Below are positions 1 to 64,000 of a DNA stretch of 64,000 nt, piece after piece. Under the pieces are notes generated by a model. That model was not told where the DNA came from. It searched no databases and saw only the letters and a list, made by a program, of their open reading frames with translations. The stretch is from Variovorax soli NBRC 106424 (GTDB taxonomy: Bacteria; Pseudomonadota; Gammaproteobacteria; Burkholderiales; Burkholderiaceae_C), in assembly GCF_001591385.1 (NCBI RefSeq), contig NZ_BCUU01000014.1, positions 1-64,000 on the forward strand. The letters are read 5' to 3'. Both the position numbers and the translations under genes were made by a program. Each line of letters starts with the position of its first letter. The first letter of the stretch is position 1.

Positions 1-1104
1 CTCGCTGGCGCGGTAGGGCGGCCGCCAGCGGTCGCCGGGCGCGAGCGGGAACCAGCCGACGGCCGGCCGGCCGCCCTGCACCACCAGGTTGCTTGCGCTG
101 CCGCCGCCCAGGAAGGCGACCAGCGCCGGCGAGTACACGGGGCGAACGTGGCGATGCCCCGGCACCCAGCACCAGCGCGGCCCGATGCGCGTCCAGCGTC
201 CGTAGTGGAAGGGCGCAAAACCCCAGGGCGCGCGGTCGATCCAGGTGTAGCCCCATGGCGCCACCACGGCCCAGTAGCCGTCGCTGTAGGGCGACCAGTC
301 GCTGGCGACGTTGCTGGGATACCAGACGGCGCCGTAGTTCGGGTCGTTCTGCCACTGGCCGTACTGGTCCAGCTGCATGTAGCCCGGAATTTCTCGCGAC
401 ATGTAGCGCGCCGACTGGGACTGGTCTTCCAGCCGGTTGCGCTCCGCCACCCAGCGGTCGAAGTCCGCGGGCAGGGGCTGCGGGGCGCCGCCCGCAGTGA
501 GGTCGCGTCCGGTGTAGACGGCCTGCTGGCGGCTGCCGAGGTCTTGCGACTGCCCGCCGTCGCCATACACCGTGGCATTGCCGTGGGCCACCATCACTTG
601 CGTCGTGTCGGCCTGCGGATCGGCCTGCACGCGGTAGTCGCCCGGAGCGCGCAGCACCACCGCCACGTTGCCCGTGCCCAGTTCCACGCGTTCCTGCTCG
701 CCGCCGGCATCGCCGCGCAGGCGCAACTGCGCGCGGCCCTGCTGCAAGGTCAGGCGCAGGGTCTGGTCGTCGAGTTCGGAGATCTCGAGCTGGGTCTGCT
801 CGTCCATGCGCACCGCGATGTCGCCCACATAGAGTTCGGCGCGGGCGTTGCGGTCGGTCCAGAGGCGGTCGCCCTGCACGAGCGGTCGGTTGGGTTCGGA
901 TTCGTACCAGCTGTTGTCGCCGGATGGCGACACGCTCAGGTTGCCCTGCCGGTGGTTGAGGTAGGCCACGCGGCCGGGCGGGTCGGCGTCCTGTGCGCTG
1001 GCGCCCCCTGCCATGCAGGCCAGCAGCAGCACGGCAAGAAGATGCGCCAGCGGGCGCGCAAAGGCAGGGATGGGAAATCGCGGCATGGTCATGATCATGG
1101 TCAT
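1..1104 (-). CDS. DUF6600 / FecR-like envelope protein, partial (C-terminus outside window)
   Basis: A secreted protein of unknown function. The first 368 codons are visible and the 3' end runs off the left edge. The start is followed by a hydrophobic leader with an LLACMAGGASA|Q-type signal peptidase site near residue 36. Residues about 45-185 resemble a FecR-type beta domain. From about residue 225 come aromatic repeats (YSDGYWAVVAPWGYTWID, WGFAPFHYGRW, RWCWVPG), which mark the DUF6600 family. Four in-frame ATG codons lie within 18 bases (1104, 1098, 1092, 1086). I took the outermost; the Shine-Dalgarno is weak for all. The family is common in Burkholderiales and is presumed periplasmic or outer-membrane associated. 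Frame and family are clear; function is not. Confidence 0.85.
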   Translation of the reverse strand, partial: MTMIMTMPRFPIPAFARPLAHLLAVLLLACMAGGASAQDADPPGRVAYLNHRQGNLSVSPSGDNSWYESEPNRPLVQGDRLWTDRNARAELYVGDIAVRMDEQTQLEISELDDQTLRLTLQQGRAQLRLRGDAGGEQERVELGTGNVAVVLRAPGDYRVQADPQADTTQVMVAHGNATVYGDGGQSQDLGSRQQAVYTGRDLTAGGAPQPLPADFDRWVAERNRLEDQSQSARYMSREIPGYMQLDQYGQWQNDPNYGAVWYPSNVASDWSPYSDGYWAVVAPWGYTWIDRAPWGFAPFHYGRWTRIGPRWCWVPGHRHVRPVYSPALVAFLGGGSASNLVVQGGRPAVGWFPLAPGDRWRPPYRASE

Positions 1105-1198
1105 GCCACAACGCGCGAGCCCTGCGCTCCGCTGTCAGCCGATGCCTACTGCCAGGTGAATGCTGGTGAAGTTATGCAGCCAAAGGCAAGCGCGCATT

Positions 1199-3163
1199 TC
1201 ATTTGTAAAGAAGCTGCGGCAGCCACAGGCCGATTTGCGGCCACATGTAAAGGAGCACGATGGCCAGGATCTGGATGCCCATGAACGGAAGCATGCCCAG
1301 GAAGATCTGGTTGAGCGTGACGTGCGGCGGGCTCACGCCCTTGAGGTAGAAGGCGGCCATCGCCACCGGCGGCGAGAGGAAGGCGGTCTGCAGGTTCATT
1401 GCCACCAGCAGGCCGAAGAACAGCGGGTCGACCCCGAAGTTGTCCAGCAGGGGGATGAAGATCGGCATGAAGATCACGATGATCTCCGTCCATTCCAGCG
1501 GCCAGCCCAGCAGGAAGATGATGACCTGGCTGAGCACCAGGAACTGGATCTTGCTCAGGTTCATGCTGAGCACCCATTCCTCCACCAGCGCCTGTCCGCC
1601 CAGCAGGGCGAACGCCGCCGAGAAGATGGCCGAGCCCACGAAGAGCCAGCAGACCATGGCCGAGGTCTTGGCGGTGAGGAACACCGATTCCTTGAGCACG
1701 CCCAGCGTGAGGCGCCGGTAGGCCGCGGCCAGCAGGAAGCCGCCCAGGGCCCCCATGGCCGCCGCCTCGGTGGGCGTGGCCAGCCCCAGCACGATCGAGC
1801 CCAGCACCGCCAGGATCAGGATCATGAGCGGGAAGAAGGACGCCAGCAGCATCTTGAAGATCTCGAGCCGGGCGAAGGACAGGAACAGGTAGAACAGGGC
1901 CACGATCGCGCCGATCACGGCGAAGGTCACCCACCACCAGGTGGGCGCCGGCATGCTGGTGGCGCCGCCGGCGGCCGCAGTTGCGGCGCCCGGCTCAGGG
2001 GCAGCCTTGGCCGGCGCTGCGCCGGGCGGCTCCTGGACTGCGCCAGCACCGGGCGGCTCCGATACGCCGGCGCCCGGCGGCTCGCTCAGCCCGCTTCCCT
2101 CGGAGGGCGGCTCCTGCAGCCCGCCGCTGTCCGAAGGAGGTTCTTGCAGGCCACCCGAACTTTCGGGCACGCTGCTGCGCGCGGCACCGATTTCCTGAAT
2201 GTCGTACTGTTCGGCCGCGCGCACCGTGGTCACGGCCTCGTAGCTCGTGATGGCCACCAGCGCGAACAGGGCGCCGGGCAGCAGCACGATGCCCAGCTGC
2301 CTGAGCAGGTGCGCGGTCGGCACGTCCGCGTTGCGCCGTCCCTTGAGCGCGGCCAGCAGGCTGCCCAGCGCATGCCGGCTGCTGTCGGCGGTGATGCGCT
2401 GCGTGAGCGCCGGCAGCTTCACTGCGCGTTCTTCCGGCGACAGCGGCGGCGCCCAGGCCGGCTTGATCCATGCCATGAGGATCACGTAGATCACGTACAG
2501 CGAGGCCAGCATCACCCCCGGAAAGAAGGCGCCGGCGTACAGCTGCACCACCGACACGCCCGCCGTGGCACCGTACACGATGAGCAGCACCGAAGGCGGG
2601 ATCAGGATGCCCAGGCAGCCGCCTGCCGTGATGGAGCCGGCCGCCAGCGGAATGCTGTAGCCCGCGCGCAGCATGGCCGGCAGGGCCAGCAGGCCCATGA
2701 GCGTGACCACTGCGCCGACGATGCCCGTGGCGGTGGCGAACACCGTGCACGTGACCAGCGTGGCCACCGCCAGCGCGCCCGGCAGCCGGGCCATGGCCAG
2801 GTGCAGGCTCTTGAACAGCGTCTCGATGAGGTTGGCGCGCTCCACCAGGTAGCCCATGAAGACGAACAGGGGCACCGCGATGAGCACGTCGTTGGCCATG
2901 GTCTTGTAGGCCGCCTGCACCATCAGGTCCAGCGTGTGCGTGGTGTTCCGGTCGTAGGCGAACCAGGTGAAGATCATGCCCATGCCCATCAGCGTGAAGG
3001 CGGTGGGAAAGCCCAGCATGATGGCCACCACCACCAGCGCCAGCATCAAGAGTCCCAGGTGGCCGTTGGTGATGGTGTCGGCGCGCAGCAGCACGAAGGC
3101 GGCGCCGCACACGATGATGGCCATGAAGGTCAGGCCGAACCACAGTTCCTTGCGGATCTTCAT
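1199..3163 (-). CDS. TRAP transporter large permease (DctM), long variant with Pro-rich insert
   Basis: Inner-membrane transport subunit of a tripartite ATP-independent periplasmic transporter, which uses an ion gradient to import an organic acid delivered by the binding protein. It has 654 residues, against about 430 for a typical DctM. The N-terminal half (GFPTAFTLMG, IAVPLFVFMGYL, GGCLGILIPPS) and C-terminal half (GLATPTEAAAMGA, LGWPLEWTEIIVIFMPIF) carry normal DctM motifs. Between them, about residues 230-410 hold an extra membrane segment and a Gly/Pro-rich stretch with five EPP repeats (about residues 332-394). The ATG overlaps the stop of the small permease (ATGA, 3160-3163), so the two are translationally coupled. 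The substrate cannot be read from the sequence. Confidence 0.93.
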   Translation of the reverse strand: MKIRKELWFGLTFMAIIVCGAAFVLLRADTITNGHLGLLMLALVVVAIMLGFPTAFTLMGMGMIFTWFAYDRNTTHTLDLMVQAAYKTMANDVLIAVPLFVFMGYLVERANLIETLFKSLHLAMARLPGALAVATLVTCTVFATATGIVGAVVTLMGLLALPAMLRAGYSIPLAAGSITAGGCLGILIPPSVLLIVYGATAGVSVVQLYAGAFFPGVMLASLYVIYVILMAWIKPAWAPPLSPEERAVKLPALTQRITADSSRHALGSLLAALKGRRNADVPTAHLLRQLGIVLLPGALFALVAITSYEAVTTVRAAEQYDIQEIGAARSSVPESSGGLQEPPSDSGGLQEPPSEGSGLSEPPGAGVSEPPGAGAVQEPPGAAPAKAAPEPGAATAAAGGATSMPAPTWWWVTFAVIGAIVALFYLFLSFARLEIFKMLLASFFPLMILILAVLGSIVLGLATPTEAAAMGALGGFLLAAAYRRLTLGVLKESVFLTAKTSAMVCWLFVGSAIFSAAFALLGGQALVEEWVLSMNLSKIQFLVLSQVIIFLLGWPLEWTEIIVIFMPIFIPLLDNFGVDPLFFGLLVAMNLQTAFLSPPVAMAAFYLKGVSPPHVTLNQIFLGMLPFMGIQILAIVLLYMWPQIGLWLPQLLYK

Positions 3164-3780
3164 CGCTTGGCCTCCTGCGCGACCACGACCTTGTCGAGGG
3201 CCTGGATGTCTTCGTCGTGGACGTTGACCATGTCCTTGAGCTTGTCGACGTCCACTTCTTCCACGTCCTGCTCGCGCGAGGGCCAGTAGCCCTGGCGGAT
3301 GCACTGCACGCAGCGCACGATCTCCACGATGCCCTGCAGCAGCAGCGTGAAGCCGGCCAGCGGAATGACGTACTTGAAGGGATACAGCGGCAGCGGTTCG
3401 GCCGAGAAGGTCTGCTCGCGGATGGACAGCGACTCGCCGGCATAGACCCAGCCCGCATAGGTCAGGGCCACGATGCCAGGCAGGAAGAACAGGATGTAGA
3501 GCGTCAGGTCGATGATGGCCTGCGTGCGCGGCTGGAAGAAGCCGTAGAGCACGTCGCCGCGCACGTGGCCGTTCTTGCTCAGGGTGTAGGCGCCCGCGGT
3601 CATGAACAGGGTGCCGTACAGCATGATCTGCGCGTCCAGCACCCAGGCATGCGGGTTGTTGAGCACGTAGCGCGAGAACACCTCCCAGCTGATCAGCAGC
3701 GTGAGCAGGACCGCGCACCAGGCAAAGGTCTTGCCGACCCAGGTCGAGAAGCGGTCGACCCCCAAGAGAAACGATTGCAT
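3160..3780 (-). CDS. TRAP transporter small permease (DctQ)
   Basis: Small integral-membrane subunit of the TRAP transporter, 206 residues with four hydrophobic segments (from about residues 12, 47, 85 and 130). The pattern SWEVFSRYVLNNPHAWVLDA is the usual DctQ signature around the first two helices. An acidic, charged tail follows after residue 165. The start at 3780 gives the family-typical N-terminus; reading further upstream in the same frame would run into the intergenic hairpin. The stop overlaps the start of the large permease, and the binding-protein gene ends 92 bases upstream. The order dctP-dctQ-dctM is standard. Confidence 0.93.
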   Translation of the reverse strand: MQSFLLGVDRFSTWVGKTFAWCAVLLTLLISWEVFSRYVLNNPHAWVLDAQIMLYGTLFMTAGAYTLSKNGHVRGDVLYGFFQPRTQAIIDLTLYILFFLPGIVALTYAGWVYAGESLSIREQTFSAEPLPLYPFKYVIPLAGFTLLLQGIVEIVRCVQCIRQGYWPSREQDVEEVDVDKLKDMVNVHDEDIQALDKVVVAQEAKR

Positions 3781-3828
3781 GTTGGCCAGTTCCGGAAATG
3801 AGAAAGAGCGCTTGCTTCGGATAAAGGA

Positions 3829-3849
3829 AGGGGCACCCTGGGTGCCCCT
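3829..3849. terminator. Intercistronic hairpin between the TRAP binding-protein and DctQ genes
   Basis: A near-perfect inverted repeat (aggggcacc ... ggtgcccct, 9 bp, 3-nt loop) lies between the stop of the binding-protein gene (3873) and the DctQ start (3780). Read on the minus strand it is not followed by a T-run, so a leaky terminator or RNA-stability element fits better than a full stop. Such elements can keep binding-protein output above permease output; that role is inferred. Confidence 0.55.
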
Positions 3850-3872
3850 CGCAGCAGACGGGACCTGGCGCT

Positions 3873-4988
3873 TCAGGTCTTCTTGGCGCCGGCGCCGAAG
3901 TAGTGGTTGGCGGCCATCTTGAAGTCCACCGTGTAGTCGTTCTGCCACTGCACGGCCCGCTGGGCGAAGGCCTTCTGCGAATCCATCACCTTCTTGAACA
4001 TCGGGTTCTCCGTGGACTTCTTGGCCACGGTCTTGTCCCACGACGCCAGTTGCGCGCGCAGGATGGCGTCGGGCGTCTTGTAGAACTTGATACCCGCCTT
4101 CTTCAGTTCGAGGTAGTCCTCGGAATTGCGGTGGATCGCCTTCCAGCTCATGTCCGCGCTGGAAGCCTGCACCGCGTAGTCGATGATCGACTTGAGCTCC
4201 GGCGGCAGCGCGGCGAGCTTGCCCTTGTTGAACAGCACCTCGAACTGCTCGCCGCTCTGGTGGAAGCTTTGCAGCATGCAGTTCTTGGCCACGTCCGGAA
4301 AGCCCAGCACCTTGTCGCTGGAGGCGTTGTTGAACTCGGCCGCATCGATCAGCCCGCGGTCCAGCGCGGGCACGATCTCGCCACCGGGCAGCGGGTTCAC
4401 CGCTGCGCCCATGTCGGTGAACACGTCCACCGCCAGGCCCACGGTGCGGAACTTCAGGCCCTTGATCTCCTCGGCCTTGGCGACCGGCTTCTTGAACCAG
4501 CCGAGCGGCTGCACCGGCATGGGGCCGTACAGGTAGGAGATCACGTCGAGGTTCAGGCTCTTGTAGATCTCCTCCAGCAGCGCCTTGCCGCCGCCGTAGT
4601 AGTGCCACGCCAGCACCATGTTGGCGTCCATGCCGTACCCGGGGCCCGAACCCCACAGCGCCAGGGCCGAGTTCTTGCCATACCAGTAGGCGACCACGCC
4701 GTGGCCGCCGTCGAGCGTGCCCTTGGCCACTGCGTCCAGCAACTGGAAGGCCGGCACCACCGAGCCGGCCGGCAGCACCTCGATCTTCAGGCGGTTGCCC
4801 GCCATGTCGTTCACCTTTTTGGCGAAGTCCTGCGCGTACTCATGGAAGATGTCCTTGGCCGGCCAGGTGCTCTGGAAGCGCAGGGTGGTGGTTTGCGCCA
4901 TGCTCACCATGGGGGCGGACATCGCGCCGGCGGCCACGGCTGCGCCCTTGATCAGACTGCGCCGTCGGGTCGACTTGTTCACTGTCAT
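3873..4988 (-). CDS. TRAP transporter substrate-binding protein (DctP family)
   Basis: Periplasmic receptor of the TRAP system, 371 residues. It opens with a twin-arginine-like leader (TRRRSLIKGAAVAAGAMSAP, cleavage near SMAQ) and continues with the DctP fold (TLRFQSTWP, KGLKFRTVGLAVDVFTDMGA, GGEIVPALDRGLIDAAEFNN). The last motif resembles binding proteins for 2-oxo or other organic acids in the TakP-like subgroup, where LRxxG/FRTVG and AAEFN contact ligand carboxylates; the exact ligand is unknown. An ATG at 4988 is preceded by GGAGACAGCG, a good ribosome site; an in-frame TTG at 5000 is less likely. It is the first gene of the dctPQM operon. Confidence 0.93.
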   Translation of the reverse strand: MTVNKSTRRRSLIKGAAVAAGAMSAPMVSMAQTTTLRFQSTWPAKDIFHEYAQDFAKKVNDMAGNRLKIEVLPAGSVVPAFQLLDAVAKGTLDGGHGVVAYWYGKNSALALWGSGPGYGMDANMVLAWHYYGGGKALLEEIYKSLNLDVISYLYGPMPVQPLGWFKKPVAKAEEIKGLKFRTVGLAVDVFTDMGAAVNPLPGGEIVPALDRGLIDAAEFNNASSDKVLGFPDVAKNCMLQSFHQSGEQFEVLFNKGKLAALPPELKSIIDYAVQASSADMSWKAIHRNSEDYLELKKAGIKFYKTPDAILRAQLASWDKTVAKKSTENPMFKKVMDSQKAFAQRAVQWQNDYTVDFKMAANHYFGAGAKKT

Positions 4989-5034
4989 CGCTGTCTCCAA
5001 TTATTGAAAGCAGATTGAAGGAAACCGGTTCGCC

Positions 5035-5063
5035 ATCTTTGGGCGCGTGTCTATTCGTGACAA
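5035..5063 (-). promoter_or_regulatory. Candidate promoter of the TRAP operon
   Basis: On the minus strand, TTGTCA (5063-5058) is separated by 17 bases from AAAGAT (5040-5035), about 47 bases before the DctP start. The -35 matches well and the -10 is only a partial match. It lies in the divergent gap shared with the rhodanese gene. Confidence 0.35.
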
Positions 5064-5164
5064 AGAGGGTTTTCACGAAGGACTCACAATTCAATGGGCG
5101 CCAGGGCAACCAATGCGGTCCAAGCCCTTGGCACAAACCCTGAAAGACTGAAGGAAAAGCACTC

Positions 5165-5608
5165 ATGACGAAGTTGGAATCGGCCATCGACCCCGAACGC
5201 CTGGGCGTGCGTCCCGCCGAGGGATATGCCGGCGACGTGACCCCCGAGCAGGCGGCGGCCTGGGTGGCGTCGGGCGAGGCGGTGCTGGTCGATGTGCGCA
5301 GCGATGCGGAGCGCGAGTGGGTGGGCTTCGTGCCCGGCGCCGTCGCCGTGCCCTGGAAGCAGTGGCCCGGCATGGCGCTGAACCCGACCTTCGAGGCCGG
5401 CGTGCAGGAAGCCGTACCGACCGGCGCGAAGGTGGTGATGCTGTGCCGCAGCGGCGTGCGCTCGATTGCCGCCGCCAGGCGGGCCACCGAACTGGGCCTG
5501 GAGGCCTACAACATCCTCGAAGGGTTCGAGGGCGACGCGGACGCGGAAGGCCACCGCGGCCGCAAGGGCGGCTGGCGCTATCGCGGCCTGCCCTGGAAGC
5601 AGAACTGA
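5165..5608 (+). CDS. Single-domain rhodanese-like sulfurtransferase
   Basis: A 147-residue cytoplasmic rhodanese homology domain. Residues about 25-120 include the acidic strand motif AVLVDVRSDAEREWVGFVPGA and the active-site loop CRSGVRS (near residue 95), whose Cys carries the persulfide. That loop length is typical of single-domain sulfurtransferases (GlpE/PspE type) acting on thiosulfate or protein persulfides. The tail is rich in Gly, Arg and Lys, as in many betaproteobacterial members. GAAGGA lies 9 bases before the ATG. The gene stands alone, divergent from the TRAP operon and convergent with the LysM gene. Confidence 0.9.
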   Translation: MTKLESAIDPERLGVRPAEGYAGDVTPEQAAAWVASGEAVLVDVRSDAEREWVGFVPGAVAVPWKQWPGMALNPTFEAGVQEAVPTGAKVVMLCRSGVRSIAAARRATELGLEAYNILEGFEGDADAEGHRGRKGGWRYRGLPWKQN

Positions 5609-5610
5609 AG

Positions 5611-5641
5611 CCGGGCGCACCCGCGAAGCAAGTGCGCCCGG
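5611..5641. terminator. Bidirectional hairpin between convergent genes
   Basis: Perfect 10-bp inverted repeat (ccgggcgcac / gtgcgcccgg) with an 11-nt loop, starting 3 bases after the rhodanese stop and ending 22 bases before the end of the convergent LysM gene. There is no T-run. Placement suggests a terminator for both transcripts. Confidence 0.6.
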
Positions 5642-5663
5642 TGGCGGCGAAAGACCGCAGCGG

Positions 5664-6140
5664 TCACAGCTTGGGGATGCGCAGTTTCTGGCCCGGATAG
5701 ATCTTGTCGGGGTGCGAGAGCATCGGCTTGTTGGCCTCGAAGATGGCGTTGTATTTGTTGGCGTCGCCGTAGTACTTCTTCGAGATGGCCGAGAGCGTGT
5801 CGCCCTTGGCCACGTCGTGGTACTGGGCCTCGTCGGCGGCTGGCGCGTTCAGCTGGTTCTCGACCGAGACGACGCCGCTCACGTTGCCGGCCGCCAGCGA
5901 TGCTTTCTCCTTGGCCTCCTGGCTGGGCGCATCACCTTGCAGCGTGACCTTGCCGGCGGCGCCGTCGAACTGCACCGCCAGGTTTCCGATGCCCAGGTTC
6001 TGCTTGTCGATGTAGGTCTTGATCGCGGCCGAGGCGGCGGCGTTGGCATCGGCCGGATTGGCGCCCGGCGTGGCAGCTTGCGCCGACGAACCACCGAAGA
6101 GCTTCTCGCCGGCTTCCTTGATGAAACTGAGCAATCCCAT
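5664..6140 (-). CDS. kbp: BON + LysM domain protein (Kbp/YgaU family)
   Basis: 158 residues. It starts MGLLSFIKEAGEKLFG, followed by a BON domain (about residues 38-95, GKVTLQGDAPSQEAKEKASL) and a C-terminal LysM domain (about 103-156, YHDVAKGDTLSAISKKYYGD ... IYPGQKLRIP). This architecture and length match E. coli Kbp (YgaU, also annotated LysM), a small soluble K+-binding protein linked to stress growth. There is no signal peptide, so a cytoplasmic place as in E. coli is expected. A good AGGAG sits before the ATG. The symbol rests on architecture and motif similarity. Confidence 0.9.
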   Translation of the reverse strand: MGLLSFIKEAGEKLFGGSSAQAATPGANPADANAAASAAIKTYIDKQNLGIGNLAVQFDGAAGKVTLQGDAPSQEAKEKASLAAGNVSGVVSVENQLNAPAADEAQYHDVAKGDTLSAISKKYYGDANKYNAIFEANKPMLSHPDKIYPGQKLRIPKL

Positions 6141-6290
6141 GCCATTTCTCCTTGAGTGAAGGTTGGAGCGGGCACTGTAGCGGGCGCAGCATGCCGGCGG
6201 CGTTGCGCCGGGCCGGCCAGAAGGCAAGCAAATGCAAATGCGACAAGGGCGCACCGGGCCGCGAGCGAAAGGACTACGCTCGTTTGCATA

Positions 6291-7070
6291 ATGCCGCGCA
6301 TGGCATTCCTCGCAATCGACATCGGGAACACCCGGCTCAAGTGGTCCATGTTCGAGGCGGCGCACCCCGGCGCGCCCCTGCTTGCGCATGGCGCCGAATT
6401 CCTGGACCACATCGAACGGCTGGCCGAAGGCCCGTGGGCGGACCTGCCGCCCGCCACCTCCATGCTGGGCTGCGTCGTGGCCGGCGATGCGGTGCGGCGC
6501 CGGGCCGAGGAGCAGCTGCACGAGCGCTTCGACTGCGCCGCGCGCTGGGTGGTGCCTACCACGGCCGAGGCCGGAATTACCAACGGCTACGACCATCCGA
6601 CCCGCCTGGGCGCGGACCGCTGGGTGGCCATGATCGGCGCGCGCCACCGCATGCTCGGCGCGGGGCCCGCGCGGCCGATGGTGGTGGTGCTCATCGGCAC
6701 GGCCGTCACGGTGGAGGCGGTGGATGCCAGCGGCAAGTTCCTGGGCGGGCTGATCCTGCCGGGCCACGGCATCATGCTGCGCGCGCTCGAATCGGGCACC
6801 GCCGGGCTGCATGTGCCCACCGGCGAGGTGGTGGAGTTTCCCACCAACACCAGCGATGCGCTCACCAGCGGCGGCACCTACGCCATCGCCGGCGCGGTGG
6901 ACCGCATGGTGGCGCACCTGCGCGAGCGCACGGGGATGGAGCCGGTGCGCTACATGACCGGCGGGGCCGGCTGGAAGATGGCGCCGTCCATGTCCAGCGA
7001 GTTCGAGCTGGTCGAGAGCCTGATCATGGATGGCTTGCTCGTCATCGCCGAAGACCGCGCGAAACGTTAG
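6291..7070 (+). CDS. coaX: Type III pantothenate kinase
   Basis: Catalyses ATP-dependent phosphorylation of pantothenate, the first step of coenzyme A synthesis. 259 residues from the first ATG; an in-frame ATG nine bases on (6300) gives [15 protein letters not shown] and is equally plausible. Visible CoaX/ASKHA motifs: DIGNTRLKW phosphate loop at the N-terminus, [20 protein letters not shown] (pantothenate-binding and dimer region) and [12 protein letters not shown], where the usual Asp before GT is replaced by Ile. Ordinary family length. Its stop overlaps by 4 bases the stop of the convergent M14 gene. The common neighbour birA is not in view. Confidence 0.93.
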
Positions 7071-8164
7071 GCGCGCGTCAGCCCCTCCACCGCCTGGAAC
7101 ATCGCCTGGCGGGCCTGGCTGATGATCTGGCCCTTCCAGGCGTCGGTGTCGGTGTAGAAGGCCTCGAGCATCTTCTCGCGGATGGATGCGGCCAGTTCGG
7201 GCGAGGCCTTGCCCGGGTACTTGTGCATCCAGTGGTCGGCGCGCAGGGCGTCGGTCACCTCCAGCATGGGCAGGGTGCCGTATTCGAGCGCGATGGCGGT
7301 GAACTCGGCCTTCGGGCATTCCTCGTAGATCGAATTCCACATCAGCCCGTTGAGCAGCGCCGAGGTGGAGGAGCCGTCGTAGATCGAGGTGACCGCATGC
7401 TCCGCGCCCCACCATGCGTTGGCGCGGGCATAGGCGGCCTTGTCGTCCTTGCACGCGAAGATTCGCTCGCCGTGGCCGTTGGGGCCCAGCCCGGTGTGCA
7501 GGTCGATCCACGCCAGGCCCTGTGCGTGCTGTGCGTGTTCGCGCAGCACGCGGCGGAAGGTCTGGTTGCTCCAGGTCGGCGAATGGCCGCCGAAGAACAG
7601 GCCGTCGGGAAACTGGTACTGCCCGGCGGTGACGGCGGCCTGGTAGGCCTTGATGCCGTGCGCTGCCATCCAGGCGTCGATGGCCGCCTGGTTCTCGGCC
7701 GTGGGCGGCCACGCCGGAGGCAGCAGCAGCTCGTGCAGTTCGGCATAGGCCGGGTTCGCCGGCAGCGGCTGCGCGAAGTCCAGGAAGTTGCGGTTCAGGT
7801 CCACGTTCTCGTGCGTGACGCGGCGGCGGTGCGAGAAGCCGTGCGGATTGAGCGCATGGACGTACAGCACCGCCACGCCGGCCTCGCGCGCCTTCTGCCG
7901 CCATTCCTCGTCGTGCAGCGCGAACACCTGCACGCCGCTGCCGCAATGGCCTTCGACGCCGTGGCAGGCACTGGTGAGGATCAGCAGGTGCCTGGCATCG
8001 GCCGCGCCGTCGAGTGCCACGTCCATGGCCAGCGCCTCGCCATCGCGCCCCTTGAGCGGATGCACATGGGCCTGCGCCCGCAACCCCGCAGCCATGCAGG
8101 CCTGCAGAAATTTCTGGCGCGCCTGCGCATAGCTGGGCGAGAAGGCGGCGGCGACGTCGATCAT
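7067..8164 (-). CDS. DUF2817 / M14-family zinc carboxypeptidase-like protein
   Basis: 365 residues from the ATG at 8164. It shows the M14-like metal site: [13 protein letters not shown] (His and Glu ligands, H-x2-E), [14 protein letters not shown] (substrate Arg/Asn region), [12 protein letters not shown] (third ligand His) and ALEYGTLPM (catalytic Glu). This pattern defines the DUF2817 subfamily, which probably deacylates or cleaves small amide substrates in the cytoplasm. The start overlaps the stop of the upstream M20 gene (ATGA, 8161-8164), so the two are co-translated. Together they suggest peptide or N-acyl amino acid salvage; the substrate is inferred only. Confidence 0.85.
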
Positions 8165-9366
8165 GCAATGTCCTTGGCAGGGGTGTTGAGGAACTGCTCG
8201 GCCAGCTGGACCCACATGGTGGCGCCCAGCGGAATCAGGCCGTCGTTGAAGTCGTAGCTGGCGTTGTGCAGCGTGCAGGGGCCCGCGCCGTGGTGCATGT
8301 CGCGGTGCGTGCCGTCGCCGTTGCCGATCCAGGCGTAGGCGCCCGGCTTGGCCTGCAGCATGAAGGAGAAGTCCTCGGCCGTCATGGCGCCCACCTGCGG
8401 CAGCACGTTGGCTTCGCCGACGATGCCGGCCATCACGCGGCGGGCGAAGTTGGCCTCGGCCTCGGTGTTGATGGTGGGCGGGTAGGTGCGCACGAACTCG
8501 AAGTCCAGCTGCGCGCCGTGTGCGGCGCAGATGCCCTCGGCGATTTCCTTCATGCGCCGCTCGATCAGGTCGAGCACCTCCAGCGTGAAGGTGCGCACCG
8601 TGCCCTTGAGCTCGCAGTTGTCGGGCGTGACAGTGGGCGCCTCGCCGGCATGGAACATGGTGACCGAGATCACGCCGGCCTCGGTGGGCTTCATGTTGCG
8701 CGTGAGGATGGTCTGGAAGGCCTGCACCATCTCCGCGCCGATGGGCACCGGGTCGATGCTGGTGTGCGGCAGCGCCGCGTGGCCGCCCTTGCCGCGGATG
8801 GTGATGTGGAACTGGTTGCTCGAGGCCATCACCGGCCCGGGGCTCACGGCGAACTCGCCGGCCTTCATGCCGGGCCAGTTGTGCATGCCGAACACGGCCT
8901 CCATGGGGAACTTGTCGAACAGGCCGTCCTTGATCATTTCGCGGGCGCCGCCGCCGCCTTCTTCCGCCGGCTGGAAGATGAGGTAGACGGTGCCGTCGAA
9001 GTTGCGGTGCCTGGCCAGATGCTGCGCTGCAGCAAGCAACATGGCGGTGTGGCCGTCATGGCCGCAGGCATGCATCTTCCCGTGGATCTTGCTGGCGTGG
9101 GCGAAGGTGTTGAGCTCGGTCACCGGCAGCGCGTCCATGTCGGCGCGCAGGCCCACGGCGCGCGGGCTCGTCCCGTTTTTCACGATGCCCACCACGCCGG
9201 TGGTGCCCATCCCGCGGTGGATGGGGATGCCCCATTCGGTGAGCTTCGCGGCCACCAGGTCGGCGGTACGCACTTCTTCGTAGCACAGCTCGGGGTGGGC
9301 ATGGATTTCACGTCGAAGCGCGGCGATGCCCGGCGCCTGCTCGACGAGCGAGTCGATCAGTTTCAT
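8161..9366 (-). CDS. M20 family amidohydrolase (hippurate hydrolase-like)
   Basis: 401 residues, family-typical. Metal-binding and catalytic motifs of the M20D group are all present: LRADMDALPV, MHACGHDGHTAMLL (Cys/His ligands), FQPAEEGGGGAREMI (catalytic and ligand Glu), GMHNWPGM and the late ligand His in HHGAGPCTLHN. Relatives hydrolyse N-acyl amino acids (hippurate, indole-acetyl amino acids, N-acetyl-diaminopimelate). Cytoplasmic, no leader. The ATG at 9366 starts the conserved part; extension upstream to 9423 would cross into the divergent argE start and is rejected. First gene of a two-gene operon with the M14-like gene. Confidence 0.92.
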   Translation of the reverse strand: MKLIDSLVEQAPGIAALRREIHAHPELCYEEVRTADLVAAKLTEWGIPIHRGMGTTGVVGIVKNGTSPRAVGLRADMDALPVTELNTFAHASKIHGKMHACGHDGHTAMLLAAAQHLARHRNFDGTVYLIFQPAEEGGGGAREMIKDGLFDKFPMEAVFGMHNWPGMKAGEFAVSPGPVMASSNQFHITIRGKGGHAALPHTSIDPVPIGAEMVQAFQTILTRNMKPTEAGVISVTMFHAGEAPTVTPDNCELKGTVRTFTLEVLDLIERRMKEIAEGICAAHGAQLDFEFVRTYPPTINTEAEANFARRVMAGIVGEANVLPQVGAMTAEDFSFMLQAKPGAYAWIGNGDGTHRDMHHGAGPCTLHNASYDFNDGLIPLGATMWVQLAEQFLNTPAKDIA

Positions 9367-9421
9367 GGGAGACAGTCTAGACGAGCGTGCCGATTGCGGC
9401 AGTTGGCCGACAATGGGCCGC

Positions 9422-10633
9422 ATGCCCCATCAACTTTCCCAGCGCGCCCTTGAAATGGCCCAGGCCCTGGTGCGCATGAACACCGTGAGCGCCAACAGCA
9501 ACCTGGCGCTCATCGAGTACGCGCGCGACCACCTGCATGGCCTGGGCGTGCGCAGCCGCCTGACCTGGAACGCCGACAAGACCAAGGCCAACCTGTTCGC
9601 CACGCTGGGCGCGGGCAAGCCCTCCGGCATCATCCTGTCGGGCCACACCGACACCGTGCCGTGGGACGGCCAGGCCTGGACGGTGGATCCGCTCTCGGGC
9701 AGCGTGCAGGACTGGCCGGGCGAGGAAGTCGCCGGCGGCCAGGTGGAGCAGGCCGGCCCGCGCCTGTATGGCCGCGGCAGCGCCGACATGAAGGCCTTCA
9801 TTGCCGTGGCGCTGGCCAACGCCGACCGCTTCCTGGAAAGCGAGTCGCCCTTTGCGGTGCACCTGGCCTTCAGCTACGACGAGGAGGTGGGCTGCTTCGG
9901 CGTGCGCGAGCTCATTGCCGACATGAAGGAGGCGGGCGTCAAGCCGGTGGCCTGCATCGTGGGCGAGCCCACCAGCATGGTGCCGGCCATTGCCCACAAG
10001 GGCGTGTACCGCTGGCGCTGCTGCGTGCGCGGCAAAGAGGCGCATTCGTCGCTCACGCCGCAATCGGTCAATGCCATCGAGATGGCCGCGCGCATGGTCG
10101 GCAAGGTGCGCGACATGGCCGAGGGCTTCGAGCGGGACGAGCCGCGCTACGAGGGCTTCGACGTGCCGTTCAGCACCGCCAGCGTGGGCCAGTTCCACGG
10201 CGGCATTGCCGACAACGTGGTGCCGCGCGACGCGGAGTTCCGCTACGAATTCCGCAACCTGCCCACGGCCGATGCGCTGGCCATGCAGAAGGAAGTGCTG
10301 GCCCATGCGCGCAAGCTCGAAGCCGGCATGAAGAAGGTCGCGCCCGATGCCGGCATCGCCTTCGAGACCATCTGCGAGATTCCCAGCTTTCTGGGCTCGG
10401 CGCGCGACCCGGTCACCCGGCTGGCGCAGCGCCTGTCGGGCAACGAGAGCACCACGCTGGTGGCCTTCGGCACCGAGGCGGGCCTGTTCAAGAACGCCGG
10501 CATTCCCACCGTGGTGTGCGGCCCCGGCAGCATTGCCCAGGCGCACCAGCCGGACGAATACGTCACGCTCGACCAGCTGGCCCGCTGCGAAGTCTTCATG
10601 CGCGGCCTGGCGCTGGCGCGCGAACTGGGCTGA
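9422..10633 (+). CDS. argE: Acetylornithine deacetylase
   Basis: Hydrolyses N2-acetyl-L-ornithine to ornithine and acetate in arginine biosynthesis. 403 residues of the M20A/ArgE type: SGHTDTVPWDGQ (metal His and Asp), LYGRGSADMKAFIA (bridging Asp), FSYDEEVGCFGVRELI (catalytic and metal Glu), VGEPTSM, and the C-terminal GPGSIAQAHQPDEYV with its His ligand. An ATG nine bases upstream (9413) is an alternative start; neither has a strong ribosome site. It is divergent from the M20 amidohydrolase across 55 bases. argB lies about 42 kb away, so arginine genes are scattered, as usual in this group. Confidence 0.93.
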   Translation: MPHQLSQRALEMAQALVRMNTVSANSNLALIEYARDHLHGLGVRSRLTWNADKTKANLFATLGAGKPSGIILSGHTDTVPWDGQAWTVDPLSGSVQDWPGEEVAGGQVEQAGPRLYGRGSADMKAFIAVALANADRFLESESPFAVHLAFSYDEEVGCFGVRELIADMKEAGVKPVACIVGEPTSMVPAIAHKGVYRWRCCVRGKEAHSSLTPQSVNAIEMAARMVGKVRDMAEGFERDEPRYEGFDVPFSTASVGQFHGGIADNVVPRDAEFRYEFRNLPTADALAMQKEVLAHARKLEAGMKKVAPDAGIAFETICEIPSFLGSARDPVTRLAQRLSGNESTTLVAFGTEAGLFKNAGIPTVVCGPGSIAQAHQPDEYVTLDQLARCEVFMRGLALARELG

Positions 10634-10650
10634 ACCCGGCTGGCAAGCGG

Positions 10651-11919
10651 ATGGCGCCGGCGCAGCAGGACTTGCAGGCCGCGCGCCTGGCGCGCATGAA
10701 GCGCATCGCCCTGGGCCTGCTGGGCCTGGCCGCCTGCGTGTATGCCCTGGCCACCGCCATGGAGGGCCGGCATGCGGCCTGGGGTTATGTCGCGGCCTTT
10801 GCCGAGGCGGCCATGGTGGGCGCGATTGCCGACTGGTTCGCGGTGGTGGCCCTCTTCAGGCATCCGCTGGGCCTGCCCATTCCGCACACGGCGATCATTC
10901 CGGAGAACAAGTCGCGCATCGGGGCCAACCTGGCGGGCTTCATCTGCAACAACTTCCTTTCCACGCAGCAGGTGCTGGCCAAGCTGGAGCAGTTCGACCC
11001 GGCCGGCCGGCTGGCGCAGTGGCTGGCCCGGCCGGGCAACGGCCAGCAACTGGGCCGCCTGGGCGTGACGGCGGCGCGCTACGGGCTGTCGGCCTTCGAC
11101 GACGAGCGGGTGCGCGCCTTCCTGGGCCATGCCGCCGCCTCCGGGCTGGCCAAGGTCGACCTGTCCAGCCTGGCCGGGCAGTCGCTGGAGGCGCTCACCG
11201 AAGGCGGGCGCCACCAGGCGCTGCTGGACGACGTGCTGCAGCAGGTGGCCGGCCTGGTGGAGGGCGAGGCGGTGCAGGAGCACATCACCGAGGCCATCGC
11301 CCGCGAGATCAAGGCGCTGCGCTACGTGGGCCTGGACCAGGTGGCGGCGCGGCTGGCCACGCGCAAGGTGGTGTCGGTGGTGGCCAAGACGATCGGCGAC
11401 CTGGCGGCGCAGGCGGACCATCCGCTGCGGCTTCGCTTCGACGCCTTCACGCATGAGTTCATCGACAGGCTGCAGCACGATGCGGCCTTTCATGCGCGCG
11501 GCGAGAAGCTGCGGGCCGACCTGCTGGCCCATCCGGCGCTGGGCAAGTACCTGCACGGCCTGTGGGACGAGCTGCTGGCCTGGCTGCATGCGGACTTGCT
11601 GCGGCCCGAGTCGTCCATCGGCGCGCGCATCTCGGCGCTGTCGCAGGAACTGGGCGAGCGGCTGGAGGCCGACGCCGCCATGCGCCGCTGGATCAACGAA
11701 CAGATCACCGCCGCGGCGCCGCTGGCCATCGAGCGCTACCGCGAGGACATCCGCCGCTACATCGTCGAGCGCGTGGATGCCTGGAACACCCACGAGATGA
11801 CGGCAGAGCTGGAGCGCAACGTGGGGCGCGACCTGCAGTTCATCCGCATCAACGGCACGCTGGTGGGCGGGCTGGTGGGGCTGGGCATCCATGCGGCCAC
11901 GCAGTGGCTTCGTGGATGA
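10651..11919 (+). CDS. DUF445 family inner-membrane protein
   Basis: 422 residues. N-terminal transmembrane region (about 16-60) with the family motif FAEAAMVGAIADWFAVVALF followed by HPLGLPIPHTAIIP. A long, mostly helical soluble domain follows, and a short hydrophobic segment at the C-terminus (INGTLVGGLVGLGIHAATQW). This is the DUF445 layout (E. coli YjiN); no biochemical function is established. It starts 17 bases after argE on the same strand, so cotranscription is likely, though a functional link is not implied. Confidence 0.88.
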   Translation: MAPAQQDLQAARLARMKRIALGLLGLAACVYALATAMEGRHAAWGYVAAFAEAAMVGAIADWFAVVALFRHPLGLPIPHTAIIPENKSRIGANLAGFICNNFLSTQQVLAKLEQFDPAGRLAQWLARPGNGQQLGRLGVTAARYGLSAFDDERVRAFLGHAAASGLAKVDLSSLAGQSLEALTEGGRHQALLDDVLQQVAGLVEGEAVQEHITEAIAREIKALRYVGLDQVAARLATRKVVSVVAKTIGDLAAQADHPLRLRFDAFTHEFIDRLQHDAAFHARGEKLRADLLAHPALGKYLHGLWDELLAWLHADLLRPESSIGARISALSQELGERLEADAAMRRWINEQITAAAPLAIERYREDIRRYIVERVDAWNTHEMTAELERNVGRDLQFIRINGTLVGGLVGLGIHAATQWLRG

Positions 11920-11928
11920 GGGGCGCGG

Positions 11929-13056
11929 CTACACGCGGATGCGGCCGTCGCCGGTGATCATGGAGAGCTCGACGAACTTCGAAGCCACGTGGTTCCTGGC
12001 AGAGAAGGAAACGTCGAAGCCGCCGAACTGCTGGTGCTCGATGCTCTCCAGCCCCGCGATCAATCCATCGCGCGAGACGCCGCGGCCCGGCGCCCGGCGC
12101 AGCCCTTCGGCCAGCACCTTGGCGGCCAGGTAGCCTTCCAGGCTCGAATAGTTGATGTTGCCCGCGCCGGCCTTGCGCACGGCTTCGGAGAACTCGCGGG
12201 TGATGGCGTTGGCCGAGTTGTACGGCGAGGGCACCACCTGCGACACCACCACGCCGGCGCCGTCCTTGCCCAGCTCGTCGGCCAGCGCCTGCGTGCCCAC
12301 GAAGGACACGTTGTAGAAGGTGCCGCCGTAGCCCGCCTTGCGCGCTTCGCGGATGAAGGCGGCGCAAGATTTGTACGCGCTGATCTGCACCACCGCGTCG
12401 GGCCGGGCCGCCACCAGCGCCTTCACCGCCGCGGCCACGTCCACCGAATTGCGCTCCACCGTGGCCTGGGCCACGGGCTTGAGGTTCTGCTGCGCCAGCG
12501 CCAGGGTGACGCCGTCCAGCCCGGCCTTGCCGTAGGCGTCGTTCTGGTAGAAGACCGCGATCTTCGCCAGGCCCAGGTGGGTGAGCTGCTTGACGATGAG
12601 CGCCGTCTCGTCGTTGTAGGACGCGCGCAGGTGGAACACGTTGCGCTGGAATGGCTCGCGCAGCGACATGGCGCCGGTGAAGGGGGCGATGAACGGCACC
12701 TTGTCCTTCACCGCCAGCGGCAGCGCGGCCAGGCTGGTGGGCGTGCCGATGTAGCCGAACAGGGCGAACACGTCGTCGTCGATCAGCTTCCTGGTGTTGG
12801 CCACGCAGCGGTCGGGCTCGTAGCCGTCGTCCAGGAACTTGATCTCGACGCGGCGCGCGCCCGGCAGGGCGTTGTTCTGGTCGAACAGCAGCTTGGCGCC
12901 CTGGTAGAACTGGATGCCCAGCTGGGCCGCCGGCCCGGTGAAGGGCGCGGACTGGCCCAGCACGATGGTGCCGTCCTGCGCGCTCACCGTGCCCTGAAAC
13001 CCTCCCAGTGCAGCAGCGCCCGCCGCGATGGAAAATTGCCTGCGACTCAGCCTCAT
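11929..13056 (-). CDS. ABC transporter substrate-binding protein (branched-chain amino acid type)
   Basis: Periplasmic type-1 binding protein of the LivJ/LivK group, 375 residues. RLSRRQFSIAAGAAALGG is a twin-arginine-like leader, cleaved near VSAQ. The mature protein has the family start TIVLGQSAPFTGPAAQLG, an NTRKLIDDDVFALFGYIGTP loop and a two-domain periplasmic fold. AAAGGGG stands 9 bases before the ATG. No permease or ATPase genes adjoin it, so it is an orphan receptor relying on a transporter elsewhere or serving sensing. It ends 9 bases past the convergent DUF445 gene and is divergent from the oxidoreductase. Ligand unknown. Confidence 0.9.
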   Translation of the reverse strand: MRLSRRQFSIAAGAAALGGFQGTVSAQDGTIVLGQSAPFTGPAAQLGIQFYQGAKLLFDQNNALPGARRVEIKFLDDGYEPDRCVANTRKLIDDDVFALFGYIGTPTSLAALPLAVKDKVPFIAPFTGAMSLREPFQRNVFHLRASYNDETALIVKQLTHLGLAKIAVFYQNDAYGKAGLDGVTLALAQQNLKPVAQATVERNSVDVAAAVKALVAARPDAVVQISAYKSCAAFIREARKAGYGGTFYNVSFVGTQALADELGKDGAGVVVSQVVPSPYNSANAITREFSEAVRKAGAGNINYSSLEGYLAAKVLAEGLRRAPGRGVSRDGLIAGLESIEHQQFGGFDVSFSARNHVASKFVELSMITGDGRIRV

Positions 13057-13110
13057 CGTAAAAACCCCTTTGCGCCTCCCCCGGGCGCGCTACCTGACAA
13101 GAAAACCACC

Positions 13111-15192
13111 ATGGATACTGCTGTGGCCTCACCCGCGACGACATCCGCCGCCGGCGTGCACACGGTGCGCGGCGCCTGCCCGCACGACTGCCCCGACACC
13201 TGCGCCCTGGTCACCACGGTCAAGGACGGGGTCGCGATCAAGTTGCAGGGGAATCCGGAGCATTCGCATACCGCGGGCGTGCTGTGCACCAAGGTCTCGC
13301 GCTACATCGAGCGCAACAACCACGAGGGCCGGCTGGTGCAGCCAATGCGGCGCAGCGGCCCCAAGGGCAGCGGCCGGTTCGAAGCGGTGAGCTGGGACGA
13401 GGCACTGGACGACATTGCTGCGCGCTTGAAGAGCCTGGCTGGTATCAATCCTGAATCAATTGTGCCGTACAGCTACGCCGGAACCATGGGTTTGGTGCAG
13501 GGCGAGTCGATGGACCGTCGCTTTTTCCACAAGCTCGGTGCGTCGCTGCTGGACCGCACCATCTGCTCCACCGCGGGGAGTGAAGCCTTCGGTTTTACTT
13601 TGGGCGGAAAAGTGGGGATGCGGGTCGAATTCTTCAGCGAGGCCAGGCTGATCCTGATCTGGGGCAGCAACTCCATTGCCAGCAACCTGCACTTCTGGCG
13701 CCATGCGCAGGCGGCCAAGCGCGCCGGCGCGCGGCTGGTGTGCATCGACCCGCGCAAGACCGAGACGGCGGACAAGTGCGACGAGCACGTGGCCCTGCTG
13801 CCCGGCACCGATGCCGCGCTGGCGCTGGCGCTGATGCACGAACTGATCGTGCACGACTGGCTGGACCACGACTACATCGCGCAGCACACGCTGGGCTGGG
13901 ACCAGCTGCGCGCGCGTGCGCTGCAATGGCCCCCTTCGCGCGCGGCGCAGGTGTGCGGCGTGCCGGAATCGCAGATCGTGGAACTGGCCCGCGCCTACGG
14001 CACGACGAAGCCCGCGGCCATTCGCCTGAACTACGGCATGCAGCGCGTGCACGGCGGCGGCAACGCGGCGCGCGCGGTGGCCTGCCTGCCGGCGCTCACC
14101 GGCGCGTGGCGGCACCGGGCCGGTGGCGTGCTGCTGAGCAGCTCGGGCCAGTACCCCATCGACCGCGCCGCGCTGCAGCGGCCCGACCTGCTGGCCGGGC
14201 GCACGCCGCGCACCATCAACATGGTGAAGATCGGCGAGGCGCTGCTGGACGAAGCCGACCCCATCAAGGCGCTGGTGGTCTACAACAGCAACCCGGTGGC
14301 GGTGGCGCCCGACTCGGGCCAGGTGGTGCAGGGCTTTGAGCGCGTAGACCTGTTCACCGTGGTGCTGGAGCAGTTCCAGACCGACACCGCCGACTATGCC
14401 GACTACCTGCTGCCGGCCACCACGCAGCTGGAGCACTGGGATGTGCACTTCAGCTACGGCCACACCGACGTGATGCTCAACACGCCCGCGCTGGCGCCGC
14501 GCGGCCAGGCGCGCAGCAACACCTGGGTGTTCCGCGAACTGGCCCGGCGCATGGGATTCACCGAGCCCTGCTTCTCGGACGACGACCAGGCGCTGGTGGC
14601 GGCCGCCTTTCCCGCCGGCAGCATCGACCATGAGGAGCTGCACGCCAAGGGATTCACCACCCTGCGCCTGCCCGAGGCGCCGTTTGCGCAAGGCAACTTC
14701 CCCACGCCTTCGGGCAAGTGCGAGTTCTTCAGCGCGCGCCTGGCCGCCATGGGGCAGGACGGGCTGCCGGACCATGTGGCCAACCATGAGGCCTTCGGCA
14801 GTTCGGCCACGTATCCGCTGGCGATGATCTCGCCGCCGGCGCGCAACTTCCTCAACTCCAGCTTCGTCAACGTGGCCAGCCTGCGCGACATCGAGGGCGA
14901 GCCGCTGCTGGAGATCCATGCGGACGACGCGGCCAGCCGCGGCATCGAGAACGGGCAGGTGGTCCGGGTGTTCAACGAACGCGGCGAGCATCGCTGCCGC
15001 GCCGAGGTGTCGCGCCGCGCCCGGCCGGGCGTGGTGCACGGCCTGGGCATCTGGTGGCGCAAGCTCGGGCTGGACGGTACCAACGTCAACCAGCTCACCA
15101 GCCAGCGCCTGACCGACATCGGCCGCGGCCCCACGTTCTACGACTGCCTGGTGCAGGTGGAGGCGGCGCCGCCAGCGGCGTCCGGGCGCTGA
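13111..15192 (+). CDS. Molybdopterin-dependent oxidoreductase, 4Fe-4S (DMSO reductase family)
   Basis: 693 residues. N-terminal iron-sulfur motif C-x2-C-x3-C (ACPHDCPDTC) with a fourth Cys in GVLCTKVSRY; molybdopterin domains follow (SYAGTMGLVQGESMDR, ICSTAGSEAFGFTLGG, LILIWGSNSIASNLHFW). A C-terminal dinucleotide-binding domain spans about residues 570-690 (IHADDAASRGIENGQVVRVF). No Tat leader, so it is probably cytoplasmic, in the group of formate-dehydrogenase- or BisC-like enzymes of uncertain substrate. The residue coordinating Mo cannot be assigned with certainty; Cys or Ser in ICSTAGS is the candidate. No dedicated electron-transfer subunit is adjacent. Confidence 0.9.
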   Translation: MDTAVASPATTSAAGVHTVRGACPHDCPDTCALVTTVKDGVAIKLQGNPEHSHTAGVLCTKVSRYIERNNHEGRLVQPMRRSGPKGSGRFEAVSWDEALDDIAARLKSLAGINPESIVPYSYAGTMGLVQGESMDRRFFHKLGASLLDRTICSTAGSEAFGFTLGGKVGMRVEFFSEARLILIWGSNSIASNLHFWRHAQAAKRAGARLVCIDPRKTETADKCDEHVALLPGTDAALALALMHELIVHDWLDHDYIAQHTLGWDQLRARALQWPPSRAAQVCGVPESQIVELARAYGTTKPAAIRLNYGMQRVHGGGNAARAVACLPALTGAWRHRAGGVLLSSSGQYPIDRAALQRPDLLAGRTPRTINMVKIGEALLDEADPIKALVVYNSNPVAVAPDSGQVVQGFERVDLFTVVLEQFQTDTADYADYLLPATTQLEHWDVHFSYGHTDVMLNTPALAPRGQARSNTWVFRELARRMGFTEPCFSDDDQALVAAAFPAGSIDHEELHAKGFTTLRLPEAPFAQGNFPTPSGKCEFFSARLAAMGQDGLPDHVANHEAFGSSATYPLAMISPPARNFLNSSFVNVASLRDIEGEPLLEIHADDAASRGIENGQVVRVFNERGEHRCRAEVSRRARPGVVHGLGIWWRKLGLDGTNVNQLTSQRLTDIGRGPTFYDCLVQVEAAPPAASGR

Positions 15193-15196
15193 TCGA

Positions 15197-16351
15197 ATGA
15201 GCCCGCGCCTGGTTGCCGCAGCGGCCGCGGCGGTTGCGCTGGTGGGCTGCACCGGCTGCACCAACCTCGGCTACTACTGGCAGGCCGCGACCGGCCATGC
15301 CGACCTGATGCGCGCCGCGCGGCCCGTGCCCGAGTGGCTGGCGGACCCCGCGGCTTCGCAGGCATTGAAGGACAAACTGGTCCTGAGCCAGCGCATCCGC
15401 CGTTATGCCAGCGACGAGCTGGGCCTGCCGGACAACAAGAGCTACACCGCCTACGCCGACCTGAAGCGGCCGGCCGCGCTGTGGAATGTGGTGGCGGCGC
15501 CGCAGTACTCGCTGACGCTCCATACCTGGTGCTTTCCGGTAGCCGGGTGCGTGGGCTACCGCGGCTACTACGCGCTGCCCGAGGCGCAGGCCGAGGCCGA
15601 GCGCCTGCGCGCCGAGGGGCTGGAGGTGGCGGTGTATCCGGTGCCGGCGTATTCGACGCTGGGCTGGCTCAATTGGGCAGGCGGCGATCCGCTGCTCTCG
15701 TCCTTCATCGGCTATCCGGAAGGGGAGCTGGCGCGCCTCTTGTTCCATGAACTGGCGCACCAGGTGGTGTACGTGCCGGACGACACCACCTTCAACGAGT
15801 CCTTTGCCACGGCGGTCGAGCGCCTGGGCGGCGAGCGCTGGCTGGCGACCCAGGCCACGCCAGCCGCGCGCGAGGAATACCTGGGCTTCGACGCGCAGCG
15901 CCGGGCATTCCGCGCGCTGGCGCTGGACACGCGCGCGAAGCTGCAGGCGGTGTATGGGTCGAGCGAAGCCGCTGCGCAGGACTGGGCGGTGGTGGAGCAG
16001 CGCAAGAAGGCCGTGATGGACGAGTTCCGCGAGCGCTATGCCCAGCTGCGCGCCGGCTGGAGCGGCCCGCGCCAGGGCGCCTACGACGCCTGGGTGGCCC
16101 GTGCCAACAATGCGCTGCTGGGCGCGCAGGCGGCCTACGACTCAAAGGTGCCTGGCTTCGAGGCGCTGTTCAAGGCGCAGGCGGCGGCCGGCGGCGATCC
16201 GTGGCCGCGCTTCTACGCCCAGGTCAAGAAGCTGGCGCAGCAGCCCAAGGCCGAGCGCGACGCGGCGCTGGGCAACGAGCCGCCGCGCGCCGATGGCGGC
16301 GCACCCGGCAGCGCACCGAAGGCCAAGGAGCTCGGCAGCACGGGCGAATGA
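15197..16351 (+). CDS. Predicted aminopeptidase, lipoprotein (PF10023 family)
   Basis: 384 residues. The leader VAAAAAAVALVGCTGC has a lipobox-like LVGC at the end of the hydrophobic stretch, suggesting a membrane-anchored lipoprotein. A zinc site HELAHQ lies near residue 187 and a downstream NESFAT supplies the third ligand Glu; this HExxH...NE pattern is the predicted aminopeptidase family (PF10023). The C-terminal third is charged and helical. It starts 5 bases after the oxidoreductase stop, so it is likely cotranscribed. Activity is predicted from motifs only. Confidence 0.87.
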   Translation: MSPRLVAAAAAAVALVGCTGCTNLGYYWQAATGHADLMRAARPVPEWLADPAASQALKDKLVLSQRIRRYASDELGLPDNKSYTAYADLKRPAALWNVVAAPQYSLTLHTWCFPVAGCVGYRGYYALPEAQAEAERLRAEGLEVAVYPVPAYSTLGWLNWAGGDPLLSSFIGYPEGELARLLFHELAHQVVYVPDDTTFNESFATAVERLGGERWLATQATPAAREEYLGFDAQRRAFRALALDTRAKLQAVYGSSEAAAQDWAVVEQRKKAVMDEFRERYAQLRAGWSGPRQGAYDAWVARANNALLGAQAAYDSKVPGFEALFKAQAAAGGDPWPRFYAQVKKLAQQPKAERDAALGNEPPRADGGAPGSAPKAKELGSTGE

Positions 16352-16385
16352 CGGCCGGGCTCGCTGCCGCGACGCAGAGAAGAAG

Positions 16386-17621
16386 ATGCGAATGGAAGAC
16401 AAGCAATCGGCAAGCGGACCTTTGGCGGGCCTGCGCGTGATCGAGATGGGCCAGCTCATCGCGGGCCCCTTTGCCGCCCGCACGCTGGCGGATTTCGGCG
16501 CGGAAGTGATCAAGATCGAGCCGCCCTCCGGCGGCGACCCGCTGCGCAAATGGCGCCTGCTGGATGCAGACGGCACGTCGGTGTGGTGGCAGGCGCAGTC
16601 GCGCAACAAGCGCTCGCTGGCGCTGGACCTGCGCGGGCGCGAGGCGCAGGAGATCGTGCGGCGACTGGCGCTGGAGGCGGACGTGCTCATCGAGAACTTC
16701 CGGCCCGGCGCCATGGAGGGCTGGGGCCTGGGGCCGGATGTGCTGCAGGCGGCCAACCCGGGGCTGATCATGCTGCGCATCAGCGGCTATGGGCAAAGCG
16801 GCCCGTACCGCGACCGGCCGGGCTTCGGCGTGGTGGCCGAAGCCATGGGCGGGCTGCGCCACCTGACCGCCGAGCCGGGGCGGGTGCCAGTGCGCGTGGG
16901 CGTGTCGATCGGCGACACCCTGGCTTCGCTGCACGGCGTGATCGGCATCCTGATGGCGCTGCACCATCGCCATGCCACGGTGAGCGAGCAGGCGCCCCGG
17001 GGGCGCGGCCAGGTGATCGACGTGGCGCTGTACGAGGCGGTGTTCAACTGCATGGAAAGCCTGCTGCCTGAATACAGCGCCTTCGGCGTGGTGCGCGAGG
17101 CGGCCGGCAGCGCGCTGCCGGGCATTGCGCCGAGCAATGCTTACCGATGCGCCGACGGCTATGCCCTGGTGGCCGGCAACGGCGACAGCATCTTCAAGCG
17201 GCTGATGAACTGCATCGGCCGCCCGGACCTGGCCGAGGATCCGCAGATGGCGGGCAATGCCGGCCGGGTGGCGCAGGTGGCGATGATCGATGCTGCCATC
17301 GGCGACTGGACCGCGGGCCGGACGGTAGCCGAGGTGCTGGGGGCGTTGGCCGCCGCCGACGTGCCGGCAGGCCGGATCTACACCGTGGCCGACATTGCCG
17401 CCGACCCGCACTTCGCGGCGCGCGGCATGCTGCAAGAGATGGACCGGCCCGATGGCAGCAAGCTGCTGCTGCCGGGCTTCGTGCCCAAGCTCTCGGCCAC
17501 GCCCGCCAGCCACCGGCGCAATGCGCCGACGCTGGGCCAGGACACCGATGCGGTGCTGCGAGAGGTGGGGCTGAGCGAAGCGCAGATTGCCGCGCTCAAG
17601 GCGCGCGGCGTGGTGGCCTGA
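16386..17621 (+). CDS. CaiB/BaiF family CoA transferase
   Basis: Class III CoA transferase, 411 residues; moves CoA between carboxylic acids through an aspartyl-CoA intermediate. Family motifs: GLRVIEMGQLIAGPFAARTL, GAEVIKIEPPSGGDPLRKW, NKRSLALDLR, LIENFRPGAMEGWGLG and a candidate nucleophile Asp near residue 176 in VGVSIGDTLASLHG. Two in-frame ATGs (16386, 16392) follow a GAGAAGAAG purine run; I chose the first. Cytoplasmic, probably in beta-oxidation or aromatic/organic acid breakdown. The convergent gene next door encodes an acyl-CoA-binding protein, which fits an acyl-CoA theme. Substrates unknown. Confidence 0.92.
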   Translation: MRMEDKQSASGPLAGLRVIEMGQLIAGPFAARTLADFGAEVIKIEPPSGGDPLRKWRLLDADGTSVWWQAQSRNKRSLALDLRGREAQEIVRRLALEADVLIENFRPGAMEGWGLGPDVLQAANPGLIMLRISGYGQSGPYRDRPGFGVVAEAMGGLRHLTAEPGRVPVRVGVSIGDTLASLHGVIGILMALHHRHATVSEQAPRGRGQVIDVALYEAVFNCMESLLPEYSAFGVVREAAGSALPGIAPSNAYRCADGYALVAGNGDSIFKRLMNCIGRPDLAEDPQMAGNAGRVAQVAMIDAAIGDWTAGRTVAEVLGALAAADVPAGRIYTVADIAADPHFAARGMLQEMDRPDGSKLLLPGFVPKLSATPASHRRNAPTLGQDTDAVLREVGLSEAQIAALKARGVVA

Positions 17622-17628
17622 TGATGAA

Positions 17629-17886
17629 TCAGGCGCGCAACGACTCGATCAGGTCGATGTACTTCTGCTTGGCCTCGTCCTGGCTCAGGCCCTTGTTGGC
17701 CGTCCAGGCGTCCCACTTGGCGCGGGCCACGAAGTCGCTGAAGCTGGGCTTCTTCTCGCCGTTGTCGCCCAGCGTGGCCTGCTTGTACAGGCCATAGATC
17801 TTCAGCAGGGTGGGGTTGTCGGGCTTCTCGGACAGCAGCTTGGAGTTGGCTTCGGCGGCTTCGAATTGGCTCTGCAGGTCGGACAC
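17629..17886 (-). CDS. Acyl-CoA-binding protein (ACBP)
   Basis: Small four-helix cytoplasmic protein, 85 residues, that binds medium- and long-chain acyl-CoA esters. Signature residues are intact: LLKIYGLYKQATLGDN (the Tyr/Lys binding helix) and ARAKWDAWTANKGLSQDEAK (KWDAW motif). The start codon is GTG at 17886; no in-frame ATG stands near and a purine-rich stretch precedes it. It lies 44 bases after the TPR gene on the same strand and converges with the CoA-transferase gene. Confidence 0.93.
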   Translation of the reverse strand: MSDLQSQFEAAEANSKLLSEKPDNPTLLKIYGLYKQATLGDNGEKKPSFSDFVARAKWDAWTANKGLSQDEAKQKYIDLIESLRA

Positions 17887-17930
17887 GGGTGCGTTCTCTT
17901 TCTCTTCTTGGTGAAAGCGCAGATTGTCCT

Positions 17931-18782
17931 TCAGTCCGCCAGGCTGGCCCGGGCCAGCGCCACCTCGAGGTGCTCGCGCGCATCGACCGGAATGAAGGCC
18001 GCGGCCTGTTCGAACAGGCTTGTGGCCCGCGCGTGGTGCGACTCGCCGTGCAGCATCTGCAGGCCGTGCGCGTACTCCATCAGCCCGTTGGCCGCATGCG
18101 GATTGAGGGCCAGGCCGCGCTCGAAGAACTCGATGGCTGCTTCCGGACGCACGCCGTAGGTCATGCGGCCCACCAGGATGCCGACCTTGTCGATGACCTC
18201 GGCATGGAAGGCGCCCAGCGCCAGGTGCGCGTCGGCATGGCCGGGCTGCAACTCAATCACGCGTTCGAGCGCACCCTTGACCTTGCCACCCAGGCCCAGC
18301 GCGAGCGCCTTGGCCACGCTCACGCCCTGGCTGTAGCGGCCCAGGGCGTAGGCGTGCCAGTAGTGAGCCTGGCAGTCCTCGGGGTCTTGCTCGGCCTGCT
18401 CGGCCGCCTGGTCGGCGACCTGGCGGAACAGCATCAGCCGGGTGGATTCGCGCGGCTCCACGTAATTGGCATAGATGGCGGTGGCCCGGTTGGCCAGGGC
18501 CAGCCCGTCGCGGCCGCCCTGCTGCAGGCCGATGAAGGCAGCCTGCTCGAAATCGCCGCCGTGATAGCAGGCCCAGCCTTCCAGCAGGTCGGCGTTGGCC
18601 GTGGGCGGCTCGAAGTCGCCCTGGCCGGCATGCAAGCGCCGCCATTGGGCCAGCACGGAGGGCGCGTCGAAGCGGGGCAGGTCGGTCAGGTTGACGCGCG
18701 CCCAGTTCGAATCCCGGATGGATGCGCTGTTGTCGGCGCCTTGCTGGAAGAGCGAAAGAGGGCCGATCTTGGGTTCGGTCAT
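17931..18782 (-). CDS. TPR-like protein of unknown function
   Basis: 283 residues, cytoplasmic, alpha-helical. Helix-pair patterns of the tetratricopeptide type are visible (LLEGWACYHGGDFEQAAFIG; ALERVIELQPGHADAHLALG; AIEFFERGLALNPHAANGLM). A ribosome site (GAGG) precedes the ATG. It sits between the TetR gene (10 bases upstream) and the ACBP gene, apparently in one transcript. TPR proteins are adaptors; no partner can be named from the sequence. Confidence 0.8.
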   Translation of the reverse strand: MTEPKIGPLSLFQQGADNSASIRDSNWARVNLTDLPRFDAPSVLAQWRRLHAGQGDFEPPTANADLLEGWACYHGGDFEQAAFIGLQQGGRDGLALANRATAIYANYVEPRESTRLMLFRQVADQAAEQAEQDPEDCQAHYWHAYALGRYSQGVSVAKALALGLGGKVKGALERVIELQPGHADAHLALGAFHAEVIDKVGILVGRMTYGVRPEAAIEFFERGLALNPHAANGLMEYAHGLQMLHGESHHARATSLFEQAAAFIPVDAREHLEVALARASLAD

Positions 18783-18792
18783 GGTGCCTCGT

Positions 18793-19542
18793 TCAGGTCG
18801 GCGCCAGGGCGGCCGGTGAAGGAGAGGAGGGTGGCGAGGCAGACGAAGAGCGCTGCCCCGGATCGTTGCTTGTGGCCGCGCTGCTGCTGGCTGCGTAGGC
18901 CTCGCTGAGCGCCAGCAGGTGCTGCCGCTGCCCCGGTTCCAGGTAGGGCGCGAGCAGGCGCAGGGCGTGATAGGCGCCGCGCATGAGCGCGCCCTGGGCC
19001 TGCTGCGGCTCCAGTGCGCTGCGCGGGTCGCGGGCGTATTCGTAGTTCAGCCAGTAAGTGAGCACCACCACCATGCTGTGCGCCAGGGCGTCGACCTCGC
19101 GCGGGTCGATGGACAGCTGGCCGGCCTGGCTCATGCCGGCCACCAGCGCGCGAATGGCGCCAGCCTTGTCGGCCAGCATCTGCTGCAGCCGGGTCTCGAG
19201 GTGGCGGTTCTTGCTCAGCAGGTCGTTCAGGTCGCGATACAGGAAGCGGTAGCGCCAGATCAGCTCGAACAGGCTGTGCATGAAGAACCAGGCGTCTTCC
19301 ACGTCCTGCACGCTGCCGGCGGCCTGGAGCAGCTGGCCGAGTTCGGTCTCGTAGTCGCCGTAGAGGCGATTGACCAGTTCGTCCTTGGCGGGGTAGTGGT
19401 AGTAGAGGTTGCCGGGGCTGATGCCCAGCTCGGCCGCGATGAGCGTGGTGGAGACGTTCGGTTCGCCGAACCGGTTGAACAGGTCCAGCGAGGCTTCAAG
19501 AATGCGTTGCGCGGTGCGGCGTGGTGCCTTCCTGGTGGCCAT
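18793..19542 (-). CDS. TetR/AcrR family transcriptional regulator
   Basis: 249 residues. N-terminal helix-turn-helix, about residues 10-58 (AQRILEASLDLFNRFGEPNV ... ELGISPGNLYYHYPAKDELV), followed by a helical ligand-binding domain. The C-terminal 30 residues are a low-complexity Ser/Ala/Pro tail. I chose the ATG at 19542 because it begins the conserved part; upstream codons to 19623 add an unlikely Cys/Arg-rich sequence. It is just downstream of the phasin gene and upstream of the TPR and ACBP genes, so it may control PHA or acyl-CoA genes; that is inferred from position. Confidence 0.88.
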   Translation of the reverse strand: MATRKAPRRTAQRILEASLDLFNRFGEPNVSTTLIAAELGISPGNLYYHYPAKDELVNRLYGDYETELGQLLQAAGSVQDVEDAWFFMHSLFELIWRYRFLYRDLNDLLSKNRHLETRLQQMLADKAGAIRALVAGMSQAGQLSIDPREVDALAHSMVVVLTYWLNYEYARDPRSALEPQQAQGALMRGAYHALRLLAPYLEPGQRQHLLALSEAYAASSSAATSNDPGQRSSSASPPSSPSPAALAPT

Positions 19543-19714
19543 TGTTGTCGGGCACGCGTCGGGTGATGCGCCTTTTCCTTGTTGGTGTCTCCTGCAGGGC
19601 ACTCTAGCGCAAAGGGCGCCCAATGGGGGAGCGAGGGGAAAACCGGGCGGGAGCTGGGCATGCCGCTTGCCGGGTGTGCCCCGCGCCCGGGCTCGGGTGC
19701 AGCGTCGGCTGCCG

Positions 19715-20251
19715 CTACTGCTTCTTCCTGGCGGCGGAGGCCGATGACGCGGCCGCGCGGCGGGAAGGCTTCTTGACCAGCGCGGCGCTCTCGGCGGCCG
19801 CCGTGGTCTTGTGCGCGGTGGTCTTCTTGCGGGCGGTGGTGGCGGTGCGCCGCGCCGCCGCTCCCGCGGCCGGATGCTCCAGCTGAGCTTCGAGCGCCGC
19901 CACGCGCGCCTTCAGCGCGGCCACTTCCTGCGCCGAGGGCACGCCGAGCTTTTCCAGGGCGCGGGCCACGCGCTCTTCGAAGATGTTCTCCAGCTTGCCC
20001 CAGCCGCCGGCGGCCTTGGCGCCGAATTCGGTGGCAAAGCCGGCCATGCGGGCCTGGGCCTGGCTCAGCGATTCCTCGGCGGCCTTCTGGGTTTTCTTCT
20101 GGACGTTGGCACCGTCCTTGACCAGGGCTTCGAAGGCCTTGCTGCCTTCTTCCTGCATCTTGGCGAAGGCGCCCAGGCCGGCTAGCCAGATTTGTTGGGC
20201 GGAGTCTTTGATGCGGTCGGTGGGGTTGTCTTTGTCCTTGTCGGTGGCCAT
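19715..20251 (-). CDS. Phasin family protein (PHA granule-associated, PhaF/PhaI-like)
   Basis: 178 residues. The N-terminal two thirds are the amphipathic phasin domain (IWLAGLGAFAKMQEEGSKAF at about residues 21-40, then a coiled-coil segment FEERVARALEKLGVPSAQEV). The C-terminal third is Ala/Lys/Arg/Thr-rich and histone-H1-like (TTARKKTTAHKTTAAAES), as in PhaF proteins that coat polyhydroxyalkanoate granules and contact DNA. AGAGGACC precedes the ATG. A TetR gene follows on the same strand. It shares a 153-base divergent gap with rfbB. Confidence 0.9.
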   Translation of the reverse strand: MATDKDKDNPTDRIKDSAQQIWLAGLGAFAKMQEEGSKAFEALVKDGANVQKKTQKAAEESLSQAQARMAGFATEFGAKAAGGWGKLENIFEERVARALEKLGVPSAQEVAALKARVAALEAQLEHPAAGAAARRTATTARKKTTAHKTTAAAESAALVKKPSRRAAASSASAARKKQ

Positions 20252-20323
20252 GGCGGGTCCTCTGTGAATCGTGTCGACTTGCTACTTTAGTCGCGCCTCT
20301 GGTCCCTGGGGAGGGGCTACATC

Positions 20324-20350
20324 TTGGTACGTTTTGCCCGATGTGATAAT
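20324..20350 (+). promoter_or_regulatory. Candidate promoter of the rfbBDAC operon
   Basis: GATAAT (20345-20350) preceded by TGT makes an extended -10. TTGGTA at 20324 is a possible -35 with a short 15-base spacer. It lies 54 bases before the rfbB start in the phasin-rfbB divergent gap. No JUMPstart/ops sequence is seen here. Confidence 0.45.
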
Positions 20351-20404
20351 TCCGCGCTTCCTGTCTGGATGGCAGGCTCAAAAGAGAAAGATGAGAGAGC
20401 TCAA

Positions 20405-21484
20405 ATGATTCTGGTGACCGGCGGTGCAGGCTTCATTGGCGCCAACTTTGTGCTGGATTGGCTTGCCGAGCAGCAGGAGGGGGTGGTGAACCTCGACAAG
20501 CTGACCTATGCCGGGAATCTCGAAACGCTCGCGACCCTCAAGGACGTCAAGGCGCATGTCTTCGTTCGGGGTGATATCGGCGACAGCGCCCTCGTCGACA
20601 AGCTGCTGGCTGAGCACCAGCCGCGCGCCGTCGTCAACTTCGCGGCCGAGTCGCATGTGGACCGTTCCATTCATGGTCCGGAAGACTTCGTGCAGACCAA
20701 CGTGGTGGGCACCTTCCGTCTGCTAGAAAGTGTGCGCGGCTACTGGAATGGCCTCCCGGCGGACCGGAAGGCGGCATTTCGATTCCTGCATGTATCGACC
20801 GACGAGGTGTATGGCTCGCTCAAGACCGGCGAGCCGGCTTTCACCGAGGAGACCAAGTACGAGCCCAACAGCCCGTACTCGGCCAGCAAGGCAGCCAGCG
20901 ATCACCTCGTGCGCGCGTGGCACCACACCTACGGCCTGCCGGTTCTCACGACCAATTGCTCCAACAACTACGGGCCGTATCACTTCCCGGAGAAGCTGAT
21001 TCCGCTGATGATCGTCAATGCCTTGGCGGGCAAGCCGCTGCCGGTGTATGGCGACGGCATGCAGGTGCGCGACTGGCTTTATGTGAAGGACCATTGCAGC
21101 GCCATCCGTCGGGTGCTCGAGGCGGGGCGCCTGGGCGAGACCTACAACGTGGGCGGCTGGAACGAGAAGCCCAACATTGAGATCGTGAGGACTGTTTGCG
21201 CACTGCTCGACGAACTCAAGCCGCGAGCGGACGGGAAACCGTATTCCGAGCAGATCGCCTATGTGGTGGATCGGCCGGGCCATGACCGGCGCTATGCCAT
21301 CGATGCGCGCAAGCTCGAACGCGAGCTCGGCTGGAAGCCTGAGGAAACCTTCGAGACCGGCATTCGAAAGACAGTCGAGTGGTACCTGGCCAATGGCGAG
21401 TGGGTGCGCAACGTGCAAAGTGGCGCCTATCGCGAGTGGGTGCAGAAACACTACGCATCGTCGGCCGGAAAGGGCGCGGCATGA
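20405..21484 (+). CDS. rfbB: dTDP-glucose 4,6-dehydratase
   Basis: Converts dTDP-glucose to dTDP-4-keto-6-deoxyglucose, step 2 of dTDP-L-rhamnose synthesis. 359 residues of the extended SDR class: NAD loop [11 protein letters not shown] at the N-terminus, [19 protein letters not shown] (catalytic Thr, Asp, Glu) and YSASKAASD (Tyr-x3-Lys). [17 protein letters not shown] is typical of RmlB. GAGAGAG precedes the ATG. First gene of rfbB-D-A-C; its stop overlaps the rfbD start (ATGA). Confidence 0.97.
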
Positions 21485-22392
21485 AGCTGCTGCTGCTGGG
21501 CTGTGGAGGGCAGATCGGCTGGGAACTGCAGCGTAGCCTGGCGCCGCTTGGCGAACTGGTCGCGCTCGACCATGACAGCACCGGGCTAAAGGCGGATTTC
21601 AGCCGTCCGGAGGAGCTGGCCGATACGGTGCGCAAGGTCCGGCCGCAGGTCATCGTGAATGCCGCGGCCCACACCGCTGTCGACAAGGCCGAAAGCGAGC
21701 CTGAGCTGGCGCGCAAGATCAATGCCACTGCGCCGGGGGTGCTTGCGGACGCGGCCCGCGAAGTCGGCGCATGGATGGTCCACTATTCGACCGACTATGT
21801 CTTCGATGGCAGCGGAAGCCGGCCCTGGCGCGAAGAGGATTCGACGGGCCCTTTGAGCGTCTACGGCCAGACCAAGCTGGAAGGCGAGCAACTGATCGCA
21901 CGCAACTGCAAACGCCACCTGATCTTCCGCACCAGTTGGGTCTATGCGGCGCGCGGTGGCAATTTCGCCAAGACCATGCTGCGTCTCGGAAGCGAGCGCG
22001 ATCATCTGACGGTGATTGACGATCAGTTCGGCGCGCCGACTGGTGCCGACCTGGTGGCAGACGTGACCGCTCATGCGATTCGCGAGGTGCTGCATGATGC
22101 CGGCAAAGCGGGGCTCTATCATTTGGTGGCTGCCGGCGAGACCACGTGGAATGGATATGCGCGATTCGTGCTCGAGCAAGCGCGCGCGGCCGGGGTCGAA
22201 CTCAAGGCCTCGCCCGACACGGTCGAGGCGGTGCCCAGCAGCGCATTCCCGACGCCCGCCCGGCGCCCCCACAACTCCCGCCTGGATACGGGCAAGCTGC
22301 AGGGAGCCTTCGGCCTGACCTTGCCGCGCTGGCAGACAGGCGTGGCCCGCATGTTGCGCGAAACGCTTTTCTCCGGCACGACGACACCATGA
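21481..22392 (+). CDS. rfbD: dTDP-4-dehydrorhamnose reductase
   Basis: Final NAD(P)H-dependent step to dTDP-L-rhamnose. 303 residues: Rossmann loop [38 protein letters not shown] and YGQTKLEGE (catalytic Tyr and Lys), with the C-terminal substrate segment [13 protein letters not shown] typical of RmlD. Start and stop overlap its neighbours by 4 bases each (ATGA at 21481 and at 22389), so the operon is tightly coupled. Confidence 0.97.
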
Positions 22393-23282
22393 GCAATCCA
22401 CAACGCAAGGGCATCATCCTGGCCGGCGGCTCCGGCACCCGGCTGCATCCGGCAACGCTGGCCATCAGCAAGCAGCTCTTGCCGGTGTACGACAAGCCGA
22501 TGATCTACTATCCGCTCAGCACCCTCATGCTGGCGGGCATGCGCGACATCCTCGTCATTAGCACGCCGCAGGACACGCCGCGCTTCCAGCAGTTGCTAGG
22601 TGACGGCAGCCAGTGGGGCATCAATGTCCAGTACGCGGTGCAGCCCAGTCCCGATGGGCTAGCGCAGGCCTTCATCATTGGCGACAAGTTCATCGGCAAC
22701 AGCCCCAGCGCACTGGTGCTGGGAGACAATATCTTCTATGGCCATGACCTCGCGCCGCTACTGAAGGCTGCGGATGGCGAACCAAGCGGCGCCACGGTCT
22801 TTGCATACCACGTTCAAGACCCCGAGCGCTACGGCGTGGTGGAGTTTGACGCTCAGGGGCAAGCCAGGAGCATCGAGGAGAAGCCGCTCAATCCCAAGAG
22901 CAGCTACGCCGTCACCGGGCTGTATTTCTACGATAAGCAGGTTGTGGATATCGCCAAGGCAGTCAAGCCGAGTGCGCGGGGCGAACTGGAGATCACAGCC
23001 GTGAACCAGGCCTACCTGGAAAAGAGCCAGCTCAAGGTGCAGATCATGAAGCGTGGGTTTGCGTGGCTCGATACCGGGACGCACGAGAGCTTGCTGGAGG
23101 CCGGGCAGTTCATTGCCACGCTGGAGCATCGGCAAGGGCTGAAGATTGCGTGTCCCGAAGAGATTGCCTGGCGCAACGGCTATATCGACAGCGAACAGAT
23201 GAGCAGGCTGGCGCAACCCTTGCAGAAGAACGGGTACGGCAAGTACCTGATGCGTATCCTGGGCGAGGAATTGCACTCGTGA
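22389..23282 (+). CDS. rfbA: Glucose-1-phosphate thymidylyltransferase
   Basis: Makes dTDP-glucose from glucose-1-phosphate and dTTP, the first step of the L-rhamnose pathway. 297 residues with the nucleotidyltransferase signature [14 protein letters not shown] near residue 12, [20 protein letters not shown], the metal-binding LGDNIFYG and [15 protein letters not shown]. Usual length. It overlaps the rfbD stop and ends in a GTGA junction with rfbC. Confidence 0.97.
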
Positions 23283-23827
23283 AAGTCACACCCACCGCCA
23301 TCCCCGACGTCCTGATCTTCGAGCCGAAGCTGTTCGGCGACGAGCGCGGCTTCTTCATGGAGAGCTACAACCAGAAGGTGTTCGACGCCGCCGTGGGCCG
23401 CCACGTGGAATTCGTTCAGGACAACCACTCGCGCTCCGTCAAGGGCGTACTGCGCGGCCTGCACTATCAGATCCAGCAGCCGCAGGGAAAGCTGGTGCGA
23501 GTAACGCACGGCGCGGTCTTCGATGTCGCAGTGGACATCCGCAGGTCGTCGCCGAACTTTGGCAAATGGATCGGCGTGGAGCTTTCTGCGCAAAACCAGA
23601 GGCAGTTGTGGGTGCCTGAAGGTTTCGCGCATGGATTTATAGTGACCAGCGCGTCGGCGGACTTTCTCTACAAGACGACGGATTTCTACGCGCCGGAGCA
23701 TGAGCGAGTGATCGCTTGGAACGACCCGGCGATCGCGATTCAATGGCCGGACTCTGCGTCCCTGGCGATTGTTTCAAAGAAGGACGCGAATGGTTCAGCC
23801 TTGGCGTCGGCGGATATCTTCGATTGA
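23279..23827 (+). CDS. rfbC: dTDP-4-dehydrorhamnose 3,5-epimerase
   Basis: Cupin-fold epimerase acting between RfbB and RfbD, 182 residues. [10 protein letters not shown], the catalytic-His motif [23 protein letters not shown] and VPEGFAHGF are all RmlC hallmarks. It must start at GTG 23279, inside the rfbA stop (GTGA); there is no suitable in-frame ATG. It closes the rmlBDAC operon. A second RmlC-like gene lies at 30408 and probably serves another sugar. Confidence 0.95.
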
Positions 23828-23903
23828 CGGTTGCAGCGCGTGTTTTTTCGACCAAGCGGAATTTGCTAATGAACTACAAGCAATGTGAGGGAAGGCGATA
23901 TAC

Positions 23904-25676
23904 ATGACGGTCGCGAGCGATCACACTCCGTCGGACTGTGCAGCGGGCGGGGCCGACGTTGTCTTGGCGCGGGCCATTGTCGAGCTCACCCGAGTGCGAG
24001 CGGCCTTGTCCGATCAATCCGCGGCTTCGCAGAGCAGTCTTCGAGAACTCGAAGAACGGTTGGTTTGTGTGACTGCCTCTTACGAGGCGTTGCTTTCACG
24101 CCAGGAAGACGTGGAGCGCCTGCAAAACGAACTGCAGCAGGTGCGCGCCCAACTCAATGCAACGTTGAGATCGGTTAGTTGGCGCGTAACAGCACCGATG
24201 CGTCGCATGTCTGGACGGATGCCGAACGCAGTCCGCCGTATGAAGCAATTTGTGCGTGATGACCGCAGACTGCGTAAGACCGCAAAGTGGATCTGGCACA
24301 AGCTGCGAGAAAGGGCGCGCTCCGAGCCCCTGCCGGTGACGGTAGGTCCCGGTGCAAGAACCCCCCGGCTCATCCCGGTGCGCATTGCGTCCGCCGATTG
24401 GGAGTTGCCACCAGTCGAGGATCGGCTGCGCCGGGAGGGGGGCGCTCGACGCATCCTGAACGTTGGCCATGTCTTGCCTTATCCGGTCAGGGCAGGCAAC
24501 GAGTACCGCATCTACCGTATGCTGCGCTGGCTCGCAGAGAGCGGCAGCGACCTGTTGGTCATTGTTTGCCCTTTGCCCGGTGAAGAGCCGACCCCAGCGA
24601 TGCTGGCTCAGGCGGCCACCGTATTCCCCCAGTTGATGGTCTGTTTCAGAACGGGCGAGGTTCATCACAACTTGCCTGACGAGTCTCCGCTATTGGGGGC
24701 GCTAGTCTCCAGTGGCGGACGCGACATTCCGACCGCACTCTCCGAAACAGGCGAACGGACCGCGCGGCAGGCGGAACTGCTCAACATCGCTCGCACCTAC
24801 TGTCCAGACGCATTGGTCGAACTGCTCCAGGCGATTGATGACAGCTGGCGTCCGCAAGCGCTTCTTGCCGAATACGTGTTCATGACACGTCCGTTCCCAA
24901 TTCTTCGTCGCGAACTGCAGAAGATCGTCGACACTCACGATGTCTTTTCGACCATGGCAGAAAAGGTGCGTGCGTATGGGATCGACCAAGTATTGCGGAT
25001 GGAGGCGGCGGAAGAGGCGGAGTTCCTGCTGCGGTCTGATGTGGTGATCGGCATCCAGCCTGAAGAGACTGGTGAACTGCGTCGCCTTGTGCCGAGTCGG
25101 CGCGTTGTCACTGCAGGCGTGGATTTCCCTGTTGAGCCAAGGCTCCAACTGGCAGATCCGAGCCGCGTCGTGCTGCTGGTTGCGTCGGGCAACCCGATGA
25201 ATGTCAAGGGCCTGCGAGACTTCCTTCGGTTTTGCTGGCCCATGGTTCTTGATCAGGTTGCCGATGCCGAGCTTCGCGTCGTTGGGAGCGTTGGGGCGGC
25301 CATCGAAGTCGTCCCCCCGGGCGTTCGCATGCTCGGAAGAATTCCTGATCTTGCCCAGGCATATTCGGACGCGCAGGTAGTTATCAATCCGGCGGTTGCG
25401 GGGACCGGGCTGAAGATTAAGACTGTCGAAGCGCTGGCTCAATTGCGGCCGATCGTGTGCTTTCCAGCGGGAGTGGAGGGGGTCATCCCGGAGGCGCGGC
25501 AGTTTTGCCATGTCGTGACCAACTGGTACGAATTCTCCAAGCGCTTGAGCCAACTGCTGCTTGTCCCGCCAACGAAAGCGGACACTGAGAGCTACGGAAG
25601 GATGCTTGCGAACTTGCTCGCACCGAATCGAATCTATGCGGAACTTGATGCAGCCCTCAATGAAGAGAAACGATGA
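23904..25676 (+). CDS. Glycosyltransferase, GT4-type, with N-terminal coiled coil
   Basis: 590 residues. Residues about 20-90 form a coiled coil (RELEERLVCVTASYEALLSR, then QEDVERLQNELQQVRAQLNA), followed by a basic motif SVSWRVTAPMRRM. The catalytic part (about 180-580) is a GT-B fold starting ILNVGHVLPYPVRAGNEYR, with C-terminal donor site VAGTGLKIKTVEALAQLRPI and a conserved Glu in KTVEA. Probably cytoplasmic and membrane-associated, adding a sugar to the O-antigen repeat. GGAAGG precedes the ATG. It begins 76 bases after rfbC, and its codon use is less G+C-rich than upstream. Donor and acceptor unknown. Confidence 0.85.
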   Translation: MTVASDHTPSDCAAGGADVVLARAIVELTRVRAALSDQSAASQSSLRELEERLVCVTASYEALLSRQEDVERLQNELQQVRAQLNATLRSVSWRVTAPMRRMSGRMPNAVRRMKQFVRDDRRLRKTAKWIWHKLRERARSEPLPVTVGPGARTPRLIPVRIASADWELPPVEDRLRREGGARRILNVGHVLPYPVRAGNEYRIYRMLRWLAESGSDLLVIVCPLPGEEPTPAMLAQAATVFPQLMVCFRTGEVHHNLPDESPLLGALVSSGGRDIPTALSETGERTARQAELLNIARTYCPDALVELLQAIDDSWRPQALLAEYVFMTRPFPILRRELQKIVDTHDVFSTMAEKVRAYGIDQVLRMEAAEEAEFLLRSDVVIGIQPEETGELRRLVPSRRVVTAGVDFPVEPRLQLADPSRVVLLVASGNPMNVKGLRDFLRFCWPMVLDQVADAELRVVGSVGAAIEVVPPGVRMLGRIPDLAQAYSDAQVVINPAVAGTGLKIKTVEALAQLRPIVCFPAGVEGVIPEARQFCHVVTNWYEFSKRLSQLLLVPPTKADTESYGRMLANLLAPNRIYAELDAALNEEKR

Positions 25677-27609
25677 ATGCTTGACTCGGACCGAAACCGC
25701 TCATGAGATCGAGCCGTACGATGTCTTCGTAGATCTGTCGCAATGGGATGGCGGTGCCGACGCCCTGCTTCGCCATGCCGAGTTCCTGTTGACAGGGTGC
25801 GGACACGGTGCGGCTGCGGGAGCGGTGTTCATCGTCCCCCCGCCTCACGTCAAAATTGGAAGTGAGGCGGAAATCTGGCTGACGGGTGTCACTCCGGCGG
25901 CCGCGCTTTCACGGGCAGTGCTGCATGCCGCAACTCATCGCAGGCACCTGCTGGTCTTGCTTGGATCAGTCTTGCCGCCGAACGAATCAGTAATGGAACT
26001 GGTCCGCGTGTTTCGCCGGGACCCGCATTTCGGTAGCGCTCAGCCGCGATTTGCAAGTTCGCTGGACGATTCCATTTGCCCGTTCCCGACAAAGGCCGGG
26101 CGCTCTATTGCAGCAGGATTCACATCCAGGGCCGCCTTGCCGCATCTGCCACAAGTTTCCATTCTTCCGGAACTGGTTGCAGCCTGCCAATTGTTGCGCC
26201 GGGAAGTGGTCGAAGCTTGGTCATGGACCTGCGATGCTTCGGCGGCCGGCGCTGCCCTTACGTTTGGTCTGGTGCAAGCGCGTCGCCGCGGATTTCGTTG
26301 CATTGCTTTGAATCACGCCACTGTTTCGCTTCCAGTCGCTCCAGCCAAGGCCGAGATCGGCCTATTGCACGACTGGAAGCTGGCATATCCGCCGCTATCG
26401 AATGAAGAGTACTTCGCGATCATCGACAAGTATCCCGACCATGCGATAGCCGAATGGGGGCTTGACGACCGTTTCGAGCGGCGCCTCGAGGCAGTCTGGA
26501 GCGCTGCCTATCCGCACGGTGGCGAGTCGCGACGGCTCTTGATCGATTGTCGAGGCTTGTCACCGATCCACAACGGAACTTCCGAGTGTGTTCTGGGCCT
26601 GCTGGACGGCTTGCGCCAACTAGCGACCAAGTGGAAAGTTGACATACAAAGCGATCTAAATGCGGCTGAGTTTCACAGTCTGACTACGCGGTACCCCGAG
26701 TTCGCACATGTCCATGGTGACGTCCGTTCAAACTATGCGGCCGCCTTCGTTCCCAATCAACCATGGGGAATGCAGCGCATCGCGGAGTTGCACAATCACG
26801 CAGCAGTCATCGTTTTCAATATGCTCGACACCATCGGATGGGACATCGTTTATTCGGCGCCCCATGATATCGGCCGGACCTGGCGCTCCATGGCAAGGCA
26901 TTCGGACGGTATTGCCTACATATCGGCGTATTCGCGAGATCGATTCAGAACACGCTTTCAGGTGGGTCGGGAAGTCAGCGAGCGAGTTATCCACTTGAGC
27001 TTGGCCGCCGAGGACTATGTGCGGCTCGCGAGCGCGGACAGAACTTCCGTTTCGGAAGACTACGTGCTTCTATTTGGGAATTCGTACGATCACAAGGATG
27101 TGGATCGCACTTTGGCATTGCTTCTCGATGCCTTCCCCTTGCAGGACTTTGTGGTGTTGGGGGGGCGTGACAATCCGAACTCTCGTGTCAAGGTTGTTCC
27201 CAGTGGAAGCCTGCCTGAAATGGAGATCCACCTGCTCGTCGCAGCGTCCAGGGCGATCGTCTACCCATCCTTTTACGAAGGCTTCGGCTTGCCGGTCGTA
27301 CAGGCGCTTTCCTATGGCAAACCGGTCATCGTAAGAAGATCCGAGCTTTGGCAGGAACTGATTGCTCGATCCAACTTGCCCGGACGGCTTCACGAGTTCG
27401 AGGACACGGTCTCGCTGGTGCGTGCCCTGGGGAGCGTCCTAGAAGCACCTGCGGCGGAGCGAGAAGTCGATGCGCGCGAAAATGGTGACGAGAATGGCTG
27501 GCGCAGATGTGCGGCGGAATCGATCGCATTTGTGGAACAGTGCCTTCGCAGAATCACTGTTGAGAAATGGCGCGAACGGGACGATGCCCTCGGAGTGGCG
27601 CATTCATGA
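25660..27609 (+). CDS. Two-domain glycosyltransferase: degenerate GT2-like N-terminus + GT4
   Basis: About 649 residues. The C-terminal part (about 290-620) is a GT4 enzyme: LLIDCRGLSPIHNGTSECVL, GIAYISAYSRDRFR, the E-x7-E site in YEGFGLPVVQALSYGKPVI. The N-terminal 270 residues resemble a GT-A/GT2 fold (LLVLLGSVLPPNESVMELVR; ACQLLRREVVEAW), but the metal-binding Asp-x-Asp expected after LLVLL is absent, so this half looks non-catalytic. The start is uncertain: ATG 25660 overlaps the previous gene by 17 bases, and ATGs at 25648 and 25636 are in frame. Its stop overlaps the next gene's ATG (ATGA, 27606). Confidence 0.8.
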   Translation: MKRNDECLTRTETAHEIEPYDVFVDLSQWDGGADALLRHAEFLLTGCGHGAAAGAVFIVPPPHVKIGSEAEIWLTGVTPAAALSRAVLHAATHRRHLLVLLGSVLPPNESVMELVRVFRRDPHFGSAQPRFASSLDDSICPFPTKAGRSIAAGFTSRAALPHLPQVSILPELVAACQLLRREVVEAWSWTCDASAAGAALTFGLVQARRRGFRCIALNHATVSLPVAPAKAEIGLLHDWKLAYPPLSNEEYFAIIDKYPDHAIAEWGLDDRFERRLEAVWSAAYPHGGESRRLLIDCRGLSPIHNGTSECVLGLLDGLRQLATKWKVDIQSDLNAAEFHSLTTRYPEFAHVHGDVRSNYAAAFVPNQPWGMQRIAELHNHAAVIVFNMLDTIGWDIVYSAPHDIGRTWRSMARHSDGIAYISAYSRDRFRTRFQVGREVSERVIHLSLAAEDYVRLASADRTSVSEDYVLLFGNSYDHKDVDRTLALLLDAFPLQDFVVLGGRDNPNSRVKVVPSGSLPEMEIHLLVAASRAIVYPSFYEGFGLPVVQALSYGKPVIVRRSELWQELIARSNLPGRLHEFEDTVSLVRALGSVLEAPAAEREVDARENGDENGWRRCAAESIAFVEQCLRRITVEKWRERDDALGVAHS

Positions 27610-28487
27610 CGGGAAGGAAGATGCGGATAGTGACGATCATGGCGCGTCATGGAACGTCGCAGTATGCAGACGCGCCGGCACAGATTCGGGAGTTGTTTGT
27701 GCGGCAATTCCAGGGTGTTGAACACGATATGCTCATCGTGGACAACGCACTACCGATCGGACATCGCGAGTCGCTTTCGTGCGGGGCCACACTGATCGGC
27801 GGGGGAGCGATTGCGCGAGAGTTCTCCGCGTGGGATAGCGCGATCGAATTCTTGGGCGATGACTTGCTTGAATACGACTTCGTGAACTTGGCGACGGCTG
27901 CCTTTCGACAGCTCTATGTGGCGTATCTAGATCGATTCAACTCCACAATGCTCGGCCTTGTTCGCGGACGAGCCGTAGCGATTGGGCATATTGACTATTA
28001 CAACTCGCCTGTCGCGCTTCTGGGAATGAGTTGCCAATCGTGGATCCGAACTTCGTTCGTCTTTCTGCCGCCGCACGAGCTTCGATTGCTCGGGTCCTTG
28101 ATCAGTGTTTCTGTAGGTGACCGCTTCTTCAGCGAGGACCCGCTGAACCCCTTTCTGGCCGAGGCGCCGGTTTCGGAGGGGTACCGGCAGAACATCATCG
28201 GCTGGCTCACGGGTGAAGGAACCGGTCAGGGCACACTATGGCATTCGCGCTTCGCCCTGTCCGCGCAGACGCTTCCCCTGTTTCAGGCCAAGGCAGTTGC
28301 CATCTTCAACGAACAGATGCTTAGCAATCGTCTGCGCGCAAAGGGCTGCTCCCCAGTGGATGCAACTTGGCTGGCGAGCCAGTCCAACAGACTCAAGCCC
28401 GGCGAGCCCTTGGGCGCGATTCCTGATTGGCGTGTGCAACTGGTAGCAAGAGACGCCGATCCGGCGCCGCGCTCTATCATCATCTAG
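27606..28487 (+). CDS. Uncharacterised protein of the polysaccharide cluster
   Basis: About 293 residues; I cannot assign a function. The N-terminus IVTIMARHGTSQYADAPAQI followed by HDMLIVDNALPIGHRES looks like the first strands of a GT-A fold. Later motifs are EFSAWDSAIEFLG, LATAAFRQLYVAYLDRF, AIGHIDYYNSPVALLGMSCQ, WIRTSFVFLPPHELRLLGS and GQGTLWHSRFALSAQTL. It has no classic Asp-x-Asp. The start at 27606 gives an ATGA overlap with the upstream glycosyltransferase; a second in-frame ATG at 27621 has GGAAGGAAG just before it. No signal peptide or membrane segment. Coupling to glycosyltransferases argues for a role in glycan assembly or transfer. Confidence 0.75.
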   Translation: MTGRKMRIVTIMARHGTSQYADAPAQIRELFVRQFQGVEHDMLIVDNALPIGHRESLSCGATLIGGGAIAREFSAWDSAIEFLGDDLLEYDFVNLATAAFRQLYVAYLDRFNSTMLGLVRGRAVAIGHIDYYNSPVALLGMSCQSWIRTSFVFLPPHELRLLGSLISVSVGDRFFSEDPLNPFLAEAPVSEGYRQNIIGWLTGEGTGQGTLWHSRFALSAQTLPLFQAKAVAIFNEQMLSNRLRAKGCSPVDATWLASQSNRLKPGEPLGAIPDWRVQLVARDADPAPRSIII

Positions 28488-28551
28488 ACAGTAGCGTTAT
28501 CTTGGGAGTAGCGATCGCTCCCTGAATTCGATCTCAGACATTGGAGAGTAA

Positions 28552-29325
28552 ATGAAGGCTGTAATACTTGCGGGGGGTCTTGGCACTCGATTTGCCGAGG
28601 AAACGGATGTCAAACCCAAGCCGATGATCGAGATCGGAGGGCGCCCGATCCTTTGGCACATCATGAAAATTTACAGCGCCCAAGGCATCAACGACTTTGT
28701 GATCTGCCTTGGCTACAAGGGATATGTGATCAAGGAGTACTTTAGGAACTATGCGATTCACATGTCGGATATCACTATCGACATGCAAAGCGATGAGGTG
28801 CTGGTTCACAGGCAGCAAGTCGAGCCTTGGCGCGTGACGCTGGTGGACACCGGGGAGGAGACGATGATAGGCGGTCGCATCAAGCGAGTCCTTCCCTATG
28901 TGAAGGATGACGACTGCTTCTGCCTCACTTATGGAGACGGCGTCGGAAACATTGACGTCCAAGCAGCGATTGCCCTGCACCGGAAAGAAGGGCGCCTCGC
29001 GACGGTTACGGCAACACAACCGCCTGGTCGGTTCGGTGCGGTTGAGTTCCAGGGCAATAGAGTTACCGGCTTCCTGGAAAAGCCGCATGGAGACGGCGGC
29101 TGGATCAACGGTGGCTTTTTCGTAGTTTCGCCAAGTGTCGAGAAATACATCGAAGGGGACCAGACCGTATGGGAGCGCGAGCCGATGGAGCGTCTGGCCA
29201 AGGATGACCAGTTGACGGTCTACTTCCACAAGGGCTTCTGGCATCCCATGGATACGCTACGGGACAAGAGGTTTCTGCAAGGGTTGTGGGACTCCAAGAA
29301 GGCGCCGTGGAAGATTTGGAACTAA
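28552..29325 (+). CDS. rfbF: Glucose-1-phosphate cytidylyltransferase
   Basis: Forms CDP-glucose from glucose-1-phosphate and CTP, the entry to CDP-linked deoxysugars. 257 residues, exactly the family size: AVILAGGLGTRFAEETDVKP nucleotide loop, IGGRPILWHIMKIYS, LTYGDGVGNID, FLEKPHGDGGWINGGFFV and the C-terminal GFWHPMDTLRDK. TTGGAG precedes the ATG. It heads a four-gene cassette with an SDR enzyme, an RmlC-like epimerase and another SDR enzyme. The usual partner rfbG (CDP-glucose 4,6-dehydratase) is not recognisable. Confidence 0.95.
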   Translation: MKAVILAGGLGTRFAEETDVKPKPMIEIGGRPILWHIMKIYSAQGINDFVICLGYKGYVIKEYFRNYAIHMSDITIDMQSDEVLVHRQQVEPWRVTLVDTGEETMIGGRIKRVLPYVKDDDCFCLTYGDGVGNIDVQAAIALHRKEGRLATVTATQPPGRFGAVEFQGNRVTGFLEKPHGDGGWINGGFFVVSPSVEKYIEGDQTVWEREPMERLAKDDQLTVYFHKGFWHPMDTLRDKRFLQGLWDSKKAPWKIWN

Positions 29326-29338
29326 TAGGATCTATTCA

Positions 29339-30388
29339 ATGAAGGTTGTTATCACTGGAAACATGGGATATGTGGGCCCCGTTTTGGCGCAGCATCTCCG
29401 TCGTGTCTTCCCTAGGGCCGAGCTAGTCGGATTCGACAGTGGCTTGTTCGCGCACTGCCTGACCACGGCGGAGCGCTTTCCCGAGTCACAACTGAGCCTC
29501 CAAGTCTTTGGTGATGTCCGCAGTCTGGGCGCCTCCTTATTGCAGGGTGCCGATGCTGTCGTGCATCTCGCCGCCGTGTCCAACGACCCGATGGGCAACC
29601 GTTTCGAGGAGGTGACTGACGAGATCAATTTCCGGAGCAGCATAGAGATTGCCAAGAAGGCTCGCGACGCCGGCGTAAAGAATTTCGTATTCGCATCGAG
29701 CTGCAGCGTGTACGGCTTTGCCGAGGGCGGGCCACGAAAGGAGTCGGATCCGCTCAACCCACTGACCGCGTACGCACGATCGAAGATCGCAACCGAGAAG
29801 GCGCTCCGGGAACTGGAACTTGGACAGATGAACGCGACTTGCTTGCGCTTCGCGACTGCTTGCGGGATGTCGGATCGACTGCGCCTCGATCTGGTGCTGA
29901 ATGATTTCGTGGCGGGTGCCTTGACCTCGAAAGAGATCAGCGTCTTGAGCGATGGCACGCCGTGGCGTCCGCTCATCGATGTTCGAGACATGGCACGAGC
30001 CATCGAATGGGCGATCGGTCGCGAATCGGTCAATGGCGGGCAATTCCTCGCCGTCAACGCCGGATCGGATCAATGGAACTATCAGGTTGGGGAGCTGGCG
30101 GAAGCCGTCGCGACCGAGATCCCTGGAACTCGCACTTCCATCAATACGAATGCACCGCCTGACAAGCGGTCTTACCGGGTGGACTTCTCTCTGTTCAGGT
30201 CGCTTGCGCCCAACCATCAGCCGACGGTAACTTTGGCGCAAAGTGTTCAAGGCCTACGCGATGGATTACGGGCGATCAATTTCAGCGATTCGAACTTCAG
30301 GGCTTCTAAGAACGTTCGCCTGCGCGTGTTGGATGATCACATCGCTTCGGGGCGCTTGACCGAGCAATTGCGCTGGTCCGGCGCCTGA
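29339..30388 (+). CDS. NAD(P)-dependent epimerase/dehydratase (extended SDR)
   Basis: 349 residues. NAD loop VVITGNMGYVGPVLAQHL, Asp after strand 2 in LVGFDSGLF, VHLAAVSNDPMGN, the catalytic Ser region FASSCSVYGFAEGG and Tyr-x3-Lys in YARSKIATEK. All residues for a working SDR are present. It does not look like RfbG or like RmlB (no STDEVYG). From its place between rfbF and an RmlC-like gene, the substrate may be CDP-glucose or a CDP-keto sugar, making it a candidate for the missing dehydratase step. AGGA precedes the ATG, 13 bases after rfbF. Confidence 0.85.
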   Translation: MKVVITGNMGYVGPVLAQHLRRVFPRAELVGFDSGLFAHCLTTAERFPESQLSLQVFGDVRSLGASLLQGADAVVHLAAVSNDPMGNRFEEVTDEINFRSSIEIAKKARDAGVKNFVFASSCSVYGFAEGGPRKESDPLNPLTAYARSKIATEKALRELELGQMNATCLRFATACGMSDRLRLDLVLNDFVAGALTSKEISVLSDGTPWRPLIDVRDMARAIEWAIGRESVNGGQFLAVNAGSDQWNYQVGELAEAVATEIPGTRTSINTNAPPDKRSYRVDFSLFRSLAPNHQPTVTLAQSVQGLRDGLRAINFSDSNFRASKNVRLRVLDDHIASGRLTEQLRWSGA

Positions 30389-30407
30389 ACAAGGAAGGCA
30401 AGAGGAA

Positions 30408-30974
30408 ATGAAGTTCACCCCTACTCCACTGCCGGGCGCATATCTCGTCGATCTCGAGCGCCGCGGCGACGACCGAGGATTCTTCGCGCGCTTCTTCTGC
30501 GAGAACGAGTTTGCCCGGGCCGGACTCGTCAATCGCTTTGTTCAGGTCAACAACTCCGTCACCGCAAAGAAGGGCACGTTACGGGGGATGCATTTCCAGC
30601 TTCCGCCTGCGGGCGAAGTAAAGCTTGTGCGCTGCGTCAAGGGCGCTCTGTTCGATGTGATCGTTGATCTGCGTCCCGACTCGGCCACGTTTGGTAAGTG
30701 GTTTGGCGCAGAGCTGACGGCCGAGAACAAGACAATGATGTATGTTCCGCGCGGCTTTGCACACGGCTTCCTCACCTTAACCGACCATGTCGAGGCGCTA
30801 TATCTGGTCAGTGACTTCTACTCGCCCGAGAATGAGCGCGGATTGCGGTACGACGATCCGAAGATCGGAGTCCATTGGCCAGCGGTTGTCCACGAAGTTT
30901 CCGAGAAGGATCGGAACTGGCCGGGTCTAGATGCCGATTTCCATGGGATCGAGCGTATGCGGGGGCTCCTTTGA
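30408..30974 (+). CDS. RmlC-like nucleotide-sugar 3,5-epimerase
   Basis: 188 residues, cupin fold of the RmlC family. The catalytic His motif LRGMHFQLPP, VDLRPDSATFGKWFG, VPRGFAHGFLTL and the late Tyr in ALYLVSDFYSPENE are present, so it should be active. It is clearly diverged from the rfbC at 23279 and sits inside the rfbF cassette, so a CDP- rather than dTDP-linked 4-keto sugar is the likely substrate; that is inferred. AGAGGAA precedes the ATG. Its stop overlaps the TTG start of the next gene. Confidence 0.88.
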   Translation: MKFTPTPLPGAYLVDLERRGDDRGFFARFFCENEFARAGLVNRFVQVNNSVTAKKGTLRGMHFQLPPAGEVKLVRCVKGALFDVIVDLRPDSATFGKWFGAELTAENKTMMYVPRGFAHGFLTLTDHVEALYLVSDFYSPENERGLRYDDPKIGVHWPAVVHEVSEKDRNWPGLDADFHGIERMRGLL

Positions 30975-31900
30975 GGATACTTTTCACTGGCGGGAGTTCG
31001 TTCACTGGCCTCTGGTTCATCAAGGCGCTGAACGAGGCAGGTCATGAGGTTGTGGCCCCACTGCGTGGGGAGCCTTCCGACTACGCAGGCGGCGTGCGCG
31101 GCGAACGAGTAAGACTTCTCGAGAAGCATGCGAACGTTGTTTGGGGCGCTCCTTTCGGTGGCGAGCGATTCGTCGATGTTGTCTCGAAGCAAGTATTCGA
31201 CGTCCTCTGTCACCATGCTGCGCAGGTGGGTGACTATCGAAGTCCCGAGTTTGATGTTGCGGGCGCACTGGCCGCTAACACCCGAAATGCCCATCACGTC
31301 TTGAGGCTGATGCGGGACAAGGGCTTGAGCAAAGTGGTGCTGACTGGGAGCGTCTTTGAACAAGGCGAAGGCGCCGGGGAGGCGCCATTGCGAGCATTCT
31401 CACCATACGGATTGTCGAAGGGACTGACATCGCAGTACTTTACTTATTGGTGCAGCGTCCTTCAGATTTCGCTTGGCAAATTCGTCATTTCCAATCCATT
31501 TGGTCCCTACGAGGAGCCGCGCTTCTGCGGCTATTTGATCAAGACTTGGAAGAATGGGCTGCGGGCAGGTGTTCGCACGCCAGACTACATTCGCGACAAC
31601 ATTCATGTCAGATTGCTGGCGAATGCTTACCACGTGTTTGTGGGAGGGTTGGGAAATCAGCCCGGATTACAACGCATCAATCCGAGCGGCTATGTTGAGG
31701 CGCAAGGTGTATTCGCTAAGCGATTTGCAAGCGAGATGGCGAAGCGGCTTGGATTGAGTTGTGACCTTGAACTGTCTCTTCAGACGGATTTTTCCGAGCC
31801 GAGAATGCGGGTGAATACAGATCCCGCATTAGCTTACGTCGGTGAATTCGATGAGGGTGCGGCGTGGGATGAACTGGCGAATTATTATCGAGCGCTCTAG
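30971..31900 (+). CDS. NAD(P)-dependent SDR oxidoreductase (TTG start)
   Basis: 309 residues. The Rossmann loop begins at once (LRILFTGGSSFTGLWFIKAL), with TGGSSFTG in place of the classic TGxxGxxG, so the middle Gly is replaced. Catalytic elements: LTGSVFEQGEGAG and Tyr-x3-Lys in YGLSKGLTSQY. SNPFGPYEEPRFCGYLIKTW resembles RmlB/RfbG-type substrate loops. The start must be TTG 30971, overlapping the previous stop (TTGA), because the conserved strand follows immediately and no ATG is nearby. Last gene of the cassette; probably a 4-ketoreductase. Product sugar unknown. Confidence 0.82.
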   Translation: MRILFTGGSSFTGLWFIKALNEAGHEVVAPLRGEPSDYAGGVRGERVRLLEKHANVVWGAPFGGERFVDVVSKQVFDVLCHHAAQVGDYRSPEFDVAGALAANTRNAHHVLRLMRDKGLSKVVLTGSVFEQGEGAGEAPLRAFSPYGLSKGLTSQYFTYWCSVLQISLGKFVISNPFGPYEEPRFCGYLIKTWKNGLRAGVRTPDYIRDNIHVRLLANAYHVFVGGLGNQPGLQRINPSGYVEAQGVFAKRFASEMAKRLGLSCDLELSLQTDFSEPRMRVNTDPALAYVGEFDEGAAWDELANYYRAL

Positions 31901-32081
31901 CTTAGCTCGGCTCCGATTTGTGCGTGGATGGTTGGCGCAACAAGCTTCATCCATGTCGTTGGGGTGAAGTGCCGATTTGACGCCAAAGCGCCTCGGCAAT
32001 CGACAAGTTGGGAATTCGCGGCTCCAGTTGAATCGGCAAAGAACTTCTCGGCTAACCTGTTACCGCAACTGAATGAGTCCT

Positions 32082-33206
32082 TCACCGCAAACGTCGGAGC
32101 TTGCTGCCAAGCCACCGATAGGGACTGGTCAGGCGCCAGGAGCGGGAAGTTTGCATGTCTTGAATTTCCCGGTTAGCCGACTTGAGGCTTGCCTTAGTTT
32201 CGGCGAGCAGTCGTTCCATGACCTGCTTTTCGTGATTGACCTTGGCGAGCGTTGCCGTTGATTCGTTGGTGGCCTTGGCGAGCGTTGCCGTCGATTCGTT
32301 GGTGGCCTTGGCGAGCGTTGCGATCGATTCGTTGGTGGCCTTGGCGAGCGTTGCGATCGATTCATTGGTGGCCCGGACCATTGCGAAGATTCTGTCGAGC
32401 TGCGCTTCGCGCTTTGCGTCTGAGTCAACGAGCTCGCGAAGTGCGAGCTCCAATTCCGCCTTCCTTTTCTCGGCTGCAGCCGTTTCGAGCTTCGCTGCCT
32501 CCAGCGCTTGTGCGTAGGAATTGAGTTGCTCCAGTTGACTTTGGATCAACGAAAAATCCGCCTCACGCTCATTGAATCTGAGTGTCTGATCCGAGCCATG
32601 GATGAGGCCGTTTGAGTAGTTTTGGAGAGAGTGAAGTATGCGGCGCGGGTGAAGATGCAGTTTGGTGCGATCCTTCAAAAACACGGCAACAAAGTCGTTC
32701 CACATGCCTCCCTGAGCGACGGTGCCTGCAGACCTGTCGCCAATGAATGACTCCAGGGCTACAGGCTGCATTCCGTTGCGCTCCGCCCAGTGGACCAATG
32801 CGTTCGCCGAGTCCGGATAGAAACGCCAGCAATCGACAGGCCACCGGTGAAAGAAGCCGTTGCTCGGCGCATTGAGATAAAAGAGCCCGTTTGGTTTTAG
32901 GATTCGCAGCGCCTCGAGAAAGACCAGCCAAAAGAACTCCGAGTGCTCGAAGCAGGAGGAGCAGACAATGGCATCGACGGTTTCGCTGTCGAAGGGTAAT
33001 TTATATGGGTCGTTAAGGACGACATCAACTCCTTCGCCTTGGGCAAAGTCAAGTCCAATGTAATTGACCGGCGAAGGACATACCTCACGCAAACTGCCGT
33101 TCACGTTTTGCGAGCCAATTTCGACAATTTTGAAATCGACCGAGACTTGACTCGAAATGTAGGCCTCAAAGAAGAGCCTACCGTGCAGCATTGCAGACTG
33201 ATGCAT
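32082..33206 (-). CDS. SAM-dependent methyltransferase with C-terminal hendecad-repeat coiled coil
   Basis: 374 residues. Residues about 25-190 are a class I methyltransferase: IVEIGSQNVNGSLREV (SAM loop), YIGLDFAQGEGVDVV, LPFDSETVDAIVCSSCFEHS, ALRILKPNGLFYLNAPSNG. Residues about 212-350 are a long coiled coil that includes four tandem 11-residue units ATNES[I/T]ATLAK coded by 33-bp repeats. The C-terminus is a basic SRSWRLTSPYRWLGSKLRRL, a likely membrane or partner tether. The layout (transferase head, long coil, basic tail) resembles chain-terminating enzymes such as E. coli O9a WbdD, though no kinase domain is present. The ATG at 33206 is tentative: in-frame codons stay open upstream to 33285 without a standard start. 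Confidence 0.85.
   Translation of the reverse strand: MHQSAMLHGRLFFEAYISSQVSVDFKIVEIGSQNVNGSLREVCPSPVNYIGLDFAQGEGVDVVLNDPYKLPFDSETVDAIVCSSCFEHSEFFWLVFLEALRILKPNGLFYLNAPSNGFFHRWPVDCWRFYPDSANALVHWAERNGMQPVALESFIGDRSAGTVAQGGMWNDFVAVFLKDRTKLHLHPRRILHSLQNYSNGLIHGSDQTLRFNEREADFSLIQSQLEQLNSYAQALEAAKLETAAAEKRKAELELALRELVDSDAKREAQLDRIFAMVRATNESIATLAKATNESIATLAKATNESTATLAKATNESTATLAKVNHEKQVMERLLAETKASLKSANREIQDMQTSRSWRLTSPYRWLGSKLRRLR
32241..32372. repeat. Four tandem 33-bp repeats inside the methyltransferase gene
   Basis: cttggcgagcgttgc recurs at 32241, 32274, 32307 and 32340, an exact 33-bp period with a few silent or conservative changes between units (Ile or Thr at one position). Each unit codes for 11 residues (one hendecad), so gain or loss of units keeps both reading frame and coiled-coil phase. 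Confidence 0.95.
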
Positions 33207-33274
33207 ATCGTATCGCCCATACTTGTACTCGCCATCTAGCCAGCGATCCCCATCGCTCGCAGCGACCGGAGCGT

Positions 33275-35208
<1,934 letters not shown>

Positions 35209-35391
35209 CTAAGTGTTGAATGCTGGAGGGCGCGTCCCCACGAGGGTTGCGCAAACTTTGGGATTTTGCCCGATTACCGGATCGCGCCCGGCAGGGCCAA
35301 ACGATTTGTAACCGCCGAGTCGGCGAGAATTCTCTTTTGAATCGCCCAACGGGGTGACGACACCACAGCAATCAGAGGGGGACCCGCGCGC

Positions 35392-38300
35392 ATGCCGGTT
35401 GAGTACATCGAGGAACTTGCACTGGAAATCATTCATGGGGGCGACCCTCTCGTCCGGCTGGTCGTCAGCAATCACCGGGCAACCGGCGTGGCCGCGGGGG
35501 CTGCGCAACAGGTATGGTCAGGGAGGAACGACGCGTTCTGGGTGCGCACAGATGCGGTGTCGCGTGCCGCTGCGTTGCCTCCTGCGCAAGATGAGACGGC
35601 TGCGCAGGCGGAGGCGCTCAAGCAAAAGTCGCTGGCCGATGCCTGGGCTTCCCTAGTTCGGGACGGGCAAACCGTCCATCTTCTTCGAGTGTGCCGGGGC
35701 CGGTTCGACGACGTCTTGTCCGGAATCGATTGGCGAACGCGTCGGCCGTGGATCGTGAGCCTGGCGGGCGGCAGTCTTTCTTCCCATGAGGCAATGCGGG
35801 ACGCGGGCTACGGGTTCGCGGGGGCCTGGGGTGCGGAGTGGATCTACGTGGGTCTGGAACACCCAGCCTTGGCTGCGCAACTGGCGGAGATCATTTCGTC
35901 CAGGCGCTCCGCGGGCCAGGACGACAGGGAAGTCTTACGGGCGCAACTGTCGCAGGCAAGGCGGGACGAATCGGACACGCGGCGCCATGCGAACGCGCGC
36001 ATTCGCGAACTGCAGGCGCAGCTTGGGCCGGTCGCCGCGGCGCCTGCCCCCGTCGTTGACGGCCCGATTCCCGCCGGCTCCCTCGCATGGCGGGTTGCGC
36101 TCGGCCTTCAGAGCGCGGGGAGCAGGGTGCCGCTACCCGCGCGGCGCCTTGCCACGCGAGCCCTGAGAGCCGCGTGGTGGATCGTCACGCCTCATCGCTA
36201 TGCAGAACGGCTGCGCTATCTGCGCGCCCGCGGCGAGCGGCCTGCCCCCGTGTTGCCGGCCCCGGTCGTGCAGGACGAGCCTGTCGAGACTTCGCCAACT
36301 CCTTATGCGACCTGGATCGCTCAAGTGGAAGCGCGTTCTCGCGAGGTATGGAATGTGCCGGGCAGCGCGCCCTGGGTCACCTTCCTGCTTCGGGCGGGAG
36401 GCGCAAATCTGGACGCGCTCGGACGCACCACCGAGTCGGTGCGCGCCCAATCGCAAAAGCACTGGGAACTGATCGTCTGTGATGCGGAAGTCGGCATCCG
36501 TCATGCCGACCAGGAGTTGCGCCGCCTCGTGCAGTCGGATTCGCGTATCCGCATTGAAGAGGCCGGCCCTGCCGCCCTGCAACGGGCGGCCCTCGGCGCC
36601 CGAGGCGCCTTCCTGGCGATCCTCGATGCGGGCGACGTCGTGGCCCCGCATGCGGTCAATGAACTCGCTTGTGTCCTCGCCCGCCACCCTGGAACGCAGG
36701 TGGCCTACAGTGATGAAGACGCGCTCGAGGTGGACGGCAGCCGCACGGAGCCTATGTTCAAGCCGGGCTGGTCTCCCGACCTGCTGTACGCATTCAATTA
36801 CTTCGGCCGCCTGAGCTTCCTCCGGCGGGAACTCGTCGAGCAAGCCGGCGGCATCCAGCCGGAAGCCGGCGCGGCGCTCGAGTGGGACTTGAACCTGCGC
36901 TGCAGCGACCTGACGCAGGAGATCGTCCGCATTCCGAAGGTCCTGTGCCATCGCCCCCGAGGCGTTGCCAGCGAGCGGCCTGCCGCCGACTCGAGCGAGG
37001 CCGCCGATCACCGTAGTGCCTTGCAGCGTCACTGGCGCCGCCACGGCTTCGACGCCACCGTAAGCACTCGCCCGGACGGCACCCAGCAGGCGGTCTGGGC
37101 CTCGGCGACTCAGCCGCTCGTGTCCGTGGTCATTCCTACCAAAGATAAGGTCCACTTGCTGCGGACAACGGTTCAGGGGCTGCTCCAAGGGACGGACTAC
37201 GCCAACCTCGAAGTCGTGGTCGTCGACACCGGCTCGACCGAGGCGGCAACGCTTGCGTACTACGAGGAGCTTGCGCCCCGGCCCGAGGTCCGGATCGTTC
37301 ACTTCGAAAAGCGGTTCAACTACTCGGCGGCCTGCAATTACGGCGCGAGCTGTGCCCGAGGCGACCTGCTGCTGTTCCTGAACAATGACATAGAGGTGGT
37401 CGATCGCGGCTGGCTTGCCGAGATGGTCCGATATGCGCAGCGTCCGGGCGTTGGCGTGGTGGGCACGCGGCTGGACTATCCCACCGGAGAACTCCAGCAC
37501 GGCGGCGTCGGCGTGGGGCCGCACCTGTGCGCCCTGATGTACCGCAATGCGGAGCCTGGGGAATGGGGCATCCTCGGGTCGGCGGACCATCCACGAAACT
37601 GGCTGGCGATCATGGGGGCATGCCAGCTCGTGCGGCGCGACCTGTTCGAGCGGGTGAACGGATTCGACGAGTCCTATCTCGTGGCCATGAGCGATGTCGC
37701 CTTGTGCCTGCAGATCTGGAAATTGGGCCACCGCACTGCCTACGCACCTCAGGCCCGCCTCATCCACCACGAAGGCGCCACGCGGGGCAAGAGCAATCCG
37801 GGAGACGACATCCGCCGCATCGCGGACGACATCCGCCTGCTGGGCATCGACGAGGATCCGTACCTGCACCCGGAGATCGATGGCCACGAAGCCATACCGG
37901 CCCTGCGCGGCATCGGTCGGGCCAATCCTCGCGAAACGCTGGCATGGAACGTCGAGACTTTCGGCTCGCTGGAGGCTCCCGTGCTGCACCTCGATCTCCG
38001 TTCGGACCACGAATGCCTCGTCGTCGCCGGGCGTCCGCGGGAAGAGGTCCTCTGGCTTCCACAGGAAGCGCGCCTCGTCCTGGACAAGTGGTCGGCCACC
38101 CGCTGGTGCCTCGACCTGCTGCGCAGGCGCACAGACGTTCGCGCGGCCCATCCGGCGGCCCTGACGAAAGACGGCCAGGCCGGATTTATCCACTGGCTGC
38201 GAGAGTCCGGTGCAAGTGAGGAAGGACTGCCCCCCGCGGGGCTGGCGGCCGTCGAGGCACTCCTGGCTGGAGAGGACCTGGCTGTACGGGCTCGACAGGC

Positions 38301-39927
38301 ATTCATGAATGCCGAGCTTCGCGAGGAACTGCCCGACGGATTGCTGCCGACTGCGGGCCGTGCACAACTCTTCCGCTGGTTCATGCGCACCGGGCGCACG
38401 GATGTCGGATTGCGACTGGAGGAAGTGTGGTGGCTGCTGTGGCAGGCATCGGAGCAGCCCGCGCTCGAGTTGATGAATGCCTGGCACTTCACGCCGGCCT
38501 GGCAGCGCCTCTATCCGGATGCGCCAACCGTCTTCGGCGCCCCCGCCTTCGCCGCGTGGTTCAAGGCCGCGTATCGGTGCAGCGATCCATGGACGGACTG
38601 GACGCAGTGGTCACTGCAAGCGCCTGCGTCTATCCAGATCCGGCAGGCATACAACGCCCGCCAGCATTGGCGCGAACGCTTCCCGAGGGCGCTGCAGGAT
38701 ACCCAGCAGGCAGCCAACCTGATCCATTGGCTCCGCAGCGAGGATGCCGGCTTGCCGGCTGCCGCGCGCCGCTGGTGCGAAGGGCTCGAGGTGCAATCCG
38801 TTTCCCACGAACTGGCGGGCGTGGGCATCAATGTGCTGGGCCATTTCTGTTATCCCTCCGGCTTGCGCGTGTCGGTGGAGGCACTGGTCGGCGGGATGCA
38901 GCTCGCAGGCATTCAGATGTCCCTGAGGGACATCCGGACCGACCCGATGGACGAGCCGCTGCACGCCGCTTTCGACGGCTCGGAAGTGTTCGATGTGTCG
39001 CTGATCCATTCCCAGCCCGAACCGTTCTTCGACATCGTGTACGACCGGGCGGACCTGGCGGAGCGCCGGCCTGCGACCTACAAGATCGCCTACTGGTATT
39101 GGGAGTTCGATTCGATCCCGAATTCGTGGGTCCGGCTGGCCGACGAGGTCGATGAGGTGTGGACAGCGACGGAGTTCGTTGCAAAGGGCCTGCGAGAGCG
39201 CCTGTCGGTGCCGGTGCGCACGCTCTTTCCAGGCGTGCGCCTGAACGGCTACACCCGGCGCTCACGCGAGCACTTCGGGTTGAAGCCTGAGCGTTTCACT
39301 TTTCTCTTCACCTTCCACATGATGAGCATCATGGAGCGCAAGAATCCGCTCGCACTGATCCGCGCCTTCGAGGCCGCATTCCGTCCCGAGGAACCGGTCA
39401 GTCTCGTGCTCAAGACTTCGTTCGGCGCCCGGCATCCGGCGCAACTGGAAGAACTTCGCAGCGCGGCCGAGGGCCACAACATCGAGATCATCGATGCGAT
39501 CTACAGCCCGGACGAGGTCCTCTCGCTCATGGATTCGTGCGACGCCTACGTGTCGCTGCATCGCAGCGAGGGCCTGGGCCTGACCCTTGCCGAGGCCATG
39601 CTGATGGGCAAACCCGTCATTGCGACGGGCTACTCCGGCAACGTCGACTTCATGGACGAGAGCAACAGCCTGCTGGTGCCCTACACCCTCAAGAAGCTGG
39701 GCCGGCCGATCCCGCCCTACGATGCGGACTCGGAATGGGCCGAACCGTCAATCGAGGAAGCGGCCAAGGCCATGCGGCGTGTCTTCGACGACCAGGCCTG
39801 GGCGAGCGAGCTCGGCCGCCGCGCGCAAGCCAGTGCCCTGGAGCGCCTGTCGCTTGAAACGGCGGGGCGCAAGGTTGCCCGCCGCCTAGAGGAAATCCGC
39901 AGCGAGCTCGCTGCGCCCAAGGGCTGA
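35392..39927 (+). CDS. Giant three-module glycosyltransferase (GT2-GT2-GT4)
   Basis: 1511 residues. Order: an N-terminal region of uncertain fold (about 1-180); a short coiled coil (about 185-215) with a following SLAWRVALGLQSAG segment; a first GT2 module (about 326-525, SDEDALEV as metal motif); a second GT2 (about 574-810, VSVVIPTKDKVHLLRTTVQG, FLNNDIEVV, AMSDVALCLQIW); a Trp-rich helical region (about 915-1135); and a C-terminal GT4 (about 1140-1505, FTFHMMSIMERKNPLALIRA, E-x7-E in SEGLGLTLAEAMLMGKPVI). All three catalytic sites look intact. GAGGGGG precedes the ATG. The last 590 residues are closely related to the gene at 47099. Probably assembles several linkages of the polysaccharide. 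Confidence 0.9.
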   Translation: MPVEYIEELALEIIHGGDPLVRLVVSNHRATGVAAGAAQQVWSGRNDAFWVRTDAVSRAAALPPAQDETAAQAEALKQKSLADAWASLVRDGQTVHLLRVCRGRFDDVLSGIDWRTRRPWIVSLAGGSLSSHEAMRDAGYGFAGAWGAEWIYVGLEHPALAAQLAEIISSRRSAGQDDREVLRAQLSQARRDESDTRRHANARIRELQAQLGPVAAAPAPVVDGPIPAGSLAWRVALGLQSAGSRVPLPARRLATRALRAAWWIVTPHRYAERLRYLRARGERPAPVLPAPVVQDEPVETSPTPYATWIAQVEARSREVWNVPGSAPWVTFLLRAGGANLDALGRTTESVRAQSQKHWELIVCDAEVGIRHADQELRRLVQSDSRIRIEEAGPAALQRAALGARGAFLAILDAGDVVAPHAVNELACVLARHPGTQVAYSDEDALEVDGSRTEPMFKPGWSPDLLYAFNYFGRLSFLRRELVEQAGGIQPEAGAALEWDLNLRCSDLTQEIVRIPKVLCHRPRGVASERPAADSSEAADHRSALQRHWRRHGFDATVSTRPDGTQQAVWASATQPLVSVVIPTKDKVHLLRTTVQGLLQGTDYANLEVVVVDTGSTEAATLAYYEELAPRPEVRIVHFEKRFNYSAACNYGASCARGDLLLFLNNDIEVVDRGWLAEMVRYAQRPGVGVVGTRLDYPTGELQHGGVGVGPHLCALMYRNAEPGEWGILGSADHPRNWLAIMGACQLVRRDLFERVNGFDESYLVAMSDVALCLQIWKLGHRTAYAPQARLIHHEGATRGKSNPGDDIRRIADDIRLLGIDEDPYLHPEIDGHEAIPALRGIGRANPRETLAWNVETFGSLEAPVLHLDLRSDHECLVVAGRPREEVLWLPQEARLVLDKWSATRWCLDLLRRRTDVRAAHPAALTKDGQAGFIHWLRESGASEEGLPPAGLAAVEALLAGEDLAVRARQAFMNAELREELPDGLLPTAGRAQLFRWFMRTGRTDVGLRLEEVWWLLWQASEQPALELMNAWHFTPAWQRLYPDAPTVFGAPAFAAWFKAAYRCSDPWTDWTQWSLQAPASIQIRQAYNARQHWRERFPRALQDTQQAANLIHWLRSEDAGLPAAARRWCEGLEVQSVSHELAGVGINVLGHFCYPSGLRVSVEALVGGMQLAGIQMSLRDIRTDPMDEPLHAAFDGSEVFDVSLIHSQPEPFFDIVYDRADLAERRPATYKIAYWYWEFDSIPNSWVRLADEVDEVWTATEFVAKGLRERLSVPVRTLFPGVRLNGYTRRSREHFGLKPERFTFLFTFHMMSIMERKNPLALIRAFEAAFRPEEPVSLVLKTSFGARHPAQLEELRSAAEGHNIEIIDAIYSPDEVLSLMDSCDAYVSLHRSEGLGLTLAEAMLMGKPVIATGYSGNVDFMDESNSLLVPYTLKKLGRPIPPYDADSEWAEPSIEEAAKAMRRVFDDQAWASELGRRAQASALERLSLETAGRKVARRLEEIRSELAAPKG
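39637..39674 (+). repeat. 38-bp exact direct repeat, copy 1 (in giant GT gene)
   Basis: This 38-base stretch (begins ggcaacgtcgacttcatg) is identical to 48944-48981 in the paralogous GT4 gene, in the same orientation 9.3 kb away. Both code for GNVDFMDESNSLL. Confidence 0.9.
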
Positions 39928-39949
39928 AAGCCGGCCGAGCGGCCGGCTT
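39928..39949. terminator. Hairpin between the giant GT gene and convergent wzt
   Basis: Perfect inverted repeat aagccggcc-gagc-ggccggctt directly after the stop codon at 39927, with its last base inside the stop codon of the convergent wzt gene. A 9-bp stem with 4-nt loop and no T-run; a likely terminator for both directions. Confidence 0.65.
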
Positions 39950-40653
39950 CAGGAGGTGCTGACGATCCGGCCGTGTTCGAGATGGATCACGCGATTGCAT
40001 TCCTTCGCGATAAGCTCGGGAGAGTGCGATGCCAGCACCAGGATGCCCGCGCCGGACACCACGTCCTTCATGCGCTGCTCGGCCTTTTCGGTGAACTCCG
40101 CATCGCCCACCGACAGCCATTCGTCCATCAGCAGGATGTCGGCCTTCACGCTGGTGGAGATCGAGAAGGCCAGGCGCATCATCATGCCGGTGGAGTAGGT
40201 GCGCACCGGCATGTTGATGTAGTCGCCCAGGCCGCTGAACTCGATGATGTCCGGCGTGAGATCGTCGATCTGCTTCTTGCTCAGGCCCATCACCAGGCCG
40301 CGCAGCATGATGTTCTCCACACCATTGGCATCGCCTTCGATGCCCAGCGACGGATCGATCAGGCTGGACACCGAGCCGCTGCGAGTGAAGTCGCCCACCG
40401 ACGGTTCGTACACGCCCGCGAGCGTGCGCAGCAGAGTGGACTTGCCGGCGCCGTTGTGCCCGGTCAGGCCAAGGCGGTCGCCTGCCTTGAGCTCCAGGTT
40501 GATGTCGGAAAGCGCCTGCACGACGTTGACGCCGACTTCCTTTCCGAAGCGGCCGCCGGTCACCGATGCTGCGAGTGTCTTCTTGAGGGAGTTGGCGCCG
40601 GCGCCGTAGATCGGGAAATTGACCCCGACGTTCTTCAGGGAGATATAGGCCAT
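39949..40653 (-). CDS. wzt: Polysaccharide ABC exporter, ATP-binding subunit
   Basis: Cytoplasmic ATPase that powers export of undecaprenyl-linked polysaccharide. 234 residues: Walker A GHNGAGKST, the family-typical RGLVMGLSKKQI, signature YSTGMMMRLAFSIS, Walker B ADILLMDEWLSVGD and switch His in LASHSPEL. It ends after the nucleotide-binding domain and lacks the C-terminal carbohydrate-binding domain of Wzt proteins that recognise capped chains (E. coli O9a), resembling the short KpsT or Klebsiella O2a type. It starts 7 bases after wzm, with a weak ribosome site. Confidence 0.93.
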   Translation of the reverse strand: MAYISLKNVGVNFPIYGAGANSLKKTLAASVTGGRFGKEVGVNVVQALSDINLELKAGDRLGLTGHNGAGKSTLLRTLAGVYEPSVGDFTRSGSVSSLIDPSLGIEGDANGVENIMLRGLVMGLSKKQIDDLTPDIIEFSGLGDYINMPVRTYSTGMMMRLAFSISTSVKADILLMDEWLSVGDAEFTEKAEQRMKDVVSGAGILVLASHSPELIAKECNRVIHLEHGRIVSTS

Positions 40654-40660
40654 GGTCGCG

Positions 40661-41467
40661 TCAGAGCCAGTAGACCACCCGGCGGCGGTACTTCGAGAAG
40701 AGCCAGCTGGCGGCAGCCAGGTTGATGGCCGTCCAGATCAGGATGCCTATCCAGTTGTGAATGTCGGATACGTTGCCCATGAGCGGTGCACGCAGCAAGT
40801 CCAACATCTGAGCCAGCGGGTTCCAGAGGATGTACTTGCCACGGCCTGGAAGGCTTTCCGGCAGCCAGAAGACGGGCGTGAGGAACATCAGCATCTGCAT
40901 CACGCTGGTCACGATCTGGGCCACGTCGCGATAGCGCGTGCAGATCAGGCCCAGCACCAGACCCAGCATGTGAGCGTTGATGATGAACAGCAAGAATGCC
41001 GGGATGAACAGCAGCGCATGCATCTTCAGCGAGATGCCGGCCCAGATCGCCACCGGGATGTACAGCACGATGTGGTGCGCAAACTGGATCATGTTGCGCG
41101 CCATTGCGCGCCACACGAAAAGGCTGATCGGGAAATAGCCCTGCTTCAGGTAGTTGCCCGAGTTGATGAACGCGTTGCACGAGTCCATCACGATGCTGTT
41201 GAAGAAGGTCCAGAAGATGATGCCCAGCGCCAGGTGCGGGAAGAACTTGGACAGCTCGGTACCGAACAGAGCGCTGTACAACGGTCCCATGCCGCCGACC
41301 ATGGCGCCCATGCTCAGGGTCAGCCACAGCGGCCCTAGCATGGAGCGCCGGTAACGCAGGACGATGTCGAACCAGGCGAGAGTCCACCAGATGTCGGTGC
41401 GGCGAGTGCCTTCCCACCAGTCGCCCCACGCGCTGCGGTGAAGATTGGAATGGGCGATATCGGTCAT
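40661..41467 (-). CDS. wzm: Polysaccharide ABC exporter, permease subunit
   Basis: Inner-membrane channel of the exporter, 268 residues with about six membrane segments of the ABC-2 type. Hallmarks are RYRRSMLGPLWLTLSMGAMV near the N-terminus, an amphipathic N-terminal segment, YLKQGYFPISLFVWRAMARN and a late CTRYRDVAQIV coupling region. It overlaps the manC stop (ATGA, 41464-41467) and precedes wzt, so manC-wzm-wzt form a coupled operon. Confidence 0.94.
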   Translation of the reverse strand: MTDIAHSNLHRSAWGDWWEGTRRTDIWWTLAWFDIVLRYRRSMLGPLWLTLSMGAMVGGMGPLYSALFGTELSKFFPHLALGIIFWTFFNSIVMDSCNAFINSGNYLKQGYFPISLFVWRAMARNMIQFAHHIVLYIPVAIWAGISLKMHALLFIPAFLLFIINAHMLGLVLGLICTRYRDVAQIVTSVMQMLMFLTPVFWLPESLPGRGKYILWNPLAQMLDLLRAPLMGNVSDIHNWIGILIWTAINLAAASWLFSKYRRRVVYWL

Positions 41468-42882
41468 GCGCGGCCGTAGGTGTCCGCAAGGCGAACGATG
41501 TCGTCCTCACCCAGGTACTCGCCGCATTGGACCTCGATCAGCACGAGGGTTTCATCGCCGATGTTCGTCAGCCGGTGCTTTTCCTTGAGGGGGATGTAGC
41601 GGTACTGGCCCGGCAGGGTTTCATGCTCCTGCTCGCCGATTTGGACGAGCGCCTTGCCCTGCACCACTACCCAGTGTTCGGCGCGCTGGTGGTGGTACTG
41701 CAAGGAGAGCGACTGCCCCGGCTTGACCGTGATGCGCTTGACCTTGTAGCCGTCTTCCTCTTTGAGCGAGGCATAGGTTCCCCACGGGCGGTGCACGGTC
41801 GCCGGCAGCTCGGTGACCTCGGCGTGCCGCGACTTGAGGGCGCTGACCACCCGCTTGATGTCCTGGGAGGCTTCCTTGCTGCACACCAGCAGTGCGTCGG
41901 GCGTATCGACGATCACCAGGTCGCGCACGCCCACGGTGGCCACGGTCTTGGGTCCGTGGCTCTCGACCTGGACGTGCGTCCCGGTCGTATTGACGGCGAT
42001 CACGTCGCGGTCGAAGGTGTTGCCGCTCGAATCGGCCACCTGGGCATCGGCCACGGCGGGCCACGAGCCGACGTCGCTCCAGCCGAACTTGGCGGGAACC
42101 ACCAGGACATTGTCGGCGCGCTCCAGCACCGCATAGTCGATGCTAATGTCGGGCTGCAGGCCAAAGCTGTGGGCGTCGAAGTGGATGTTCTCGCCTTGCG
42201 TCTTGGCGCTATCCATGGCGTGGCGTGCGGCCTTGAGCACGTCGGGGGCAAAGCGCTCCAGCGCGGCAAGAATGGCCTTGGCCGTGAACGCGAACATCCC
42301 GCTGTTCCAGTAGTAGCGTCCCGTTGCGAGGAAGGACTGAGCCGTGCGCAGGTCGGGCTTCTCGACGAAGCGCTTCACCGGGTGGCTTTCGCGCGACACC
42401 TGATCGACCTCGACATAGCCGAAGCCGGTTTCAGGCCCGGTGGGGCTGATGCCGAAAAGCACCAGCGAACCCTTCTCGGCGAGCCGGAACGCCTCGCTGG
42501 CGCTGGCCACGAAGGATTCGACATCCGGGATGAGCTGGTCGGCAGGCAGCACCAGCATCACGGTGTCCTCGCCGAAGCGCCCGGCACACTCCAGTGCAGC
42601 CAGGGCGATGGCCGGCGCCGTGTTGCGGCCTTTGGGTTCGAGCAGGAAGGTGGCGGTGGGCGCGTCGGACATTTGTTCCAGCACGTCGCGGGTGAGGAAC
42701 ATGTGGTCCTTGTTGGTGACCACCATCAGGTCGCCGCTGCCGCAGGCCTGTCCGCGTTCGATGGCCTGCTGCAGCAGGGTGGAGTCGCCGATCTTCATGA
42801 ACGGCTTGGGGAAGGTCTGGCGCGATGCAGGCCACAGCCGGGTTCCAGAACCGCCCGAAAGCACCACCGAAAGCAAACGCAT
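41464..42882 (-). CDS. manC: Mannose-1-phosphate guanylyltransferase / mannose-6-phosphate isomerase
   Basis: Bifunctional enzyme supplying GDP-mannose. 472 residues: N-terminal nucleotidyltransferase (VVLSGGSGTRLWPASRQTFP; LVLPADQLIPD; FVEKPDLRTAQ) and a C-terminal type II isomerase cupin (about 355-465; GQSLSLQYHHQRAEHWVVVQ; TNIGDETLVLIEVQ). Both sites appear complete. AGAGGA lies just before the ATG. GDP-mannose feeds gmd-rmd and perhaps mannosyltransferases. TAAAAT at 42919-42914 (minus strand) could be a -10 box, but no good -35 is visible. Confidence 0.95.
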   Translation of the reverse strand: MRLLSVVLSGGSGTRLWPASRQTFPKPFMKIGDSTLLQQAIERGQACGSGDLMVVTNKDHMFLTRDVLEQMSDAPTATFLLEPKGRNTAPAIALAALECAGRFGEDTVMLVLPADQLIPDVESFVASASEAFRLAEKGSLVLFGISPTGPETGFGYVEVDQVSRESHPVKRFVEKPDLRTAQSFLATGRYYWNSGMFAFTAKAILAALERFAPDVLKAARHAMDSAKTQGENIHFDAHSFGLQPDISIDYAVLERADNVLVVPAKFGWSDVGSWPAVADAQVADSSGNTFDRDVIAVNTTGTHVQVESHGPKTVATVGVRDLVIVDTPDALLVCSKEASQDIKRVVSALKSRHAEVTELPATVHRPWGTYASLKEEDGYKVKRITVKPGQSLSLQYHHQRAEHWVVVQGKALVQIGEQEHETLPGQYRYIPLKEKHRLTNIGDETLVLIEVQCGEYLGEDDIVRLADTYGRA

Positions 42883-42976
42883 GAGAATCCTCTTTTTCTG
42901 AATACTGCGCGGGATTTTACGAGGGCGCGTTCGTAACGAGATGTCCGCCGGGTGCGCCCTGCGCGTGTGGCTCGCC

Positions 42977-45900
42977 CTATCGTCCCGCGATCAGGGCGTG
43001 CATGAACTCTTGTGCGCTCTCGCGCCAGGACTGGAAGCAGATTGTCTTGGCCTGGCGGTTCTGCTGCCATGTCGCGACGGCCGTCGCCAGGGCCTGCGGG
43101 TTGCCGGCAAAGTACTGCGCACCTTCGCCGCCCACTTCGCGGAACACCGGGATGTCGCGGGCCAGGACGGGCAGCCCGCGCTGCGCCGCCTCGATGAGGG
43201 GCAGCCCGAAGCCTTCGCCCTCGGAGGCAGCAATCAAGCAGGACGACGCCTCGTACAACTGATCTAGCCGCTGATCGTCCGCACGCTCGATCCAGAACAG
43301 CTGCTTTCCAAGTCTCGGATGCTGCTTCAATGTTCTGATCAGCCCGTCCATCATCCAGCCCTCCCGTCCGACCAGCACGAGGTTCACGTCCTGCCCGTCG
43401 GCCCAAAGGCGGTCGAAAGCCTCGAGCACCAAGGCATGGCCCTTGCGCGGCTCGATGGTGCCCACCATCAGGAAGGTCGGCCGGCCGGCCATGGCTGCCT
43501 GCAACTTCGGATCCGGCTTCTGGTGTTCCGCCGAAGATGCGGGCAGCGGGTCGACGCCCAGGTGGAATGAGCGGATGGAGAAGGCCGGTCGGATCTGGCC
43601 GGCACGAGGGTCCGAATCGATCCAGGTGCGCAATTCATCGGCCACCGCGCGGGAGATGCACAGAGCGCCGTCGCTCTCGGCGACCACGCCCAGCCATTTC
43701 GCGTGCAGCTCTTCCGCCCCTTGCATGAAGCGGTCCGGCATGAGCACCGGCAAAAGGTCGTACACGACGAACTCAACCCGTATACCACGTTGGCGAAGCT
43801 GCCGATAGAAGGCGCGCTGGGCCAGGACCACCCGCGGCTCCAGGTCCAGGCCGATGAACAGATCGCCGGCGCGTGCATCGATCGGAAGGTCGATGAGCAG
43901 CGAGCGGGGACAACCGAGGAACTGGAGCGTGAACTGCCTCGCATAGCGATAGCCCAGCTCTCCATGGGTCGCGTAGACCGGTTCGATGCGAAAACCCGGT
44001 GGCGCGGATGCCAGGAGCTCGCACAGCAGTCCCTTGACCACGCGCTGGATGCCGGTGGAGGCGTCGCGGTGCACGAGTTCCGAGATGTCGACGAAGAGTT
44101 GGCGCGCTGGTGCCAGGGGCGGCAGGCTGTCGGCAATGGCCTGTGCGACGGGCGGTGCGTCGCCCGCCGAGCTCGCTTCGGCTGTCGCGCTCCAGTCGGC
44201 GCGTATGGCCGCAGTCAGGCCATCGCGTCCGCTCACGGCGCCTGCCGCGTAGGCTTCGATGGCTTCGAAGTACCGGCGGGCGCAGGCCGCGGGAGCGTGG
44301 TTGGTCCCGATTAGATGACGCGCCTGCCTGGTTCGTTCGCTGCGTGCTTGAGGGTTGGTCCACAAGGTGACCAGCGCCTCCATTAGCTGCGCGTCGGAAA
44401 ACTCCTCGGGCAGCTTCCACACCGCCTGCTTCGGCAGGTCGGCCATGGACCCGCTCGCATTGACGATGGTCGGCAGGCCATGGCTCATGGCGTCGAGCAC
44501 GGTTCCCGAGGTCTCCCCGCGCGACTGGGTTCGCAGTTGCACCGCCACGTCCGCAGCGGCGAGATACTGGTCGAACATCTGCGTGCTGGCCCAGCCGGTG
44601 ATGCGGATGTTCGTGGCCGCGGCCAGGGCTTTCGTCACCTGCTCGCCGTAGGGGCCCGAATCGTTCTGCCCGACGAAGACCAGATGGCATTTCGGCGACC
44701 TGGACAAGGGGGACGCCAGCCAGGTCTCGATCAGTCGCAGGCTCAGCTTGGTGGATCCGACGATGCCGAAGGAACAGACGATGAAGTCGTCCGCAGCCAG
44801 GCCCAGCTCTTCGCGGATGCGAAGACGCGCATGCGCGTCTTCGTGCTTGAGGGCGCGCAGATGCGGGATCAGGGTCCAGTCTGCAGACACCGGTTCGACA
44901 AACCAGCGTCGCGCCAGGTCGATCGAATGCTGCGAATGGACGATCACGCCCTGGGCCTGCGCCAACACGTCGAAATTGGCGGGGTAGGCGAACAGGACTT
45001 TCGCCGTGTCTTTGGCCACGAAACGTTCGGCCAGGGGCGGATAGCCGTGCGAGCCATAGAGCGCCTGCACCCAGGCGAGACGATCCTTGCCGGTTTCCTC
45101 CATGTAGGAGCGCAGGCCGCTGAGATAGAAGTCGTGCAGCACGACCACGCCTGGAATCTCGCCCAGCAACTCGAACATGTGCTGGTGGAACTCGGAGTTG
45201 CCGAAGTGGTAGAGCACGCGATCGAAGGACTGCGCGTGCTCGCGGAACCACGTCGTGGAGCGAAGCGGGAAGTTCGCCGCGAGCATGGGATCCTCGAGCG
45301 CCTCCAGGTCGTTGATGAGCTCGATGTCGTAGTGCTGCGCAAGGTAGGGAATCAGCTCCGCGCTGTAGCTGGCGATTCCACTGCGCTCGGGTGCGAAGGG
45401 CGACACGTAAGCCAGGCGCGGACGTACGCCTCGGCGGCTCGCCACGGGTGCCTCGATGCGCACGTCGATCAGGCGCTCCAGGCCAGCCAGTGCCCGCTGC
45501 GCCGACTTGCTCCAGTCGAAGAGCTTCGCCTGCGAGGCGGCATGCTCGCGCAGTGTGGCCCTGAAAGCTTCGTCGGTCAGGCCTTGCTCCATCTTGGTCG
45601 CCATGGCCTGGGGATCGTGCGGGTCGAAGAGCGCATCGCTTCTGCCGATGACTTCCGGCACGCTGGAGGTATTGGCCCCGAGGACGACTGCGCCGCAGTT
45701 CATGGCCTCGAGCGCCGGCAGGCCGAAGCCCTCATGCCACGAAGGGAACACGAAGAGGTGGCAGAGGTTGTACAGCGTCACCAGCTCGTCATCCGGCACG
45801 AAGCCGGTTACCACCACATCGCCTTCGTCCAGCCCCACGTTGCGCGCCAGGTCCAGCAGGGCCTGCTTGTCCTGGCTGCGTGCCGAGCAGACGATGGCGA

Positions 45901-46672
45901 GCTGGAACTCGCTGCGCAGCTTCGCGGGAAGCAGAGCAAATGCGCGGATCAGCCCTTCGATGTTCTTTCGCAGGTCGATGCCGCCCGTGTACATCACGAA
46001 GGGCCGCCGCAGGCCATGGCGATTCCGAAGCTCCTGCTCCCTCTCGGTCGAGACGGCCTCCACCCGGAACTGGGGATCCGCCGCGGTGGACACGTTGATG
46101 CAGCGTTCCGGATCCAGGCCCAGGTAGCGGATTCCTTCCTGCCTCGAAGACTCCGAGATGGCAAACCACATGTCCGCGCGCCGCAGTGCCGCGATCTTGC
46201 GCAGGTACCACTCACGCACCGTCTCGTTGTCGAGGTAAGGCTTCGCGTTGATGAGCGGGATCAGGTCGTACAGGACCGTCGCAGTGCGCATCCGGGCGAA
46301 GGTGCCGACGCTCGTCACGGCGGCGTCGCTGAGCCCCTCGAACAGGCTGGCGATGAGCACCACGTCCGGCTGCAGGCTGGCCAGGAAGGCCTCGTAGAGC
46401 TTGCCGGTCGCACGCCTGCCGGCCGCAGTCGAGATCTGGCCATGCGCCGGCGGCTGCCACACACGAAAGTTGCCGGGCTCAATCAGGCCGGCAAGACGCT
46501 TCTTGACCTCATCGATGGCCTCGTCGAACTGCCCGTTGAGGGCGATGATGAGCTCATGTTTCTGGCGCGCGAGCTGCACGATGCCCAGGGTCAAGGCGTT
46601 GGTGTATCGCCCGATGCCCCGGTTGCGGCTGCTGCTGGACTGTGCGCCTTGCAAGTCGATGACGATGCGCAT
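42977..46672 (-). CDS. Giant triple-GT4 glycosyltransferase (WbdA-like)
   Basis: 1231 residues with three GT-B modules in tandem. Module 1, about 1-405: IVIDLQGAQSSSSRNRGIGR, YTGGIDLRKNIEGLIRAF, E-x7-E in EGFGLPALEAMNCGA. Module 2, about 418-815: LAYVSPFAPERSGIASYSAE, a site reading RGETSGTVLDAMSHG with Asp for the second Glu. Module 3, about 855-1231: LFVDISELVHRDASTGIQRV, VGTIEPRKGHALVLEAFDRL, EGEGFGLPLIEAAQRG. The tandem layout recalls WbdA, the multi-domain mannosyltransferase of E. coli O9a. Next to wzm/wzt, manC and gmd/rmd it probably polymerises the mannose/D-rhamnose backbone. AAAGAGCTGAGAG precedes the ATG, 3 bases after the small upstream gene. Confidence 0.93.
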   Translation of the reverse strand: MRIVIDLQGAQSSSSRNRGIGRYTNALTLGIVQLARQKHELIIALNGQFDEAIDEVKKRLAGLIEPGNFRVWQPPAHGQISTAAGRRATGKLYEAFLASLQPDVVLIASLFEGLSDAAVTSVGTFARMRTATVLYDLIPLINAKPYLDNETVREWYLRKIAALRRADMWFAISESSRQEGIRYLGLDPERCINVSTAADPQFRVEAVSTEREQELRNRHGLRRPFVMYTGGIDLRKNIEGLIRAFALLPAKLRSEFQLAIVCSARSQDKQALLDLARNVGLDEGDVVVTGFVPDDELVTLYNLCHLFVFPSWHEGFGLPALEAMNCGAVVLGANTSSVPEVIGRSDALFDPHDPQAMATKMEQGLTDEAFRATLREHAASQAKLFDWSKSAQRALAGLERLIDVRIEAPVASRRGVRPRLAYVSPFAPERSGIASYSAELIPYLAQHYDIELINDLEALEDPMLAANFPLRSTTWFREHAQSFDRVLYHFGNSEFHQHMFELLGEIPGVVVLHDFYLSGLRSYMEETGKDRLAWVQALYGSHGYPPLAERFVAKDTAKVLFAYPANFDVLAQAQGVIVHSQHSIDLARRWFVEPVSADWTLIPHLRALKHEDAHARLRIREELGLAADDFIVCSFGIVGSTKLSLRLIETWLASPLSRSPKCHLVFVGQNDSGPYGEQVTKALAAATNIRITGWASTQMFDQYLAAADVAVQLRTQSRGETSGTVLDAMSHGLPTIVNASGSMADLPKQAVWKLPEEFSDAQLMEALVTLWTNPQARSERTRQARHLIGTNHAPAACARRYFEAIEAYAAGAVSGRDGLTAAIRADWSATAEASSAGDAPPVAQAIADSLPPLAPARQLFVDISELVHRDASTGIQRVVKGLLCELLASAPPGFRIEPVYATHGELGYRYARQFTLQFLGCPRSLLIDLPIDARAGDLFIGLDLEPRVVLAQRAFYRQLRQRGIRVEFVVYDLLPVLMPDRFMQGAEELHAKWLGVVAESDGALCISRAVADELRTWIDSDPRAGQIRPAFSIRSFHLGVDPLPASSAEHQKPDPKLQAAMAGRPTFLMVGTIEPRKGHALVLEAFDRLWADGQDVNLVLVGREGWMMDGLIRTLKQHPRLGKQLFWIERADDQRLDQLYEASSCLIAASEGEGFGLPLIEAAQRGLPVLARDIPVFREVGGEGAQYFAGNPQALATAVATWQQNRQAKTICFQSWRESAQEFMHALIAGR

Positions 46673-46675
46673 CTC

Positions 46676-46969
46676 TCAGCTCTTTCGATGCGCATCGGAG
46701 TAGAGCCGGCGCAGTACCGCCTGCCCCGCCGGGGAGAGGTCGCCGGGCTCGGTGGCACGCCGGGCACCGAGCGCATCGAAGGGATTCACCGTGGCCCGCA
46801 TGCGGCGGTCGAGCGCCGGAAACTGCTTGATGGCCCGGATGAGAAACTTCTTCAGTGCCGGGAACCTGACAACGAGCCGTGCGGCGAGGCGGATGCCTGC
46901 CTTCGCGTTGTTCTTTGCCGCTGTCTTCAGGCCGGCGAGCGCGCCTCGTGGGGTAGGGGTCTGTATCAT
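46676..46969 (-). CDS. Small basic protein upstream of the triple GT4 gene
   Basis: 97 residues, function unknown. The first 60 residues are strongly basic and amphipathic (KTAAKNNAKAGIRLAARLVV; FPALKKFLIRAIKQFPALDR). The C-terminus GDLSPAGQAVLRRLYSDAHR resembles the tail segments (LSPxAxxIYxxL) that often end glycosyltransferases and methyltransferases of O-antigen clusters. It is therefore either a stand-alone membrane adaptor or the surviving tail of a lost larger gene. It is tightly packed against the giant gene (3 bases). No clear ribosome site. Confidence 0.6.
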   Translation of the reverse strand: MIQTPTPRGALAGLKTAAKNNAKAGIRLAARLVVRFPALKKFLIRAIKQFPALDRRMRATVNPFDALGARRATEPGDLSPAGQAVLRRLYSDAHRKS

Positions 46970-47098
46970 TTTGTCGTCGTCGGCCCCGCGTCTTCCGCGG
47001 CGCCCGGGTCCTCGCCCGATTCTAGGGGGCGGCTATTTGGCGATGCTCGGCGGGTCGGCCTCGGGCAAGGCAAAGAAGAAATCAATGGTTCATATCAA

Positions 47099-49234
47099 AT
47101 GAAAAGCCGGCTCATCTGGTTCGCCAAGGGCATGTACTGGATGCTCACGCCCTGGTGGCTGCGAGAGCAGGTGCAGGCCCGGCGGATTCGCAATGCACCA
47201 GGCGCATCGCTGGCCAAGCTCGCTCCGTGGGTCGAGAAGGAGCGCGCGCGAAGCGAGGCACGCGCCCGCGGCGAAGCGGGCACGCCTGCCGTGCAGGTCG
47301 ACTGGTTCGACGATGCCGCCGTGCGCCGGGTGGCCGGCTCATCCGCTGACCGGCTCTTCTGGCCGGCGGTCCAGCCGCAGGATGTGACCGACCAATGGTC
47401 GGCCGCACGCTTCCTGATCCAAATCTGGCGAAGCCACGCCGATCTTCGCACCCGCTTCCCCGATGCCTTGAGCGAGGGCGGTTCGGGGGCGTTCGCCCAA
47501 TGGCTTCGCAGCGGGGCAGCGCAGACGGAACTGGGCCTGGAGGGGGACACGACGGCCTTGTTGTGCAAGGCGCTGGATGCGCGCCTGGCCGATCGGCCCC
47601 GGCAAGCGTTCCTCGCCAACCTCCGGCTGGCGAAGGTTCTTCCCCACGGCCTGACGCCCGCCGGTTCTGCGGCGCTTTTCGAGTGGTTCGTTGTAGTCGG
47701 CATCCCTGACGCCAGGCTGCGCATCGAGGAGATCTGGTGGCTCTTCCTCGACGCCGCCGCCCATCCGGAGCGTGAACTGCTCACGGCCTGGGCCTTCGCG
47801 CCGGCTTGGCAGGCCAGCCATCCGGATGGCGCCACCGTTTTCGGCTGCTGGGAGTTTGCCGCCTGGTTCCGCGCGGAATACGGCGCCGAGGGGCCTTGGA
47901 CCGACCCCGTGCAATGGCCGCTGTTCGAATCGCCTGGGCTCCAAGTGCGCATGGCCTACCAGTCGCGGCCGGCTTGGCGCCAGGCACACCCGCGCGCGCT
48001 GGACGATCCCGCGGCCGCTGCCGCTCTGCTGGCCTGGCTCGCCTCGGCAGAGACTGGATTGCCGGAGCCGACGCGCCGCTGGTGCGCCGAGATCGACGCG
48101 CAAGCCGTTTCCTGCGAGCTGGCCCAGCCCGGCTTCAACCTCGTCGGCCATTTCTGCTATCCGTCCGGCCTACGCATCTCCATCGAGTCGATGGCCGATT
48201 CGATGCGCATTGCCGGCACGCCGATCTCTAAGAGGGACATGGTGACGGACGCGAAGGACGACCCGCACCACGCACAGTTCCGCGGCACCGAGGTCTACGA
48301 CACGACCATCATCCATGTGCAGCCCGAGCCCTATTTCGACTCGGCCTTCGAGCGCGCGCAGCTCGCGCCGCGGCAGGCGCGCACCTACAGGATCGCCTAC
48401 TGGTACTGGGAGTTCGCGTCGATTCCCGACCTGTGGGTCGCCAAGGCCAGGCAGGTCGACGAGGTCTGGGCCGCCACCGAGTTCGTCGCCAAGGGGCTGC
48501 GCGAGCGCCTGAAGGTGCCGGTGCGAACCTTGTTCCCCGGCGTCAAGCTCGCACCGTTCGAAAAGCTCGGCAAGTCGTCCTTCGGTCTGGCGGAGGAGCC
48601 CTACACCTTCCTCTTCACCTTCCACATGATGAGCGTGATGGAGCGCAAGAATCCGCTCGGCCTCATCCGCGCGTTCAAGAAGGCGTTCAAGCCCGAGGAC
48701 GCAGCCTGCCTGGTGCTCAAGACCTCCTACGGCGAGCGCTATCCCGCGCAGATCCACGAGCTTCGCGAGGCGGCGGAAGGCGCCAACATCCGCGTCATCG
48801 ACGAGGTGTACAGCCCCGAGGCGGTGCTGGCCCTAATCGATGCCTGCGATGCCTACGTCTCCCTGCATCGCAGCGAGGGCCTGGGCCTGACCATGGCCGA
48901 GGCCATGCTGCTGGGCAAGCCGGTCGTTGCCACCAACTTCTCGGGCAACGTCGACTTCATGGACGAGAGCAACAGCCTGCTCGTCGACTACGAGTTGAAG
49001 AAGCTGGGCTGGCCCATCCCGCCCTACGACGCGCACCTCGAATGGGCCGAGCCCTCCGTCGACCATGCGGCGGAGCACATGCGGCGGCTGTACGACAACC
49101 AGGCCTGGGCGCGTGAACTGGGCTTGCGCGGCAAGGCCAGCGCGGAGGCCTCGCTGTCGCTCGAGGCCGCAGGCAAGCGCTTCGCTGCGCGGCTGACGGA
49201 GATTCGTTCGCTTTCCTGGGGGCAGCGTCCTTGA
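47099..49234 (+). CDS. Glycosyltransferase GT4 with N-terminal Trp-rich helical region
   Basis: 711 residues. Residues about 40-340 are helical and rich in Trp (LFEWFVVVGIPDARLRIEEI, WAFAPAWQASHPDGATVFG, AAWFRAEYGAEGPWTDPVQW) and match the region just before the GT4 module of the gene at 35392. A GT4 domain follows from about 345: FNLVGHFCYPSGLRISIESM, FTFHMMSVMERKNPLGLIRA, E-x7-E in SEGLGLTMAEAMLLGKPVV. It is a duplicate of the C-terminal half of the giant enzyme. Start ATG at 47099; earlier in-frame codons have no start. It is divergent from the small basic gene, and its stop lies in a TTGA overlap with the next gene. Confidence 0.9.
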   Translation: MKSRLIWFAKGMYWMLTPWWLREQVQARRIRNAPGASLAKLAPWVEKERARSEARARGEAGTPAVQVDWFDDAAVRRVAGSSADRLFWPAVQPQDVTDQWSAARFLIQIWRSHADLRTRFPDALSEGGSGAFAQWLRSGAAQTELGLEGDTTALLCKALDARLADRPRQAFLANLRLAKVLPHGLTPAGSAALFEWFVVVGIPDARLRIEEIWWLFLDAAAHPERELLTAWAFAPAWQASHPDGATVFGCWEFAAWFRAEYGAEGPWTDPVQWPLFESPGLQVRMAYQSRPAWRQAHPRALDDPAAAAALLAWLASAETGLPEPTRRWCAEIDAQAVSCELAQPGFNLVGHFCYPSGLRISIESMADSMRIAGTPISKRDMVTDAKDDPHHAQFRGTEVYDTTIIHVQPEPYFDSAFERAQLAPRQARTYRIAYWYWEFASIPDLWVAKARQVDEVWAATEFVAKGLRERLKVPVRTLFPGVKLAPFEKLGKSSFGLAEEPYTFLFTFHMMSVMERKNPLGLIRAFKKAFKPEDAACLVLKTSYGERYPAQIHELREAAEGANIRVIDEVYSPEAVLALIDACDAYVSLHRSEGLGLTMAEAMLLGKPVVATNFSGNVDFMDESNSLLVDYELKKLGWPIPPYDAHLEWAEPSVDHAAEHMRRLYDNQAWARELGLRGKASAEASLSLEAAGKRFAARLTEIRSLSWGQRP
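48944..48981 (+). repeat. 38-bp exact direct repeat, copy 2 (in GT4 paralogue)
   Basis: Identical to 39637-39674 and in the same orientation. The two copies flank wzt, wzm, manC, the triple GT4 gene and the small basic gene. Confidence 0.9.
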
Positions 49235-50262
49235 TCCAGCGACCGGGCGGTGACCACTCGCGCGCCGGCGGACGCCCCCAGGTGTCCGTGGCGCTTTGCA
49301 CCTATAACGGCGCCCGCTTCGTCGAGGAGCAGATTCGCAGCATCTGCGCGCAGACGCTGCCGCCCCACGAGATCGTCCTGTCGGACGACGGCTCAAGTGA
49401 CGATTGCGTTGCCGTCGCGCGGCGGGCGCACGAGGCGTGCGTTGCATCGAGCGGGCAGAGGGTATCCGAGATCAGGCTGCGTGTCCTGCAGAACCAGACT
49501 GCTCTGGGCGTCACCCGCAATTTCGAGCAGGCGATCAAGGCGTGCGAAGGCGACTACATCGCGCTGTGCGATCAGGATGACGTCTGGCACCCGGAGAAAC
49601 TGGCCCGCCTGGTCGGCGCGCTGCAGTCCGGCCGCCGGCCCAGCCTAGTTCACGCGGATGCGCGGCTCGTCGATTCGCAGGGGCGGCCCTTGGGCGCGAC
49701 GCTCTTTGGCTCGCTGGCAGTGTCCCGGGCCGAGTTCGACCAAGTCCACCGGGGCCATGCCTTCGACGTGCTCCTGCGCCGCAATCTAGTGACGGGGGCG
49801 ACGACCGTGTTCCGTCGCTCGCTGCTTGAGTATGCGCTGCCCTTTCCAGCCGATTGGCTGCACGACGAGTGGGTGGGCCTTGTGGCTGCCGCGCGGGGCG
49901 GGGTCGACCTGCTCGAGTGGTGCTGCATCGACTACCGCCAGCATGGGGCCAACCAGGTCGGCGCGGGAAAGCTAGGCCTGCCCGGCATGGTGCGCAAGGC
50001 GCTGGCGCCGCGCGGGGACGACGCCGCGCGCCGAAGCGTCCGGGCCCAACTGCTGGTCGAAAGGCTGGAGGTCATGGCAGTCCCGGGCCCCATGGTGGAG
50101 AAGGCGCGCATGAAGCTGCTGCACCAGTTGCGTCGGGCGGCGCTTCCGCGCTCGAGGGTGGCGCGGCTGTTCCCCATTGCGAGGGAGTGGGCTTCGGGCC
50201 GCTACGCGAGCTACGACTATGGCGTCCAGGGCGTCATTCGGGACGTTTTGGCGGCGCCATAG
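49231..50262 (+). CDS. GT2 family glycosyltransferase (rhamnosyltransferase-like; TTG start)
   Basis: 343 residues. GT-A core at about 15-240: VSVALCTYNGARFVEEQIRS, EIVLSDDGSSDDCVAVARRA, YIALCDQDDVWHPEKLARLV (Asp-x-Asp as DQDD), LHDEWVGLVAA. The DQDDVW motif is typical of rhamnosyltransferases and galactofuranosyl-like GT2 enzymes. Translation must start at TTG 49231, overlapping the previous stop (TTGA), with GGGGG upstream. The C-terminal 90 residues are basic. Likely adds one L- or D-rhamnose; linkage unknown. Confidence 0.88.
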   Translation: MIQRPGGDHSRAGGRPQVSVALCTYNGARFVEEQIRSICAQTLPPHEIVLSDDGSSDDCVAVARRAHEACVASSGQRVSEIRLRVLQNQTALGVTRNFEQAIKACEGDYIALCDQDDVWHPEKLARLVGALQSGRRPSLVHADARLVDSQGRPLGATLFGSLAVSRAEFDQVHRGHAFDVLLRRNLVTGATTVFRRSLLEYALPFPADWLHDEWVGLVAAARGGVDLLEWCCIDYRQHGANQVGAGKLGLPGMVRKALAPRGDDAARRSVRAQLLVERLEVMAVPGPMVEKARMKLLHQLRRAALPRSRVARLFPIAREWASGRYASYDYGVQGVIRDVLAAP

Positions 50263-50277
50263 CGCAACGCCAGATCT

Positions 50278-51048
50278 TCATCGGGCGCCCTTCGAGCCCT
50301 GAGAGCATTTGAGCCGCCAGAACGGCCCCGAACCCCACAGCTTCAACAAGCTCGTCACATGCCAGTACAGGTGCCGCCAGCTCGTCCGGCTGGCCCGCTG
50401 CGCCTCGTGGCGCACGCGCAACTGCTCGCCGATCTGCAGCTGCCATCCGGCCAGTTGCAATCGCGCACAGATGTCGAAGTCCTCGCCATACATGAAGTAG
50501 CGCCGCTCATCGAAGCCGCCGATGTCCCGAAACGCCTCGCTTCGAAACAGCATGAACAGCCCCGGAATCCAGTCCGGGGCCTCCGGAATCGGATAGCCCG
50601 GCCTGCGCCTGGTAAGGATCTCCAGCGGTGTGATGATGCGGCGGTGCTGCTCCGGTTCAGTCTTGCCGGGCTCCAGGATCCTTGGCGCCATCAGGCCGGC
50701 GCGCGCAGCCGCTTGGCCGATCAGCGGCCCCAGCACATCGCCGTCGAAGCGAATATCCGGATTGAGCACCAGGAACCACTCCGACTGGCAATGCTTGAAA
50801 GCCTGGTTGTTGTTGGCGCCAAAACCAAGAGGCGCCGAGTTGTGAATGCGCTGCAGCTCGAAGCCGAAGCGCCGGCCCGCCAGCAAATCGGGCTCGGGCA
50901 GGTTGTGGGTGAGTATCACCTGCTCCAGCAGCGGTGCGCTGAACTGGCTCAACTGCTCCAGCAGGGGCAGGATCATGTCCAGCTGGCCATGACTGACGAT
51001 CGATACGGTGACTGGCTTGGCGCTGCGGACGGGGTTACTGCTTTGCAT
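50278..51048 (-). CDS. GT2 family glycosyltransferase (WbbL-like)
   Basis: 256 residues, short GT-A enzyme. VSIVSHGQLDMILPLLEQL at the N-terminus, GFGANNNQAFKH, FLVLNPDIRFDG (metal-binding NPD), GLFMLFRSEAFRDIGGFDE and YGEDFDICARLQLAGW (catalytic base region ED). This set is that of WbbL-type rhamnosyltransferases, which often add the first rhamnose to the lipid-linked GlcNAc. That role fits the WecA-like gene located divergently 49 bases away. It converges with the GT2 gene at 49231. Confidence 0.9.
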   Translation of the reverse strand: MQSSNPVRSAKPVTVSIVSHGQLDMILPLLEQLSQFSAPLLEQVILTHNLPEPDLLAGRRFGFELQRIHNSAPLGFGANNNQAFKHCQSEWFLVLNPDIRFDGDVLGPLIGQAAARAGLMAPRILEPGKTEPEQHRRIITPLEILTRRRPGYPIPEAPDWIPGLFMLFRSEAFRDIGGFDERRYFMYGEDFDICARLQLAGWQLQIGEQLRVRHEAQRASRTSWRHLYWHVTSLLKLWGSGPFWRLKCSQGSKGAR

Positions 51049-51097
51049 GGTCTAATTTCGCCCGAAATTCTAGGGATATCCGCCGCAACCCCCTTTC

Positions 51098-52207
51098 ATG
51101 CTTGCCCTGATCGTCATCAGCTTTCTCGTTGCCGCCATCGCCGTGCTCGGCTTCATGCGCCGCGCCCGCCGCCACGCTCGCCGCTACGGCAAGGACATGC
51201 CGCAACGCTTTCATGCCGGCCATGTGCCGCGCCTGGGCGGTGCCGGCATTTTTCTGGGCATGGGGGCGGCGTGGCTGGCTGCCGGAGTCATCGATCAGGT
51301 CAACGTGTACTGGCCCGTCAAGGCATCTGCCCTGACGTTGCTGTGCCTGGCGCCAGCGGTAATCGGCGGTATTCTGGAAGACGTCACGCAGCGTGTGGCC
51401 GTGCGTTGGCGCCTGGGCCTGACGATCGGGTCTGCGGTGTTGCTGTGCTATGTGCTGGACCTGAGCCTGGAGCGCACTGGCGTTCCCTTGGTGGACGGCT
51501 GGATGCGGGCCATCCCTTATGCCGGCATGCTGTTCGCGGCGTTTGCCATCGGCGGACTGCCGCACGCGTTCAACATCATCGACGGCTACAACGGCCTGGC
51601 CGGCACGGTCGCCGTACTGGTGTGCCTGGCCATTTCCCACGTCTCGCTGCAACTCGGCGACCGCCAGCTCGCCGCCATGGTCCTCTGCCTGCTCGGCGCC
51701 ACTGCCGGCTTCCTCATGTGGAACTACCCCCGCGGCAAGATCTTTGCCGGCGACGGCGGGGCCTATGTCTGGGGCATGGTGATCGCGCTGGCCTGCGTCA
51801 CGCTGGTCAAGCGCCATGGCACGGTGTCGCCGTGGTTTCCCATGCTGCTGCTCATCTACCCGGTGTGGGAAACGCTGTTCTCCATCTACCGCAAGCTGGC
51901 CCGCGGCCAGTCGCCCGGCATGGCGGATGCGCTGCACTTCCACCAGCTCATCTTCCGCCGCATCGTGCGCGTGGTGATTCATGACAACGAGGCCCGCCAG
52001 CTGCTGGCGCGCAACAATCGCACCTCGCCCTACCTGTGGGCGCTGGCGGGGCTTTCGGTGGTGCCGGCCGTCCTGTTCTGGAACCGGACCTACTGGCTGA
52101 TGCTCTTTACCTTGCTGTTCATCGCCACGTACGTGGCGGCGTACCTCATGATCGTGCGCTTCAAGGTGCCGCGATGGCTGCGCGACCTGGCGAACGCCTT
52201 CGACTGA
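51098..52207 (+). CDS. WecA/MraY-family undecaprenyl-phosphate sugar-1-phosphate transferase
   Basis: Polytopic inner-membrane enzyme, 369 residues with about ten hydrophobic segments, that starts O-antigen synthesis by moving a HexNAc-1-phosphate to undecaprenyl phosphate. Motifs: [30 protein letters not shown] (ED where E. coli WecA has DD), [22 protein letters not shown] and the cytoplasmic HFHQLIFRR. The donor is probably UDP-GlcNAc or a related HexNAc. No good ribosome site is seen before the ATG. It is the last cluster gene, 35 bases before argB. Confidence 0.9.
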
Positions 52208-52242
52208 ACGACCTTCCTCCTTCCCAACCCGACCTACAGCCC

Positions 52243-53136
52243 ATGACCGACCCCGTCTCCCACATCCCGCCCCGCGACAAGGCCGAGATCCTGGCGCAGG
52301 CGCTGCCCTACATCCGCAAGTTCCACGGCAAGACCATCGTCATCAAGTACGGCGGCAATGCCATGACCGACCCGGCCCTGCAGGCGGACTTCGCCGAAGA
52401 CGTGGTGCTGCTCAAGCTGGTGGGCATGAACCCGGTGGTGGTGCACGGCGGCGGCCCGCAGATCGAGGCGGCGCTGAACCGCCTGGGCAAGAAGGGCAGC
52501 TTCATCCAGGGCATGCGGGTGACCGATGCCGAGACCATGGAAGTGGTCGAATGGGTGCTGGCCGGCGAGGTGCAGCAGGACATCGTGGGCCTGATCAACC
52601 AGGCCGGCGGCAAGGCGGTGGGCCTCACGGGCCGCGACGGCGGGCTCATCCGTGCACAAAAGCTCAAGATGGCCGACCGCAACGACCCGTCCATCGAGCA
52701 CGACGTGGGCCAGGTGGGCGACATCGTTTCCATCGACCCGGGCGTGGTCAAGGCGCTGCAGGACGACGCGTTCATTCCGGTGGTCAGCCCCATCGGCTTC
52801 GGCGAACAGAACGAGAGCTACAACATCAACGCCGATGTGGTGGCCGGCAAGCTGGCCACGGTGCTCAAGGCCGAGAAGCTCATGCTGCTGACCAACACGC
52901 CCGGCGTGCTGGACAAGAACGGCAAGCTGCTGACCAACCTGTCGGCCCGCGAGATCGATGACCTGTTCGCCGACGGCACCATCTCCGGCGGCATGCTGCC
53001 CAAGATCGAGGGGGCGCTGGACGCCGCCAAGAGCGGCGTGAATGCGGTGCACATCATCGACGGCCGCGTGCCGCACGCGATGCTGCTCGAAATCCTCTCC
53101 GATCAGGCCTACGGCACGATGATCCGCGCGAGGTAG
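52243..53136 (+). CDS. argB: Acetylglutamate kinase
   Basis: Phosphorylates N-acetyl-L-glutamate in arginine biosynthesis. 297 residues: [10 protein letters not shown] (ATP loop), [14 protein letters not shown] (substrate loop), [41 protein letters not shown] and [19 protein letters not shown] are diagnostic. The N-terminal extension before IVIKYGG is the kind linked to arginine feedback inhibition in hexameric enzymes. Cytoplasmic. It closes the right border of the polysaccharide region; an intergenic repeat follows before convergent galE. Confidence 0.96.
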
Positions 53137-53160
53137 TACCAAGCTCGGGCAGGGACACCG

Positions 53161-53198
53161 CGGAACTGGCTTGCCAGGCCGCTGGTGTCACCCCGGGG
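53161..53198. repeat. Intergenic double-hairpin repeat, copy 1
   Basis: cggaactggcttgccaggcc (53161-53180) followed by ccccgggg (53191-53198), between the convergent ends of argB and galE. The first block matches 62171-62191 with one extra t there. CTGGC/GCCAG forms a short hairpin, and the C/G block a second. Probably a dispersed REP-like element, possibly acting as a terminator. Confidence 0.6.
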
Positions 53199-53202
53199 CG
53201 GG

Positions 53203-54222
53203 CTACTGGTAGCCGTTGGGGTTGCCGTTCTGCCAGCGCCAGCTGTCAGCGCACATCTGATCCAGGCTGCGGCGGGCTTGCCAGCCCAGCACGGCCTTGG
53301 CGGCCGAAGGATCAGCCCAGTACGCCGGCACGTCCCCCGGTCGGCGCGGGCCGATCACCCGCGCGACGGGCTTGCCGCTGGCGCGCTCGAAGGCCGTCAC
53401 CACTTCCAGCACCGAAGAGCCGCGCCCGGTGCCCAGGTTCAGGGTCAGCAGGCCTTCGTGCGCCAGGGCGTGCTGCAAGGCCGCCACATGGCCCTCGGCC
53501 AGGTCCATCACATGCACGTAGTCGCGCACGCCGGTTCCGTCCGGCGTGGGGTAGTCGCCCCCATGCACCGTCAGGCTCGGGCGCTGGCCGACCGCCACCT
53601 GGCTCACGAAGGGCATCAGGTTGTTGGGCTTGCCTTGCGGGTGCTCGCCGATCAGGCCGCTCTCGTGCGCGCCCACCGGGTTGAAGTAGCGCAGCAGGGC
53701 AATCCGCCAGCCGGGCTCCGACCGGTACAGGTCGCCGTAGGCCTCTTCCACCATCAGCTTGGAGCGTCCATACGGGTTGGCGGGACGGTTGGGGGCGTCT
53801 TCCGGAATGGGCGAATGGTCCGGCTCCCCGTACACCGTGGCCGATGACGAAAAAATCAAAGTGCGCACCCCGGCGACCTTCATGGCCGCGGCCAGGACCA
53901 GGCTGCCGTTGACATTGTTGTCGTAATAAGACAACGGATCCGCCACCGAATCGCCGACCGCCTTGAGTCCCGCGAAGTGAATGACCGCACTCACCGAATG
54001 CTCGGCAAACAGGCGATCCAGCAGCGCCCGGTCGCGCACGTCGCCCTGCACGGCCCGCGGCGCCGCGCCGCCGCTGATGCGGGCCAGCCGCTCCAGCACC
54101 TTGGGGCTGCTGTTCACGTAGTTGTCCAGAATGAGCGGCTCGAAGCCCGCCGCTGCCAGCGCCACGCAGGTGTGGCTCCCGATGTAGCCGGCCCCGCCTG
54201 TCACCAAAACGCAATTTGTCAT
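53203..54222 (-). CDS. galE: UDP-glucose 4-epimerase
   Basis: Interconverts UDP-glucose and UDP-galactose (or the HexNAc forms). 339 residues: VLVTGGAGYIGSHTCVAL, ILDNYVNSSPKVLERL, VIHFAGLKAVGDSVADP, FSSSATVYGEPDHSP (catalytic Ser), YGRSKLMVEE (Tyr-x3-Lys), RYFNPVGAHESGLIGEHPQG. The motifs and size match E. coli GalE. The ATG at 54222 begins the Rossmann strand; upstream in-frame codons add only a leader-like, unconserved stretch. It is divergent from slmA and probably supplies sugars to surface polysaccharide. Confidence 0.95.
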   Translation of the reverse strand: MTNCVLVTGGAGYIGSHTCVALAAAGFEPLILDNYVNSSPKVLERLARISGGAAPRAVQGDVRDRALLDRLFAEHSVSAVIHFAGLKAVGDSVADPLSYYDNNVNGSLVLAAAMKVAGVRTLIFSSSATVYGEPDHSPIPEDAPNRPANPYGRSKLMVEEAYGDLYRSEPGWRIALLRYFNPVGAHESGLIGEHPQGKPNNLMPFVSQVAVGQRPSLTVHGGDYPTPDGTGVRDYVHVMDLAEGHVAALQHALAHEGLLTLNLGTGRGSSVLEVVTAFERASGKPVARVIGPRRPGDVPAYWADPSAAKAVLGWQARRSLDQMCADSWRWQNGNPNGYQ

Positions 54223-54348
54223 GATTCGATCTGGCGCCCTTGCCAAAAAAGAAGAAGATTCTGCGCGAATGTTGTCACGGGGTTGACCCGAAAGGCGCGT
54301 GCTCACTGCGCCATGCGAGAATCATTTAATTACATTTTGTGGTCGCCC

Positions 54349-57401
<3,053 letters not shown>

Positions 57402-57402
57402 G

Positions 57403-57855
57403 CTAAAGGAACGACTGGCCCTGTTTGAGGACAAGCTCGCAGGCTTGCTTCTTGATGGGGTCGGTCAGCCCGCTGGTCAGGTCGGTCTTCTTGCCGTCGC
57501 TGCCGGTGATCAGGCCTTTGGCGCCGTCGAGATAACCGCTGTCCTTCTGGGCAGCGGCCTGCCCGCCGGGCATCTTGCCCAAGAGGCCGTCCTTGACCTG
57601 CGACACGCCCGAGCCGCTCAGGTACTTGTTCTTCAGGCAGTACTCGATGATGCCGGCGGCGTTGCTCATGCTGCCCGACTGAAGGCCGGTCAGCGAACCG
57701 AGATTGCTGCCGCCGCTGCCCGTGCTGCCGGCCGCCTTGCCGGCCAGGCCTGTGAGCGATTCCAGGCTCTGGGCCTGTGCAAAGGCCGCGGCGCCGCCGA
57801 TCGCGGCGGCGATGCATGCGCGTGCGGCGATGTGCAGGCAGACTGTCCTGTTCAT
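57403..57855 (-). CDS. DUF2501 family secreted protein
   Basis: 150 residues. A signal peptide (HIAARACIAAAIGGAAAFAQ, cleavage near AQA|QS) leads into a Gly/Ser-rich segment and the DUF2501 domain (IIEYCLKNKYLSGSGVSQVK ... KKQACELVLKQGQSFL), with two conserved Cys likely to form a disulfide in the periplasm. Related to E. coli YjjA; no function is established. A perfect AAGGAGG lies 8 bases before the ATG. Its stop is 1 base from the convergent katG stop. Confidence 0.87.
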   Translation of the reverse strand: MNRTVCLHIAARACIAAAIGGAAAFAQAQSLESLTGLAGKAAGSTGSGGSNLGSLTGLQSGSMSNAAGIIEYCLKNKYLSGSGVSQVKDGLLGKMPGGQAAAQKDSGYLDGAKGLITGSDGKKTDLTSGLTDPIKKQACELVLKQGQSFL

Positions 57856-57986
57856 GCGTTGTTCCTCCTTCAAAACGAACAAAGAAGATCGTCCCTCGCG
57901 CCATGCGCGCGGCGACGGGCATGGGGCGACCATAGCGCAGCGCCGGGCGCGGCAAGGTCGGCATTTGAAACAGTTCGTGGTCTGGC

Positions 57987-58925
57987 TCAGCCGCCCGGTC
58001 GCAGCAGCGCCACGAAGGCCGCCGCCGCCGGCGACAGGCTGTGCGCCCGGCGCGTGATCAGGTAGATGGGCGGCACCCGCATCGGCACTTCGGCCGGCAG
58101 CACCCGCAGCAGGCCCAGGCGCGTGTAGTGCGCTGCCTGCGACGCGGGCATGACGGCCGCCATGTCCGAATGCTCCAGCAGCGCCGTCATGGCGATGGGC
58201 GATGCGGTTTCGGTCACGCGCAGCCGCTCGCGGATGCCCGCCTCGCGCAGCGCCGCCTCGAAGCGGCCGCGCTGCGGCGAGCCCGGCGGCTGCAGCAGCC
58301 ACGGCCACCGCACCAGCTCGTGCAGCGTGACCGACTTGCGCCGCAGCAGCGGATGTCCCTTGCGCACCACCACCACCTGCGCCTCGCCCAGCAGGGGCAC
58401 GCTGTCGAAGTCCTCGGCGCTGTGGTCTTCGGTGAGCCGGCCCAGCATCAGGTCGACCTCACCGCGCGCCAGCTGGCGCAGCATCACGTCGCTGGTGTCC
58501 ACCACCACGCTCACCGCCACGCGCTCATGCTGGCGCTGGTAGTCCACCAGCGCGGGCGCCAGCAGCTCGGGCACGGCCCCGGGCACGCTGCCGATGCGCA
58601 GCGACCCGCTCAGACCCGAGCGCAGTGCCTCCAGCTCTTCGCACACCACGCCGAAATCGGTCAGCACCCAGCGCGCATGGCGCACCAGCGCCTCGCCATA
58701 GGGCGTGGGCGTCATGCCCCGCGCCACCCGCGTGAAGAGGGGCACCGCAAAGGTTTCTTCCAGCTGCTGCAGCAGCTTGGTGGCGGCCGGCTGGCTGATG
58801 TTCATGGCGGCCGCGGCACGGCCCAGGTTGCGGTGCTGGTCGAGCAGCGCCAGCAGCACCCACTGGCGGGTGCGCAGCCGCAGCAAGAGGCGCGAGGAGG
58901 CAAAACCGGGAATGTTCTCGTTCAT
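57987..58925 (-). CDS. LysR family transcriptional regulator
   Basis: 312 residues. N-terminal winged helix-turn-helix (about 18-77: LALLDQHRNLGRAAAAMNIS, QPAATKLLQQLEETFAVPLF), then a type-2 periplasmic-like effector domain (SGSLRIGSVPGAVPELLAPA; LMLGRLTEDHSAEDFDSVPL). It resembles the GbpR/PcaQ side of LysR proteins that sense organic or sugar acids. It is divergent from the Bug receptor gene and is the probable regulator of that gene and pdxA. The ATG at 58925 is part of a palindrome, and the nearest GAAGGA is about 17 bases upstream, an unusual spacing. Confidence 0.93.
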   Translation of the reverse strand: MNENIPGFASSRLLLRLRTRQWVLLALLDQHRNLGRAAAAMNISQPAATKLLQQLEETFAVPLFTRVARGMTPTPYGEALVRHARWVLTDFGVVCEELEALRSGLSGSLRIGSVPGAVPELLAPALVDYQRQHERVAVSVVVDTSDVMLRQLARGEVDLMLGRLTEDHSAEDFDSVPLLGEAQVVVVRKGHPLLRRKSVTLHELVRWPWLLQPPGSPQRGRFEAALREAGIRERLRVTETASPIAMTALLEHSDMAAVMPASQAAHYTRLGLLRVLPAEVPMRVPPIYLITRRAHSLSPAAAAFVALLRPGG

Positions 58926-58940
58926 ATACAGACGTATATG
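58923..58940. promoter_or_regulatory. Palindromic candidate operator at the LysR start
   Basis: Perfect inverted repeat catatac-agac-gtatatg. Its left arm contains the LysR start codon (minus strand), and it lies 72 bases before the Bug receptor gene on the plus strand. A/T-rich in a G/C-rich context. It is a good candidate for LysR binding and autoregulation, although the half-site spacing (T-N12-A) is one base longer than the classic T-N11-A. Confidence 0.5.
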
Positions 58941-59012
58941 AATCCTTCAGAACATTTGATTGGATTGGAATGGCGGACATCCCTAAGCTGGAAGCGCAAC
59001 AGGAAAAGAACC

Positions 59013-60023
59013 ATGACGGAGACAAGCCCCATGACCCTTGCGTGCCCGCCGCGTCGCGCGGCCTTGCGCGGCCTCGCCGCCCTCATGCTGGCGCCCACGC
59101 CGCTGCTCGGCCTGGCTGCAGACGCCCGCTATCCGGACAAGCCGCTGCGCATCCTGGTCGGTGCCTCGCCCGGCGGCGGCACCGACATCCTGGCGCGCCT
59201 CTTGGCCGACAAGTTCAGTCCCGCACTGGGGCAGCCGGTGGTGGTGGAGAACCGGCCCGGCGCGTCCAACACCATTGCCGCCGACCTGGCTGCTCATGCA
59301 CCGGCGGACGGCAGCACCTTGCTGCTGGCCACCAACACCGGGCAGGCCGTGGCGCCGCATTTGCTCAAGCTCAAGTACGACCCGCTCAAGGACCTGCAGC
59401 CGATCGGCCTGGTGGCGGTCATGCCCAACGTGCTGATCGTGCCGACGGACGCCCCGTACCGCAGCGTCCAGGACCTTCTGGTGGCCATGCGTGCCAAGCC
59501 CGGCAGCTTCCGCTATGCCTCCTCGGGCATCGGCAGCACCCAGCATGTGGCGGGCGAGGCCTTCACCTTCGCCACCGGCACCAAGGCGATCCATGTGCCG
59601 TACCGCGGCAGCTCGCAGGCGCACCTGGACATCATCGGCGGGCAGGTCGAGATGATGTTCGACAGCACTTCTTCGGCCATGGGCCAGATCCGCGCCGGCA
59701 AGTTCCGCGCGCTGGCCGTGGCCGCGCCCAGGCGCATCGCCGAGCTGCCGGACGTGCCCACGCTGGCCCAGTCCGGCGTGAACGGGGCCGACGTCGACAC
59801 CTGGTATGGCCTCTACGTCACCGGCGGAACGCCGCGTGCCGCGGTCGAGCAACTGGCTGCCACGCTCACGCAGAGCCTGGCCATGCCTGACGTGCAGGAC
59901 CGCATCAAGGGCCTGGGCGGCGAGATCAAGGTGATGGGCATCGGGCCCTTCGCCGACATGAACCGCTCGGAGTTCGAGCGCTACGGCAAGCTGGTGCGCG
60001 ACACCGGCATGCGGGCCGAGTGA
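59013..60023 (+). CDS. Bug-family tripartite tricarboxylate receptor (TctC-like)
   Basis: Periplasmic solute-binding protein, 336 residues. An Arg-containing leader (PPRRAALRGLAALMLAPTPL, cleavage near GLAADA) leads to the Bug fold: YPDKPLRILVGASPGGGTDI (ligand loop), VVVENRPGASNTIAADLAAH, PYRGSSQAHLDIIGGQVEMM, KFRALAVAAPRRIAELPDVP. Such proteins bind carboxylates and feed TctAB permeases or sensory systems; no tctAB is adjacent. AGGAAAAG precedes the ATG. It is 31 bases upstream of the PdxA-family gene, so the ligand may be the hydroxy acid handled by that enzyme. Confidence 0.92.
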   Translation: MTETSPMTLACPPRRAALRGLAALMLAPTPLLGLAADARYPDKPLRILVGASPGGGTDILARLLADKFSPALGQPVVVENRPGASNTIAADLAAHAPADGSTLLLATNTGQAVAPHLLKLKYDPLKDLQPIGLVAVMPNVLIVPTDAPYRSVQDLLVAMRAKPGSFRYASSGIGSTQHVAGEAFTFATGTKAIHVPYRGSSQAHLDIIGGQVEMMFDSTSSAMGQIRAGKFRALAVAAPRRIAELPDVPTLAQSGVNGADVDTWYGLYVTGGTPRAAVEQLAATLTQSLAMPDVQDRIKGLGGEIKVMGIGPFADMNRSEFERYGKLVRDTGMRAE

Positions 60024-60054
60024 GCGCCACAACTGATCAAGGAAAAGGAAACAG

Positions 60055-61044
60055 ATGAAGCCCACGATAGCCGTGCTGCTGGGCGATGCCAGCGGCATCG
60101 GTCCCGAAATGGCGGTGAAGCTGCTGGCCCGCACGCCCAACCGCGAAGCGGCGCAACTGCTGCTGATTGCCGACCCGCTCGCCCTGGAAGGCGGCGAGCG
60201 CATCGCCGGGCAGCGGCTCGATCCGCTGCGGGTCGACAGCCTCGACGCGCTGCGCTTCGAGCCGGGCCGCGTCAGCCTGCTGGCGCAGGACACGCTGCAG
60301 GGCCGGGCGCCCACGCTGGGCGAATCGAATGCGCATTCGGGCCGCGCCGCCTTCGAGGCGCTGCAGCTGGCGTGCGAGGCCGTGCGCCGCAAGAAGGTGG
60401 GCGGCATCGTCTTCGCGCCCTTCAACAAGCATTCGCTGCGCCTGGGCGGCCTCACGCAGGAGGACGAGCTGCGCCACATGCAGGAGCAGCTCGACGTGCG
60501 CGGCTTCGTGTGCGAGTTCAACATCACGGGCCAGCTGTGGACTTCGCGCGTGACCTCGCATGTGCCTCTGAAGGAGGTGGCCTCGCTCATCACCGGCCCG
60601 GCCATCCACGACGCGGTGCGCATCATTCACGACGCGCTGCGCAGTGCCGGCGTGGCCAAGCCGCGCATCGCGGTGTCGGGCCTGAATCCGCATGCGGGCG
60701 ACGGCGGCTCCATCGGCCGCGAGGAAATCGAGATCATCGAGCCGGCGGTGCGCGCGCTGCAGGGCCAGGGCATCGATGCGCGCGGACCCTATTCGCCCGA
60801 CACGGTATTCATCGGCGCGCGCCGGGGCGACTTCGATGCCGTCGTGTCGATGTACCACGACCAGGGCCAGATCGCGATGAAGCTCATGGGCTTCGAGCAG
60901 GGCGTGACCCTGCACGGCGGGTTGCCGGTGCCGGTGGCCACGTCGGCCAGCGGCAGCGCTTTCGACATCGCCGGCAAGGGCGTGGCCAACGTGGAAGGGC
61001 TGCAGCGCGCCTTCGACCTGTGCGTGCGCATGGCGCGGGCCTGA
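60055..61044 (+). CDS. PdxA-family dehydrogenase (PdxA2-like)
   Basis: 329 residues. NAD-dependent, metal-dependent decarboxylating dehydrogenase fold of 4-hydroxythreonine-4-phosphate dehydrogenase: LLGDASGIGPEMAVKLL, SGRAAFEALQLACEAV, FNKHSLRLGG, TSHVPLKEV with its metal His, GLNPHAGDGGSIGREEIEII and MYHDQGQIAMKLMGFEQGVT. The context (Bug receptor, LysR; no pyridoxine genes) and the divergent loop FNKHSLRLGG point to the PdxA2 group, which oxidises 4-phospho-erythronate or -threonate in sugar-acid breakdown, rather than vitamin B6 synthesis. GGAAAAGGAAA precedes the ATG. Confidence 0.88.
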   Translation: MKPTIAVLLGDASGIGPEMAVKLLARTPNREAAQLLLIADPLALEGGERIAGQRLDPLRVDSLDALRFEPGRVSLLAQDTLQGRAPTLGESNAHSGRAAFEALQLACEAVRRKKVGGIVFAPFNKHSLRLGGLTQEDELRHMQEQLDVRGFVCEFNITGQLWTSRVTSHVPLKEVASLITGPAIHDAVRIIHDALRSAGVAKPRIAVSGLNPHAGDGGSIGREEIEIIEPAVRALQGQGIDARGPYSPDTVFIGARRGDFDAVVSMYHDQGQIAMKLMGFEQGVTLHGGLPVPVATSASGSAFDIAGKGVANVEGLQRAFDLCVRMARA

Positions 61045-61060
61045 GCCCGCACGACCCGAC

Positions 61061-62125
61061 TCAGTCGGCGGGAATCGAAACGCCCACCTTGGCGCCGGCC
61101 GCGACGATCTCGGCCCAGGTGGCATCGTCCACCCAGATGCCATCGCGCTCGCGTGCCACGCGCGCCTTGCGCTCGGGCTCGCCGGCAATCTGCACCTGAT
61201 CGAAGCCGGCACCCGGAGGGCTTTGACGCAACCAGTCAACAAAGGCGTTGGCTTCGGCCTCGAAGCTGGCCTGGGTACCCAGCTTGGCCGGGTCGATCAG
61301 CACGGTGAGCATGCCGTTGAGCACCGTGCGCGCCGAATCGGCCGGCCGGTGCCAGGTGCCGCCGCCGGTGAGCGCGCCGCCCAGCAGCTCGCAGGCCACC
61401 GCCATGCCGTAGCCCTTGTGCTCGCCAAAGGTCATGAGCGCGCCGAAGAGGCCATTCGATTGCGGCACCACCACCACGCCCGGGTTGTCGGTGGGCGCGC
61501 CGTGCTCGTCGATGAGGTGGCCGGGCGCCACTGTCTCGCCCTTGTTGTAGGCCACGCGCATCTTGCCCTGCGCCACCCGGCTCGTCGCAAAGTCCAACAG
61601 GAAGGGTTCGGCCCCGGCCAGCGGAATGCCGATGCAGCACGGGTTGGTGCCGAAGCGTCCGTCGCCGCCGCCCCACGGCGCCACCACCGGGCGCGAGAGC
61701 ACGTTGACGAAGTGCATGGACACCAGCCCTTGCGCGGTAGCCATTTCCGCAAAGTGCCCGATGCGGCCCAGGTGATGTGCGTTGCCCAGCGTCATGATGC
61801 AGCTGCCGTGCGCCTTGGCGCGCTCGATGCCCATCTGCATGGCCTGCACACCCACAATCTGCCCATAGCCGCGCTGGCCGTCCAGCGTGAGCAGGTTGCC
61901 CGTGTCGAGCTGGACCCGCACGCCCGAATTGGGCTGGAGGCCGCCCTCGGCCGCGGCGTCGACATAGCGCGGCACCATGCCGATGCCGTGCGAATCGTGG
62001 CCGCTCAGGTTGGCCAACACCAGGTTCTCGGCCACCTGCCGCGCCTCGGCGGGCGAGCTGCCGGTGCCTTCGATGATGGAGGCGACTTGCGCGCGAAGTT
62101 GGGTTGCGGGGAGCGTTCTAGACAT
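61061..62125 (-). CDS. Ldh family (malate/L-lactate-type) oxidoreductase
   Basis: 354 residues of the NAD(P)-dependent 2-hydroxyacid/2-ketoacid dehydrogenase family with the unusual non-Rossmann fold (YbiC, Mdh2, DpkA relatives). Motifs: NLSGHDSHGIGMVPRYVDAA (catalytic His), TLDGQRGYGQIVGVQAMQMG, LGNAHHLGRIGHFAE, FGTNPCCIGIPLAG, FGEHKGYGMAVACELLGGAL. Cytoplasmic. The ATG at 62125 fits the family start; its ribosome site is poor. It lies downstream of the dehydratase gene, separated by a repeat-bearing gap. Probably oxidises a hydroxy- or sugar-acid intermediate. Confidence 0.9.
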   Translation of the reverse strand: MSRTLPATQLRAQVASIIEGTGSSPAEARQVAENLVLANLSGHDSHGIGMVPRYVDAAAEGGLQPNSGVRVQLDTGNLLTLDGQRGYGQIVGVQAMQMGIERAKAHGSCIMTLGNAHHLGRIGHFAEMATAQGLVSMHFVNVLSRPVVAPWGGGDGRFGTNPCCIGIPLAGAEPFLLDFATSRVAQGKMRVAYNKGETVAPGHLIDEHGAPTDNPGVVVVPQSNGLFGALMTFGEHKGYGMAVACELLGGALTGGGTWHRPADSARTVLNGMLTVLIDPAKLGTQASFEAEANAFVDWLRQSPPGAGFDQVQIAGEPERKARVARERDGIWVDDATWAEIVAAGAKVGVSIPAD

Positions 62126-62170
62126 GGCAGTCAACGATTGAATAAGGAAGGAGAGGACCAACCCGAGCCA

Positions 62171-62216
62171 CGGAACTGGCTTTGCCAGGCCGTAGGCGGG
62201 GCCTCCCCCTTGGGGG
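62171..62216. repeat. Intergenic double-hairpin repeat, copy 2
   Basis: cggaactggctttgccaggc (from 62171) followed by ccccc-tt-ggggg (62205-62216) in the 135-base gap between the dehydratase end and the Ldh start. Its first block matches 53161-53180. In the dehydratase-to-Ldh transcript it would form two hairpins and may reduce read-through. Confidence 0.6.
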
Positions 62217-62260
62217 GTGGCGAATTACACGTAGCGAAGCGAAGTGAAAAGCCGGGGGGC

Positions 62261-63787
62261 TCACATTACCGCACCGACTTGCCAGGGGACGAATTCGTTT
62301 TGCCCATAGCCGTGCTGTTCGCTCTTGCTGTGTTCACCGGAGGCCGTGGCCAGCACCAGCTCGAAGATGCGCTGCCCCATCTCCTGGATGGACGCGGTGC
62401 CGTCCACGATCTCGCCGCAGTTGATGTCCATGTCCTCTTCCTGCCGCTTCCACAGCGTGCTGTTGGTGGCCAGCTTGAGCGACGGGGAGGGCGCGCAGCC
62501 GTACGCCGAGCCGCGCCCGGTGGTGAAGCAGATCATGTTGGCCCCGCCGGCCACCTGGCCCGTGGCGCTCACCGGGTCGTAGCCGGGCGTGTCCATGTAG
62601 ACGAAGCCATGCGCCGTGACCGGCTCGGCGTACTCGTACACCGCCTCCAGGTTGGAGGTGCCGCCCTTGGCCACCGCGCCCAGCGACTTTTCCAGAATGG
62701 TGGTCAGGCCCCCTGCCTTGTTCCCCGGCGAAGGGTTGTTATTCATCTCGCCTTCGTTGATCTCGGTGTAGTGCTCCCACCACTTGATGCGCGACACGAG
62801 CTTTTCGCCCACCTCTCGGCGCACGGCGCGGCGTGTGAGCAGGTGCTCGGCGCCATAGATCTCGGGTGTTTCCGACAGGATGGCGGTGCCGCCGTGCGCC
62901 ACCAGCAGATCCACCGCCGCACCCAGCGCCGGGTTGGCGCTGATGCCGGAGTACCCGTCCGAGCCGCCGCATTGCAGCCCGATGGTGATGTGGCTGGCGC
63001 TGCACGGCTCTCGCTTCACCGCATTGGCGCGCGGCAGCATCTCGTTGATGAGGGCGATGCCTTTTTCCACCGTCTTGCGGGTGCCGCCGGTGTCCTGGAT
63101 GTTGAAGGTGCGGAAGTTCTCGCCCTCCGCCAGATGACCGGTTGCCAGCCAGGCGTTGATCTGGTTGGCTTCGCAGCCCAGGCCCACCACCAGCACGCCC
63201 GCAAAGTTGGCGTGCGTCGCATAGCCTGTCAGCGTGCGCTCCAGGATCTGCATGCCCAGGCCCTGCGTGTCCATGCCGCAGCCGGTGCCGTGCGTCAGGG
63301 CCACCACGCCGTCCACGTTGGGGTAGGCGGCCAGCGCCGCCGGGTTGGTCTTGCGCGAAAAGTGGTCGGCAATGGCGCGCGCCGCGGTGGCCGAGCAGTT
63401 CACGCTGGTCAGCACGCCGATGTAGTTGCGCGTGGCCACGCGGCCGTCGGCACGCTGGATGCCCATGAAGGTGGCTTCGCGCCGCGCCGGCGCGGGCTTC
63501 ACGTCGGCGCCGAAGGCGTAGTCGCGCGCGAAGTCGCCCTTGTCGGGACCCATGTCGAGGTTGTGCGTGTGCACATGCTCGCCCGCCTCGATGGGGCGGC
63601 TGGCAAAGCCGATGATCTGGTTGTAGCGACGCACCGGCGCGCCTTGCGCAATGGCATGCACCGCGATCTTGTGGCCCGGCGGAATCAGGCCGCGCGCGGT
63701 CACGCCTTCGACCTGCGTGCCGCCGACCAGCTGGCTGCGCGCGATGAGCACGTCATCGGCGGGGTGGAGTCGGATGAAGGGATTCAT
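62261..63787 (-). CDS. UxaA-family altronate/galactarate dehydratase
   Basis: 508 residues. An N-terminal SAF-like domain (about 1-95: IRLHPADDVLIARSQL, HKIAVHAIAQGAPVRRYNQI) and a C-terminal dehydratase domain (RNYIGVLTSVNCSATAARAI, LTHGTGCGM, VVGLGCEANQINAW, IGLQCGGSDGYSGISANPAL, SPSPGNKAGGLTTILEKSLG-like region near residue 350). Cys in NCS, GCG, GCE and QCGG are the candidate metal ligands. Members remove water from altronate, galactarate or similar aldonic/aldaric acids. It starts 16 bases after the TRAP permease stop, so uptake and dehydration are in one operon. Confidence 0.92.
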   Translation of the reverse strand: MNPFIRLHPADDVLIARSQLVGGTQVEGVTARGLIPPGHKIAVHAIAQGAPVRRYNQIIGFASRPIEAGEHVHTHNLDMGPDKGDFARDYAFGADVKPAPARREATFMGIQRADGRVATRNYIGVLTSVNCSATAARAIADHFSRKTNPAALAAYPNVDGVVALTHGTGCGMDTQGLGMQILERTLTGYATHANFAGVLVVGLGCEANQINAWLATGHLAEGENFRTFNIQDTGGTRKTVEKGIALINEMLPRANAVKREPCSASHITIGLQCGGSDGYSGISANPALGAAVDLLVAHGGTAILSETPEIYGAEHLLTRRAVRREVGEKLVSRIKWWEHYTEINEGEMNNNPSPGNKAGGLTTILEKSLGAVAKGGTSNLEAVYEYAEPVTAHGFVYMDTPGYDPVSATGQVAGGANMICFTTGRGSAYGCAPSPSLKLATNSTLWKRQEEDMDINCGEIVDGTASIQEMGQRIFELVLATASGEHSKSEQHGYGQNEFVPWQVGAVM

Positions 63788-63803
63788 GGTGAGTGAAGGT
63801 CGA

Positions 63804-64000
63804 TCAGAAGAACATCCTCGGCAGCCACAGTACCAGCGAAGGCACGTAGGTGATGACCGCCAGGCTCAATAGCAACGGCACCAGCCAGGGCAGGATGGCC
63901 ATGGTCGTGCGCTCGAAGCTCAGGTTGGCCACGCGGGCCAGCACGAACAGCACCAGGCCCATGGGCGGGTGCAGCAGGCCGATCATGAGGTTGAGCACCA
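63804..64000 (-). CDS. TRAP transporter large permease (DctM), partial (C-terminus only)
   Basis: The last 65 codons of a DctM permease; the rest lies beyond the right edge. VLNLMIGLLHPPMGLVLFVL is the conserved C-terminal helix with the HPPMG variant of the usual TPPVG motif, followed by a final hydrophobic segment and a short tail ending LPRMFF. It belongs with the UxaA-family gene 16 bases downstream and should import the sugar acid that the enzyme uses. It is distinct from the long DctM at 1199. Confidence 0.88.
   Translation of the reverse strand, partial: VLNLMIGLLHPPMGLVLFVLARVANLSFERTTMAILPWLVPLLLSLAVITYVPSLVLWLPRMFF

Follow-up and report, generated by a model that had tools for sequence, protein, structure and literature searches.

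In Escherichia coli, the coiled coil of WbdD sets O-antigen chain length (PMC5082667, PMC11231755), engineered changes to this coil shift that length (PMC5082667), and the coil has been published as a marker of chain terminators (PMC11231755). Beyond its coil, WbdD has a helix associated with the membrane and a site that recruits the polymerase (PMC11231755). The methyltransferase MT of E. coli O101/O162 has also been proposed as a possible ruler (PMC13168486). ABC-dependent O antigens divide into cap-reliant and cap-independent systems, and in the former, transporters without a cap-binding domain fail to export (PMC9445017). The Klebsiella pneumoniae O1/O2 systems do not use this module and chain length there is not set by capping: the O1 exporter has relaxed specificity, terminal pyruvate is confined to longer chains without length control, and chains that lack the terminal modification are not substantially longer (PMC10629545). 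Vibrio cholerae O1 likewise bears a terminal methyl group and exports through a transporter without a cap-binding module (PMC10629545). Rhamnose-rich O antigens with 3-O-methyl caps are also known (PMC9445017).

We analyzed a 64,000-nucleotide stretch of the Variovorax soli NBRC 106424 genome (NZ_BCUU01000014.1, positions 1 to 64,000; hereafter the window), in which a 374-residue open reading frame on the minus strand (32082-33206) encodes a methyltransferase mounted on a helical stalk. The head (residues 1-212; 32571-33206) is a class I SAM methyltransferase, as the initial annotation had proposed: it matches PF08241 at 44.5 bits (cut-off 21.2), Pfam found methyltransferase families only and no kinase domain in the protein, and the best Foldseek match of its predicted structure is 3l8d (E 1.5e-8), the best matches listed being methyltransferases. 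The stalk (residues 214-350; 32157-32567) holds neither proline nor glycine over ~137 residues and would measure ~20 nm as a single straight helix. The AlphaFold2 prediction was built on 57 sequences (mean pLDDT 84.6) and places helices at residues 216-259 and 266-373, the second unbroken. Hydrophobic residues along the stalk recur with a period of 3.53 overall, a peak reached by 9 of 2000 shuffles. The long coiled coil claimed for this protein thus stands as a long helix with a coil-like period; an oligomeric coil is probable only by inference, since the AlphaFold2 model is a monomer. The stalk runs into a stalk-end motif and basic tail, SRSWRLTSPYRWLGSKLRRLR (residues 354-374; 32085-32147), which matches WbdD residues 592-612. 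The tail is as basic as had been claimed, with seven K/R and no D/E among the last 24 residues.

Comparison with WbdD, for which we read the wbdD gene of E. coli HS (O9) from its genome, divides the protein in two. By BLASTP, residues 241-374 align with WbdD residues 483-612 (36.6 bits, E 1e-6), and the aligned stretch ends in SRSWR[LM]T..YR[WY]LG in both proteins, which newly supports a WbdD-like stalk and tail at the level of sequence. The head gave no significant BLASTP alignment with the WbdD methyltransferase. Only 21 residues separate the start of the motif from the end of the protein, and WbdD runs ~96 residues past the aligned stretch, so that the C-terminal membrane helix and polymerase-recruitment region of WbdD are missing here; a shorter anchor may lie in the basic tail. 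The proposal of a WbdD-like enzyme is supported for the stalk and its end motif, and not for the head or the C-terminal ~96 residues. We note the SWR stalk-end motif here as a WbdD-type feature, having found no published criterion for it; a text search of the literature with five spellings of the motif found no paper containing them.

Within the stalk, four 33-bp tandem units (residues 279-322; 32241-32372) encode ATNESIATLAK twice and ATNESTATLAK twice. Tandem Repeats Finder (TRF) reports period 33, 4.1 copies, 96% matches and 0% indels at 32240-32373 with a score of 226, the runner-up among its 10 rows within the 64 kb scoring 79. Adjacent units differ by 1, 2 and 1 bases. When the codon order of the stalk was shuffled, a TRF score of at least 40 appeared in 19 of 500 shuffles (maximum 81). 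Pairwise DNA identity among the units averages 0.929. When codons were redrawn at the usage of the gene itself, the mean was 0.743 and the maximum 0.869, and 0 of 5000 redraws reached the observed value. The repeats noted at the outset are thus real, and because the units are more alike in DNA than the repeated protein sequence demands, the array is the product of a recent tandem duplication and not only of selection on the coil pattern. Each unit adds 11 residues, or ~1.6 nm, and keeps both frame and helical register, in support of what had been claimed. The array has a hydrophobic period of 3.67, the hendecad value, which an 11-residue repeat favors by construction; the 65 residues before it have no significant period alone (1404 of 2000 shuffles). 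Phmmer matched a solved protein, 6h9l, with repeated ATKEDIEALRK-like hendecads (E 0.004), and the array lies inside the unbroken predicted helix. A likely core position is isoleucine in two units and threonine in the other two, which should weaken the coil. Near-identical in-frame units are one feature of slippage-prone (VNTR) genes and are found here; the exact copy number could be off in this draft assembly of 239 contigs. In a search of 99 other Variovorax genomes, the best hit was 59% identical over residues 1-206 and had no stalk, and in the four plasmid records obtained no match spanned 80% of the query.

The neighboring genes suggest what the enzyme may act on. The methyltransferase gene starts 68 bases after a putative rmd, an NAD-dependent epimerase/reductase gene on the same strand (33275-34240, minus; PF01370, PF16363) that we call rmd-like from its position. 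Next to it lies gmd, for GDP-mannose 4,6-dehydratase (34153-35193, minus; TIGR01472 at 476 bits, cut-off 415). Because gmd is well supported and the adjacent gene is rmd-like, GDP-D-rhamnose is the likely precursor. A ManC-type mannose-1-phosphate guanylyltransferase/mannose-6-phosphate isomerase gene (41464-42882, minus) and the gene of a triple GT4 glycosyltransferase with three Glycos_transf_1 stretches in Pfam, a candidate polymerase (42977-46672, minus), are also present. A multi-module glycosyltransferase with GT2 and GT4 domains (Pfam) is encoded at 35392-39927 (plus). Within the first ~170 residues of this protein, which we take to resemble the end of an FkbM-type methyltransferase, a coil appears by eye after that apparent end; Pfam gave no FkbM match in the protein.

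The exporter is of another type than that of WbdD systems. The triple GT4, Wzm and Wzt had been named as neighbors and all are present by Pfam. Wzm (40661-41467, minus) resembles a galactan-exporter permease (225 bits, below the cut-off of 380), and the best model for Wzt (39949-40653, minus) is likewise a galactan exporter (252 bits, below the cut-off of 400). This Wzt has 234 residues and no Wzt_C cap-binding domain (PF14524), and a profile search found that domain in 0 of 1 draft genome (control rings 4/14). A defining feature of WbdD systems is therefore lacking in the window, and the statement that its Wzm and Wzt are as in WbdD systems does not survive.

To place the stalk in a wider setting, we searched 299 family genomes with a profile built from six tails (E up to 1e-4). 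The motif occurs in at least 81 places in 53 genomes, the present one included, a lower bound because 25 candidates were scored per genome. Two of the 81 places are in the window: the methyltransferase gene and a gene at 23904-25676 (plus) for a protein with a short coil and SWRVTAPMR followed by a GT4 domain. The coil of this second protein is N-terminal, and its gene sits inside a plus-strand low-G+C island. Pfam scans of 25 of the other 79 motif proteins returned class I methyltransferases (7), GT4 (6), GT2 (3) and one FkbM methyltransferase, with pyruvyltransferase domains in four (one just below cut-off, one with PhyH) and single PIG-L, WbsX and GT99 domains. We take GT99 to be the family of the WbbB Kdo-transferase terminator. 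One motif protein (L166) gave only beta-propeller matches in Pfam.

Relatives of the head mostly do without a stalk. In 80 named loci with head relatives, 67 of the proteins have 210-250 residues in total, which leaves no room for a long stalk; the methylation reaction itself therefore needs none. The others comprise three cut or short sequences, proteins of 254 (L062) and 251 (L084) residues, two with other domains (L112, L116), and those with helical-looking extensions (L039, L040, L041, L042, L048 and L052). A tree built from the heads only (93 rows, L118 being left out because of its length) places L040, from Betaproteobacteria bacterium MS502-56, as sister to the window gene (SH-aLRT 83). 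L040 shares with the window gene this sister head and a coil with a near-identical DNA array, here of 63 bp in at least 4.6 copies (96%) and ended by the contig edge, so that its tail is unseen; it differs in its 21-residue units and in lying directly downstream of Wzm (PF01061) and of a Wzt that has Wzt_C (132 bits). Wzm and a Wzt with Wzt_C (120 bits) likewise directly precede L041, whose protein carries a rhamnan-synthesis F domain after the motif. The placement of these two relatives beside a cap-binding exporter is in line with the initial proposal. Tandem arrays in the 80 loci lie mostly outside the methyltransferase gene, and within its stalk only in L040 and L052 (21 bp x 4.4, 70%). 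A link between stalk and Wzt_C was considered and gave no clean rule: stalked methyltransferases occur with Wzt_C (L040, L041, the L138 family) and without it (the window, L042, L154), and unstalked ones stand beside a Wzt that is long, judged by length only, in L083, L089 and L110. Separately, repeats of 105, 126 and 231 bp in L098 (1-3028) fall in an adhesin-like reading frame that has the appearance of a trimeric autotransporter by eye.

We further investigated whether other stalks carry arrays, taking as stalk up to 250 residues before the motif and running TRF over the 81 motif proteins. This gave 18 rows in 16 stalks, with periods of 21 (11 rows), 42 (four), 33 (one, the window), 12 (one) and 9 bp (one); the unit is a multiple of seven residues in 15 of the 18 rows and 11 residues in one. 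A 42-bp array in L141 (67%) appeared in one TRF run and was absent from another. An initial comparison, 18 rows over 60.2 kb of stalk vs 16 in 278 kb elsewhere (two of the latter being the L211 array, seen in an overlapping locus), looked like strong enrichment and was undone by coils of SMC proteins from the same family, which gave 15 rows of all periods in 43.0 kb and, in a second set, 8 rows in 54.3 kb (27 of 40 genes, 13 being dropped where the Walker pattern was missing from the longest frame). SMC and motif-protein sets share genomes. Since SMC coils give weak arrays at a similar rate, weak 21-bp periodicity is generic to coil DNA.

Near-perfect arrays (at least three copies at 94% or more) were found in L138 (42 bp x 3.4, 94%), L154 (42 bp x 5.3, 100%), L165 (42 bp x 5.0, 100%, at a contig end) and the window. 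L040 makes five such proteins, the units of the other four being 14 or 21 residues long; the head is a methyltransferase in four of the five and lies beyond the contig end in one. At 4 of 81 motif proteins vs 0 of 27 SMC genes, the difference in near-perfect arrays is not significant (Fisher p 0.57). A post hoc excess of such arrays behind methyltransferase heads is not relied on, because the head classification missed methyltransferases that Pfam finds in L172, L177, L185 and L201.

Stalk length varies where heads are alike. In the L138-type methyltransferase family, anchor and motif were both found by pattern in 6 of 17 loci (that of L138 included), with anchor-to-motif spans of 68, 92, 98, 106, 117 and 130 residues. 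A single-contig genome (G178; locus L305, G178:C1:498000-517900) holds two such genes ~7 kb apart whose heads are 98% identical over 244 residues and whose spans are 128 and 66. A Wzt with Wzt_C (105 to 128 bits) is present in five loci of this family (L301, L304, L305, L307 and L308), which assigns the L138 array to a type of locus where export is cap-gated. The locus of L154 (L302, G263:C1:1-19900) resembles the window more closely: the stalk with its 5.3 identical 42-bp units is encoded near a 254-residue Wzt without Wzt_C that is 50% identical to the window Wzt. A second short Wzt suspected in L302 was rejected, Pfam showing only a partial 135-residue ATPase frame. The 19.9-kb stretch around L165 gave no Wzt match.

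Variation within a species was approached indirectly, through the known ruler. We searched 5426 genomes with the terminal 754 bases of the E. coli HS wbdD gene, covering stalk and tail, and obtained matches in 263, with at least 80% coverage in 211. Among 60 matches listed at even steps, 48 are full-length, all exactly 754 bases long at 87.5-100% identity, with no change in stalk length; stalk length is therefore conserved at least in E. coli WbdD. TRF found no tandem array in the E. coli HS wbdD stalk, its single weak row sitting after the stalk. The WbdD ruler thus appears to have a fixed length, which would not be expected of a slippage-prone gene. The other 12 matches listed are partial, and two that we inspected are truncated wbdD copies adjoining IS1. 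In these O9-type loci (L132 and L133, from E. coli NDM4 and GZ04-0086), an IS1 transposase gene adjoins a wbdD remnant without its N-terminal part, and wbdA and wbdC are annotated.

We tentatively favor, at a probability of roughly 0.45, a terminal O-methyltransferase whose stalk length plausibly selects which chains are methylated and does not gate export. The enzyme would be a glycan O-methyltransferase carried by a helical stalk, with the WbdD-type SWR motif at the stalk's end and presumably at the membrane, and its substrate would most likely be the free end of an O-polysaccharide containing D-rhamnose. Since only a chain long enough to bridge the stalk would reach the head, stalk length would set the shortest methylatable chain, each 33-bp unit adding its 11 residues. 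Methylation is probably not needed for export, since the exporter has no cap-binding domain; it would mark, and might stop, longer chains. The alignment of stalk and tail with WbdD, gmd beside the rmd-like gene together with the known methyl-capped rhamnose chains (PMC9445017), and the motif on terminal-modifying enzyme types (methyl- and pyruvyltransferases and the GT99-domain protein) all point this way. So do the near-perfect in-register arrays of L040, L138, L154 and L165, the widely differing stalks behind similar heads (68-130 residues and the G178 pair), the sister position of L040 next to Wzm and a Wzt with Wzt_C, and the pyruvate on longer chains in K. pneumoniae O1 (PMC10629545). The many unstalked head relatives, the missing post-motif region of WbdD, the readiness with which coil DNA repeats, the non-significant Fisher result and the K. 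pneumoniae O1 chains that do not grow substantially longer when the modification is lost (PMC10629545) argue against it.

A quite possible alternative is that the coil does no more than oligomerize the enzyme and hold it at the membrane, its length being neutral over a wide range and its repeats the usual outcome of slippage where coil DNA tolerates it. In that case the methyl group would be an epitope, comparable with the K. pneumoniae O1 pyruvate and the Ogawa methyl group (PMC10629545). An exporter without a cap-binding domain agrees with this, as do the weak arrays common in SMC coils, the wide spread of spans among relatives and the Ile-to-Thr change in two units, which also weighs against the length-selecting stalk that we favor. 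A length-neutral coil sits badly with the constant E. coli WbdD stalk, seen in all 48 full-length matches among those listed (211 genomes at 80% coverage or more). The preference for units of seven-residue multiples or 11 residues also speaks against neutrality, although frame and helix needs alone favor such units and SMC coils too have 21-bp ones.

We consider it improbable that the gene is a full WbdD-type ruler as first proposed, in which the cap would both end chain growth and be required for export, and slippage by whole units would shift O-antigen length in heritable steps. The similarity of stalk and tail to WbdD fits, the E. coli O101/O162 MT is a proposed precedent for a methyltransferase domain with a coil acting as a ruler (PMC13168486), and stalk arrays do occur in cap-gated loci, as L040 and the five L138-family loci with Wzt_C indicate. 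The window Wzt contradicts the export-gated part: neither it nor the genome has a detected Wzt_C, and cap-reliant transporters without this domain fail to export (PMC9445017). With one genome per species in the comparison, no variation in repeat number was observed.

Base composition bears on a further reading. The methyltransferase gene has 54.7% G+C (52.9% in its head part, 32587-33206), nearer to the 23.9-35 kb segment, which is at 55-60% as are the plus-strand genes at 23904-31900, than to wzt (62.7%) or the triple GT4 gene (65.6%). A gene recently acquired by horizontal transfer, whose enzyme works on whatever the plus-strand low-G+C island (20-32 kb) makes or stands wholly apart from the Wzm/Wzt pathway, would account for this and for the stalkless best match in other Variovorax genomes. 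We consider this, too, improbable, given that the gene lies only 68 bases from the rmd-like gene on its strand and that gmd and the rmd-like gene are themselves at 58-59%.

Beyond this locus, we put forward with considerable doubt a more general idea: that tandem duplication of helix-register units (7n or 11 residues) both builds the stalks of terminal-glycan enzymes in bacteria and alters their size. In several lineages, whether or not export is cap-gated, repeat number would then act as a heritable dial for the length of surface sugars, and here, through a stalk of putatively adjustable length, it would set which chains receive the methyl mark. The length of the O antigen matters for attack by phages, survival in serum and contact with the host. 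Our literature search, most subscription papers being outside it, returned nothing on point about stalk repeats as natural length control and no natural counterpart of the engineered WbdD coil changes among the matches listed. Fresh register-keeping stalk repeats and the G178 head pair are natural material in which to test measurement by a coil outside E. coli, and the same material bears on the role of a stalk where the exporter does not read a cap.

Altogether, the Variovorax protein shares with E. coli O9/O9a WbdD an N-terminal methyltransferase, a long coil and the stalk-end motif SRSWR-T--YR-LG (compared in the O9 sequence), and its locus, like E. coli WbdD loci, is an ABC-transporter O-polysaccharide locus with a multi-module glycosyltransferase. 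It differs from WbdD in the family of its methyltransferase, in ending without the post-motif region, in a Wzt without the cap-binding domain and in the near-identical DNA repeats of its stalk, which E. coli HS wbdD lacks. Unlike O9/O9a WbdD it has no kinase, as is the case for O8 WbdD, known to us from its description as a methyltransferase only with the kinase absent (PMC3482155). Terminal modification without cap-gated export is known, again by description, from K. pneumoniae O1 WbbZ and the V. cholerae O1 Ogawa methyltransferase (PMC10629545). The E. coli O101/O162/Onovel32 MT, likened by description, has the same plan, a single methyltransferase domain at the N-terminus and a coil at the C-terminus, and likewise belongs to an ABC-transporter locus; the variation reported for it is gene disruption, not repeat number (PMC13168486).
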